The notes beneath the pieces were generated by a model. It saw only the letters and a list, made by a program, of their open reading frames with translations, made no database searches and was not told where the DNA came from. Shown piece by piece: positions 1 through 42,313 of a DNA stretch of 42,313 nt (position 1 is its first letter; every line of letters starts with the position of its first letter). This DNA is from a virus, in the IMG/VR virus record IMGVR_UViG_3300036761_001614, positions 1-42,313 of that record, one strand, 5' to 3'. A program made the position numbers and the translations under genes.

Positions 1-2
1 TC

Positions 3-1004
3 GTCTACTCGATCGACGGAGGCGCGTGGACGCCGATGAGCTTGAGTGGAAGCACCGTGGGCCCTGACAACATCTTCGGCTGGGCCGGGCTTTCCTACCC
101 CTACAACAACGCCTCTACGACGGACGTCACGATCTCGGGGGCTACGACCTGGGACGAGGCGACCTACCCCGACGGCGTGCGACGCCTCCGGAAGCTGACG
201 ATCAACGCGAACCAGACGCTGACGATCACGAAGAGCCCCTTCTTCCTCTTCTGCGACGAGATCAGCGTAGGTGCGGCGGCGGTGATCGACGCCTCGGGTT
301 ACTCGGGCCAGGGCACGCAGCCGACCGGCCAAGCTCGCGGCGGCCGGGCGGCTACCAGCGGCGGGACGGCGACGGGGGGATCGGGCGGCGGAATCCTGAC
401 GATCGTCTGCAACAAGGTCACGGACGCGGGATCGGGGGCGCTCACGATCAAGGCGAACGGAGGAGCCGGAGCCTCTACGGGGACGACGCAGACTGGGGCT
501 CAGCAGGCCGGGCAGGGCGCATTCTCGAATAACCGTCCGAGCAACACCTCGACGAACCCGGAGTTCTGGGATGGGGCCGTCGGCACTTCGGGCGTGGTCG
601 CCCCGCCGGACTTCGGGCTGTACATGGGCGTCGGCGGCGCCCAGACGGTCGTCGGAGGACGCGGAGGCGGCTCTGGCGGCACGGGGACCGACCAAGCGTC
701 CGGCGGATCCGGGATCGGGGCCGGCGGCGGCGGCGGGGCAATCGCGGCGACCGCCTTCAATCATGCCCCGACGAGCTGGGCCGTTGTGATGATGGCGCTC
801 TATGGCTGCCTCGGTGGCGGCGGCGGGGCGGCGGTCGGTAGCAACACGAAAGCCGGCGGCGGCGGCGGCGGCGGCGCAGTCGTCTGGAGGAAAGCGGCTG
901 GATCCAACATCACCCCCAGTCTTCAGGCAACTGCGGGCGCCGGTGGCGGTGGCGGCGGCGGGGCCGGCTCAGCCGGCGTTACCTACGACACGGTGCTCGC
1001 GTGA
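3..1004 (+). CDS. Glycine-rich C-terminal part of tail tip/adhesin (5' end outside window)
   Basis: The frame is open from base 3 and stops at TGA 1002-1004; the ATG at 36 is internal rather than a proven start because coding sequence with the same character runs upstream of it. The first part (FGWAGLSYPYNN region) matches, residue for residue, the end of the frame that leaves the right edge of the window. The later half is a series of glycine runs (GGSGGG, GGRGGGSGG, AGGGGG, GGGGGGGG) separated by short variable segments. This layout resembles the polyglycine-helix domain of T-even gp38-type adhesins, which bind host receptors; that comparison is inference. If the genome is circular, this is the end of the 39892 gene and the complete protein is about 1067 residues. 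No RBS suggests a separate gene. Confidence 0.75.
   Translation, partial: VYSIDGGAWTPMSLSGSTVGPDNIFGWAGLSYPYNNASTTDVTISGATTWDEATYPDGVRRLRKLTINANQTLTITKSPFFLFCDEISVGAAAVIDASGYSGQGTQPTGQARGGRAATSGGTATGGSGGGILTIVCNKVTDAGSGALTIKANGGAGASTGTTQTGAQQAGQGAFSNNRPSNTSTNPEFWDGAVGTSGVVAPPDFGLYMGVGGAQTVVGGRGGGSGGTGTDQASGGSGIGAGGGGGAIAATAFNHAPTSWAVVMMALYGCLGGGGGAAVGSNTKAGGGGGGGAVVWRKAAGSNITPSLQATAGAGGGGGGGAGSAGVTYDTVLA
96..222 (+). repeat. 127-bp terminal repeat, left copy
   Basis: Identical to 42187-42313 and in the same reading frame relative to the tail tip gene. Upstream of it the two copies differ in DNA but encode related residues (VGPDNIFGWAGLS here, VGPDSLFGWAGLS at the right end). An exact 127-base match ending at a contig edge is what a k=127 assembly graph overlap gives, so it more likely marks circularity than a biological repeat. 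Confidence 0.9.
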
Positions 1005-1028
1005 GAATCATCGTCGAATGACCTAAAG

Positions 1029-1050
1029 ACCGCCGTGCAGGCACGGTGGT
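1029..1050 (+). promoter_or_regulatory. Intergenic hairpin before the next gene's RBS
   Basis: ACCGCCGTGC and GCACGGTGGT form a 10-bp stem with one G-T pair and a 2-base loop, lying between the adhesin stop and the AAGGAG at 1051-1056. There is no T run, so it is more likely an mRNA stability or attenuation element than an intrinsic terminator. Confidence 0.5.
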
Positions 1051-1063
1051 AAGGAGAAGAAAG

Positions 1064-1588
1064 ATGCCGATCACTCGCCCAACTCAGAAGCCGCCCTCGA
1101 CTCCGTCCGCCCCGCCCTCCTGGCTCAAGCCCGTCGCGAACGTCGGCCTCGAGAAGCTGTTCTATCGAACGGCATACGCCCGCTACTTCGGGAATCCGCT
1201 GATGCTGATGTCGCTCCAGGACGCCCAGCCGGGCGACAACCCCATCGCCCACCTCCCGGGGGCCACCGCCCAGGCGAAGGTGAACTACCTCCTCGACTAC
1301 CTCGACGAGGGCTTCAGGGTCGGGCTGACGGCCTACGACATCATCAAGAGCACGCATGACACGGAGATCGGGAAGGCCCGGCCGGTCGTCCGCCCCGGCG
1401 CCCCGCCGATCACCGACCCGCGCGCCGCCCTGCACTTCTCCTTCCCGAACGGCGGCGACCCGAACGGCGGGAACATGGCGCGCCTGAAGAGGGGCCTGAA
1501 CGAGTACCTCACGCTCGACATCCCGGGGAACTTCAAGCCCTTCTGGGGCCCCTACGTGGTCTCGGCGGGGCCGGGGATCGGTTCCTGA
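1064..1588 (+). CDS. Hypothetical protein following the tail adhesin
   Basis: 174 residues. ATG 1064 is preferred over the upstream start at 1046 because AAGGAG sits 7 bases before it. The N-terminus is proline/threonine rich (about residues 1-20); the body has no motif I recognise. Its stop overlaps the start of the next gene (TGATG), so the two are coupled. Its place directly after the adhesin suggests a virion-associated or assembly role, but function is unknown. Confidence 0.75.
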   Translation: MPITRPTQKPPSTPSAPPSWLKPVANVGLEKLFYRTAYARYFGNPLMLMSLQDAQPGDNPIAHLPGATAQAKVNYLLDYLDEGFRVGLTAYDIIKSTHDTEIGKARPVVRPGAPPITDPRAALHFSFPNGGDPNGGNMARLKRGLNEYLTLDIPGNFKPFWGPYVVSAGPGIGS

Positions 1589-1857
1589 TGGCTCAGCTCG
1601 TCATCGAGATCCCGGACGCCATCGCTCCGCGCGTCCTGAACACGCTCTGCGCCCGCTTCGGCTACTCAGCGCAGGTGCCGGACGGGGACGGCGGCCTGAT
1701 CGACAACCCAGAGACGAAGGGGCACTTCGTCAAGCGGAAGGTCGCGGAACTCCTGCGGACGATCTGCATTGCCGCCGAGGCGCAGCAGGCGGAGCAGGCG
1801 GCGCGGAACGCCGCTCACGTCGCCGCGACGAACGAGATTGACCTGCCCCAGCCGTGA
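1588..1857 (+). CDS. Small conserved-type phage protein
   Basis: 89 residues, starting within the stop of the previous gene. It opens with a short beta-like segment (MAQLVIEIPD), continues with NPETKGHFVKRKVAELLR, and ends in an Ala/Gln-rich helix (residues 60-80, EAQQAEQAARNAA). Proteins of this shape are common near phage tail genes without an assigned role. Function unknown. Confidence 0.75.
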   Translation: MAQLVIEIPDAIAPRVLNTLCARFGYSAQVPDGDGGLIDNPETKGHFVKRKVAELLRTICIAAEAQQAEQAARNAAHVAATNEIDLPQP

Positions 1858-1883
1858 GATAGAGGAACAGAAGGGAGACGCCG

Positions 1884-2324
1884 ATGTCCAACGCTCTTTA
1901 CGACCGAGGCCGGAACAAATGCGCGCGCGGAGATATTAACTGGCTCGCGTCGGGCGGGGACACGATCCGGGCCTGTCTTCTGAAGACGGCGTATTCGGTG
2001 AACCTCTCGACCCACGAATTCTTCACCGACCTCGGGGCGAACGTCGTCGGGAACAGCGGCTCGGGGACTCGGACAAACTGTCCAGCCCTGACCCTGATCG
2101 ACCCGACGAGCGGAATCGTGGATGCGAACGACGTCACGCTGACCGCCGTCTCGGGGGCTGCCGGCCAATGTTCTTACCTCTGTATTTTCAAGGACACGGG
2201 CGCGGATGCGACCTCGCCTCTCCTCGCGTACATCGACACGGCCACGGGTCTCCCGGTGACTCCGAACGGCGGCGACATTCAAGTTGCCTGGGACAACGCG
2301 ACGAACAAAATCTTCAAACTGTGA
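1884..2324 (+). CDS. Phage structural protein, possible virion decoration or tail-associated
   Basis: 146 residues; RBS-like GAAGGGAG before the ATG. The pattern fits a known group of small phage proteins: N-terminal NALYDRGRNK, central TLTAVSG, and a conserved end (LAYIDTATGLPVT, then GGDIQVAWDN and IFKL). All-beta character is likely. It belongs to the operon of small structural genes after the tail tip; the exact role of this family is not established. Confidence 0.75.
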   Translation: MSNALYDRGRNKCARGDINWLASGGDTIRACLLKTAYSVNLSTHEFFTDLGANVVGNSGSGTRTNCPALTLIDPTSGIVDANDVTLTAVSGAAGQCSYLCIFKDTGADATSPLLAYIDTATGLPVTPNGGDIQVAWDNATNKIFKL

Positions 2325-2596
2325 AGGCTCCGCGCGTTTACCACTCGCTCTCGGGTTGGGTCATCGAGACCACGGTCGGTCTCTCTGGCCCGCAACTGGA
2401 GGCTGCCGTGACGTGGGCGCGGCGGGAGTTCGTCCGACAGACCGGGAGGCTTCCTCGGGGCGAGAGACGACAGTCCGTTCTCGATGCCCTCTCGTCCCTC
2501 AGAGCCGAGACGATCCGACAGATACTCGTCAACCCGTACTCCGGGCTGGCGACCGGCGACCGCTTCCCCTTCGCACCTGATCTCATAGGAGGCTGA
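2321..2596 (+). CDS. Small hypothetical protein
   Basis: 91 residues from GTG 2321, which overlaps the TGA of the previous gene. The same frame is open further upstream, but that stretch lies antiparallel-free inside the previous gene and has the Arg/His-rich look of a shadow, so the coupled GTG is preferred. The protein is mostly helical with charged residues (WARREFVRQTGR, ALSSLRAETIRQ). No recognised domain. Confidence 0.65.
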   Translation: MKAPRVYHSLSGWVIETTVGLSGPQLEAAVTWARREFVRQTGRLPRGERRQSVLDALSSLRAETIRQILVNPYSGLATGDRFPFAPDLIGG

Positions 2597-2597
2597 C

Positions 2598-3125
2598 ATG
2601 GCGCAGAACTCTTGGACCGCGTACCACTCCGGTATTACCTTCGCCGCCGGGAAGGCGATGGCCGGGATTCTCAACGGAGGCTCGCGCGTCCTGCGGATCG
2701 CCCGCTGCGGTCTCCTCAACGCGCAGACCGGAGCGGTGACCGGCGTGGCAACCTTCATGGAGGTCCGCTGGTATCCGACGACCGCGACGTGGACGACGCC
2801 GACGACCATTACCCCGACGGCGCACGACTCCGCGAACTCCGCTCTCTCGTCCGTCACAGCCGGGAGCGCCGGGACGCCGGGCGGATCGACGGGGCAGGTT
2901 CTCCGCCGGATCTTCTGGTCATCGGACGAACCCGCGATTTCGACGGCGACCTCGGACGAGCTTGAGTGCTTCGTCCCGCTCAACATCATCTGGGACGCGG
3001 GGTACGGGGACACGGACGTTCAGAAGCTCGTCGTCCGCCAGAACGAGATGTTCAACGTCTACAACACCACCGGCGCGGCGGGCCTCCTCGATACGTGGAT
3101 CGAGTTTACTGATTCGGCGAGTTAA
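2598..3125 (+). CDS. Phage structural protein, hypothetical
   Basis: 175 residues with a strong RBS (AGGAGG at 2588-2593, inside the end of the previous gene). Rich in Thr, Ser, Gly and Val with short alternating segments (VRWYPTTATWTTPTT), typical of a beta-structured virion protein. It is followed after 12 bases by the next small gene. No specific family recognised. Confidence 0.75.
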   Translation: MAQNSWTAYHSGITFAAGKAMAGILNGGSRVLRIARCGLLNAQTGAVTGVATFMEVRWYPTTATWTTPTTITPTAHDSANSALSSVTAGSAGTPGGSTGQVLRRIFWSSDEPAISTATSDELECFVPLNIIWDAGYGDTDVQKLVVRQNEMFNVYNTTGAAGLLDTWIEFTDSAS

Positions 3126-3137
3126 GAAGGGACCGCG

Positions 3138-3320
3138 ATGGCGAACGTCATACAGGTCTACATGGCGCTCGCGCAGGGGGAGTCCTGCTCCTCCTCCTCG
3201 ACGGGCGTCAGCCTCACCCGCTGGCATAAGACCGCCGCGACGATGCTCCAGTACCTGATCGACAACTGGAAGTCCATCGGGATTGCGGCCCTTCTCGCGA
3301 ACGACTGGGCGAAGGACTGA
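3138..3320 (+). CDS. Small hypothetical protein
   Basis: 60 residues; RBS AAGGGA upstream of ATG 3138. Contains a serine cluster (SCSSSSTG) and a C-terminal helix (LIDNWKSIGIAALLANDW). It fills the gap between two structural genes with only a few bases on each side, which supports it as a real gene; function unknown. Confidence 0.6.
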   Translation: MANVIQVYMALAQGESCSSSSTGVSLTRWHKTAATMLQYLIDNWKSIGIAALLANDWAKD

Positions 3321-3323
3321 CCC

Positions 3324-4478
3324 GTGGGCCAGTCCGGCTTCGTCGTCAACCAGCGGCTCGACCCGAGCTATGGGGACTTCACCATCGAGCAGCCGGTGAC
3401 GGCCCTCACGGGCTGGCCCATGAACGAACAGGTCGCGGCCCTCGCTATCTGGAATGGATCAAAGGACCGCTTTGTCCACCTACACCAGCTTTCCGTCCTC
3501 CCGATCATCGGGCCGCAGAATCTCGCCTCGATGATCCAGCTTCGCTCCTACACGGCGGCGAGCGGCGAGACGGTGATCTCTCCGCAGAGCTACGACTCGG
3601 CCGCGAGCGCCCCCCCTTCTCAGGTCGAGGCTCTCTATGCCCCCTATACCGCCACGGCTGGCGCGGCGATCTGGAAGCGAATCCCCTGTGAGCCGGGGGC
3701 GAACCTGACGCGACTCCTCGCCTCCCTCTGCGCGCGGTTGTGGGGGGATTCCTCGAAGGGAGTCGACAACTCGGAGGTCTGCAAGCTGACGGGGGACGCC
3801 GATCTCCAGAAGATCGTCCTCCGGGAAGGCGAAGGCGTCGGCTTGCAGATGACGGCAGCTTCCCCTCCCTGCGCTCTGCTCGCGACCATCGTCTTTCGGG
3901 TTGTCTCAACCTCGGCTTCGTACCGCGTTAATCAGGTGATCCGGCCCCGCTTCGACGCGGGCGAGACCGTGATGACGCTGATGAACAACTCCGGCTCCGG
4001 CGTCGTCATCGAGGTCTGCCGCGTGCAGATCCGGGAGAGCGGCACCGACGATCTTCCTCTCTGCTCGTGGGAGCCTATCGACGGAATGAACCTCGATTTC
4101 GGAGACCCGGCGAGCGTCGTCGGCATGGATTCCCGGAACGTCCTCCCCGCCGAGATCAAGGTCCGCTCCTCCGCGTTCGTCTACAAGGCGGGGACGAAGT
4201 ACGGGGCGACACTCACGCTCCCCTTCGAGCGCCGCCAGCCACAGGTCGTCCCGCCGTGGAATCTTTCCGCCGTGACGGCCCCGCTCCACAACCGCCACGG
4301 GTGGCTCGCGCCGGACCTCGAAACGCAGGGCGGGCAGGGGCAGATCCTCCGGCCCTCACAGGGCTACGCTCTCTTCCTGCGGAATCTATCGGCTCTCTTT
4401 TACCACCAGATTTTCCTCCACTTCGAGGTCGGAAACGACACGCCGCCGAACGCGGCAGGGGTGACCTATGTCAGTTAG
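3324..4478 (+). CDS. Large hypothetical virion protein
   Basis: 384 residues from GTG 3324, 3 bases after the preceding stop. Mixed beta-rich sequence with few charged clusters and a conserved-looking WNGSKDRFVHLHQLSV segment near residue 45. The end overlaps the next gene by 11 bases. Size and place in the post-tip operon suggest a peripheral tail or fibre component. I do not recognise the family. Confidence 0.75.
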   Translation: MGQSGFVVNQRLDPSYGDFTIEQPVTALTGWPMNEQVAALAIWNGSKDRFVHLHQLSVLPIIGPQNLASMIQLRSYTAASGETVISPQSYDSAASAPPSQVEALYAPYTATAGAAIWKRIPCEPGANLTRLLASLCARLWGDSSKGVDNSEVCKLTGDADLQKIVLREGEGVGLQMTAASPPCALLATIVFRVVSTSASYRVNQVIRPRFDAGETVMTLMNNSGSGVVIEVCRVQIRESGTDDLPLCSWEPIDGMNLDFGDPASVVGMDSRNVLPAEIKVRSSAFVYKAGTKYGATLTLPFERRQPQVVPPWNLSAVTAPLHNRHGWLAPDLETQGGQGQILRPSQGYALFLRNLSALFYHQIFLHFEVGNDTPPNAAGVTYVS

Positions 4479-4989
4479 GCGAGCGACCCCCTATTACGTC
4501 GCCTTCGCGGCGGTCGATCCGGCGAATCGGCCCACGCGGAAGTCGGGCCTCGCGTTCGGCGCGGGGGAATGTCAGGTCTCGAAGGACGGATCCAGCTTCG
4601 CTGACACGACGAACTCCCCGGCGGAGATCGGGGCGACCGGGCGTTATGTCGTCCTCCTGACCGTCGCGGAGATGGATGCCGGGACGGTCCACGTCAAGGT
4701 CAGCGACCCGGCGATGGACGAGACCGACGTCGTCCTCTTCACCTCCGGGACGCCGACCGGGATCGTCCAGACGGACGGCGGGAACTCCCCGACGCAGTTC
4801 AAGACGAACCGGAGCGAGGCGACGACCGACTTCTGGAAGGACGCCCTGATCCTCCTCACGTCTGGCTCACTCGCGGGCCAGATCAAGAAGTGCTCGGGCT
4901 ACAACGGAGGGACGAAGATCCTCACCGTCGCCTCGGCCTTCACCGGGACGCCGGGAGTCGGTGATTACTTCGCCATCATCAACCTGTGA
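4468..4989 (+). CDS. Phage tail-associated hypothetical protein
   Basis: 173 residues. N-terminal part (about 1-90) looks like a single beta-sandwich (YYVAFAAVDPANRP, GRYVVLLTVAEMDAGTVHVKVSD); the C-terminal part (115-173) has a second small fold (FWKDALILLTSGSLAGQIKKCSGY). Such two-domain proteins occur among tail-fibre accessory genes. Overlaps its neighbours at both ends, so it is translated as part of the operon. Confidence 0.7.
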   Translation: MSVRRATPYYVAFAAVDPANRPTRKSGLAFGAGECQVSKDGSSFADTTNSPAEIGATGRYVVLLTVAEMDAGTVHVKVSDPAMDETDVVLFTSGTPTGIVQTDGGNSPTQFKTNRSEATTDFWKDALILLTSGSLAGQIKKCSGYNGGTKILTVASAFTGTPGVGDYFAIINL

Positions 4990-5549
4990 GTTGGCTCCTC
5001 TTCGACGCCTTCGAGTCGGCGGCTGCCGGGACGATCTACCCGACCGGCATCGTCTCGGCCGAGGCGTTCGGGAGCGCGACGCTGACGCCGGGGGCCGTCA
5101 CCGTCAGCCCATCCGCCATCGCAGGGGCCGAGGTTTTCGGCTCGCCTACCGTCAGTTCGATCCTCTCGATCTACCCGACGGCGATCGACGGGGCGGAAGC
5201 CTTCGGGTCTGCGACGCTAACTCCGGGGCCGGTCACGGTCACGCCGTCCGCCATCGCCGGGGCCGAGGCGTTCGGCGCGGCGACCGTCACGCCGGGCCCG
5301 GTGACGGTGAGCCCGACCAGCATCTCCGGAGTGGAAGCGTTCGGGACGGCCACGCTCTCGCCAGGATCAGTCACCGTCACGCCGACAGGGATCGCGAGTG
5401 CTGAGGCGCTGGGGACTCCAACCGTCTCCGATCTGGCTGCTCAGTTCTGGGCCGGAGCGATCGTCGTCACGTCGACTGGCTCAGCAATCTCTCGACAGTG
5501 GGATTCGGCAACGGTCACGAGTACGGAGCCGGGGAAGGTCAGGCCATGA
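4986..5549 (+). CDS. Repeat protein, six 22-23-residue units
   Basis: 187 residues from GTG 4986 (GTGA overlap with the previous stop). After a short N-terminus the protein consists of six units with the pattern I-x2-A-E-x-F-G-x2-T-[LV] followed by a P-G-x-V-T-V-x-P stretch; unit 2 and unit 6 are the most diverged. The tail from about residue 150 is non-repeated. Repeats of this type probably form an extended or solenoid beta structure on the virion; the role is unknown. It is coupled to the next gene by an ATGA overlap. Confidence 0.7.
   Translation: MSWLLFDAFESAAAGTIYPTGIVSAEAFGSATLTPGAVTVSPSAIAGAEVFGSPTVSSILSIYPTAIDGAEAFGSATLTPGPVTVTPSAIAGAEAFGAATVTPGPVTVSPTSISGVEAFGTATLSPGSVTVTPTGIASAEALGTPTVSDLAAQFWAGAIVVTSTGSAISRQWDSATVTSTEPGKVRP
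5041..5430 (+). repeat. In-gene tandem repeats (about 66-69 bp units)
   Basis: DNA counterpart of the six protein repeats; units share GAGGCGTTCGG-like blocks and CCGGTCACGGTC-like blocks. Units 3, 4 and 5 are closest to each other. Copy number could vary between relatives. Confidence 0.7.
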
Positions 5550-5821
5550 TCCAGAAGATTCACCTCTACACCTCGGAGAAGCGGAACGTCACGTTCGACT
5601 TCACCGGAAAGATCGTCAGCGGGGAAACCCTCAGCGGTCCGTCGGTTTCCGCCTCCCCGACGCTGACGCTCGGGACGCCGGCCGTCTCGGGGGCGCTCCT
5701 GACCGTCGCGGCGTCGGGGGGGACGGACGGGACGACCTACCGGCTCAGGGCGACGGCGAACACGTCCGCCGGGCAGATCCTCCTCGGGCTGGCCGACCTG
5801 GTCTTCTCCGACGACACGTAG
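5546..5821 (+). CDS. Fiber-tail adaptor-like small protein
   Basis: 91 residues from ATG 5546, which overlaps the TGA of the repeat protein; an upstream start at 5498 would add only shadow-like sequence. An immunoglobulin-like pattern is visible: KRNVTFDFTGKI, SGETLSGPSVS, ASGGTDGTTYRLRATANTS. This order is typical of phage proteins annotated as fiber-tail adaptors, which sit between tail and fibre; that family assignment is from memory of the pattern, not a search. Last gene of the structural operon; a hairpin follows at once. Confidence 0.65.
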   Translation: MIQKIHLYTSEKRNVTFDFTGKIVSGETLSGPSVSASPTLTLGTPAVSGALLTVAASGGTDGTTYRLRATANTSAGQILLGLADLVFSDDT

Positions 5822-5836
5822 CTCCGCTCGGCGGAG
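5822..5836 (+). terminator. Hairpin at the end of the late operon
   Basis: CTCCGC-TCG-GCGGAG forms a perfect 6-bp stem directly after the TAG stop at 5819-5821. No T run follows, so it is a weak terminator candidate; its position at the last gene of the operon supports a role in ending the transcript. Confidence 0.45.
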
Positions 5837-6014
5837 GCCGAATTGCTGCTAGCGGCTTCGCGTCCCGCCCCGCCACGGCCACCGAAGGGCCTACCGCCTA
5901 GGCTGGGATCCCCCGGCGTGATCGGGCCGCAAATCGCCTCTTACGCAGGGAAGCCGTATCGACGATTCAAGGGAGCTGCGATCGCCCTTCGACCCTTAAC
6001 CCTTTTAGAATGAG
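5837..6014. other. Non-coding stretch before the attachment-like site
   Basis: I see no convincing gene here on either strand. Together with the tRNA fragment and integrase remnant it forms the only gap of more than 300 bases without an intact gene (5822-6390). Confidence 0.5.
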
Positions 6015-6058
6015 TGGTCGGGACGGCGGGATTCGAACCCGCGACCCCTTGAACCCCA
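6015..6058 (-). other. 3' end of a tRNA gene, probable att core
   Basis: On the minus strand the sequence reads GCGGG-TTCGAAT-CCCGC (a complete T arm with 5-bp stem), then CGTCCCG, discriminator A and CCA. That is the 3' part of a tRNA with an acceptor expected to start CGGGACG, as in many tRNA-Pro genes. No matching 5' acceptor, D arm or anticodon arm is found about 75 bases upstream, so this is not a working tRNA gene. Phages that integrate into tRNA genes carry exactly such a 3' end as attP, next to the integrase; the integrase-like remnant lies 50 bases away. The tRNA identity is tentative. Confidence 0.65.
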
Positions 6059-6110
6059 TTCGCTTCGGCGGATTCGGGCTCCGAGACTAAACCTATAGAC
6101 CTGACGCGCT

Positions 6111-6350
6111 TTAGGCCGGTTTCGCTGGCTCTTCTGAGGTCCCCGAATTGCGGCCTTTTGCGGGCGAATCCGGCGAGACCGTATCGAAACCGTATAGGGG
6201 GACCGCCGCGTCAACTCGGGCCCCGAGCGCCAGGCGAGCCTCCCAGCGCTCCTCGGCCGCCCGGTCGCTCTCGTCGTAGACGCCGGCGACCATCAGCTCG
6301 TCGACGTGGCCCAGCGCGCGGCCGGCCTCCCCTTTCGATGCCCCGCCGCC
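6111..6350 (-). pseudogene. C-terminal remnant of a tyrosine integrase-like gene
   Basis: About 79 codons are open on the minus strand after an in-frame stop at 6351-6353, ending at TAA 6111-6113. The start of the remnant (GRALGHVDELMVAGVYDES) has the LGH plus downstream Tyr arrangement seen at the end of tyrosine recombinases, where the Tyr would be the catalytic residue; it is followed by a polar tail. The core domain and N-terminal arm-binding domain are missing. It points towards the tRNA 3' end, the normal int-att order. The short peptide from ATG 6293 alone would not be functional. The integrase call rests on this short pattern and context. Confidence 0.5.
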
Positions 6351-6390
6351 TCACCCAGACTGTCACGGAAACGCCACTCTTCACGCTACG

Positions 6391-8331
6391 ATGGAAGCTC
6401 GAATGACTGAGAACGAGAAGAAAGACATCACCGCGGGCGCTGGACAGCCGGCCCAGCCCGAAAAGCTCGATCTCCGATCCGCGGACATCGCGGAGGAGAA
6501 GAGGCAGGAGCTATTGCGACTTTTCCCCGAGATTCGAACCGAGGGCGGAAAGATCGACTTCGACCGCCTGAAGCTCGCCCTCGGTGAAAAGCTGGACGCC
6601 GGCAAGGAGCGCTACGGGCTAACTTGGCCGGGGAAGGCCGACTGCTTTCGGGCCATACAGACGCCGAGCATCGGGACGCTGAGACCTTGCCCTGAGGAGA
6701 GCGTCAACTTCGACACGACCGAGAACCTCATCATCGAGGGCGACAACCTCGAGGTTCTGAAACTTCTCCAGAAGTCGTACCTGGGGAAGGTGAAGATGAT
6801 CTACATCGACCCGCCCTACAACACGGGAAATGACTTTATCTACCCCGACAACTACAGTGAGTCACTGCAGACCTATCTCGAATACACGGGTCAGGTTGAC
6901 CCGCAGGGGAAGAAGTTCAGCACGAACACTGAGACCGACGGTCGCTTCCATTCGAAGTGGCTAAACATGATGTACCCGCGGCTTTATCTCGCCAGGAATC
7001 TCCTCTCCGATAACGGGGTCGTGTTCGTGAGTATCGATGATCGAGAGCTTGGAAACCTCAGGCGTATCTGCGACGACGTGTTCGGGGAAGAGTCCTTCAA
7101 GGGAACCATTGTTCGGGCGACCGGCCAGACGACCGGGCAAGATAGCGGTGGCCTCGGGGCGTCATTCGACTATGTACTCGTCTATTTCCGTAACCCGGAC
7201 GTCGAGCTGGCAGGCCTCCCTTTGAGCGAAGGCGACCTTGAGCGATATCAAGAGAAGGACGACCGGGGCCAGTATGCGCTCTGGCAGCTTCGAAAGACGG
7301 GCAGTAACGATCGTCGTGAGGATCGCCCGACGATGTTCTTCAAGGTTCGAGACCCTGAGGGCGGAGACGTCTGGCCGATTGGCCCCACGGGATACGAAAG
7401 CTGCTGGCGGTTTGACCCTAAGGGCTACGACCGTTTGGTCGGCCGGAACCAAATTGTTTGGCGACGTCGCAAACGAGGAGACAAGGGGGAATGGTGGCCC
7501 TACGTAAAGACCTACTTGGAGGGTCGCACCAAACGGCCCTCGCCACTCTGGGACGACATCGAGGGCAGCAAGAAGGCGAGCATTGACCTTCGCGCCCTCT
7601 TCGGTGAAAGTGTGTTCAACAATCCAAAACCTGTGGGCCTAATAAGGAGATTGCTGCAGATTGCACCTGAGGGCGGGGAACAGATGTTAGTGCTCGACTT
7701 CTTTGCTGGCTCGGGCGCGACGGCTCAGGCTGTTCTCGAGGAAAGCAAGGAGGATGGGGTTAGCCGCAAGTTCATTCTGGTGCAGCTGCCTGAACCTACC
7801 GGCCGCGAGGACTATCTGACGATCGCAGACATCACGAAGGAGCGGGTTCGCCGCGTCGTCAGTAAGCTGAACAACGAGGGCGCGGGGCAGCTCGGCCTCG
7901 AGGGCGGTGCAAAGCCGGATCGGGCCTTCCGCGTCTTCAGGCTCGCGCAATCGAATTTCAAGACATGGGACGGGGCTGCCGAGCAGGACGTGAGGAAGCT
8001 GGCGGGGCAACTGGAACTGCATGCGGATCATGTGCGTGACGACCGGACGCCTCAGGACATCCTCTACGAAATCCTCCTGAAGAGTGGGTTTCCGCTCACG
8101 ACGCCGGTCGAGACGCTCAAGATCTCCGGGAAGACGGTCTTCGCCGTCGCGGGTGGTGAGATGCTCGTCTGCTTGGAGCAGGGTCTCACCCTCGAGCTGA
8201 TTCGGGAGATCGCCACGCGCACGGTCGGGCGCGTGGTCTGCCTCGACCAGGGATTCGCCGGCAACGACCAGCTCAAGACGAACGCCGTCCAGATCTTCAA
8301 GACGAAGGGCATCGTCTTCAAGACGGTCTGA
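6391..8331 (+). CDS. mod: Type III restriction-modification DNA methyltransferase (Mod)
   Basis: 646 residues; ATG 6403 is an alternative start with GGAAG a few bases before it. It transfers a methyl group from S-adenosylmethionine to adenine in DNA. The catalytic motif DPPY is at residues 140-143 (in YIDPPYNTGNDF) and the AdoMet-binding motif FAGSG at 438-442, the DPPY-first order of beta-class enzymes. Residues 110-125 (LIIEGDNLEVL) and VVFVSIDD are also typical. The C-terminal part (about 510-646) matches the end of Mod proteins. A Mod normally works with a Res helicase-nuclease subunit; none follows here. The coding style differs from the phage (more AAG/GAA mixed use, no coupling upstream), consistent with host-derived DNA. 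Confidence 0.92.
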   Translation: MEARMTENEKKDITAGAGQPAQPEKLDLRSADIAEEKRQELLRLFPEIRTEGGKIDFDRLKLALGEKLDAGKERYGLTWPGKADCFRAIQTPSIGTLRPCPEESVNFDTTENLIIEGDNLEVLKLLQKSYLGKVKMIYIDPPYNTGNDFIYPDNYSESLQTYLEYTGQVDPQGKKFSTNTETDGRFHSKWLNMMYPRLYLARNLLSDNGVVFVSIDDRELGNLRRICDDVFGEESFKGTIVRATGQTTGQDSGGLGASFDYVLVYFRNPDVELAGLPLSEGDLERYQEKDDRGQYALWQLRKTGSNDRREDRPTMFFKVRDPEGGDVWPIGPTGYESCWRFDPKGYDRLVGRNQIVWRRRKRGDKGEWWPYVKTYLEGRTKRPSPLWDDIEGSKKASIDLRALFGESVFNNPKPVGLIRRLLQIAPEGGEQMLVLDFFAGSGATAQAVLEESKEDGVSRKFILVQLPEPTGREDYLTIADITKERVRRVVSKLNNEGAGQLGLEGGAKPDRAFRVFRLAQSNFKTWDGAAEQDVRKLAGQLELHADHVRDDRTPQDILYEILLKSGFPLTTPVETLKISGKTVFAVAGGEMLVCLEQGLTLELIREIATRTVGRVVCLDQGFAGNDQLKTNAVQIFKTKGIVFKTV

Positions 8332-8337
8332 GGTCAC

Positions 8338-8721
8338 ATGCCCGAGCGTGACGAGAACGGCGCATCCGAGATCCTGATCTATCAGACGGACGAACAGCGG
8401 CCTGGAATCCAGGTGCGGCTCGAAGGCGGCACTGTCTGGCTGACGCAGGCGCAGATCGCCGAGCTTTACGAGACCACTCCACAAAATATAACCATCCATC
8501 TCAAAGCGATTTACAGCTCCGGCGAGCTGCCCTTCGAGGCAACATGTAAGGACTACTTACAAGTTCGCGACGAAGGTGGCCGGACCGTTCGCCGGACGGT
8601 CGCGCGCTACAACCTCGACGCGGTTCTGGCTGTCGGGTACCGCGTACGTAGCGCGCGCGGGACGCAGTTCCGGAAGTGGGCCACTGAGCGCCTCCGGGAA
8701 TACCTCGTGAAGGGCTTCGTC
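8338..8721 (+). pseudogene. RhuM family protein, truncated after about 128 residues
   Basis: Starts 6 bases after mod. Residues 11-128 follow the RhuM family closely: ILIYQTDE, VWLTQAQIAELYETTPQNIT, EATCKDYLQV, YNLDAVLAVGYRV, GTQFRKWATERLREYLVKGF. Family members are about 330 residues and often sit between mod and res in type III systems. Here similarity stops at GFV (8721); the frame continues to 9072 only as the antisense of the helicase on the other strand. The C-terminal two thirds are therefore missing. The role of RhuM itself is not well defined. Confidence 0.8.
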
Positions 8722-9732
8722 TTTCTTATCGTCGTACGTCGCCGGAACGTAGGTCCCCTGGCGCATTCCCTCTCGGACGAGCCCGTCCTGGCTGCACCGG
8801 TAGAGGAGTTTCTTCGTCCGGTCGTACTTCCAGCCGAGCGACTCGGCCAGGTCCTTGACCTTGGCCGGGGCGAGCCGACGGAGGGCCTCGATCAACTCCC
8901 GGCGGTCCCGACTCATCATCACCTCTTCGGCGTTTCCGATGTAGGCCCACGAGCCGTGCTCGCGGTCGAACTTCAGGGCGAGTTCGCGCTCTTCGACGTC
9001 GCGGCCGGTGCAGTGGAGAACGGCCTCGTCGGCCCCCCTGGCCCGCGTCAGGACCAGGATCGTGTCGGCTGACCCGGTGAGGCCCGTCGTGCCGGCGACA
9101 TCGTCGAGAACGTCCTCGGTTTTCATTTTCCGGGTGTGATGGACGAGGAGGAGCGCGATCGAGCGGTCGAGGGCCTTTCGCTGAAGCTGGGCGATGAACT
9201 CGGCGTCCTCCTGGTAGACGTCGGCGCCGCGCTTCTTCGGCGTCCGGATGCGGGCCATCGTGTCGAGGCCGACGAAGCGGCAGGACGGGTGCTCGTCGAG
9301 AATCCGCTCGATTTCGGCAAGCCCGCCCTGGTCGATTCGCGGAAGCTCAGTCGACAGGAAGAGGCCGGCCGGCCAGGCGAGCGTCTCGGGGAACATCATG
9401 CGGAGCCGCCGCTGGAGGCGGCGCCGAGTGTCCTCGAGGGCGAAGTAGACGGCATCTCCCTCGGGGGCCGCGAACTGCCCGAGGAAGCTCCGGCCCGTGG
9501 CGACGGCCACGCCGAGGTTCAGGGCGAGGAAGCTCTTCCCGAGCTTCGGGCGGCCGGCGAGGATCGAGAGGCCTTCGGGGATCAGGCCCGGGACCGCCCA
9601 CCGCGGCTCGGGGAAGACCATCGTCCCGAGTGCCTCGGCGGAGACGAGTTCGACGGGCCGGGGGCCGCCTGCTCTTCCGCGCTTCGTCTTCTGAACTTCG
9701 GCGAGGGCCTCGATTCCGAGAAGGTTGGTCAT
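8557..9732 (-). CDS. RecA-like (RepA/AAA_25 type) ATPase, putative helicase
   Basis: 391 residues. Walker A GRPKLGKS at 60-67 after the conserved PGLIPEGLSILAG, Walker B-like FVGLD near 153-157, and LLLVHHTRK near 196-202, the pattern of plasmid RepA and phage RecA-fold helicases. The C-terminal region (about 270-335) looks like a winged helix (LIEALRRLAPAKVKDLAESLGW). From about residue 337 (8722 downward) the sequence is antisense to the RhuM remnant, so the natural end was probably lost or replaced there. Starts in an ATGA overlap with the RHH gene upstream. Likely acts in replication or plasmid-like maintenance. Confidence 0.8.
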   Translation of the reverse strand: MTNLLGIEALAEVQKTKRGRAGGPRPVELVSAEALGTMVFPEPRWAVPGLIPEGLSILAGRPKLGKSFLALNLGVAVATGRSFLGQFAAPEGDAVYFALEDTRRRLQRRLRMMFPETLAWPAGLFLSTELPRIDQGGLAEIERILDEHPSCRFVGLDTMARIRTPKKRGADVYQEDAEFIAQLQRKALDRSIALLLVHHTRKMKTEDVLDDVAGTTGLTGSADTILVLTRARGADEAVLHCTGRDVEERELALKFDREHGSWAYIGNAEEVMMSRDRRELIEALRRLAPAKVKDLAESLGWKYDRTKKLLYRCSQDGLVREGMRQGTYVPATYDDKKDEALHEVFPEALSGPLPELRPARATYAVPDSQNRVEVVARDRPANGPATFVANL

Positions 9733-10040
9733 GCGACAGCCTCGGCCGAGCGCTTCGCGACCTGTGCCGCCACGGCATTGACCACGGCGGCGACGTCCTC
9801 CTCGACGAGCGGCGTCGAGACGATCGGAGGCCCGGCGCCGTAGGCGGCCTCCTGTTCCCGGACCGCCGGCTCTGAGATAGGCCTGGCGTCCAGGCCTTCC
9901 AGGCCCTTCTGGATCACGAGCCGCAAAGCGCCAGCGAAGCCGCCACGCATCTGCTCCTGAATCAGCGAGATACGGGCGGCCTGGTCCGGATCGAAGCGGA
10001 CCGTCTTTGGCGTCTTCTCTGGGGTCTTCCTCTTCGCCAT
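9729..10040 (-). CDS. Ribbon-helix-helix DNA-binding protein (leftward)
   Basis: 103 residues from ATG at 10040; the open frame extends upstream to 10106 but that would cover the operator region and lacks a start signal. Residues 10-48 have the RHH layout: beta strand KTVRFD, helix PDQAARISLIQEQM, turn GG, helix FAGALRLVIQKGLEGL. The remaining 55 residues are Ala/Val/Pro rich and may bind a partner. RHH proteins such as Arc bind DNA as dimers through the beta strand. It is paralogous in layout to the divergent gene at 10105. No Shine-Dalgarno sequence is visible; the predicted transcript may start at the ATG. Confidence 0.75.
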   Translation of the reverse strand: MAKRKTPEKTPKTVRFDPDQAARISLIQEQMRGGFAGALRLVIQKGLEGLDARPISEPAVREQEAAYGAGPPIVSTPLVEEDVAAVVNAVAAQVAKRSAEAVA

Positions 10041-10127
10041 GTAGCCGAACGTAGCCGCTACGTTTCCGCTTGACAAGGCTTCGGACCGGCTACATATTAC
10101 GGCCATGTCAGATTACAAACGGCTACA
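10040..10127. promoter_or_regulatory. Operator array: five TGTAGCCG half-sites
   Basis: TGTAGCCG at 10040-10047, CGTAGCCG at 10050-10057, and inverted copies CCGCTACG at 10055-10062, CGGCTACA at 10087-10094 and CGGCTACA at 10120-10127. The middle pair forms a perfect palindrome, AACGTAGC-C-GCTACGTT (10048-10064), over the leftward -10 box. The copy at 10087 abuts the rightward -10 box; the outermost copies touch or lie just inside the two coding regions. Binding by one or both RHH proteins is inferred. Confidence 0.65.
10041..10104. promoter_or_regulatory. Divergent promoters between two RHH genes
   Basis: Rightward: TTGACA at 10070-10075, 17-base spacer, CATATT at 10093-10098, then ATG 10105. 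Leftward (minus strand): TTGTCA at 10076-10071, 17-base spacer, TACGTT at 10053-10048, then ATG at 10040. The two -35 boxes overlap in opposite directions. In both cases the expected start of transcription falls on or next to the start codon, so both mRNAs may be leaderless. The -10 boxes are weak matches (4/6 and 3/6). Confidence 0.6.
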
Positions 10128-10293
10128 CAGGAAAGCGGAGACGCCCCGGACCGTGAGGTTCGAACGCGAGCAGCTCGCGGCGATCCGCCGAATCGAGAAA
10201 GCCGAGAAGCGGTCCTTCGGGAACGTCGTCCGCCTCCTGATCTCCGAGGCCCTCGTCTCGCGTGAGTTCGAGAGGAAAGAAGGTGTCGCGTGA
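10105..10293 (+). CDS. Ribbon-helix-helix DNA-binding protein (rightward)
   Basis: 62 residues. RTVRFE (strand), REQLAAIRRIEKAEKR (helix), SFGNVVRLLISEALVSREF (helix) give a compact RHH fold almost without extra sequence. It resembles the core of the divergent protein at 9729-10040 (KTVRFD, LVIQKGL). First gene of the early rightward operon; its stop overlaps the next start (GTGA). No Shine-Dalgarno sequence is seen before the ATG. Probable regulator of the divergent promoters. Confidence 0.75.
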   Translation: MSDYKRLHRKAETPRTVRFEREQLAAIRRIEKAEKRSFGNVVRLLISEALVSREFERKEGVA

Positions 10294-10746
10294 GCCTGTA
10301 CCCCGACGACGCTCCCTCCACCGCTCGCGCCTGTAACGAGTGCGACGGTCGCGGCAAGTTCATCGAGCGCTGGCCCGACGGCGACATCCGAAGGATCGAC
10401 GAGTGTGAGAAGTGCGACGGCGGGGGCCGCGTCCTCTGCGTCATGTATTCGCGGACTCGCCCGACGCCGAACTGCACCAGCTTCGCCGTCCACTTCTTCG
10501 CCGACGGCGACGACGACCTCTGTGAATGGTGCTGGTCCCATTGCAGTCGGTGCAGCGAGAAGGTCATCGAAGTCTCCGACGGCGTCTTCTGCCCGTTCTG
10601 CAACGATCAGCGCCTGGCTGTACGACCCCGAGCTCCGGGAGCGCTACCGCGTCGAGCTGCTCCTCGAGCGGATCGGCCGCCGCTACTACACGAGCCCCGG
10701 GCGGATCCGGCGGTGGGAAGACGCGATGCGGGCGAGGCTCGGATGA
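10290..10746 (+). CDS. DnaJ-type zinc-finger protein with apparent frameshift
   Basis: GTG 10290 overlaps the previous stop. The first frame encodes two DnaJ-like CxxCxGxG repeats (CNECDGRG, CEKCDGGG), then CEWCWSHCSRC and CPFCNDQR, all likely zinc ligands. After about 10610 that frame becomes Arg/Pro/Ala rich, while the +1 frame takes over with a protein-like sequence (WLYDPELRERYRVELLLERIG, then YTSPGRIRRWEDAMRARLG) ending at TGA 10744-10746. No start codon fits a separate gene for this second part. Either a +1 frameshift joins them or one base is wrong in the sequence. Function unknown; possibly RNA or protein binding. Confidence 0.5.
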
Positions 10747-10979
10747 CACCGACCGAGCGCCAGTCCCTCGACCGGGCGACCGAGACCGTGCGCGCCATGG
10801 GCGAGCTGGCGCGGCAGGACTGGTGGATGGGCTGGATCGCTTTTCTCGACCACGCCCGCGAGCGGATGCCGGACGTCCTCGAGCCGCGGCAGGCGAGACG
10901 GTGGCCGTGGATGCCGCGGCCGGTCGGACGACTGCTGACCTTCGAGGTTCCGAAGGCAGCGAAACGGAGGCGCCGGTGA
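10743..10979 (+). CDS. Small hypothetical protein
   Basis: 78 residues from ATG 10743 (ATGA overlap with the preceding stop). It lies in the same frame as the start of the zinc-finger gene, so an uninterrupted frame runs through both, but the overlap and composition support a separate start here. Contains WWMGWIAFLDHARERMPD and a basic C-terminus (KAAKRRRR). No recognised domain. Confidence 0.65.
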   Translation: MTPTERQSLDRATETVRAMGELARQDWWMGWIAFLDHARERMPDVLEPRQARRWPWMPRPVGRLLTFEVPKAAKRRRR

Positions 10980-11200
10980 AAGCGTTCCTCGACCGGATCG
11001 ACCTGGGAGACCCGCTCTCGTTCCTTCTCGGAGCGCTCGCGGTCATGTTGGCCCTCGTCGTGCTCGCGCTGGTCTTCTCGGCGATCTTGGCCGCTATGGA
11101 CCGCGCCGAGCGCCAGAGGCTGATCGAACGACGGAAGTATCGGCCACTCCCTGACCCAATGACGAAGAACGCCGAACGGCATAGGAGAAGCCTGTCATGA
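10976..11200 (+). CDS. Single-pass membrane protein
   Basis: 74 residues from GTG 10976 (GTGA overlap). One long hydrophobic segment (about residues 14-37: SFLLGALAVMLALVVLALV) is followed by a basic C-terminal tail (RQRLIERRKY), which favours a cytoplasmic C-terminus. Small membrane proteins in early phage operons sometimes act in exclusion or host control; nothing here shows which. Confidence 0.7.
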   Translation: MKAFLDRIDLGDPLSFLLGALAVMLALVVLALVFSAILAAMDRAERQRLIERRKYRPLPDPMTKNAERHRRSLS

Positions 11201-11499
11201 CGTACCGCCTGGAGATCAACGGCGTCGCCGTCTCTGTGGACACCATCGACGAATTGATGGAGGTCGTCCGCGCCGGCGCGGGGACGGGGCCGCCGAAGGC
11301 GCAGGCGGCCGTTGCGAAGCCGAAGAGGCGCCGCGCCGCTTCGAAGCCCGCCGACGGTGGAGAAGCCCGCTCCACGGAGCCCGGTCCCCTGGTCTGCCGC
11401 AAGCCGCACGGGTGCGGGAAGGCGTTCGAATCGAAGAACCGGATGGCCTGGTACTGCCCCGCGTGCACGGCGAAACGGGACGACGGGAGGCCAGTGTGA
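11197..11499 (+). CDS. Small protein with C-terminal zinc ribbon-like motif
   Basis: 100 residues. N-terminal beta segment (YRLEINGVAVSVDTIDELMEVV), a basic Ala/Lys/Arg linker (residues 35-55), then C-x5-C (CRKPHGC) and, 16 residues later, CPAC, probably one zinc site. ATGA overlap with the previous gene and GTGA overlap with the next. Possible DNA or RNA binding protein; role unknown. Confidence 0.65.
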   Translation: MTYRLEINGVAVSVDTIDELMEVVRAGAGTGPPKAQAAVAKPKRRRAASKPADGGEARSTEPGPLVCRKPHGCGKAFESKNRMAWYCPACTAKRDDGRPV

Positions 11500-11660
11500 A
11501 GCTGCTCGGCAACATCTTCTCCCTGCTCTTGGCGGCGTCCGTGACGTACCTCCTGATCCGCACCCTGCTCGACGGCGTCCAGCCGAAGCACAAGGGCCGG
11601 ACGCCGGGGCTGAACGACGAGCTGGACGAGCGCGAAGAGCGGATCGCGGGGGGGCTCTGA
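11496..11660 (+). CDS. Very small membrane protein
   Basis: 54 residues from GTG 11496, overlapping the preceding stop. One hydrophobic helix (LLGNIFSLLLAASVTYLLI) and an acidic/basic tail (ELDEREERIAGGL). The next gene's ATG overlaps its TGA. Similar in plan to the membrane protein at 10976. Function unknown. Confidence 0.6.
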   Translation: MKLLGNIFSLLLAASVTYLLIRTLLDGVQPKHKGRTPGLNDELDEREERIAGGL

Positions 11661-12667
11661 TGCCGAGGCCCGCCATCCTATTCGACGAGGAGATCCTCCC
11701 CGAGACCGACTTCCAGGCAAATCGCCGCAAGGGGATCGGGAGCTCCGACGTCTCCGCAATCCTCGGTCTCAACCCGTTCAAGACCGCCTTCGACGTGTAC
11801 GTCGAGAAGAAAGGGCTCGTCAAAGAGCGGAAGGCGACGACCTCGATGAAGGTCGGCCGCGCCGTCGAACGCGCAATCGGCGAGGAGTATCAGGCGCAGA
11901 CGGGCCGGCTCCTCGTCTGGCAGGGGGACGTGCAACACGTCGACCCGGAGCGGGACTGGCGGCGCTGTCACCCGGATGCGTTTCTGACCTACGAATCCGG
12001 AGGGCTCGAGTGCAAGCACGTCGGCGCGCGCCAGGCGAAACGGTGGGGGCCCTCCGGGACTGATCTCGTGCCAGAGGAGCACGTCCTTCAGGTCGTCTGG
12101 TGCATGTCCATCACGAATCGGGACTTTTGGGACATCGCCGGCTGGCTCGGCCCGGACGACCTCCGGATCTTCACCGTCCTTCGAGACCTCGAGCTCGAGG
12201 GAAACGTCATCGAGCGCTGTGATCGCTTTTGGCGGGAGAACGTCCTGGCCGGCGTCCCGCCCGACGTGAGGTCCGACCAGGCGGACGCGGACTTCTTCAA
12301 GAAGCGCTTCCCGTCGGCGATGGGAGGCCTCCGCCAGGCGACGACGAAAGAAATCGAGGACGCGATGCTCCTCCGTGCGGCCCGGCAGATCTTCGCCGAT
12401 GCGAAGGCTGGGCGCGAGCTCGTCGAGGCCGAGCTGAAACTCTCTATCGGGACCTCCGAGGGGATCGAGGGCCCCGACTTCCGGATCACCTGGAAGAACG
12501 ACCGCCCAAAGGTCAAGCCGGACTGGCAAGCGGTCGCCCGCGAGCTCGCGCGGACGCACCCGTCCTCGACCGCCCTGGCCGAAGCCGTCGCTCAATTCAC
12601 CACGACCGCCCCCGGGACACGGAGATTCCTCCCTCGCTTCGAGGGAGAAGACGAAGAAAAGGAGTGA
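11660..12667 (+). CDS. YqaJ-family 5'-3' exonuclease (phage recombination)
   Basis: 335 residues from ATG 11660 (overlaps the previous TGA); the longer open frame upstream is shadow. Family hallmarks of the lambda-exonuclease fold: RRKGIGSSDVSAILGLNPF at 23-40, Asp106 in HPDAF, and E-x-K (ECK, residues 117-119) as metal ligands, then Q144 in HVLQVVWCM. This enzyme degrades one strand of double-stranded ends, giving single strands for annealing. It is followed directly by the probable partner at 12673. The C-terminal part (about 230-320) is an extra helical region seen in many YqaJ proteins. Confidence 0.88.
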   Translation: MPRPAILFDEEILPETDFQANRRKGIGSSDVSAILGLNPFKTAFDVYVEKKGLVKERKATTSMKVGRAVERAIGEEYQAQTGRLLVWQGDVQHVDPERDWRRCHPDAFLTYESGGLECKHVGARQAKRWGPSGTDLVPEEHVLQVVWCMSITNRDFWDIAGWLGPDDLRIFTVLRDLELEGNVIERCDRFWRENVLAGVPPDVRSDQADADFFKKRFPSAMGGLRQATTKEIEDAMLLRAARQIFADAKAGRELVEAELKLSIGTSEGIEGPDFRITWKNDRPKVKPDWQAVARELARTHPSSTALAEAVAQFTTTAPGTRRFLPRFEGEDEEKE

Positions 12668-12672
12668 AATCC

Positions 12673-13680
12673 ATGGACACCGCCGCCCCCACCCAGCCGC
12701 TCCAGCCATCCCTCTCCCCTTCGGCGCCCCCGGCCGGGGCTCTCGTCCGAACGCCTCCGCAGGAGATCGTCGCAGGGACCACCGAGCGCGAGAACGTCCT
12801 CGAGGGGACCGAGATCTCTCGCGCCGCCGAGACAGCCTCGACTGCCATGGCCGCCGCCGCGCGCGCCCAGGTGCAGGCTCGCTTCCTGGTCGCCATCCAG
12901 CGCCCGCGGGACATCGACAACTTCCGCGTGAACCTCCTGAAGGACTGCAAGCGCCCCGGCTTCGCAGCCGTGGCCCGCTACCACAAACCGATCGGGAAGG
13001 GGATCGAGGGGCCGTCGATCCGATTCGTCGAGGCCGCCCTGCGCCACTTCGGGAACGTCGTCGTCGATCCGGTCATCGTCTACGACGACCCTCAGAAGCG
13101 GATCGTGGCCGTCACCGCGACTGACCTCGAGACCAACTTCACCGTCGGCCGCCAGGTCGTCGTCGAAAAGACGGTCGAGCGCTCGAAGCCGATGGACGAC
13201 GGCTTCTTCTTCACCGTTCGGAAGAACTCCTACGGGAAGAACGTCTACCTGGTCCCGGCGATCGAGGACGATCTCCTGGCGAAACAGGGTGCCCTCGTCT
13301 CGAAGGCGATGCGGACCGAAGGGCTCCGGCTCCTTCCCGGGGACATCGTCGAGGAGGCACAGGTCTGTATCCAGGAGGTTCTCCGGGACCGCGCCGCGAA
13401 GGACCCCGACGCCGAGCGGAAGGCCGTCGCCGACGCCTTTGCCAGCCTGAACATCGCGCCCTCCGACCTGAAGGACTTTCTCGGGCACGACCTCGCGCAG
13501 TGCTCGCCGGCCCAGCTCGCCGAGCTCCGGGGGATCTACGTCTCGATCAAGGAAGGAGAGATCACCTGGAAGGGAACGATGGCCGCGAAGGCCGAGGAAC
13601 TCTCGAAGGCCGCCGCCATCGCGACGGACGGGCGCGCGAAGACCCAGACCATCAACGAAAAGCTGAACCCGAAGAAGTAG
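12673..13680 (+). CDS. Phage protein of unassigned family, candidate annealing partner
   Basis: 335 residues from ATG 12673 with GGAG at 12661-12664. Residues 1-50 are Pro/Ala rich and probably disordered. The core (about 75-300) has alternating strands and helices: RDIDNFRVNLLKDCKRPGF, IRFVEAALRHFGNVV, VTATDLETNFTVGRQVVVEK, GLRLLPGDIVEEAQ. The C-terminal 45 residues are Lys/Ala rich. Its place between the YqaJ exonuclease and an SMC-like ATPase is where phages usually put a single-strand annealing protein (RecT, Redbeta, Erf), but I do not see the signature of any of these. Function is therefore inferred from context only. Confidence 0.7.
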   Translation: MDTAAPTQPLQPSLSPSAPPAGALVRTPPQEIVAGTTERENVLEGTEISRAAETASTAMAAAARAQVQARFLVAIQRPRDIDNFRVNLLKDCKRPGFAAVARYHKPIGKGIEGPSIRFVEAALRHFGNVVVDPVIVYDDPQKRIVAVTATDLETNFTVGRQVVVEKTVERSKPMDDGFFFTVRKNSYGKNVYLVPAIEDDLLAKQGALVSKAMRTEGLRLLPGDIVEEAQVCIQEVLRDRAAKDPDAERKAVADAFASLNIAPSDLKDFLGHDLAQCSPAQLAELRGIYVSIKEGEITWKGTMAAKAEELSKAAAIATDGRAKTQTINEKLNPKK

Positions 13681-13784
13681 CAATCCCTCCCGCAGAGGTC
13701 CCTCGGGGCGGCGAGAGCGGGGACAGGAGAACGGGGCCGCCGCCTTCGCCCCGGTCTCCGATTTCCAAGGAAAGGAACGCAACC

Positions 13785-15206
13785 ATGCAGGTCCAGAAGC
13801 TGACAATCGACAACATCCTCGGCATCGAGCACCTTGAGATTGAACCCGGTGCGGTCACGGTGATCGAAGGGGGCAACGCCGTCGGAAAGACCTCCGTTCT
13901 CGAAGCGATCAAGGCCGCGCTCGGCGGGGGAAACGACGCGACGCTTCTCCGCCAGGGCGCGAAGGAAGGCTCGGTCGTTCTGATCCTCGAGGATGGCACC
14001 GAGATCCGGAAGACGGTCGGCCCTGAGAGGAGCCCCGTCACCGTCACGCACCCCGCCTTCGGGAAGATCTCGAAGCCGCAGGGCTGGCTCGACAAGCTCT
14101 CCGACGCCCTCGCGGTGAACCCCGTCTCCTTCCTGACGGCTCCCCCCTCGAAGCGGGCGGAGTGGCTCCTCGAGGTCATGCCGCTCACGTTGGAGCCGGA
14201 CGAGGCGACGGCCGACCTCCTGAAGCTCGCGGCATTCGCCGGGAAGGACCCGAAGAAGGACCCCCTCGGGGCGATCGAGGCGGCGCGCCAGGCGCTCTAC
14301 GACAAGCGGACGGCGGAGAACCGGACGGCGAAGGACAAGAAGGCGACGGCCGCGCAGCTCCGCGAGACCCTCCCCCCGGCCGAGGAGGTCCCCGCAGACC
14401 CGACCGCCCTGCGAGCCGAACTCTCGTCGGTCGAGGCGGACCGGGCTGGAGAGCTCCAGAACGCGAAGACGAAGTGTGAGCACGACGTCACCCAGGTCAA
14501 CGTCGAGACGAAGAAGGCGGAGGCCGCGGAAGAGAAGCTCGAGGACGACGAGGTCGCGAAGATCCGACTCGAGACGGAGCGCCGCATCGAAGAGGTCCGC
14601 CTCGTCGGCCGGAAGCGAGCCGAGAAGAGGAACGCCGCGGCGAAGGACGCAACCTCGAAAGCCTACTCAGTCGCGGAGGAGCACGTCGCCGCTGCCGTCG
14701 GGAAGTACGCGGCCCCCCTGGCGGAGCTCGCCGAGAAGATCACGAAGGCCGAGACGCGCCGGGACGAATGGAACCGGGCAGAGAAAACGCGAGAGATCAT
14801 CGCCTGTTCCGAGAAGGACGCAGCTCGGGCCGAGAACGAATCGAAGGCGCTGACGGCGTCGCTGGAGCGCCTCGAAGACGTCAAGACGAAGCTCCTCGAG
14901 AAACTCCCGATCAAGGGCCTCGAGGTCCGGAGCGGGGAGATCTTCTTCAATGGCGTGCCTTTCGACCGGCTAAACCGGGCGCAGCAGGTGAAACTCGCGA
15001 TCGACATCGCGAAGCTCCGGACGAGCCCGCTCGGGCTCGTGGCGGTCGACGGGCTGGAGTGTTTGGAGCCCGAGGCCTTCACCGCGTTCGAAAAGGAAGC
15101 CGCCAAGGCGGGGCTCCAGCTCGTCGTCTGTCGCGTCTCCAGCGGGCCACTGAAGGTCCGGACGGTCGAGGCGTTCCGGGCCTCTGTAGACGTCTCTCCC
15201 AACTGA
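13785..15206 (+). CDS. SMC/RecF-like AAA ATPase
   Basis: 473 residues; start at ATG 13785 supported by AAGGAAAGGAA upstream. Walker A GGNAVGKTS at 29-37 close to the N-terminus, a long charged helical middle (about 165-380, rich in Glu/Lys/Ala, likely coiled coil), and a C-terminal half-domain with LVAVDGLECLEPE as the probable Walker B/signature area. This is the layout of RecF, SbcC or SMC-type ATPases, which hold or process DNA ends. Placed after the exonuclease and possible annealing protein, it probably belongs to the same recombination unit. Confidence 0.85.
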   Translation: MQVQKLTIDNILGIEHLEIEPGAVTVIEGGNAVGKTSVLEAIKAALGGGNDATLLRQGAKEGSVVLILEDGTEIRKTVGPERSPVTVTHPAFGKISKPQGWLDKLSDALAVNPVSFLTAPPSKRAEWLLEVMPLTLEPDEATADLLKLAAFAGKDPKKDPLGAIEAARQALYDKRTAENRTAKDKKATAAQLRETLPPAEEVPADPTALRAELSSVEADRAGELQNAKTKCEHDVTQVNVETKKAEAAEEKLEDDEVAKIRLETERRIEEVRLVGRKRAEKRNAAAKDATSKAYSVAEEHVAAAVGKYAAPLAELAEKITKAETRRDEWNRAEKTREIIACSEKDAARAENESKALTASLERLEDVKTKLLEKLPIKGLEVRSGEIFFNGVPFDRLNRAQQVKLAIDIAKLRTSPLGLVAVDGLECLEPEAFTAFEKEAAKAGLQLVVCRVSSGPLKVRTVEAFRASVDVSPN

Positions 15207-15303
15207 CGCGCGCTCCTTCCAAACCCCACGCCGGGCGCCGGGCTTTTGCGAGGCGCCGACAGCCGGGAGCAGACCGGCTTGCCGGGTCAGGAGGACCAAT
15301 TCA

Positions 15304-15738
15304 ATGCCCAAGAAGAAAACGCCCTTCGGGAAGAAGGGAAGGAAGAGTTCCCCGCCTGCCGTGCGGAGGGTCTACCGCTCGCCGGAGCAGAAGAAGCTCG
15401 CCCCCCGCACGCGGCCGCTCCCCGGCCTCGAGGACGAGCGGATCGACGAACTCTCAGACCTCGCCCTCTCCTGCCTTGACGCTCACGAGGAGAAGAAGGC
15501 CGCCGGCGAGGCCGAGAAGGCGAAGAAGGACGAGCTGATCGCCTGTATGAAGCAGCGCGGCCTGACGCGTTACCGCGATTCCGAATCCGATCTTCTGGTC
15601 GAGCTCGAACTCTCGCACGAGAAGGTCAAGGTCTACACGGGCGTGGCCGTCCCGAAGGAGAAGGCCGAGGAGGAGGACCGCCCGATCGGCGAGGGGACGA
15701 TGGAGACGGCGCCGGCGGCGGCGGAGGTTCCTGAATGA
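15304..15738 (+). CDS. Basic hypothetical phage protein
   Basis: 144 residues with AGGAGG at 15288-15293 before the ATG. Very basic N-terminus (KKKTPFGKKGRKS), then a helical segment (LSDLALSCLDAHEEKKAAGEAEK), a short beta part (RYRDSESDLLVELEL, KVKVYTGVAV) and an acidic tail. The stop overlaps the exonuclease start. A nucleic-acid-binding role would fit the charge pattern but is not shown. Confidence 0.7.
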   Translation: MPKKKTPFGKKGRKSSPPAVRRVYRSPEQKKLAPRTRPLPGLEDERIDELSDLALSCLDAHEEKKAAGEAEKAKKDELIACMKQRGLTRYRDSESDLLVELELSHEKVKVYTGVAVPKEKAEEEDRPIGEGTMETAPAAAEVPE

Positions 15739-16493
15739 CCCCCGGAGGAGGTCGCCTCGTTCTCGCCGTCGACGTCGAGACGACCGGGCTCCTGCCCGCG
15801 ACGGACCAGATCGTCGAGTTCGGCTGGGCCCTCTTCGACGTCGACGTCCGCGAACTCGTGCTTTCGGGCGGAGCCTACGTCGCCGGCGTCGAGGTTCCCC
15901 CAGAGATCCAGCGCATCACCGGGATCCGCCCGGAATGGCCGAGACGCTACGGCCGCCCCCTGGGCGAGCTCCTGAAGGAACTGGCGGCCCTCGACGCCAC
16001 CGCCGAGCCCGTGGCCTTGGCAGCACATAACGCTGCCTTCGACCGGGCGTTCCTGGCGGCCGGGCTCGTCTCCGAGCGGCTCTCCCCGGGGACTTTCGAG
16101 GGCCCATGGATCGACACGATGGCGGACCTTCCCTTCGCCGCCGTGCCGGACTCGAAGAAGCTCAGGTATCTCGCGCTCGATCACGGCCTGGTGCCTGGGT
16201 TCGCGCATCGGGCTCAGTTCGACGCGATCCTCGTGGCGCAACTCCTCGGGCGGTATCCCTTCGATGCCGTCCTACAGCGGGCGAAGTCTCCGGCCGTCAT
16301 CCTCAGGGCCGACGTCTCCTACGACGAGAGGCAAAAAGCGAAGGACCTGGGCTTCCGCTGGGAGCAGCTCGACGGGATCGAGCGGAAGTTTACGAAGCTC
16401 TGGGTCAAGGCTGCCAAGGAGTGCGACCTGCCCGCCCTGCGGGAATCGGCCAAGGCGGCCGGCGTCCGGCTCGTCGAGGTCCCGCCCGCATGA
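15735..16493 (+). CDS. DnaQ-like 3'-5' exonuclease with C-terminal DUF5710-like domain
   Basis: 252 residues, ATGA overlap with the preceding gene. DEDDh motifs are complete: D13 and E15 in VDVETTG, D103 in AHNAAFDRAFL, and H158/D163 in HRAQFDAIL. The enzyme removes nucleotides from 3' ends. From about residue 185 a second domain follows (VSYDERQKAKDLGFRWEQ, RKFTKLWVKA), similar to DUF5710, a small domain often attached to DNA-processing enzymes. Likely role in proofreading or trimming of recombination intermediates within the early operon. Confidence 0.85.
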   Translation: MTPGGGRLVLAVDVETTGLLPATDQIVEFGWALFDVDVRELVLSGGAYVAGVEVPPEIQRITGIRPEWPRRYGRPLGELLKELAALDATAEPVALAAHNAAFDRAFLAAGLVSERLSPGTFEGPWIDTMADLPFAAVPDSKKLRYLALDHGLVPGFAHRAQFDAILVAQLLGRYPFDAVLQRAKSPAVILRADVSYDERQKAKDLGFRWEQLDGIERKFTKLWVKAAKECDLPALRESAKAAGVRLVEVPPA

Positions 16494-16783
16494 ACTCCCT
16501 GCCGACCTCTGCCTGCCGCTATTGCCCGAAGAAGATTCTGTGGGCGATCCATCCCGAGTCCGGCCGCGCGATGCCTCTCGACGCCGAGCCCTCGCCGAAG
16601 GGGACCTGGCGCGTCGAGGCGGGGGCCGACGGGAAGCTCCTCGGCTTCTACGTCAAGAAGACGGACGCGGGGGCGGTGGGGCTCTTCGCGGACGAGCTCC
16701 TCCACGAGAGTCACTGGTCGACGTGCGCCGGGGCCAAGAAGGCGCGGCTCGACGCGGACGCAAAAGGAAAGGAGAAACTATGA
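16490..16783 (+). CDS. Small zinc-finger phage protein
   Basis: 97 residues from ATG 16490, overlapping the previous stop. N-terminal CRYC and C-terminal H-W-S-T-C (HWSTC) probably form one zinc site; between them are MPLDAEPSPKGTW and a short beta segment. Small proteins with this C-x2-C plus H-x3-C spacing are widespread in phage replication regions. No specific function known. Confidence 0.7.
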   Translation: MNSLPTSACRYCPKKILWAIHPESGRAMPLDAEPSPKGTWRVEAGADGKLLGFYVKKTDAGAVGLFADELLHESHWSTCAGAKKARLDADAKGKEKL

Positions 16784-17028
16784 ACGCCCGGAAGCCTCGG
16801 ACAGCACGAATCGAATTCGTTACGACCCGGTCGCGCTCCGAGACCACACCCGGCGCGACCAATTACCGACTGCTCCACCACGTCCGGATCCGCGGCGCGA
16901 ACGGCCGGATCCTCATGGCATCCGAGAGCTACCACTCGAAGACCGCGGCGCGTCGTCTGGCCGTGTGGCTCTGGAGGGTGAGCGCTCTGAAGATGCGGGA
17001 TATCGACGAGACGGGAGATGCCAAATGA
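16780..17028 (+). CDS. Small DUF1508/YegP-like protein
   Basis: 82 residues, ATGA overlap. The middle (RIRGANGRILMASESYHSK followed by TAARRLAVWLW) has the YegP/DUF1508 pattern of a short beta hairpin, a serine/tyrosine turn and an amphipathic helix. Single-copy YegP units bind unknown ligands. It is coupled to the lipoprotein gene that follows. Assignment is tentative. Confidence 0.55.
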   Translation: MNARKPRTARIEFVTTRSRSETTPGATNYRLLHHVRIRGANGRILMASESYHSKTAARRLAVWLWRVSALKMRDIDETGDAK

Positions 17029-17459
17029 GATTGATCATCGTCGTCCTCCTCGCCTTCGGCTCGCTCGGCTGCGACAAGATCAAGGATCCCGTCGCGCCGG
17101 CCTACGTCACTCCGACTCCGGTCCCGGCCGCCACGCAGACCCCGGCTCCCCCGCCGAAGCTGACGCCGACGCCCACGCCGACCGTCGGTTCCCCGGACAG
17201 CAAGACGGAGCGGGCCATGACCTTCATCGTGGAGGACAGGGCTACCGGGGCGCGGTGTGCGAACGCCGGTTTGGACTTCCGGAACATCTCGACCGGCGTC
17301 CTCGTCCACGTCGCCCTGCCGAGCGGAATGGCGACGCTGGTGATGAAGGACGGCGAGTACACCTTCTCGCTCGGCACCCCCGGCTATCAGCTCCTCACCG
17401 GCCAGATCATCGTCAGCTACGCCTGGCAGACGATCACTTTCCAGATGGCGGCGAGATGA
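17025..17459 (+). CDS. Phage-encoded lipoprotein
   Basis: 144 residues from ATG 17025 (ATGA overlap). A clear type II signal peptide: MRLIIVVLLAFGSLGC, with the lipobox LGSLGC and the lipidated Cys at position 16. Next comes a Pro/Thr-rich stalk (about 25-60, PTPTPT, PAPPPKL), then a beta domain (about 65-144) similar in feel to PEGA or carboxypeptidase-regulatory folds (ISTGVLVHVALPSG, GEYTFSLGTPGYQ). It would be anchored in the periplasmic or outer surface membrane. It sits in the recombination operon rather than the lysis region, which suggests early expression, perhaps for superinfection exclusion; that is inference. Confidence 0.8.
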   Translation: MRLIIVVLLAFGSLGCDKIKDPVAPAYVTPTPVPAATQTPAPPPKLTPTPTPTVGSPDSKTERAMTFIVEDRATGARCANAGLDFRNISTGVLVHVALPSGMATLVMKDGEYTFSLGTPGYQLLTGQIIVSYAWQTITFQMAAR

Positions 17460-17959
17460 TGGAGATTCTCTTCGAGGTCTTCGGAACGGCTCAACCGGCC
17501 GGCTCGAAAAGGGCATTCGGCTTCCGCCGCGGTGACGGAAGCGTCGGCGCGACCGTCGTGGACGCCAACCCGAAGAGCCGTCCCTGGAAGACCCTCGTTT
17601 CCGAGACCGCAGCCAGGGTTTACTCCGGCCCCCTCCTCGAGGGGCCGCTCTCGGTCGAGCTCGTCTTCGAGATGCCGCGCCCGCAGGGTCATTTCGGAAA
17701 GCGTGGGCTTCTCCCGTCGGCGCCGGCGCACCCAACGGTGAGGCCTGACGTCCTGAAGCTCGCCAGGGCGGTTGAGGACGCGCTGACGGGGGTCCTCTAC
17801 CAGGACGACTCTCAGATCGTTCACGAGGTCCTCGTGAAGCGCTACGGAGAGCGCGCCCGGCTCGTCGTGACCGTGCGGCGCCCGCTCGCTTACGCCGAAG
17901 CCTCTCCCCTGTCAGGCCGAGAGCAGCCGTCCCTGATCCCGGCGGAGTCTTCGCGATGA
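17456..17959 (+). CDS. rusA: RusA-family Holliday junction resolvase
   Basis: 167 residues; ATG 17456 overlaps the previous stop, and ATG 17459 directly follows. RusA cuts four-way DNA junctions formed in recombination and replication. Typical features: early EVFGTAQPAGSKRAF, the acidic and basic core HPTVRPDVLKLARAVEDALTG with its Asp residues, and YQDDSQIVHEVLVKRYG. It completes the set exonuclease, possible annealing protein, resolvase. The last 20 residues are a polar extension. Confidence 0.88.
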   Translation: MMEILFEVFGTAQPAGSKRAFGFRRGDGSVGATVVDANPKSRPWKTLVSETAARVYSGPLLEGPLSVELVFEMPRPQGHFGKRGLLPSAPAHPTVRPDVLKLARAVEDALTGVLYQDDSQIVHEVLVKRYGERARLVVTVRRPLAYAEASPLSGREQPSLIPAESSR

Positions 17960-18336
17960 GTGCACGCACCGTCGACTGGTCCATCCCTCGCGGACAGCGA
18001 ACGCCGATGGATCTACTCGAACGCTCCCTTCTCGGCGCGTGTCTGATCCTCGGGAAGGTCCCGAGCCAGGCCGTCGCCCCCGGAGACTTCTCCGTCCCGG
18101 AGCACGCCGAGCTCTGGCGGACGCTGAGTGAGATGGCGTCAGCGGGGCGTCCACTCGACCAGGTCCTCGTCCTCCCGGCGCTCGATCGGGCCGGACGCCT
18201 CAAGGATGCCGGCGGTGCGGCCTACGTCTCCGGCCTTGTCGACCGCGTCCCCGACGTCGAGAACGTGGAGGCCTACGCCAGAGACGTGCACGAGGCCGGC
18301 GCGGCGAGGAGATGGAGGCTCCAGCGTGGCGCCTGA
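17956..18336 (+). CDS. Stand-alone DnaB N-terminal domain protein
   Basis: 126 residues, ATGA overlap. The sequence follows the N-terminal helical domain of replicative helicase DnaB: LLERSLLGACLI, FSVPEHAELWRTLSEM, LDRAGRLKDAGGAAYVSGL, VEAYARDVHEAGAARR. It stops where DnaB would enter the linker before its RecA domain. The RecA-like ATPase is the next phage gene, originally starting 11 bases before this stop (GTG 18326). So the helicase seems to be made as two polypeptides. In DnaB this domain supports ring formation and primase contact. Confidence 0.8.
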   Translation: MSARTVDWSIPRGQRTPMDLLERSLLGACLILGKVPSQAVAPGDFSVPEHAELWRTLSEMASAGRPLDQVLVLPALDRAGRLKDAGGAAYVSGLVDRVPDVENVEAYARDVHEAGAARRWRLQRGA

Positions 18337-18363
18337 GCGGGGGCGGGTGGGGCCCCCGGAGGT
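18326..18363 (+). pseudogene. Detached 5' end of the RecA-like ATPase gene
   Basis: GGAGG at 18314-18318 lies 7 bases before GTG 18326. The frame VAPERGRVGPPEV is cut by the low-GC cassette in codon GAG/GT. Removing 18358-19712 joins it in frame to SGSIADEIRKD at 19719 onward. At present the frame runs on into the cassette and stops at 18499, giving a useless peptide of 57 residues. Confidence 0.75.
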
Positions 18364-18407
18364 TCTAACTGCTTATGAAAATCCAACAAAATCAAGAGGA
18401 GTGAAAA

Positions 18408-18578
18408 ATGAAAGTCATCAAAGTCACGAAAGAGTATTTCCAGACAGAGGACGAGAAGGTTTATTTCTTCGAGCCTTTGGAAAAAGAAATATCCGTTGAG
18501 GATATGCAGAAGGTTGTGGATGCAAACGAGAAATTAGTTAAGGAGTTGAAAGATGGAACAAATACCTTTTCCAAATAA
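18408..18578 (+). CDS. 56-residue hypothetical protein of the cassette
   Basis: ATG 18408 with AGAGGAG at 18395-18401, one of the best RBSs in the cassette. The product is Lys/Glu rich and likely helical (EKEISVEDMQKVVDANEKL). It overlaps the methyltransferase start by 26 bases, implying coupled translation. A tiny frame of 9 codons (18375-18404) precedes it and contains its RBS; it could be a leader. No known domain. Confidence 0.6.
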   Translation: MKVIKVTKEYFQTEDEKVYFFEPLEKEISVEDMQKVVDANEKLVKELKDGTNTFSK

Positions 18579-19095
18579 GAAATACCAGATTATCTATGCT
18601 GACCCGCCATGGGATAGCAATTCTTAGTTCGGTAGGGATAAGAACAAAGGTAATGAGCAACACTATCCGCTAATGGATTTGGAAGCGATTAAAAAATTAC
18701 CCATTAAGGAATTGGCAGACCAAAATTGTGTATTGTTCTTGTGGGTAGTGGATACACAGTTATTTGATGCTAAGCAGGTTATTGACGCTTGGGGGTTTAT
18801 TTATAAAACAGTTGGGTTCACTTGGGCTAAAGAAACATCAACAGGTAAAGACCATTTCGGAGTTGGTATGTGGACAAGGAAAAATCCCGAAATGTGTTTG
18901 CTCGCTACTAAGGGGCATCCAAAAAGAATAAATGCTGGAATAAGGCAATTACAAAAACACAAGGTTAGGGAACACTCACAAAAGCCAGATGAGATTAAAG
19001 ACGAAATTGTTAAACTATGTGGCGACCTTCCCCGCATAGAACTTTTCGCCCGTCAAAAAACCGAAGGCTGGGATGTTTGGGGCAATGAAATATGA
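18553..19095 (+). pseudogene. MT-A70 family adenine methyltransferase with in-frame TAG
   Basis: 181 codons from ATG 18553. Residues 13-20 read IIYADPPW, the MT-A70 catalytic motif, and the rest follows the family well: LADQNCVLFLWVVDTQLF, AWGFIYKT, WTRKNPEMCLLATKG, REHSQKPDEI, GDLPRIELFARQ, GWDVWGNE. Codon 25 is TAG (18625-18627), where a one-base change from TGG (Trp) would fit. Restart at ATG 18673 would give 140 residues without DPPW, hence inactive. Unless the stop is read through or suppressed, the gene is dead. Such enzymes methylate adenine N6 in DNA or RNA. Confidence 0.85.
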
Positions 19096-19709
19096 AAATA
19101 TATAAAATCACAGAAGCAAGCGATTATCTTGGGGTGTCGATAAACACTCTCAAGACGCTTGCCAACAACGGAAAGATAAAATCTTTCAAGACGACTGGCG
19201 AACATAGGCGTTTCCGTCAGGAAGATTTAGACGCTTACATGGGAGTCGAGAAAGAGAAGCAAGAAAAGTTGACTGTGATTTATGCAAGATGCTCAACGGC
19301 AAAACAGAAAGAGAATCGTGAACGGCAGAAAGACAGGTTACGGAAACACGCAGAAGCCAAAGGCTATAAGTATGCCCTGATTGACGAGATTGCCAGCGGA
19401 ATAAACGAGAAGCGGAAAGGCATCCACAAGTTAATCAAGATGTGCTTCGAGGGAAAAGTAGAACGGGTGCTGATTGAATATAAAGACAGGCTTGCCCGAT
19501 TTGGCTACGAATATCTGGACGCCATCTTTTCCAATCTGGAAATCACGGTTGAGATAATGGAAACCAAAGAGAAGAAATACGAAGAAGAATTGGCAGAGGA
19601 TATTATGAAGATTCTGACCTGTTACTCGGCTCGGTATTACGGTGCGAGAGGCGGCAGGAAGAAGAAAAACAAGGTCGAGAATGAACCGGTCGAATCTAAT
19701 GGAATTTGA
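19092..19709 (+). CDS. tnpA: IS607-family serine recombinase (TnpA)
   Basis: 205 residues, ATGA overlap with the methyltransferase stop. N-terminal MerR-like helix-turn-helix (residues 1-50: KITEASDYLGVSINTLKTLANNGKI, GEHRRFRQEDLDAY), the IS607 arrangement with the DNA-binding domain first. The serine recombinase domain follows: VIYARCSTAKQKENRERQ with probable catalytic Ser68, and EYKDRLARFGYEYL with conserved Arg residues near 133-136. It would move the cassette through a covalent 5' phosphoserine intermediate. Looks intact. Its end overlaps the new start of the interrupted ATPase gene by 11 bases. Confidence 0.88.
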   Translation: MKIYKITEASDYLGVSINTLKTLANNGKIKSFKTTGEHRRFRQEDLDAYMGVEKEKQEKLTVIYARCSTAKQKENRERQKDRLRKHAEAKGYKYALIDEIASGINEKRKGIHKLIKMCFEGKVERVLIEYKDRLARFGYEYLDAIFSNLEITVEIMETKEKKYEEELAEDIMKILTCYSARYYGARGGRKKKNKVENEPVESNGI

Positions 19710-20967
19710 AAAGGAGGTCTCGGGCTCGATCGCGGACGAGATCCGGAAGGACCGGGAAGAGCTTCTCCGGAAGCTCGCGATCGACGATGAGGCCCTGGCG
19801 GAGCTCGAACCCGCCGGAGGGCCCGACCTCTGGCTGGAGTACGGCGCCATGCTCGGCGAGCGCCGGGCGGCCGGGTCCCGGTTCTCGACCGGCCTCCGCG
19901 TCTTCGACGGGAAGCTCGAGGGAGGGCTCTATCCCGGCGTCGTGGTTGCGATCCAGGGGCCCCCTGCGGCCGGGAAGACCGGCTTGGCCTCTCAGATAGC
20001 CCTCTCCCTCGGTCGGGCTGGGTGCGCCGTCGGGGCGCTCTACGCCGACGAAGGGCTCTCCGGGGCGGCCGTCATGCTCGGGCAGCAGTTCGGGGCGGCG
20101 CGCGTCCCCCTGATGGCCGGCGACGAGGGGCAGGCCCAGCTCGCGATCCAGGGGGCGGGGGCCCTCCCCTTCTTCCGGGCGATGCGCCCCTCCCACCACA
20201 GCGCCACCCTCGAGAAGTTCGCCGAGGACTTCGACGCGATCGCTCCGGCCGGGATGCAGCGCGTGTGGCTCCTGGATTCCGCTCAGACGCTCCGGCTCTC
20301 CTCGAAGAACGGGGGCGGGAAGGAGTCGCAGTTCGACCGGATCGCGCGCGCCGTCGAGATGGTGCGAGACCTGACCCTTTCCATGGGAGCCATCACGCTC
20401 CTCGTCTCTCGCGTGAACCGCGCGGCTTACGCGAAGAAGAAGGAGGAGGAGAAGGCGGACCCTCTCGGCTCGTCGTGGGGCGTGGCCCTCGAATACTTCG
20501 TCGAGCTGCTCGTCAACCTCGAGGGAAAGCCGACGCTCGAGAAGCCGCGCGTCGCCCTGCGCGTCTCGAAGAACCGGGTGTCGGCCTCAGGGAACTTCGT
20601 GCTCCCTCTCGACATGGATTTCCCGAGGCACGGCTTCAAGGAGGTGGACCCGACGGTAGAGGAAGCCGAAAAGGACGCCGCAAAGCTGACAGTCCTGGCG
20701 CTGACCAAGGGAAAAATCATCGCCACACTGACCGGGCGAGATGGGGTGAGCGGGCGGGCCCTGGATAAGGAGGTCGGCGGCCCAGCGGCTGTCGTTCGGG
20801 AAGCCCGTCGTGAACTTGCTGTCGAGGGAAAGATTCACGAGCGGGATAGGGAGGGAAAAAAGGGCGGGGGAAAGGAGTGGTTTCTGGGGTCGACTGGTGG
20901 GGGTTCTGGCAGGCGACCAGGAGGGGTTTCTGTCCCACTCTTCGGGGACGAAAGGGAGACTGAATGA
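19699..20967 (+). CDS. RecA-like ATPase, putative replicative helicase subunit
   Basis: 422 residues from ATG 19699, a start supplied by the cassette; the first six residues (MEFEKE) replace the original N-terminus. Walker A GPPAAGKT at 87-94 after TGLRVFDGKLEGGLYPG, Walker B WLLDSAQ near 190-196, and LLVSRVNRAAY. C-terminal 80 residues look like a winged helix (VLALTKGKIIATL, LAVEGKIHERDREG), as in the other helicase of this window. With the DnaB N-domain protein encoded just upstream, it probably forms the phage helicase. Translation may now depend on coupling to the recombinase gene. The stop overlaps the next start. Confidence 0.82.
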   Translation: MEFEKEVSGSIADEIRKDREELLRKLAIDDEALAELEPAGGPDLWLEYGAMLGERRAAGSRFSTGLRVFDGKLEGGLYPGVVVAIQGPPAAGKTGLASQIALSLGRAGCAVGALYADEGLSGAAVMLGQQFGAARVPLMAGDEGQAQLAIQGAGALPFFRAMRPSHHSATLEKFAEDFDAIAPAGMQRVWLLDSAQTLRLSSKNGGGKESQFDRIARAVEMVRDLTLSMGAITLLVSRVNRAAYAKKKEEEKADPLGSSWGVALEYFVELLVNLEGKPTLEKPRVALRVSKNRVSASGNFVLPLDMDFPRHGFKEVDPTVEEAEKDAAKLTVLALTKGKIIATLTGRDGVSGRALDKEVGGPAAVVREARRELAVEGKIHERDREGKKGGGKEWFLGSTGGGSGRRPGGVSVPLFGDERETE

Positions 20968-21164
20968 GTCAAGTGCGTCTAACTGCGCTAAGTGCGTCTA
21001 AAAGTGCGTCTAGACGCGCCTTGTCTGTAACTGCGCTAGTGCGTCTAGCGCCTATAGTAAATAGGCGCGACGCAGACGCGCTTACGACAACTTGGAAAAC
21101 TAGAAGGGCGGATTGGGAGTTAGACGCGCTTAGGAGAGCAGAACCGGGGACGGTGGTCCCATGA
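20964..21164 (+). CDS. Small protein encoded across a repeat cluster
   Basis: 66 residues. ATGA overlaps at both ends (with the ATPase stop and the next start) argue that it is translated. The first half is Ser/Ala/Arg rich (SASKSASRRALSVTAL) because the DNA carries repeated GCGTCTA elements; the second half (TTWKTRRADWELDALRRAE) looks more like a folded helix. It may exist mainly to keep translation running through the repeat region. Confidence 0.5.
   Translation: MSQVRLTALSASKSASRRALSVTALVRLAPIVNRRDADALTTTWKTRRADWELDALRRAEPGTVVP
20972..21132. repeat. Iteron-like repeat cluster, candidate origin
   Basis: AGTGCGTCTA occurs four times on the plus strand (20972, 20991, 21003, 21038). The inverted core TAGACGC occurs at 21011 and 21121, with a variant CAGACGC at 21073; AACTGCGCTA, a related unit, is at 20981 and 21029. 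The cluster sits directly downstream of the helicase gene, in a locally more AT-rich stretch (ATAGTAAATAGG). This is what a phage replication origin or a multi-site operator looks like. Confidence 0.6.
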
Positions 21165-21391
21165 GCTTCCCTGCCTGTCCCTCCTGCGGCTTCCCGGACG
21201 TTCCGGTAGCCGATCGGGCGATCGAGGTCGCCACCGCCAGCGCCTCCGGGACTCCCTGCGTGTCGACGACGACCGTGCACCGGGGCTACCGCTGCGCCGG
21301 GTGTCTGAAGACGTTCTGGACGGCCGAGACGGTCGCGGCGGTGGGGACCAAGACGGCGCACGTTCGCCCCCTTTACTACAAGCGGTTGTAG
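21161..21391 (+). CDS. Zinc-ribbon protein, possible transcription regulator
   Basis: 76 residues from ATG 21161 (overlaps previous TGA). CPSC at 6-9 and CAGC in YRCAGCLKTFWT near 45 form a four-cysteine zinc ribbon, with GYRC-x2-C followed by aromatic residues as in Ogr/Delta-type late activators and NrdR-like ribbons. It is the last gene before the terminase, a sensible place for a switch to late expression. The regulator role is inference. Confidence 0.65.
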   Translation: MSFPACPSCGFPDVPVADRAIEVATASASGTPCVSTTTVHRGYRCAGCLKTFWTAETVAAVGTKTAHVRPLYYKRL

Positions 21392-21393
21392 TC

Positions 21394-21412
21394 GGGCCGT
21401 AGCGCACGGCCC
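21394..21412 (+). terminator. Hairpin between early and late regions
   Basis: GGGCCGT-AGCGC-ACGGCCC is a perfect 7-bp stem 3 bases after the stop at 21389-21391. It has no T run (AAAGC follows), so intrinsic termination would be weak, but the position at the early/late boundary is right. Confidence 0.5.
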
Positions 21413-21421
21413 AAAGCGGCA

Positions 21422-21483
21422 CCACGCTTGCCGGCGTGGAGCCTCCTGACGAGTCCCCCGCGCCCGCCGTTTTACCGGCGGGC
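21422..21483 (+). promoter_or_regulatory. Two hairpins over the start of the small terminase gene
   Basis: CCACGC (21422-21427) pairs with GCGTGG (21434-21439), burying the GTG start at 21436. GCCCGCCG (21462-21469) pairs with CGGCGGGC (21476-21483) around a TTTTAC loop. Both are perfect stems. They could limit translation of the first late gene or stop transcription from upstream. Confidence 0.45.
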
Positions 21484-21831
21484 TCGCCTTTCAACGGGGT
21501 AGTCCCTCCCGTTTCGAAGCGCTTCACGAAGGGCAACCGCGCAGGCCCGGGCGCTCTTCCCAACTCCCGGAAGTTCACCGCATGGGTCCGCGCGTTCCTC
21601 GAGAAGCCCGAAACGGCGAAGCTCATCGAGGAGAAAATAAACCGCGACCTGACTGGCGACGGACCTGCGACGTTCGCTCTCAGGATGTTCGCCTACGGCT
21701 ACGGCGAGCCGAAGCAGACGCTCGAGCTCGTCGCGCGCGACCAGGCGAGGCGGCTTGCCGAAGAGGCAGGAGTGAGTCCCGAGGCTCTCATCGCAACGGC
21801 CGAACGTCTCGTCGGGATCGAAGCAAATTGA
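21436..21831 (+). CDS. Putative terminase small subunit
   Basis: 131 residues from GTG 21436. The N-terminal 35 residues are Pro/Gly rich; then KRFTKGNRAGPGALPNSRKF, common at the start of small terminase or packaging proteins, and helices (TAWVRAFLEKPETAKLIEEKINRDL, FALRMFAYGYGEPKQTL, RLAEEAGVSPEALIATAERL). The coupled large subunit begins inside its stop. Small terminases recognise packaging DNA. The call is based on context and general shape. Confidence 0.65.
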   Translation: MEPPDESPAPAVLPAGSPFNGVVPPVSKRFTKGNRAGPGALPNSRKFTAWVRAFLEKPETAKLIEEKINRDLTGDGPATFALRMFAYGYGEPKQTLELVARDQARRLAEEAGVSPEALIATAERLVGIEAN

Positions 21832-23243
21832 TCGGCTCGCGCGCCGTCGCCGTTCTCGAAGCCCTTCCCTACGCCGCGGCACTGATCAAGCTCGAGCGCG
21901 AGCGCGACGACCTCCAGCCGAAGGTCACGCCGACGTTCCGCGGGGCAGCCCTCGAGGCGCAGTCGACAACGGAGCACGAATGGATTCTCTCGGGGCCTTC
22001 GGAGACCGGGAAGACGGTCGCGGATCTCTGGCGCTTCGACTCGCTGCTGCGCGCGACACCGTTCGCTCGCGCCGTGATTCTCCGGAAGGTCCGCGCCGAC
22101 ATGAACGGCACGGTCCTCGAGACCTGGCGCCGCATCATCGCGATCCGCGGTGGCGTCTCGGTCTACGGCGGCGAAGAGGCGAAGCTCTACACCTACCAGA
22201 ACGGCGCCCGCGTCTTCGTCGCCGGGATGGACCGCCCAGGCGCGGCGCTCTCCTCCGAGCGCGACTTCATCTACGTGAACCAGGTCGAGGAACTCGGCGT
22301 CGAGGACTGGGAATACCTCTCGACGCGGGTTACTGGGCGCGGCGCCGTGACGTCGACGCCGATGATCTTTGGCGACTGCAACCCGGGGCCCCCAAAGCAC
22401 TGGATCCGCACGCGCCCTTCGTTGCGCGTCCTCGAGTCGCGGCACGAAGACAACCCGACGCTCTACACGGACGACGGCCAGATCACCCCCCAGGGCGTGC
22501 GGACGATCTCCGTCCTCGACAAGCTGACGGGCGTCCGGTTCCAGCGCCTTCGCCTTGGGAAGTGGGTTGCGGCAGAGGGCGTGGTCTACGAACGGTTCGA
22601 CCGCGCGGTACATGTCATCCCGCGCTTCGAGATCCCGGCGAGCTGGCGCCGCCTCCGCGTCGTCGACTTCGGGTTCACGAACCCCTTCGTCTGCCAGTGG
22701 TGGGCGATCGACGGTGACGGCCGCGCCTTCCGCTACCGCGAGATCTACAAGACGCAGCGGATCGTCGAGGACCACGCACGCGACATCGTGCGGCTCTCGA
22801 AGGGCGAGCAGATCGAAGAGACGATCGCCGATCACGACGCCGAGGACCGAGCGACGCTTGAGCGCCACGGCGTTTCGACGATCGCCGCGGAGAAGGAAAT
22901 CACCCCGGGCATTCAGGAAGTCCAGGCGCGCCTCTCGGCGGCCGGCGACGGGAAGCCGCGGATCTTCTTCCTCGAGGACTCGCTCGTCGAGCGCGATGAG
23001 GAGCTCGCGGCGGCTCATCGGCCCGTCTGCACCGAGGACGAGTTCGAGGTCTACGCCTGGCCGAAGGACGCGGCCGGCGCGTCGCTCAAGGAAGTCCCGG
23101 TCAAGCAGAACGATCACGGCATGGACGCGGCGCGCTACCTCGCGCGGCACCTCGACTCGTCTCCTCAGGTCGACTGGCATCAGATCGACCCGGCGCGGGA
23201 CATGGGCCTCGCCTTCGCGGCTGCCGACGCGGGGGGCCTGTGA
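21828..23243 (+). CDS. terL: Terminase large subunit
   Basis: 471 residues from TTG 21828, which overlaps the TGA of the small subunit; the longer open frame upstream is shadow. Walker A GPSETGKT at 56-63, coupling region FIYVNQVEELGVEDW (Walker B-like with Glu), and nuclease domain with D280 in VVDFGFTNP, D335 in ADHDAEDR and NDHGMDAARYLA near the C-terminus. The protein is the motor and nuclease that fills the capsid. Sequence style agrees with terminases paired with Mu-like DUF935 portals. GTGA overlap with the portal gene. Confidence 0.92.
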   Translation: MIGSRAVAVLEALPYAAALIKLERERDDLQPKVTPTFRGAALEAQSTTEHEWILSGPSETGKTVADLWRFDSLLRATPFARAVILRKVRADMNGTVLETWRRIIAIRGGVSVYGGEEAKLYTYQNGARVFVAGMDRPGAALSSERDFIYVNQVEELGVEDWEYLSTRVTGRGAVTSTPMIFGDCNPGPPKHWIRTRPSLRVLESRHEDNPTLYTDDGQITPQGVRTISVLDKLTGVRFQRLRLGKWVAAEGVVYERFDRAVHVIPRFEIPASWRRLRVVDFGFTNPFVCQWWAIDGDGRAFRYREIYKTQRIVEDHARDIVRLSKGEQIEETIADHDAEDRATLERHGVSTIAAEKEITPGIQEVQARLSAAGDGKPRIFFLEDSLVERDEELAAAHRPVCTEDEFEVYAWPKDAAGASLKEVPVKQNDHGMDAARYLARHLDSSPQVDWHQIDPARDMGLAFAAADAGGL

Positions 23244-24991
23244 GCTTCGGCGAGCGCTTCCGCTCCGCTTTCGATGTCCTGACGGGCAAGGCCAACGCCG
23301 TCCCGACGCAGGAGATCTGGACGCCCTCCCTCCAGGACAAGTTCTGGATCCCGGTCGGTACGACCTTCAAGCCCGGCACGCTCGTCGGCTACCTGTCGCG
23401 GGCGCAGAGCGGGTACTTCGATCGGCTCCAGGCCTTCTACGACGACATGCTCTCGAGGGACGCGCACCTGCGGGCGGAGATCGAGAAGGCGACGATGTAC
23501 GTCAGCGGGGCGACGCTGACCGTGCAGCCGCCGGCCGCCCTTCGGAAGACGGCAGCTCAGAAGAGCCCGGAGTCCGTCGCGGCGCACGAAGTTGCCGAGT
23601 ACGTCGACGAGCAGCTCCGCTCGCCAGATGTCGGGATCGAGGACGCGATCGCGACGCTCCTCGGTGGCCGCTGGCGCGGGATCGCTGGTCTCCAGGTGCT
23701 CGTCGAGCCAGGGCTCGGGCCGAAGGGTCGCGAGAAGCTCTCCTCGCTGACCGCCGTCCCCTCGCAGCGCTTCGGCATGGATCCCAAGAGCCTCCGTCTC
23801 GTGCTTCGCCCCGACGCCGGCTCAGGCGAGTTCGTCTACCTCGAGGACCTCGGCCCGTCGCTCGTCTGGCTCGCGACTGACCTCGAGTTCACCAACCCGG
23901 CGCGGCGCGGCCTCTTCCGCGCGTGTATGCACCCCTGGCTCATCCGGAACGAGGGCCTTCTCTGGTGGGCGAACTTCGTCCAACTCTTCGGGCAGCCGAT
24001 CCGAACCGGCACCTATCCGCCGGGGGACGACGACGCGCGGAAGACCCTCGCCGGGATCCTCGATGCAATGGGCGCGTCCGCCTGGGCGACGATCCCGAAG
24101 GGCTCGGAGATCAACTTCGTCGAGGCAACCCAGCGCGTCTCGTCGAACAACTCCCCGCACGAAATGATCTTTGAGTGGTGCGCGCGTGAGATGTCGAAGC
24201 TGATCATGGGCCACACGCAGACGGCCGACGTTCAGCGTGGCGCGGGCTCAAAGCAGAGCGCCGAGACCGGCGACGACGTCTCGCTTCGGCTGGCGAAGGC
24301 GGAGGCGAAGCTCGTCGCCCGCGTCCTCAGGAACCAGCTCGTCAAGGGCCTCGTCGAGCGGAACTTCGGGCCCGACGCCACGGTCCCGGACGTTCGCCTC
24401 GACGTCGAGAAGGCAAAGGACCTCCTCGAGATCTCGGAGACCTTCAAGAACTTCAACGACGCCGGCCTCATGGGCGAGATCACGTCTCGCGACTTCCACG
24501 AGATCACGGGTCTCGCGACCGCCGAGGACGGCGAGCCGATGCTGCCGCAGGCCCAGAAGATCGTCCCTCCGCCGCTTCCAGGATCCCCCGCCGACCGCGC
24601 CCCATCGCGGGCGTTACCTCCCGCCCAACAGCCCGGACCAGACGGCGGTGCGGGCGCGGCCGGGGGCTCTGTCGTCCCGTTCCCCGGCTCCGTGCGCCGT
24701 TCCTCGCCTGATGTTCCGGTCACGGCAGCCCCGGCCGTCGAGCCGCTGCTCCTGCGCGCTACGGCGGCCGCCTACGGCGCCGGCGAGGAGATCGTCGGCC
24801 CCTACCGCGACCTCATCGACGCGGCCGTTGCAGAGGGCCTGACGCTGAACCAGATCCTCGTGCGGGTTCTGCATCGGGCCCGCGCTGACAACCCGCCGCC
24901 GGAGCGCCTGATCGGGCTCTTGGCGGCCGTGCAGCTCGACGCCGAGCTCCGCGGCCTCTTCACGGCGCAGAAGGCAAAGCCGAATGCGTAA
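23240..24991 (+). CDS. Portal protein (DUF935, Mu gp29-like)
   Basis: 583 residues from GTG 23240. The portal ring is the DNA entry point of the capsid. DUF935 features: YLSRAQSGYFDRLQAFYDDML near the start, HEMIFEWCAREMSKLIMGHTQTAD in the core, then KQSAETGDDVSLRLAKAEAKLVARVLRNQL. A Pro/Ala/Gly-rich linker (about residues 435-490) separates a C-terminal helical domain (YRDLIDAAVAEGLTLNQILV). Its stop overlaps the head morphogenesis gene by 8 bases. Confidence 0.9.
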   Translation: MSFGERFRSAFDVLTGKANAVPTQEIWTPSLQDKFWIPVGTTFKPGTLVGYLSRAQSGYFDRLQAFYDDMLSRDAHLRAEIEKATMYVSGATLTVQPPAALRKTAAQKSPESVAAHEVAEYVDEQLRSPDVGIEDAIATLLGGRWRGIAGLQVLVEPGLGPKGREKLSSLTAVPSQRFGMDPKSLRLVLRPDAGSGEFVYLEDLGPSLVWLATDLEFTNPARRGLFRACMHPWLIRNEGLLWWANFVQLFGQPIRTGTYPPGDDDARKTLAGILDAMGASAWATIPKGSEINFVEATQRVSSNNSPHEMIFEWCAREMSKLIMGHTQTADVQRGAGSKQSAETGDDVSLRLAKAEAKLVARVLRNQLVKGLVERNFGPDATVPDVRLDVEKAKDLLEISETFKNFNDAGLMGEITSRDFHEITGLATAEDGEPMLPQAQKIVPPPLPGSPADRAPSRALPPAQQPGPDGGAGAAGGSVVPFPGSVRRSSPDVPVTAAPAVEPLLLRATAAAYGAGEEIVGPYRDLIDAAVAEGLTLNQILVRVLHRARADNPPPERLIGLLAAVQLDAELRGLFTAQKAKPNA

Positions 24992-25679
24992 TCTGGCTGC
25001 GTTCTCGGCGGTCCCGGAGGAGCCTCCCGAACTCACCATCGAGGCCGTCCTCGACTACTGGCGCTCGCTCGAGATCCTGCCGGCCGCGGTCTTCGCGGCG
25101 CTCGAGGCGGAGGCCAGGGCGTCGGCCTTCTCGCTCGCCGAGGTCTGGGATCAGAAGTTTCTCGCGGCCGTCCACGAATCGCTCTACGACGCCATCGCCG
25201 AGGGGATGACCTGGAAGGAATGGGCGGACGTCTTCGACTCGCTCATCCAGTTCTACGGCGGGAAGGCCGGGGCGGAGGTCTACAGCGAGACGCCCTGGTA
25301 TTCGCAGCTCGTCTTCCGCCAGAACGTCCTGAACGCCTACGCGGCAGGGGCCTACGCCGCGCAGTTCTCGCCGAAGGGAATCGACCGCGCCCCCTACTGG
25401 ATGTTCTCGGCGATCGAGGATGAGCGACTCTGCGAGATCTGCGCGCCGCTCGACGGGCAGGTCTTCGAGAAGACGGACGAGACGGCGAGGGAGTTTCTCC
25501 CATCTCTCCACTTCAACTGCCGCTGCACGGCGATTGACCTCGACGCCGAGGACGTGGCGGCGGGGAACTACACGGTCAGCAACGGGCACGACGTCACGGT
25601 CCCCGTCCCCGACGGCTTCAACCACGACAAGGTCGCAACCCTCGTTCCCGAAAGCCTCCGAGAGGTGGGCTCGCGATGA
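24984..25679 (+). CDS. Phage head morphogenesis protein (Mu gpF/SPP1 gp7 type)
   Basis: 231 residues. The family signature is complete in the C-terminal half: WMFSAIEDERLCEICAPLDGQVF, then LPSLHFNCRCTAIDL, with Cys and His residues likely binding metal. The helical N-terminal part (about 20-130) includes YSETPWYSQLVFRQNVLNAY. Such proteins are minor head components linked to the portal. Encoded right after the portal and coupled to the protease by an ATGA overlap. Confidence 0.88.
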   Translation: MRNLAAFSAVPEEPPELTIEAVLDYWRSLEILPAAVFAALEAEARASAFSLAEVWDQKFLAAVHESLYDAIAEGMTWKEWADVFDSLIQFYGGKAGAEVYSETPWYSQLVFRQNVLNAYAAGAYAAQFSPKGIDRAPYWMFSAIEDERLCEICAPLDGQVFEKTDETAREFLPSLHFNCRCTAIDLDAEDVAAGNYTVSNGHDVTVPVPDGFNHDKVATLVPESLREVGSR

Positions 25680-27169
25680 AAATGGTCGAACTAAGCGTCG
25701 AGAGCCTTGCCGAAGCCTTCCGGGACTTCAACGAGAAGCAGCGGCAGAAGGCGGCCGACTCCGGGGCGGCGATGCCCGACGGCTCCTTCCCGATCGAGAC
25801 CGAGCAAGACCTCCGGAACGCAATTCACGCCATCGGGCGTGCGAAGGACCCGGCGGCGGCGAAGGCGCACATCAAGAAGCGGGCGGCGGCTCTCGGACGA
25901 GCCGACCTGGTCCCCGAGGGGTGGAGCGTCGAGTTCACGGCATGGGGGGCGACGATCGAACTCGAGCCGTTCGAGGCGCAGCCCGGAGCCGACGGACTCG
26001 TGCCTGGGAAGCCAATCCAACTCTTCAAGCTCGGGAAGTACAAGGCGCGCGACGGCCGAAAGCTGAATGTCGCGAAAGAAGAGACGGATTCGCTCCTCGC
26101 GGACGCGCAGGTGCTTTCCGACGACGGGAACGAGATCGCCCTCCTCGCGGAGCACGGCGAAGACCCGGTCGAAGGGATGAAGGCCCTCGGCTGGATCGAC
26201 CCGTCGAGCATCGAACTCCGCGCTGGCTCCGGCCTCTGGGCGACGCGCCCGAAGTGGACGACCGACGCCTACTCGGACATCAAGGCGCGGAAACGGCGCT
26301 ACATCTCCCCCCACGTCTTCTCCGTCATCGACGCCGATGGGGCCGTCCGCCCTCGTCGCTGGCTCGAAATCACGGCCACGAACATTCCGGCCATCACCGG
26401 CATGGCGTCTATCGCCGCTCATGCCACACGGTCCACCGACTCGCCCGAGGATGAGGCGAGGGAACGAAAGGAGCGCGCGATGCAGAACGTCGCGAAACTC
26501 CTCGGACTCGCGGAAACCGCGAGCGAGGACGACATCAGCAAGGCCACGACGGCCCTGACCGCCAAGGTCACGGACCTCGAGACCAAGCTCGCCGCGAAGA
26601 CGGCGGGCGGGGGCGGCGGCCACAACGACCACGGCAAGGGGACGTGCTCGACGGAGTGCCCCTGCAACGGCACCGAGAAACTGACCGCGAAGCCGGAGCC
26701 CGACGCGGCCCTGGCCGCAGTGGCCAAGACGGTCGCCGCCCAGCTCGGCCCGATCTTCATCGAGCAGTTCGCCGCCGCCGCGAAGGCTACCGCCGAGAAG
26801 GTCGTCACGGAGCGCTTCGCCGCCGAGGCGAAGGAGAAGCGGGTCGCCGCTCTCGTCGACCGCGGCGCGCGCGAGGGGAAGATCATCAAGGCCGACCGCG
26901 AGAAGTTCGCGGCGCTGGCTGCGATCGACCCCGAGAGCTTCGAGAAGGTCGTCCTCCCCGCTCTCAAGGTCGTCGCGCCTGTGCGGACGCTCCCGATCGA
27001 CCGAAGCGACACGAACCTCGACACGAAGGACCCGGCCGAAGAGGGCGCGCTCCTCATGACGCACGCCGCTCAGCTCTCGGCGACGACGGGCGTCCCGCTG
27101 GCCGACGTCGTCGACTACCTGCGGACGAAGCCGGACGGCGACGGCGCGCCCAAGGGGAAGGAGAACTAA
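25676..27169 (+). CDS. Mu gpI-like prohead protease/scaffold with DUF6582-like N-terminus
   Basis: 497 residues. Residues 38-85 (FPIETEQDLRNAIHAIGRAK, HIKKRAAALGRADLVPEGW) resemble DUF6582, a small domain often joined to phage proteases. Residues 90-265 match the Mu gpI protease: GKYKARDGRKLNVAKEETDSL, ALLAEHGEDPVEGMKALGWI, RRYISPHVFSVIDADG, ATNIPAITGMASIAA. The C-terminal half is helical scaffold with Ala/Lys/Glu repeats. Between them lies an unusual Gly/His/Cys segment (GGGGGHNDHGKGTCSTECPC). The protein would mould the prohead and then cleave itself and other head proteins. Confidence 0.87.
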   Translation: MKMVELSVESLAEAFRDFNEKQRQKAADSGAAMPDGSFPIETEQDLRNAIHAIGRAKDPAAAKAHIKKRAAALGRADLVPEGWSVEFTAWGATIELEPFEAQPGADGLVPGKPIQLFKLGKYKARDGRKLNVAKEETDSLLADAQVLSDDGNEIALLAEHGEDPVEGMKALGWIDPSSIELRAGSGLWATRPKWTTDAYSDIKARKRRYISPHVFSVIDADGAVRPRRWLEITATNIPAITGMASIAAHATRSTDSPEDEARERKERAMQNVAKLLGLAETASEDDISKATTALTAKVTDLETKLAAKTAGGGGGHNDHGKGTCSTECPCNGTEKLTAKPEPDAALAAVAKTVAAQLGPIFIEQFAAAAKATAEKVVTERFAAEAKEKRVAALVDRGAREGKIIKADREKFAALAAIDPESFEKVVLPALKVVAPVRTLPIDRSDTNLDTKDPAEEGALLMTHAAQLSATTGVPLADVVDYLRTKPDGDGAPKGKEN

Positions 27170-27170
27170 C

Positions 27171-27557
27171 ATGGCTCTCAAAGGGACCACCGAAGGGCCG
27201 ACCTTCACCGCTGTCGTCGGCGCTGCCGCGATCAACGGCCACACGAACGGCCCCCTCCTCGTCACCTACGACACGTCCGGCACAATCGTCGCCTGCGGCG
27301 TGGGCGGCACGGCCATCGGCTACGTCGTCGACGACTACGCCATCGCGGCGACGGCGACCGTCCACTCGATCTTCAATCCGGTCTGCGAGGGAACGGCGAG
27401 CGCCGCGATCGCGAAGGGCGACTTCCTGAAGTCGGCAGCCGCCGGCCAGATCGCGCCCGAGGCGACCGTCACCACGAAGACCCTGAACACCATCGGGCAG
27501 GCAGCGACCGCGGCCTCTGGCGCGGCTGTGGCCTTCACCTGGTCGCCGAGCCTGTAA
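27171..27557 (+). CDS. Head decoration/DUF2190-like protein
   Basis: 128 residues, one base after the protease stop, with AAGGGGAAGGAG upstream as RBS. All-beta character with small residues (GTIVACGVGGTAIGYVV, AIAKGDFLKSAAAGQIAPEA, TIGQAATAASGAAVAF). The KGDFLK...GQI...A pattern and the place between protease and capsid match DUF2190 or lambda gpD-like cement proteins, which stabilise the expanded capsid. Confidence 0.75.
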   Translation: MALKGTTEGPTFTAVVGAAAINGHTNGPLLVTYDTSGTIVACGVGGTAIGYVVDDYAIAATATVHSIFNPVCEGTASAAIAKGDFLKSAAAGQIAPEATVTTKTLNTIGQAATAASGAAVAFTWSPSL

Positions 27558-27567
27558 GGAGCCGACC

Positions 27568-28725
27568 ATGAACACCAACATCCGCGACGCAGAGGTCGGC
27601 CGCATCCCCGACGCCATCCTCAACGAAGCCGCCGAGCGGTTCGCAAAGCTCGGCAAGCGCTTCAAGCCCGCCCCGATGACCGAGGTCGACCCCGGCCTCG
27701 CCAAGTTCATGCGCGAGCGGCTCATGAAGCGAGTCCCCGAATCCGAGTACCTCCAGCGCTTCGGCCCGGTGACGGACTTCCAGCCCGCATCAAAGACTGT
27801 CCTCCCGATGGCGCTCGGCTACACCCAGGCGCCGCACATCGTCGACTTGCTCTTCCCGCCGTTTGTCGGCGGCCTCGACCTGAAGGCCGACTACCCGAAC
27901 GCGGGCCTCGAGAAGTTCGACCAGCTCAACACGCTGATCAACTTCGGATCGGCCGCGAAGCGGCTCGACATCAAGATCTCCTGGAGCACGGTCCGCGTGG
28001 ACCTGCACGCGAACGAGACCGTCGTCGACGACCTCGAGGCGCAGGCTGCGTCCACCCTCCCGTTCGGCTTCGACAAGGAGCTCGCGACCGTCCAAGAATC
28101 GCAGATGAACAACGAGAAGGAACAGGCGTTCGAGACGATCCTCGGGACGGCTGGCACCGGCTCCTACACCTCCGGCTTCTACCAGACGCTCGCGACCACG
28201 TATCAGTGGTCGGACCACACGACCTCTTACACCGGCCATCCGATCGACGAGGTCCGCCAGAAGATGTCAAAGCTCCGGAAGGCCGTGGGCGCGAACACCT
28301 TCAACTTCTGGTGTGGGCCCGACGTCATCGCCGCGCTGATCACTCACCCCGACGTCAAGAGCGCCATCCAGTACGCGGGCCTCGGCGGCAAAACAGCCCC
28401 CGGCGGCGTCGCATCAATGGACACGCTCACCGGCCTCTTCGGCTGCAACATCGTCGTCGGCGGCGCCGGCTACCTTACGGCCGGCGCTCGCGCTGACATG
28501 TGGCTCCAGGATGCGGGCCTTCTGGCCGCTCCGACGGGCTCGATCATGTCCCAGCAATTCATGATGAACGTGATCACGGAAGTCTTCCCCTACTTCTACA
28601 CGTACCGCGACGAGCGGCTCGGGCCGAAGGGCTCGATGGTGCAGAAGTTCTCGAACTGCTGGAAGACCGTGCAGCTCAACAAGTCTGCCGGCTACCTCTG
28701 GAAGAACGCGACGGCCGCCTTCTGA
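27568..28725 (+). CDS. Major capsid protein
   Basis: 385 residues; AAGGAG before the ATG. Located after protease and decoration genes and followed by a strong hairpin, the normal place and expression pattern of the capsid. HK97-fold-like features: helical N-terminal arm (residues 10-60), IKISWSTVRVDLHANETVVDDLEAQ as the probable E-loop/spine-helix region, SKLRKAVGANTFNFWCGPDVIAALITHPDV and MDTLTGLFGCNIVVGG as the P and A domains. A member of the Mu-like major head groups by context. Confidence 0.87.
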   Translation: MNTNIRDAEVGRIPDAILNEAAERFAKLGKRFKPAPMTEVDPGLAKFMRERLMKRVPESEYLQRFGPVTDFQPASKTVLPMALGYTQAPHIVDLLFPPFVGGLDLKADYPNAGLEKFDQLNTLINFGSAAKRLDIKISWSTVRVDLHANETVVDDLEAQAASTLPFGFDKELATVQESQMNNEKEQAFETILGTAGTGSYTSGFYQTLATTYQWSDHTTSYTGHPIDEVRQKMSKLRKAVGANTFNFWCGPDVIAALITHPDVKSAIQYAGLGGKTAPGGVASMDTLTGLFGCNIVVGGAGYLTAGARADMWLQDAGLLAAPTGSIMSQQFMMNVITEVFPYFYTYRDERLGPKGSMVQKFSNCWKTVQLNKSAGYLWKNATAAF

Positions 28726-28733
28726 TCCTGAAC

Positions 28734-28761
28734 GGGCGGGGGTTGCGAGCTCCCGCCCTTT
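28734..28761 (+). terminator. Hairpin after the capsid gene
   Basis: GGGCGGG (28734-28740) pairs with CCCGCCC (28752-28758) and is followed by TTTCCC. This is the best intrinsic terminator candidate in the window. A partial terminator here would give much more capsid mRNA than downstream tail mRNA. Confidence 0.7.
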
Positions 28762-28777
28762 CCCGAACGGAGAACCC

Positions 28778-28966
28778 ATGCTCGTTCTCGTCAAAGACCG
28801 GATCGAAATGGGAAGCCAGGTCTGGGAACCGACGCCCGGCAAGGACCTCGTCGTGGACGGGGGTGTCTTCGGCTTCCATCTCAGGGACCTCATCAACGCG
28901 AAGGTCGTCGAGCCGGTCGAAGGGGTCGCGGCGTCGACGGCTCCCGAGAAGACCGACGATGTCTGA
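28778..28966 (+). CDS. Small hypothetical protein after the capsid
   Basis: 62 residues; ACGGAG before the ATG. Mixed sequence (MLVLVKDRIEMGSQ, FHLRDLINAKVVEPVEG), with an Ala/Ser/acidic end. Small genes at this site often encode head-tail or head fibre factors, but no motif confirms this. Its end overlaps the lipoprotein start by 8 bases. Confidence 0.65.
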   Translation: MLVLVKDRIEMGSQVWEPTPGKDLVVDGGVFGFHLRDLINAKVVEPVEGVAASTAPEKTDDV

Positions 28967-29402
28967 CCGACAGAGTTACCCCCTGCCGGCGGTGCGGGCT
29001 TCCTCCGATTTCCCTGCCAGTCGTCGGGGTGAGTACCTCCTTCCCCGTAACCGCCGGCGCTTTTTCGCTTCGATCCTCGTCCCCGTCCTTCTCGTCGTCT
29101 CCTGCGCCACCTTCAAGTCGAACCCCCCGAACAAACAGGCGCTCCAGATCCTCGACGTCACGCGGGCGAGTGTCGCCGCGGCCGTCACCGTCTTCAACGG
29201 CCTGATCGCCGAAGGGAAAGTCTCCGAGCCGGCGCGGCTCAAGGCCATCCAGCTCCGACAGCAGTACCTCGCGGCCGACAAGGTCGCCGTCGACGGCCTG
29301 GCCGTCTCCACGGTGACGGACGCGACCGTCTACGCGGCGCCGGTCAAGCAGCTCGCGGACGACCTGGTCGCTTTCATCGCGACCCTGAAGGGCGCGCCGT
29401 GA
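28959..29402 (+). CDS. Lipoprotein, possible outer-membrane spanin-like lysis factor
   Basis: 147 residues from ATG 28959 (GTG 28992 is an alternative). A type II signal is present after a long polar N-region: RRRFFASILVPVLLVVSC, lipobox VVSC at about residue 50. The mature part is mainly helical (ALQILDVTRASVAAAVTVFNGLIA, LVAFIATLKG). It opens the lysis region with holin-like and endolysin genes, so a spanin-type role is possible, though the mature part is longer than usual and no partner inner-membrane spanin is obvious. Alternatively it is a surface exclusion protein. Confidence 0.65.
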   Translation: MSDRQSYPLPAVRASSDFPASRRGEYLLPRNRRRFFASILVPVLLVVSCATFKSNPPNKQALQILDVTRASVAAAVTVFNGLIAEGKVSEPARLKAIQLRQQYLAADKVAVDGLAVSTVTDATVYAAPVKQLADDLVAFIATLKGAP

Positions 29403-29833
29403 TGCCGACCGAACCGTGGCACGAGCGGTATGTCCCGGAGCCGAATACGGGTTGCTGGCTCTGGCTCGGTGGCGTAAACGGCACCGGCTACGGCTGCGCT
29501 TATGACAGAGCCGGGCATCAGGTTCGGGCCCATCGCTTGTTCTACGAAAGATTCAAGGGCCCTGTCCCTAACGGACTGGGACTCGATCATCTTTGCCGGC
29601 AGCGCTCGTGCGTGAACCCGGCTCATCTTGAACCCGTGACGAGGGCCGAAAACCTGAGCCGCAGCCCAATTGTCAATTGGCAAAAGAAGAAGCGGCTAAC
29701 GCACTGTAAGCACGGGCATGCTTTCGATGAACCCAACACTTGTTATCGCCTGTCTGGCGGGCGAGGTTGTCGCCGATGTTCATACGACGCGAAAAAACGG
29801 TTCGACGCCCGGAAGAGGCTGAAGGGAGCATGA
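29402..29833 (+). CDS. HNH endonuclease (free-standing homing type)
   Basis: 143 residues from ATG 29402; a GTG at 29399 directly before it overlaps the previous stop. Motif GLDHLCRQRSCVNPAHLEPVT at 60-80 supplies His63, Asn72 and His75 of an HNH site, preceded by GCWLWLGGVNGTGYG and HRLFYERF, typical of phage HNH homing enzymes. Cysteines later (CKHGH, CYRLSGGRGCRRC) form a second zinc site. The gene interrupts the lysis cassette. Its codon use is somewhat less GC-rich than its neighbours, which suggests later arrival. Confidence 0.88.
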   Translation: MPTEPWHERYVPEPNTGCWLWLGGVNGTGYGCAYDRAGHQVRAHRLFYERFKGPVPNGLGLDHLCRQRSCVNPAHLEPVTRAENLSRSPIVNWQKKKRLTHCKHGHAFDEPNTCYRLSGGRGCRRCSYDAKKRFDARKRLKGA

Positions 29834-29834
29834 C

Positions 29835-30017
29835 TTGGGCTTTCTCGCTTTCCTCGCGACACCGGCCGGTGCCGCTCTCGTCGCTGCCGTCCCCCAACTC
29901 ATCGGCGAAGTCATTCAGATCCTCCACAAGAGCGGGCACCTGACGGCACAGGACATCGCTGACCACTTCTCGATCAAGGTTCCTGAGATCGCCGAACAGC
30001 CGAAGGCGGGACCGTGA
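29835..30017 (+). CDS. Small hydrophobic protein in the lysis region
   Basis: 60 residues from TTG 29835. The hydrophobic segment FLAFLATPAGAALVAAVPQLIG (kept here as FLAFLATPAGAALVAA and PQLIG) is followed by a soluble tail (LTAQDIADHFSIKVPEI). It could be a minimal holin or antiholin, or a peripheral protein. Coupled by a GTGA overlap to the next membrane protein. Confidence 0.5.
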   Translation: MGFLAFLATPAGAALVAAVPQLIGEVIQILHKSGHLTAQDIADHFSIKVPEIAEQPKAGP

Positions 30018-30307
30018 ACGAAATTGCGGCCGTCGGCCATGGGATCAGCGAGTGGGCCGTGAACTTCATCGCGACGCACCCGTCTCTGATCGGCTGGGCG
30101 CTCGTCGTGTTCGTGGTCGCGACGTTCACCTGCAACGCGATCAAGTGGGCCTGGCCCGTCTACCACGAGATGCCGCGCGCGGCCCGGTTCGTTCTCGGGT
30201 TCTGTATGCCGCTCGCCCTGAACTTCTGGTCGCTCTCGAAGAAGGTCGGCATCCAGGAACCGATCGCCCCAACCGACGACACAGCGAAAGAGGCAGTAAA
30301 GCCGTGA
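30014..30307 (+). CDS. Holin-like membrane protein
   Basis: 97 residues from GTG 30014 (overlaps previous TGA). Two hydrophobic segments: LIGWALVVFVVATFTCNAI (about 25-43) and FVLGFCMPLALNFWSL (about 59-74), with a charged C-terminal tail. Size, two membrane passes and position just before the endolysin suggest a class II holin, which would open the inner membrane for lysis. Confidence 0.6.
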   Translation: MNEIAAVGHGISEWAVNFIATHPSLIGWALVVFVVATFTCNAIKWAWPVYHEMPRAARFVLGFCMPLALNFWSLSKKVGIQEPIAPTDDTAKEAVKP

Positions 30308-30681
30308 AGCTCGACGACGGCCACGCTCTCGGTGTCTCGCACGATCGGCGGGAGTGCGAGCCAGGGGTCTACTTCACGAAGAGGCAGCTCATGGCGTGGG
30401 CTCTCGTCCTCTTCGGGGCCGCCACCTCGAGTCAGGTCGCGATCAACGTCTGGGCGTTCGACGCCCGGATCAGCCAGCACGTCTCGGGAGGGATCAAGCA
30501 CCACAACACCGACCCGGCAGCTCACGCACTCGCGCTTCTGTCGGCCGAAAAGGAACGTTCCGAGATCCTGAGACAACTCGCCGAAGTTAAGACGGCCGTG
30601 ACCGGCATCCACGAGATGTTGACCGTCATCGCGAACCAGGGCCGCTTCAACGTCGAAGCCCCGCCGCCGAGGAAGCGCTGA
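30304..30681 (+). CDS. XhlA-like membrane protein with helical tail
   Basis: 125 residues from GTG 30304 (GTGA overlap). One membrane segment (QLMAWALVLFGAATSSQVAINV, centred on residues 29-49; cited as MAWALVLFGAATSSQ), then HVSGGIKHHNTDPAAH and a helical stretch (SAEKERSEILRQLAEVKTAV) likely to form a coiled coil. The coiled coil plus one membrane segment is the plan of hemolysin XhlA-type holin partners, or of an inner-membrane spanin. Coupled to the endolysin. Confidence 0.6.
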   Translation: MKLDDGHALGVSHDRRECEPGVYFTKRQLMAWALVLFGAATSSQVAINVWAFDARISQHVSGGIKHHNTDPAAHALALLSAEKERSEILRQLAEVKTAVTGIHEMLTVIANQGRFNVEAPPPRKR

Positions 30682-31160
30682 TGGCCTCCCGCTCGCTCGT
30701 CGACTGCGATCCGATCCTCGCCGAGAAGTTCCTGCTCTTGCAGGAGACGTACTCGCACCGCTTTTTCCCGTGGTTTCTTCAGATCACCTGCACCTACCGA
30801 ACTCCGGCCGAGCAGCAGGCGCTCTACGCGCAGGGCCGCGAGGGGCTTGACGCCGTCAACGCGAAGCGCGCGGCGGTCGGCCTCCCGCCGATCTCCCCGG
30901 AGCAGAACGAGAAGGTCACCTGGACCCTCCGGAGTCGGCACACGCGGTTTCCGTCCCAGGCGATCGACGTCGTCCCGGCGATCGACCCGGACGGGCCGGA
31001 GGGCCCCCTCAAGGTGATCGTCGACTACAACGACATCGGGCGCTTTCGACCGCTGGTCTCCCTCGCTGAAAAGGTCGGCCTCGTCTCGGGCGGGGGCTGG
31101 GGCAAGCCGGACTGGCCGCACATTGAACTCCCCACTACCCCCGCGGGAGAGGCCGTCTGA
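30681..31160 (+). CDS. Endolysin: L-alanyl-D-glutamate/D-Ala-D-Ala peptidase (M15 type)
   Basis: 159 residues. It cleaves the peptide part of peptidoglycan at the end of infection. M15 metallopeptidase motifs: TYRTPAEQQALYAQGR at 38-53, SRHTRFPSQAIDVVP with His87 and Asp96, and GKPDWPHIEL with His147, together the zinc ligands. No signal peptide, so release depends on a holin. Starts in an overlap with the upstream membrane gene and ends in an overlap with the connector gene. Confidence 0.88.
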   Translation: MASRSLVDCDPILAEKFLLLQETYSHRFFPWFLQITCTYRTPAEQQALYAQGREGLDAVNAKRAAVGLPPISPEQNEKVTWTLRSRHTRFPSQAIDVVPAIDPDGPEGPLKVIVDYNDIGRFRPLVSLAEKVGLVSGGGWGKPDWPHIELPTTPAGEAV

Positions 31161-31855
31161 TGGCCGGCGTCATCGTCCTCGTCCTGACAACCCGCGGCAG
31201 CGGCTACACGGCCGCCCCGACCGTCGGATTCACCGGGGGCGGCGGCGGCTCTGGGGCTGCCGCGACGGCCGTCGTCGTCGGGTCCGTCGTCTCCTCCATC
31301 GTGATCACGAACCCCGGCACCGGATATACACAGGTCCCCAGCGTGACCTTCAGCGGCGGCGGGGGCGGCTCGGGCGCCGCGGCCGTGGCGCGGATCGGCA
31401 CGGCCTACTCCACCTCCTCCGACCTCGCTTCCCACATCCCTGACGCCCGCCTCGCGGAACTGACGGCCGAATCCGGGATCAACGTCGACCCGGACGTCCT
31501 CCTGAGCGTCCTCGTTGACACGGCGGCCGAGATGGACTCCTACCTCGGCGTCCGCTACTCGATCCCGGTCGTCGGAGACGCGACGACGGCCGCCTCCCTC
31601 CGGATCCATTCGAACCGACTCGCCAAGTGGATCATGCTCGGCCGGCGCCTCATCGTCTCGGCCTACGAAGAGGCCAAAGAGGACCGGAAGGCCACGCTCA
31701 AGTACCTGACGGACGTCAGGGACGGCAACGGGACTCTTCCGGGGGTCCCCGCGGGGGCGCCGCGCGGAGCCTTCCTGGCCGACGCCTCGAACATCAGCGG
31801 GTCATTCGGCTCGAACCTCGGCGGCCCCACCTTCACAACGGACGACGGGCTCTGA
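31160..31855 (+). CDS. gp36-type (DUF1320) connector with N-terminal GxGYT repeats
   Basis: 231 residues. Residues 85-231 fit the phage gp36/DUF1320 family (SDLASHIPDARLAELTAE, VLVDTAAEMDSYLGVRYSIP, YEEAKEDRKATLKYLTDVR), part of the head-tail connector in Mu-like phages. The N-terminal 80 residues are an unusual addition: two repeats, GSGYTAAPTVGFTGGGGG and GTGYTQVPSVTFSGGGGG, each followed by SGAAA. Related repeats occur in the tail tube protein at 32825. The extra part probably forms a surface beta domain. Confidence 0.85.
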   Translation: MAGVIVLVLTTRGSGYTAAPTVGFTGGGGGSGAAATAVVVGSVVSSIVITNPGTGYTQVPSVTFSGGGGGSGAAAVARIGTAYSTSSDLASHIPDARLAELTAESGINVDPDVLLSVLVDTAAEMDSYLGVRYSIPVVGDATTAASLRIHSNRLAKWIMLGRRLIVSAYEEAKEDRKATLKYLTDVRDGNGTLPGVPAGAPRGAFLADASNISGSFGSNLGGPTFTTDDGL

Positions 31856-31856
31856 G

Positions 31857-32369
31857 ATGGGCGTCGAAGTGACAGGCGTCCAACGCCTCCAGAAGGACCT
31901 CCTCGCGATGGCGTCCAGAGCGAAGAACCCGAAAGACCTGATGACGGAAGCCGGCGAGATCATGGTCCGGAGCGTCCTCCCGCAGGTCTTCCGAGACTCC
32001 GGTGCGCCAGGGCCCCGATGGAAGGACCCCGTCCTCCGGCCCGGCGGGAAGCCACTCCTCGACACCGGACGACTGTCCAAGTCGATCACGTACACGGCGA
32101 CCGACCGGGAACTCGTCGTCGGCGTCCCGTCCGGCCTCGGCGCCCTGTCGAAGTCGGCCCGCGTCCATCAGTACGGCGCCACGATCACAGCGAAAAACGT
32201 CCCCTACCTGATCTTCCCCATCCGCGGCGCGACCGGGATGAAGCCGGTCGGCTGGGTGAAGAAGAAGCAGGTGACGATCCCCCAGCGCCGCTTCCTCTTC
32301 TGGAGCACTGAGGCTCTCGAAAAGATCAAGCGTCGCTGGGTCGTGCTCCTCTCGCGGGAGGCCACGTGA
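31857..32369 (+). CDS. Phage virion morphogenesis/tail completion protein (Mu gpG-like)
   Basis: 170 residues, one base after the previous stop. The order GVEVTGVQRLQKDLLAMA, PRWKDPVLRPGGKPLLDTGRL (here split as PRWKDP and GKPLLDTGRLSKSI), VHQYGATI and PQRRFLFWS is that of the Mu gpG-type morphogenesis family. The protein joins tail to head or finishes the tail top. GTGA overlap with the next gene. Confidence 0.85.
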   Translation: MGVEVTGVQRLQKDLLAMASRAKNPKDLMTEAGEIMVRSVLPQVFRDSGAPGPRWKDPVLRPGGKPLLDTGRLSKSITYTATDRELVVGVPSGLGALSKSARVHQYGATITAKNVPYLIFPIRGATGMKPVGWVKKKQVTIPQRRFLFWSTEALEKIKRRWVVLLSREAT

Positions 32370-32806
32370 GCGACGTCGGGAAGTACGCGGCCTGCGAAGC
32401 GGAGATCGCGAACGCCCTCGTGGGGCTTCCGGGCGCGATGAAGATCGCCCCGTCTCTGAACGCGACGGAACTCGTCTACCGCGACGGGATTCAGAAGCCG
32501 GCAATCGGGATCATCCACGTCGGGACCGACCTTCGGCAGGTCTACTCCATCAGCTCGCGACAGTTCCTCGGGACGACGAAGTGGGCGCTCGCCTTCGCCC
32601 TGGACAACCTCCGCGGCGCCGTCTCGGGCCGCCCGGCGCTCTACGAACTCCTCGAGAACGCCCGCGACCGCCTCCACGGTCTCCAAAGCAGCCAGTCGCC
32701 TTTCGGAAAGTATTTTTTCGAGTCGGAAGCCTATCCGGAACAGCAGCCCGACGGCCTGATCGTCGCCGTCGCCACATTCAAGCTCGACCTCGTCTTGGGG
32801 CAGTAG
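32366..32806 (+). CDS. Gp37-like (DUF1834) head-tail protein
   Basis: 146 residues from GTG 32366. Sequence order and place agree with the Mu gp37/DUF1834 family: YAACEAEIANALVG, GIIHVGTDLRQVYSISSRQF, ALAFALDNLRG, YELLENARDRLHGLQ, LIVAVATFKLDLVL. It is probably a tail terminator or connector piece. Followed by the strong RBS of the tail tube gene. Confidence 0.75.
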   Translation: MSDVGKYAACEAEIANALVGLPGAMKIAPSLNATELVYRDGIQKPAIGIIHVGTDLRQVYSISSRQFLGTTKWALAFALDNLRGAVSGRPALYELLENARDRLHGLQSSQSPFGKYFFESEAYPEQQPDGLIVAVATFKLDLVLGQ

Positions 32807-32824
32807 AGCGAAAGGAGCACGTCC

Positions 32825-34057
32825 ATGCCTGATCCAGCTATCGGAGCACTTTCACCCGTCCTGATCGACACGGAGAATCCGGGAGGCTGGAACGAGCCCT
32901 CCAAGACGGCCGGAGTCAACTACGTCCCGGTCTCCGCCGGCGGCTCGGGCTATACCAGCGGCGCGACAGTCGGCTTTTCCGGAGGTACGCCGACGAGGGT
33001 GGCGGCCGGGTACGTCGTCTGCGTCGCGAACGCCGTCACGGCGGTCTACATCACGGACGCAGGGGCCGGGTACGCCTCGGCTCCGACAGCGACGATCACT
33101 CCGGTCGGCTCGGGCTCCGGCGCGACCTGCGGCACGGTGCTCCTCGGCGCGTACAACGCCCATCAGATCGGCGTCGTCCAGGAGACGATCTTGCCGACGC
33201 AGGACCTGCTCGACAACCCGACGCTGCGCGGCGACTTCAATGCGCCGGACCCGACATTCGGGAAGAAGGCGGCGGCCGGATCGCTCATCGTCATCCCGAA
33301 CCAGCAACTCCTCCCGCTCTTCTTCCGGCAAATCGTCGGCGAGCAGGGCGAGGTGACGACCGGCGCGGGGCCATACACGCACACGGCGAAGCTCGGGGCC
33401 TATCTTCCCCTCTCTTTCAAGATCGAAAAGCAGATGAACATCGGCGGCTCGATGCGCTACATGCTGGCGAAGGGCGCGCGGATCAACCAGATGACGATCC
33501 CGCTCGACTCCGTCGGCCTGACGCAGTGGAGCCTTGACATGATGGCGGCCGACGTCGCCGTGAACACGACATCGCTCTTCACGACATCGACCGACTGGCG
33601 CTCCCTCGGCACCCCGCAGGACTTTCTCCAGTTCGCCGCCGCCGACGTGAAAATCGGCGGCTCCGCCGTCGCTTACATCAAAAAGGGCTCGATCCAGATC
33701 GGCCTGAACCTCGCCGCCGACGACTATCGCGCCGGGGCTGGCGGCGCCCGCGGATCCCTCACCCCCCAACAGGCGAAGATCAGCGGGACCCTCACGCTCG
33801 TCCTCGATTCGACGGCCGTCCTCACACTCCTGACGGCCGGCACGGCTTCGGCACTCTCGCTCAAGTGGACGATGGGAGGGGGCCACAGCTTCGAACTCGA
33901 CCTGGACCGGATCTTCATCATGAAGACGGCCGCGGCGATCAAGGACGGCGGCCCCGTCGAAGTCGACGCGACTTTCCGCGGCGTCTACGACGTGACAAAC
34001 GTGACTTCGTTCCGCGCGATCATCATCAACGACCAGGTGCTGACAGCCTACAAATAA
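32825..34057 (+). CDS. Tail tube protein with N-terminal GxGY-type repeat domain
   Basis: 410 residues; AAAGGAG before the ATG. Residues about 110-410 look like a siphovirus tail tube protein: TQDLLDNPTLRGDFNAPDP, SLIVIPNQQLLPLFFRQIVG, YTHTAKLGAYLPLSFKIEKQ, MGGGHSFELDLDRIFI. Residues 33-105 carry the same repeat type as the connector gene at 31160 (GGSGYTSGATVGFSGG, GAGYASAPTATITPVGSGSG). A tube protein with an added surface domain would display it along the tail. The protein is followed by the tail chaperone genes, the normal order. Confidence 0.82.
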   Translation: MPDPAIGALSPVLIDTENPGGWNEPSKTAGVNYVPVSAGGSGYTSGATVGFSGGTPTRVAAGYVVCVANAVTAVYITDAGAGYASAPTATITPVGSGSGATCGTVLLGAYNAHQIGVVQETILPTQDLLDNPTLRGDFNAPDPTFGKKAAAGSLIVIPNQQLLPLFFRQIVGEQGEVTTGAGPYTHTAKLGAYLPLSFKIEKQMNIGGSMRYMLAKGARINQMTIPLDSVGLTQWSLDMMAADVAVNTTSLFTTSTDWRSLGTPQDFLQFAAADVKIGGSAVAYIKKGSIQIGLNLAADDYRAGAGGARGSLTPQQAKISGTLTLVLDSTAVLTLLTAGTASALSLKWTMGGGHSFELDLDRIFIMKTAAAIKDGGPVEVDATFRGVYDVTNVTSFRAIIINDQVLTAYK

Positions 34058-34067
34058 GAAGGAGAAC

Positions 34068-34427
34068 ATGAGCGACAAGGCCAAGGAGATCACTCACCCG
34101 AACGGGGACCAGTTCACGATCGAGCCGCTCACCCCCGGCCGGATCTTCTCCGTCATGAAGAAGATCGGCCGGGACGGGCACGTTCTGAAGCAGGGGGAGG
34201 GGGCGGTCAACGATTCGGAAACGCTGATGGCCTTCGCCTTCGCCGTCTGCCGCGAGGTCCTCGTCGACTGGCGCCGGTCGGTCAACGGATCGCTGGTCGA
34301 GACGACGCCAAAGGACCGAGAAGAGCTGATGCTCAGTTCCGACCTTCTCCCGCCCTGGGTCCTCGCGGAGTCCCGCAAGATCCAGACGCAGCTCGACGAA
34401 CGGTTCAAGACCGACTCGGGAAACTGA
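34068..34427 (+). CDS. Tail assembly chaperone (short, G-type product)
   Basis: 119 residues; AAGGAG before ATG 34068. Sits between tail tube and tape measure, the site of lambda G. Residues 1-60 are mixed (FTIEPLTPGRIFSVMKKIGRD), the end is helical (LLPPWVLAESRKIQTQLDERF). The gene ends with TCG GGA AAC TGA, where GGGAAAC is a -1 frameshift site. Acts during assembly on the tape measure protein; not a virion part. Confidence 0.8.
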   Translation: MSDKAKEITHPNGDQFTIEPLTPGRIFSVMKKIGRDGHVLKQGEGAVNDSETLMAFAFAVCREVLVDWRRSVNGSLVETTPKDREELMLSSDLLPPWVLAESRKIQTQLDERFKTDSGN

Positions 34428-34825
34428 CGGAGGCGCTCCGCCGTGAATGGCTCGCCGCGGAACGCGACCCGGAAGAGTGCGAGCGATGCCGCTTCACGGG
34501 CGAGCAGCGGTGGGGGCGCCGCGTCTGCTTTTTCACCGGAGACCGCTGCAAGTACGAAGTCGACGACGGCTCCGTCGTCCAGGAACTCTCCCCGCGAGCG
34601 ACCGAGGCGCTCTTTCTCTGGCGGCGCTCGCAGACTCAGTGGAGGATCGGCGCCGCCGGCGCGACCGGGCTTGATTACGCCGGGGTGGCGACCGTCGCGG
34701 CTGCTCTGGATGTCGCTCTCGACGCGGAGATACTCGGGCTCCTTCAGGTTGCCGAAGCTGAGCGTCTCCGCGCCTGGGTCGAGAAGCACAAAGCCGAGGA
34801 GGACAAGAAGAAAAGCGGGGGTTGA
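34068..34825 (+). CDS. Tail assembly chaperone frameshift fusion (G-T type) with DUF1799-like end
   Basis: A -1 slip at 34418-34424 joins the upstream product to a frame that is open to TGA 34823-34825 and has no start codon of its own. The fusion would be 252 residues. The added part begins KLTEALRREWLAAERDPEE, has four cysteines (CERC, then VCFFTGDRC), probably a zinc site, and a stretch LFLWRRSQTQWRIG plus ATGLDYAGV that matches DUF1799, a family found at this position in siphoviruses. In lambda the matching fusion is gpGT. Confidence 0.8.
34418..34440 (+). promoter_or_regulatory. -1 programmed ribosomal frameshift site with hairpin
   Basis: Heptamer G-GGA-AAC (34418-34424) in the 0 frame has the X-XXY-YYZ form of a slippery sequence and is directly followed by the TGA stop. 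CGGAG-GCG-CTCCG (34428-34440) forms a 5-bp stem-loop just after it. Together these explain how the -1 frame is reached. Confidence 0.8.
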
Positions 34826-34828
34826 GCG

Positions 34829-37800
34829 GTGAGCGACTACGAAGTAGCAGTAAAGCTCATCGGGGAAGACAACCTCTCGGGCATCCTCGAGAGCGTCAGC
34901 GACCGGGTCAAGACCCTCGTCACCGGGTTCGTAGAACTCCTCCCGCAGATCACGGCCGCCACGGCAGCACTCGGGGCCCTGGCCGTAATCGGGAAAGAGA
35001 CCCTCGAAGCTGCCGCCGCCTCTGAAAAGTTCGCCTTCCAGCTCGCCTCTCTCACGGCCGCTACGCAGGGCTGGGACGAGGCGATGAAGACGGGGGCGGC
35101 TACTCTCCGGATGCTGGATCAGGTCTCGGGAAAGACCGGGGAGTCGACCGAGAACCTGGTCTCCACCTACCGACAGCTCGGCGCTCTCGCGGGCGGCACG
35201 AGCACGCAGATCGTCGGCCTGACGCAGAGCCTCGCCGTCGTGGCAGCTCAGGCCGGGACATCTTCGACCAAGTTAACCGAGGTCATCACCAGGGCGGCAA
35301 TGACGGGCCAGCTACTGCTTTCGTCTCCTGGCGCCAGAGAGCTCGCCGAGAAGTACCAGATCACCGGGCCGGTCCTGCAAAGCTGGCAACAGGCCGGGAC
35401 CTTGATGCAGGATTTAACGGAGCGCTTGAAGGACACCACCGGTGCCGCGGGCATTCTGGAAAGAATGTGGGGCACTCTGACAAAAGCGCAGAAGACGGCC
35501 AGGGACGCCCTTCTCTCGGACATCGGGGAAGCCTGGGAGCCGCTCAAGGCGATTCTTATCGAGATCCGGGACCTGATGCTTTCGGAAGGCTTCCGGGGCG
35601 CGATCCGAGACGCCGCGAACGCCGTCGCGCAGTTCCTCGACGCCTGGCGCTCCTCCATCGCGGACTCGACTCTTCTCAACGTCGCGAAGGGCCTCGGAAC
35701 CATCACCGAAGCCCTGAACCTCGCCACAGGGCCGCTGAAGATCGTGCTGACGGCCTGGGTCGGCCTGCTCGGAGCGATGTCCGAGATTCAGAACGCCGTC
35801 ACGACGCTCTACACGGTCATGACGGGCGGCCTCGCGAACGCGATGGACAACGCCGCCAAAGGGGCGGACCGTGCGGCCGAGATCGCGACGCAGACCGCAG
35901 CACGAATCAAGTCGATCTGGGCGGGGGCGGCTCCGGGGAGCGCGGCATCCTCGGAGGCCGCCGGGCCCTTCGACGACAAGGAAGTCCGGAAACTCCAGGC
36001 CGCCTTCGACAAACTCTTTGAGTCGCTCGACCGCGAGCACTCCCTCGCCGGCCTCCAGGGCATCCAGAAGCAACTCATGCAGAACCGGCTGCACGCCGAG
36101 GAGGAAATCCAGAAGGTCACGCAGACGGAGTTCACGGAGGCCGGGAAGCGGGTCGTCTCCGAGCAACAGGTCGCCGACGCGAAGGCGCTGATCTGGTCTA
36201 CGCAGCGGGCGAACGACCTCCGGGACCTCACGACTTACGGGGAGAAGTGGTCGAAGGAGTTCGTCGACGCAACGACGAAGGCGTACAACAACGCCCAGAA
36301 GGCCACGGCTCAGTACAACGTGGACCTTGCAAAGCTCCGGAGCAAGTCGAGTACGGACGAGCTGGACCTGATTCACGACACCGCAGAGAAGGAGATCGCC
36401 GAGGCCGAGAGGATCACCGAGAAACTCCGGGAGCAATCGAGGACGCGTGGCACCTTCGCCCAGGACGAGGCGGATATCGCCGAGGCGCTCATCGCGAAAA
36501 CAGCGGAGATCCGCCGGCGAGAGGAAGCCGACGAGAAGATGGTCCTCGACCGTCGCAGCGGGAATTGGGAGGGGTACTTCCAGGACATCATCGACAAGGC
36601 CACCGAAGCCGGGGAGAATAGCGTCGCCGTCGTCCAGGCCGCTCTGAACACCGTCGCCAACCGCGCAATCGCCAGCGCGAACACGATGAGGGACGGGGTC
36701 ATCGCCGCCTGGTGGAAGATCAAGTCCACCATCCAGACCGACGGCCAGATCGTCGCTCAGTTCGCCGTCGCCGCCTGGGACACGATCGGGAAGGGCTTCT
36801 CCGACTCCGTCTACGCCGTCATCACCGGCAAGGCCAGCTCGCTCCTTGACATCCTGAAGGGCGTCTTCAACTCGATCCTCCGGGAGTTCTCGGACATGGT
36901 CGCGAAGATGGTTCAGAAGTGGATCGTCGGGCAGCTCCAGATGGGCGAGACGCAGGGCCCGCTCCAGCCGGGGACGTCGTTCGGGGGAGGCGGCTCATTC
37001 GGCCTCCCGGACTACGTCCTCCCCTCTGTCGCCGCCGGCATGGCCGGTTACGGGGCGACGGGGAATCCGTGGATCGGTCTCGCCGGGGCTGCCGGGGGCA
37101 TCATTGCCGGGGCTACTGGACTCACCACAGCACTCGCCACCGGCATCCTCTCCGGGCTCTCGGTGACCGTCATCGGCGCCATCATCGCCGTCGTGGTGAT
37201 GGCGATCGCCGCCGGGATTTCCGCGCTCCTGAAGAAGTCCACCCAGCAGTGGCAAACCCTCGCGGGGACGGAGATTCTCGGTCCGGGCCAAACGCAGGCA
37301 GGAGCGGAACTCTTCCAGAAATACGGGAAAACGCTCGGGAGTTTCTCGGACATCATGCGGGCCGGCGGCGGGAAAGGCTCCGACCTCGTCTCCTTCCTAC
37401 GTGCGAATCAGGACGAGTTTCTCCGCTCGACTGGCATCAAGTACGGGACGGGATCGAACGAGGACACTCAGAAACTCTGGGACGAGTACCTGAAGAACTT
37501 CTTCCCGAAGACCATGCTCTCAATGGCCTTCGGCCGCCAGGCTACCGGCGGGTTCGCGTCTATCCCCGGCGTCGGAGAGAACTTCCAGGGGATCCCCGAG
37601 TTCACCGGCGGTGCGGGGGACACGCCGCTGACGCGAATGATGAAGAACCTCGGCTTCACGGCGGCGAAGCTGGACGAGATCGCCAAGCAGATCGACACCC
37701 GCGACGCCGACGAGTTCATCGCGTGGCTCACGAAGATGGTGACGGTCGTCAAGGGCTTCAATGACCTGACGACCGATTTCCGGAAGTCTTCGACCGACAT

Positions 37801-38602
37801 CTTCAAGGAATTCGACAAGGTGGCGGGCACCCCGGCCTCCGTTGGCTTTAGCGAGGGGGCCGGCAACCTGATCGACCTGGCCAGCTCGCTTTCCCTCTTC
37901 GCCGGGGACGAGCAGCTCAACCGGGCGCAGGACCTCCTCCAGCTCGGCCAGCAGTACTACCAGAGCCAGGTCCAGTACCTGAAGAGCCTCTACGACCTCC
38001 AGAAGTCGATCACGGGGTCCGTCGACACTCAGATTCGCTCGATGAGTCTCGACATGATGGACCCGAAACAGAAGACGGCGTTCTATCGGTCCGACATGAC
38101 CCAGACGCTGGCCAAGCTCAGGCTGGCCACGACGCCGGAGGAGATCAAGCTACTTTTCAACCAAATTTCCGGTGACGTTAGTTCCATCTGGCAGGGGAGC
38201 ACCAAGAGCCAGACGCTTTTCGACGAACTGAAGCTGATCCTCACCGAGGCGGGGAACATCTCGAACGCGGCGCTCGACGCAGAAGCGGCAAAAACGGTCG
38301 CCCGGAACACCGAACTCGCCGACGCGATGGACAGGGTCAAGGGGCTCTTCACGGGCCTGTCCGACCCGCTCGCGAGTCTCAGCGTGGCAACGGACAGCAG
38401 CACGATCGCGGTGAGGGCGAACGAAGCGGCGATCCGGGCCTCGACAGCCGTCGTCATTAACTTCACCGCCGCGCTCGACGACGCGAGGGCGGCGGTCGCC
38501 GCAAGCCGTGCCGGGACTCCAGCGGCCGCTGCCCTGGCCGCGTCCGCGATCGCGGCCTCGATTCGTCAGAACCCCTCTGTCTTCCAGTCGAGGTTCGCCT
38601 GA
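34829..38602 (+). CDS. Tape measure protein
   Basis: 1257 residues from GTG 34829, the longest complete gene of the window. It sets tail length and goes through the membrane during DNA entry. Long helical stretches (about 1-330 and 380-610) with coiled-coil character, then a Gly/Ala-rich hydrophobic part around residues 735-810 (LPSVAAGMAGYGATGNPW, TVIGAIIAVVVMAIAAGI) able to cross a membrane, then a helical C-terminus. Position after the frameshifted chaperone is diagnostic. At about 3.8 kb it implies a tail of moderate length (roughly 0.15 nm per residue would give about 190 nm; a rule of thumb). Confidence 0.92.
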   Translation: MSDYEVAVKLIGEDNLSGILESVSDRVKTLVTGFVELLPQITAATAALGALAVIGKETLEAAAASEKFAFQLASLTAATQGWDEAMKTGAATLRMLDQVSGKTGESTENLVSTYRQLGALAGGTSTQIVGLTQSLAVVAAQAGTSSTKLTEVITRAAMTGQLLLSSPGARELAEKYQITGPVLQSWQQAGTLMQDLTERLKDTTGAAGILERMWGTLTKAQKTARDALLSDIGEAWEPLKAILIEIRDLMLSEGFRGAIRDAANAVAQFLDAWRSSIADSTLLNVAKGLGTITEALNLATGPLKIVLTAWVGLLGAMSEIQNAVTTLYTVMTGGLANAMDNAAKGADRAAEIATQTAARIKSIWAGAAPGSAASSEAAGPFDDKEVRKLQAAFDKLFESLDREHSLAGLQGIQKQLMQNRLHAEEEIQKVTQTEFTEAGKRVVSEQQVADAKALIWSTQRANDLRDLTTYGEKWSKEFVDATTKAYNNAQKATAQYNVDLAKLRSKSSTDELDLIHDTAEKEIAEAERITEKLREQSRTRGTFAQDEADIAEALIAKTAEIRRREEADEKMVLDRRSGNWEGYFQDIIDKATEAGENSVAVVQAALNTVANRAIASANTMRDGVIAAWWKIKSTIQTDGQIVAQFAVAAWDTIGKGFSDSVYAVITGKASSLLDILKGVFNSILREFSDMVAKMVQKWIVGQLQMGETQGPLQPGTSFGGGGSFGLPDYVLPSVAAGMAGYGATGNPWIGLAGAAGGIIAGATGLTTALATGILSGLSVTVIGAIIAVVVMAIAAGISALLKKSTQQWQTLAGTEILGPGQTQAGAELFQKYGKTLGSFSDIMRAGGGKGSDLVSFLRANQDEFLRSTGIKYGTGSNEDTQKLWDEYLKNFFPKTMLSMAFGRQATGGFASIPGVGENFQGIPEFTGGAGDTPLTRMMKNLGFTAAKLDEIAKQIDTRDADEFIAWLTKMVTVVKGFNDLTTDFRKSSTDIFKEFDKVAGTPASVGFSEGAGNLIDLASSLSLFAGDEQLNRAQDLLQLGQQYYQSQVQYLKSLYDLQKSITGSVDTQIRSMSLDMMDPKQKTAFYRSDMTQTLAKLRLATTPEEIKLLFNQISGDVSSIWQGSTKSQTLFDELKLILTEAGNISNAALDAEAAKTVARNTELADAMDRVKGLFTGLSDPLASLSVATDSSTIAVRANEAAIRASTAVVINFTAALDDARAAVAASRAGTPAAAALAASAIAASIRQNPSVFQSRFA

Positions 38603-39288
38603 TGCCGGCTCTCCCCGCCTATGTCACGACTCACGCCGGGGACGCGAAGCAGGTTGTCCCCTACCTGGTCGAGATCCTCGTCGCGAGCCCTTGGCGGTGG
38701 ACCACCTTCGGCCGCGCCATCGTCACGCTCTCCCAGACCTGGTCCCCCTACGCCGTCGATGTCAGGGGCCTGACCGCGAACCAGTACAACGCGGCGTCCT
38801 GCTCGCTCGTTGTTGCCGATGGCGACGACACGATCGCCTCGGCCGACCTCGCTCTCGCGAAGGGGCTCGTCGGGACGCTCGTGAACATCTGGGAATGCTG
38901 GCTCGACCCCTCGACGTTCTCGGTGCAGGCCACCGTGAAGAAGTTCCGGGGGCGGATCGAGGGCGTCTCTCTCGCGATGGACACGGCCACGCTCAAGTGC
39001 GGCCCTTGGGTGAACTTCGCCGGGAAGCCGGTCCCGAGATGGACGGTGCAGGCGAACTGCCCGTACGCCTTCAAGGATCTGCGTTGCGGGTACGCAGGCG
39101 CGGACACGAGCTGCCTGAAGACGTGGGCCGACTGCGGGGCCCGGACCGGCGGCTCGAATCAGGTCCGCTTTGGCGGGTTCAGGAACCTGCCGCATCCGAA
39201 TACGGTCCTCTCCTGGACGAACGGGAAGTGGCCGCTCCCAGCTTCTCCTCGGGCGGGCCCGCCACCTCGGAGGGGGGTCTTCCGGTGA
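38602..39288 (+). CDS. Minor tail protein, lambda gpL-like
   Basis: 228 residues, ATG overlapping the tape measure stop. N-terminal domain (about 1-140) matches DUF2163/gpL-like tail tip proteins: PYLVEILVASPWRWTTFG, GTLVNIWECWLDPS. The C-terminal part has cysteines in the spacing C-x8-C-x8-C-x6-C (from CPYAFKDLRC to WADC), and WTNGKWPLP. In lambda gpL the C-terminal cysteines hold an iron-sulfur cluster; the same is likely here. Overlaps the next gene (GTGA). Confidence 0.8.
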   Translation: MPALPAYVTTHAGDAKQVVPYLVEILVASPWRWTTFGRAIVTLSQTWSPYAVDVRGLTANQYNAASCSLVVADGDDTIASADLALAKGLVGTLVNIWECWLDPSTFSVQATVKKFRGRIEGVSLAMDTATLKCGPWVNFAGKPVPRWTVQANCPYAFKDLRCGYAGADTSCLKTWADCGARTGGSNQVRFGGFRNLPHPNTVLSWTNGKWPLPASPRAGPPPRRGVFR

Positions 39289-39890
39289 GCCTCTTCCCCG
39301 ACCTCGCCTCCCAGGTCCTCGAGCCATACAGGTGGAAGCCGCGCTTCAAGACGTACTACGCCGGCCCGTTCGGGAACGAGAACGTCGTCACGCGAGCGGC
39401 GATCCAGTTCCCGCTGCACTCGGCCGTCATGAACTTCCGGACGATCGCCTGGCCGACGCTGACTCAGTCGATCATCGAATTCCACCGGGACCGCCGCGGA
39501 CGCTATGAATCGTTCAGCTTCTACGACGTGCAGGGCTGGGACGCCTCGCCCGATCCGGGGATCGCTTGGAACCTCTGCTTCGTCGGGATCCAGACGTCCG
39601 GCGGCGTCACCACCTTCGACTTCCCCGTCTATCACGCTAAGCAGGACGCGACGCGGCTCGCCTACGTCAACGGCTCGAACGTCGGCTGGGCGAGTTGGAC
39701 GCGCGACACGGGGGCCGACGGGAGAGACCGGATCGTCCTGAGCGCGGCCCCGAGCGTGGGCGACGTCGTGACCTGCTCCTTCTTCGGCCGGCGGGTCTGG
39801 AATGCGAAATTCGCGACCGACGACCTCGAAGTCGTCACGAAAGCGGCGTCCTTCTACGAGATCAGCGTCCCATTGATTGAGGTCCCCTGA
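39285..39890 (+). CDS. DUF2460-like/minor tail protein
   Basis: 201 residues from GTG 39285, coupled to the previous stop. Core pattern: VVTRAAIQFPLHSAVMNF, IIEFHRDRRGRYESFSFYD, and RLAYVNGSNVGW, ending in a beta strand (FYEISVPLIEVP). DUF2460 and gpM-like proteins of the tail tip share the segment on fibre diameter and finish with an EIPLVE-like strand. Lies between the gpL-like gene and the tail tip, as expected. Confidence 0.75.
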   Translation: MSLFPDLASQVLEPYRWKPRFKTYYAGPFGNENVVTRAAIQFPLHSAVMNFRTIAWPTLTQSIIEFHRDRRGRYESFSFYDVQGWDASPDPGIAWNLCFVGIQTSGGVTTFDFPVYHAKQDATRLAYVNGSNVGWASWTRDTGADGRDRIVLSAAPSVGDVVTCSFFGRRVWNAKFATDDLEVVTKAASFYEISVPLIEVP

Positions 39891-39891
39891 C

Positions 39892-42313
39892 GTGCCGGAC
39901 GAATTTACCCTGTCTCAGGCAGCGTTCGGTGCTCCTGGAAACCCAGGGAACATTGACCACCGTCAGTCCACCCGCGAGACGACGTGCAGCGCAGCGGACG
40001 GTCCGATCCCGCTCGTCTACGGGCAGCAGCGCGTCGGAGGCCGGCTCTTCTACGCCTCGAGCTATCAGGGGACCCTGATCCTCGGCTTCGCCCTCTGCGA
40101 GGGGCCCGTCTACTCGCTGACGGCCGCGAACGTCACGCTCGACGGGAACACGCTGACGACCTGCGTCACGAAGGGCTGGATCAAGTACGACCTCCATGAC
40201 GGGGCCTACGCGCAGACCGTCTCCCCGATCCTCGCGCTCGCCGGGTACACGCAAACGCACCCCGGGCTCTCCTATCTCGCGCTCCGGATCTTCGGCAAGG
40301 CCCCCTGGTCGGCCCTCCCGAGCGTCCTCGCCATCATCCAGGGCCTCCTCGTCTACGACCCGCGGGACACGAACACGAAGTATTCGGACAACCCGGCGTT
40401 GATCGCACGCGACCTGATGACCCGGCTCGGGACTCTCGTCACGGCCGACTTCGACGACACGAGCGTCGACGACGCGGCGACGTACTTCGACGCGACGATC
40501 GACTCCGAGAAGCGGTACACCCTCTGCCTCGCGATCACGACTGAGTCGACGCTTCAGGCGTGGCTCCAGAACGTCCAGGCGCACTGCGGCATGGAGATCT
40601 ATCCCGACCAGGGCGTCTACGTCTTCGCTCCGGACAAGACCCTTTCGAGCCCGGTCGCCCTGACGGATGGCCATCTGAAGAACGTCGTGATTCAGCGGAA
40701 GAGTTCCGTCGACACGCCGACCCGCGTCACCGTCGAGTGGACGAATCCGACGAAGGACTACATCACCGACACGGCCACGGCCGAGACGGCCGAGGTGGCG
40801 GCCGGGACGGAGGACCCCGTCACCGGGTCCCATCCCTGCCCCGGCATCACGTCGGCGAAGATGGCGCAGCGGCACGCGCTCTACCTGCTCCGGAGAGAGA
40901 ACTTCGCCTCCCTGATGATTAGCGCCGTCGTCTCACCAATGGCCGAGCAGCTCCGGCGCGGGGACTACGTCACGATCACGAATCGGGGGACTCCCTACGG
41001 GAAGTCGTCCCCGACGTATCGGCTGAACGCCCAGGGAGCGATCGTCAAGGAGGTCCAGCCGGTCGGGGACGGGTCTTTCGCGGTGACGTTCGAAGAGTAC
41101 GACGCCAACGCGTACAGCACGTCCACCTACACGACGGACACGCCGCCCTCGACGACGCTTCCGGATCCGTTCGCGGCCCCGGCCGACGTCGACTTCATCT
41201 GGGACTCGACGTACCTCGACCCCTACTTCTGGTTCGAAGGGCCGCTCGACTGGAGCCTCGACCCGGATCTCACCGTCGGAGCTTCGTGGTCCTACTCCGG
41301 GTCGATCACGAACTGGGACGCCGCGAAGATCAACGACGGCATCCTGAACGTCCGGGCCTTCACGATCCCGGCGGGGGCGGCCTCGCTCATCGTCGACCTC
41401 GGCGCTGCCCCTCCGACGTACATCAACCGCTTTCGGGTGGACTTCACCGGCGCGGTCGACACGACGCAGGTCAGCGTGACGCAGCTTCTCTACTCGGACG
41501 ACGGCTCGACCTGGTCGAACCTCTCCTCCGGCGGGAACTACAAGTACTTCATGACGTGGGGGACGGACTCGTTCATCGACTACGCCTGGCCGGAGGGGAA
41601 CGAGTCGCACCGCTGGTACAAGATCCAATTCGTCAACACAACGACCGCGAAGGACGTTTCCGAGGTTCGATTCTTCAGGTCGTCGCTCTCGCCCGTCGTC
41701 GGCGGCTGGAACATCCACGAGTACGTCGATCCGAGCGGGACGCCGCACATTGGGAAACTCCTCGTCACGATCCCACGCGCCTCGATGCCGACGAAGTCGC
41801 GCCCGGTCCAGTTCCCCGGAGATCCGATCGTGACCTTCGACCCTTCGACGGGGCTGACGGAGTACGAACGCTACGTCGTCGTCCTGGCCTACAACGGCAC
41901 GAACCCGGCGCTGACGTCGCCGATGAGCGGGATCCACTGGCATTTTGAGCAGTCCTACACGGTGGCCGAGACGAAGGCCACCAACAGCGGGCAGCAGGGA
42001 CTTCACCTCGAGCCGCAGGCCTCGCCGACGGTAGCTCCATCCGGGACGGCGTCCGTCGTCCTCGACTCCGCCGACTCCAAACCGAAAATTTCGATCAGCG
42101 GGAGCGCCTACGTCCAACTCGCGACGCTCTCCGACATAGGAGGCGGTGTGGGACCTGATTCTCTCTTCGGCTGGGCGGGGTTGTCGTACCCCTACAACAA
42201 CGCCTCTACGACGGACGTCACGATCTCGGGGGCTACGACCTGGGACGAGGCGACCTACCCCGACGGCGTGCGACGCCTCCGGAAGCTGACGATCAACGCG
42301 AACCAGACGCTGA
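39892..42313 (+). CDS. Tail tip/central hub protein (gpJ-like), continues beyond window
   Basis: Open from GTG 39892, one base after the previous stop region, to the right edge: 807 codons without a stop. N-terminal hub part: IPLVYGQQRVGGRLFYAS, LILGFALCEGPVYSL, LAYLALRIFG-like segments (LSYLALRIFGKAPWSALPS), SLMISAVVSPMAEQLRRGD. From about residue 420 it turns to receptor-side domains (DLDPYFWFEG-like region, WNIHEYVDPSGTPHIG, fibronectin-like LTEYERYVVVLAYNGTNP). The final part enters the 127-bp repeat in frame with the left-end adhesin, so the complete protein would have about 1067 residues and a polyglycine C-terminus. Confidence 0.88.
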   Translation, partial: MPDEFTLSQAAFGAPGNPGNIDHRQSTRETTCSAADGPIPLVYGQQRVGGRLFYASSYQGTLILGFALCEGPVYSLTAANVTLDGNTLTTCVTKGWIKYDLHDGAYAQTVSPILALAGYTQTHPGLSYLALRIFGKAPWSALPSVLAIIQGLLVYDPRDTNTKYSDNPALIARDLMTRLGTLVTADFDDTSVDDAATYFDATIDSEKRYTLCLAITTESTLQAWLQNVQAHCGMEIYPDQGVYVFAPDKTLSSPVALTDGHLKNVVIQRKSSVDTPTRVTVEWTNPTKDYITDTATAETAEVAAGTEDPVTGSHPCPGITSAKMAQRHALYLLRRENFASLMISAVVSPMAEQLRRGDYVTITNRGTPYGKSSPTYRLNAQGAIVKEVQPVGDGSFAVTFEEYDANAYSTSTYTTDTPPSTTLPDPFAAPADVDFIWDSTYLDPYFWFEGPLDWSLDPDLTVGASWSYSGSITNWDAAKINDGILNVRAFTIPAGAASLIVDLGAAPPTYINRFRVDFTGAVDTTQVSVTQLLYSDDGSTWSNLSSGGNYKYFMTWGTDSFIDYAWPEGNESHRWYKIQFVNTTTAKDVSEVRFFRSSLSPVVGGWNIHEYVDPSGTPHIGKLLVTIPRASMPTKSRPVQFPGDPIVTFDPSTGLTEYERYVVVLAYNGTNPALTSPMSGIHWHFEQSYTVAETKATNSGQQGLHLEPQASPTVAPSGTASVVLDSADSKPKISISGSAYVQLATLSDIGGGVGPDSLFGWAGLSYPYNNASTTDVTISGATTWDEATYPDGVRRLRKLTINANQTL
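42187..42313 (+). repeat. 127-bp terminal repeat, right copy
   Basis: Identical to 96-222; see the left copy. Joining 42186 to 96 keeps the reading frame and gives a circle of 42,091 bp. Confidence 0.9.

Follow-up and report, generated by a model that had tools for sequence, protein, structure and literature searches.

A probable shared control region of two divergent, paralogous RHH-like genes in an unclassified bacterial virus

Main

RHH proteins read DNA through three alternating strand residues. In the immI region of Salmonella phage P22, two homologous RHH repressors are encoded divergently, with overlapping promoters and with operators between the genes (PMC8022706, PMC2629481). Among plasmids, Reg of the pLS20 family is an RHH regulator that acts on short promoter boxes (PMC8708921). 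Here we describe a region of 64 nt from which two RHH-like genes diverge, in what appears to be the location where the main early-gene switch of the phage would normally be.

The window, that is, the whole stretch of DNA analysed, is the complete IMG/VR virus record IMGVR_UViG_3300036761_001614 (42,313 bases, ~66% G+C). It encodes a terminase, portal, head protease, major head protein, tape measure and tail genes, and its source is an unclassified bacterial virus. The same phage, at 99.96% identity, is represented by the nearest record (L022/G001), which starts at window position 16350, so that the control region described here lies outside its coverage, and whose right end is exactly identical. 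An imperfect direct repeat of 175 nt, 92% alike, stands at both ends of the window (48–222 and 42139–42313). Because the second assembly stops on the same base, the right end of the record is probably where the assembly broke at this repeat, in a genome that is probably circular or redundant.

Results

The minus-strand gene, RHHm (9729–10040, ATG at 10040–10038), encodes 103 aa, with an RHH-like core at residues 9–48 and a C-terminal extension. The plus-strand gene, RHHp (10105–10293, ATG at 10105–10107), encodes 62 aa with an Arc-like core. The two cores (TPKTVRFDPDQAARISLIQ / TPRTVRFEREQLAAIRRIE, and further on) align without gaps. Their local score of 75, where 1000 shuffles reached 48 at most, bears out the similarity put forward in a preliminary description of this DNA and supports the view that RHHm and RHHp are paralogs.

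That both are RHH proteins, as the same description held, stands less firmly: RHHp resembles Arc, but neither protein matched any Pfam or NCBIfam family, and RHHm is connected to RHH proteins via RHHp. The RHH_1 and Arc models, run over the record, found nothing. RHHp gave a weak match to phrog_3431, an Arc-like repressor family (E = 0.15), a score of 39 against P22 Arc (p = 0.002), and p = 0.018 against an omega-repressor sequence, while RHHm by itself scored above shuffles with no known RHH sequence, P22 Arc and omega included. Searches of IMG/VR and of phage and plasmid collections, with single sequences or the pair alignment, returned no relative of either protein. A PDB sequence search gave only chance matches to repeat proteins and was set aside, and AlphaFold monomers predicted from single sequences with no alignment (pTM 0.42 and 0.26, no ribbon seen) were uninformative for the ribbon. 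Because no RHH profile match was significant, we call the proteins RHH-like rather than members of the family; that they are RHH proteins is likely, on distant similarity, through RHHp and by transitivity.

In AmrZ, an RHH protein, the DNA-reading strand residues are Lys18, Val20 and Arg22 (PMC3325190). These positions align to P13, T15 and R17 in RHHp and to P11, T13 and R15 in RHHm, and are thus identical in the two proteins, for which one shared half-site would be predicted, as the array between the genes shows. The corresponding residues are Q/N/R in Arc and H/N/R in Mnt; there the recognition residues differ, and so do the operators.

The sequence between the two ATGs (10041–10104) can be read directly as two divergent genes with face-to-face, overlapping -35 boxes, TTGACA at 10070–10075 on the plus strand and TTGTCA at 10076–10071 on the minus strand, just as had been proposed. 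Promoters were scored as sigma-70-like matches out of 12. The rightward promoter (10070–10098), TTGACA and CATATT separated by a 17-nt spacer, has its -10 at 10093–10098, ending 6 nt before the ATG; with 10 of 12 matches it is the single best sigma-70-like site on either strand of the 42 kb. The leftward one (10048–10076, minus strand; TTGTCA-17-TACGTT) is weak by sequence, since its -10 (10053–10048, ending 7 nt before the ATG) matches the consensus at only three of six positions and its total of 8/12 is shared by 75 sites. We rejected the possibility that leftward transcription has a better promoter farther upstream, as the minus strand has none of at least 8/12 up to 10420.

Neither gene is preceded by a Shine-Dalgarno (SD) sequence (-1.7 kcal/mol each), whereas most other starts in the record have one, and the predicted start points fall at the start codons; both points had been claimed and both held. 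Among the 658 ATGs of the two strands, six have a promoter of at least 8/12 whose -10 ends 5–8 nt upstream. The RHHm and RHHp starts are included, and ATG 10105 is the only one of the six at 10/12. With so few ATGs passing and both gene starts among them, we rejected an accidental origin of this geometry. Promoter geometry and the absent SD fit the predicted leaderless transcripts of RHHm and RHHp, which supports the prediction but does not prove it.

Five half-sites of the GTAGC type lie within 88 nt. TGTAGCCG at 10040–10047 (plus strand) touches the RHHm start codon; CGTAGCCG at 10050–10057 (plus), 10 bp from the first, and CGTAGCGG at 10055–10062 (minus) form the left and right arms of a palindrome; TGTAGCCG at 10087–10094 (minus) overlaps the right -10; and TGTAGCCG at 10120–10127 (minus) lies inside RHHp codons 6–8, where it uses the rare Leu codon CTA (2.7% of Leu codons). 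The earlier count of five is thus right, but the fifth site belongs to the rightward coding sequence and not to the 64 bases, and the word, though clustered, is exactly TGTAGCCG in only three of the five. The 17-nt palindrome that had been noted over the leftward -10, AACGTAGCCGCTACGTT at 10048–10064, is perfect, and the record has just one other perfect palindrome whose arms reach 8 or more.

The half-site cluster is real but, taken alone, moderately significant. TGTAGCNG occurs five times in the record against 1.4 expected, with three of the five copies in this array, and 5 of the record's 23 copies of GTAGCSG fall within these 88 nt, their densest cluster. A freely chosen 7-mer present four times in 88 nt has p = 0.006 by order-1 resampling; eight other places in the 42 kb equal that count, mostly with GC-rich words, and with a free word and one mismatch allowed p rises to 0.065. 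Conservation of the array in related phages had been suggested as a check; our searches yielded no relative that carries this array, so there is no footprinting across species. A scan of viral contigs for the operator pattern gave 11 loci, all rejected as coding sequence or, in one unrelated contig (L018), as an unrelated intergenic repeat island. This island, at 13390–13600, holds about a dozen GTAGCGG/CCGCTAC repeats, with no RHH-like gene seen adjoining.

Both genes are tightly joined to their downstream neighbours. The RHHm stop overlaps (ATGA) the start of the second gene of a leftward operon, which encodes an AAA_25 (RepA-like) ATPase (8557–9732, minus strand; AAA_25 match 3e-29) whose relatives are distant Firmicutes, phage and plasmid proteins. 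In the fetched loci of these relatives we found no RHH-like gene of note and no RHH sequence relative. A RhuM-like frame at 8338–9072, preceded by a DNA methylase gene (6391–8331), overlaps the convergent ATPase gene; its profile match stops after position 62 of 252, and it is probably truncated. On the other side, the RHHp stop overlaps (GTGA) the start of a gene for a CxxC protein, the first in a rightward early operon of recombination and replication genes (10290–20967, plus strand), which continues with a YqaJ/RecE-like exonuclease, phrog_3657, phrog_1499, an RNase-T-type exonuclease, RusA, a DnaB N-domain protein and a helicase. RHHp, which leads the early operon, thus occupies the place of Cro.

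The rightward operon includes an AT-rich, IS607-like insert (~18360–19715), which separates the DnaB N-domain gene from the helicase gene and is bounded on each side by GGAGGT. Inside, a TAG interrupts an MT-A70-like methyltransferase frame, and there is an IS607-type serine recombinase; no TnpB was seen. This is the only serine recombinase of the record, which may be incomplete and in which we found no tyrosine integrase (PF00589), XRE repressor or ParA-type (PF13614) gene. Since the searches revealed no integrase belonging to the phage itself, a role of the locus in lysis and lysogeny is unproven. A second repeat array lies between the helicase gene and a zinc-ribbon ORF at 20971–21131, with AGTGCGTCTA four times in direct orientation, TAGACGC inverted, TAACTGCGCTA twice and a perfect 8-bp hairpin, GCGCCTAT-AGTAA-ATAGGCGC, at 21048–21068; this array is a candidate for origin iterons or for a late-operon operator.

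To survey RHH-like genes elsewhere, we used local similarity and a small profile, whose E-values are circular because it was built from its own hits. None of the terminase-related phages found carries a close copy of RHHm or RHHp, but three of them have RHH-like genes. In G010 (L121), an HTH_3 gene (E = 8e-8) diverges from the RHH-like gene at a distance of 67 nt; the promoter of the latter, TTGACT-16-TATGTT, has a -10 ending 6 nt before the ATG, there is no SD, and the gene is predicted to be leaderless. CGTCYR units at 14429, 14439, 14449, 14473 and 14483, mostly in 10-bp steps, run from this promoter into the coding sequence. The RHH-like gene of G027 (L137) points away from an XRE gene that neighbours a large serine integrase; it has an SD and a leader, so that leaderlessness is not general. 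In both of these phages, the RHH-like gene faces an XRE repressor and holds the place of Cro. The third gene, in G026 (L060), was rejected as a switch, since it sits behind the portal gene and has an SD; the relative in this phage matches the Arc-like phrog_3431 at 2.5e-4.

The viral contig L150 encodes a sequence relative of the G010 protein. All six copies of TACCGAA in its 5.6-kb locus lie within 75 nt before the ATG. At 2474–3498 this contig has two tandem RHH-like genes with the TACCGAA half-site array between them, and the product of the neighbouring gene (2474–2782) resembles a double RHH protein on visual inspection. As a mere pattern across four cases, which does not amount to a test, different strand residues go with different half-site words, and the same residues, as in the window, with one word.

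Discussion

On balance we think it probable that the 64-nt region, together with the first RHHp codons, is the shared operator and promoter region of two paralogous, Arc-like RHH regulators. Its basis in the sequence is that the paralogous genes diverge, that their promoters overlap, that the half-sites cluster and that the start codons fall at the predicted transcription starts; the palindrome, the record's best promoter, the leaderless geometry, the rare CTA codon, the identical recognition residues, the parallels in G010, G027 and L150 and the precedent of the P22 mnt/arc layout also favour it. Against it stand the missing Pfam and NCBIfam matches, the lack of an RHH match for RHHm, the poor left -10, the moderate significance of the cluster, the absence of a relative with the array and the SD of the G027 gene.

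In such a shared region, RHHm and RHHp would both bind the GTAGC half-site as dimers, perhaps heterodimers, through the identical strand residues P/T/R, and would do so cooperatively, with half-sites spaced by about whole helical turns (10, 32 and 33 bp). Proteins bound at the palindrome and the 10040 site would turn off the weak leftward promoter, and with it RHHm and the AAA_25 ATPase, while occupation of the 10087 and 10120 sites would turn off the strong rightward promoter of RHHp and the recombination/replication operon. RHHp may be Cro-like, damping its own early operon after onset, whereas RHHm would favour the other state, its C-terminal extension possibly serving to form tetramers, as in Mnt. 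The overlapping -35 boxes would make the two promoters mutually exclusive, and leaderless mRNAs would allow operators to cover promoter and start codon together, with translation freed from the SD. The two states may be lysogeny and lysis or only early and late timing. A fuller version, an all-RHH immunity switch, seems unlikely to us. It would place the paralogs in both the CI and the Cro positions on one half-site, maybe as heterodimers, with both mRNAs leaderless and their start codons in or next to operators, and would set the operon of the RepA-like ATPase, for a plasmid-like prophage, against the lytic early operon.

The main rival is plain autoregulation, in which both promoters are damped by a single array-binding protein, most likely RHHp, giving negative feedback on early transcription but no switch, RHHm having drifted to another role, for example as a partner or regulator of its ATPase operon. 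The better RHH match of RHHp, the weak leftward promoter and the phages G010 and G027, each with a single RHH gene and its own sites on the early side, are consistent with such feedback. However, the recognition-strand residues are identical in both proteins, and the leftward -10 and the RHHm start codon are covered by the palindrome and two half-sites, as would be expected if this promoter were a main target; we consider this rival possible but somewhat doubtful.

A different emphasis would make RHHm and the ATPase the copy-control operon of a plasmid-like prophage, with the array as its operator and RHHp merely linking it to the lytic operon. The overlap of the two genes in one operon, the strength of the AAA_25 match, the distant ATPase relatives on plasmids and the record's lack of a detected integrase all suit replication or maintenance control of this kind, which we nevertheless hold to be quite improbable, given that no ParA-type gene was found in the record, that AAA_25 proteins are common in phage replication modules too, and that the distant ATPase relatives have no RHH sequence relative beside them in the fetched loci. 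It is very improbable that chance alone brought the half-sites together in a short intergenic stretch and that the proteins are no RHH regulators at all: the absence of any family profile match and the p of 0.065 would allow it, but the perfect palindrome over the left -10, the record's best promoter, leaderless geometry on both sides, the similarity of RHHp to Arc and the similar arrays beside other RHH-like genes argue against it.

If the shared control region is what it seems, the arrangement of Arc and Mnt, which in P22-like phages is known from an accessory immunity region, would also serve elsewhere as a primary early-region switch, and the place of Cro could be filled by an RHH protein. 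Paralogs with the same recognition residues on one array would form a compact natural test system, in which switching would depend on dose and cooperativity rather than on sequence discrimination, with translation free of the SD.

The lambda cI mRNA transcribed from PRM is leaderless. With the lambdoid CI/Cro right operator the present locus shares divergent promoters, a regulator on each side, one family of operators and an early operon on one side; the regulators are HTH proteins in lambda, whereas here both sides have a putative RHH protein and both genes are predicted to be leaderless. The contrast drawn earlier between an RHH switch and the HTH pair of CI and Cro is thus right, but divergent RHH/RHH regulators are a kind already known from P22 immI. 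In G010 and G027, as here, an RHH-like gene leads the early side, and in G010 it is likewise predicted to be leaderless, with half-sites in 10-bp steps; the opposite partner in these phages is an HTH protein, however, the half-site words are others, and the G027 gene has an SD. The plasmid RHH regulators CopG, omega and Reg also act on short boxes at promoters, but each is a single regulator with no divergent RHH paralog.

The closest likeness is to mnt and arc of P22 immI, where, as here, two homologous regulators diverge from overlapping promoters with repeats between them, one protein being short (Arc, 53 aa; RHHp, 62 aa) and the other C-terminally extended (Mnt, 83 aa; RHHm, 103 aa). The P22 genes are separated by 90 nt rather than 64, and have two operators, Oarc and Omnt, rather than one half-site word; arc is preceded by GAGGTG, whereas neither gene here has an SD, and RHHm has no sequence match to Mnt. 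immI controls the antirepressor gene ant inside a late operon, whereas the genes downstream here are not ant but the AAA_25 ATPase and the recombination/replication operon. Three features are new relative to P22 immI: the locus heads both the early recombination/replication operon and an ATPase operon, its array is built on one shared half-site word, and each of its two genes has a leaderless geometry.
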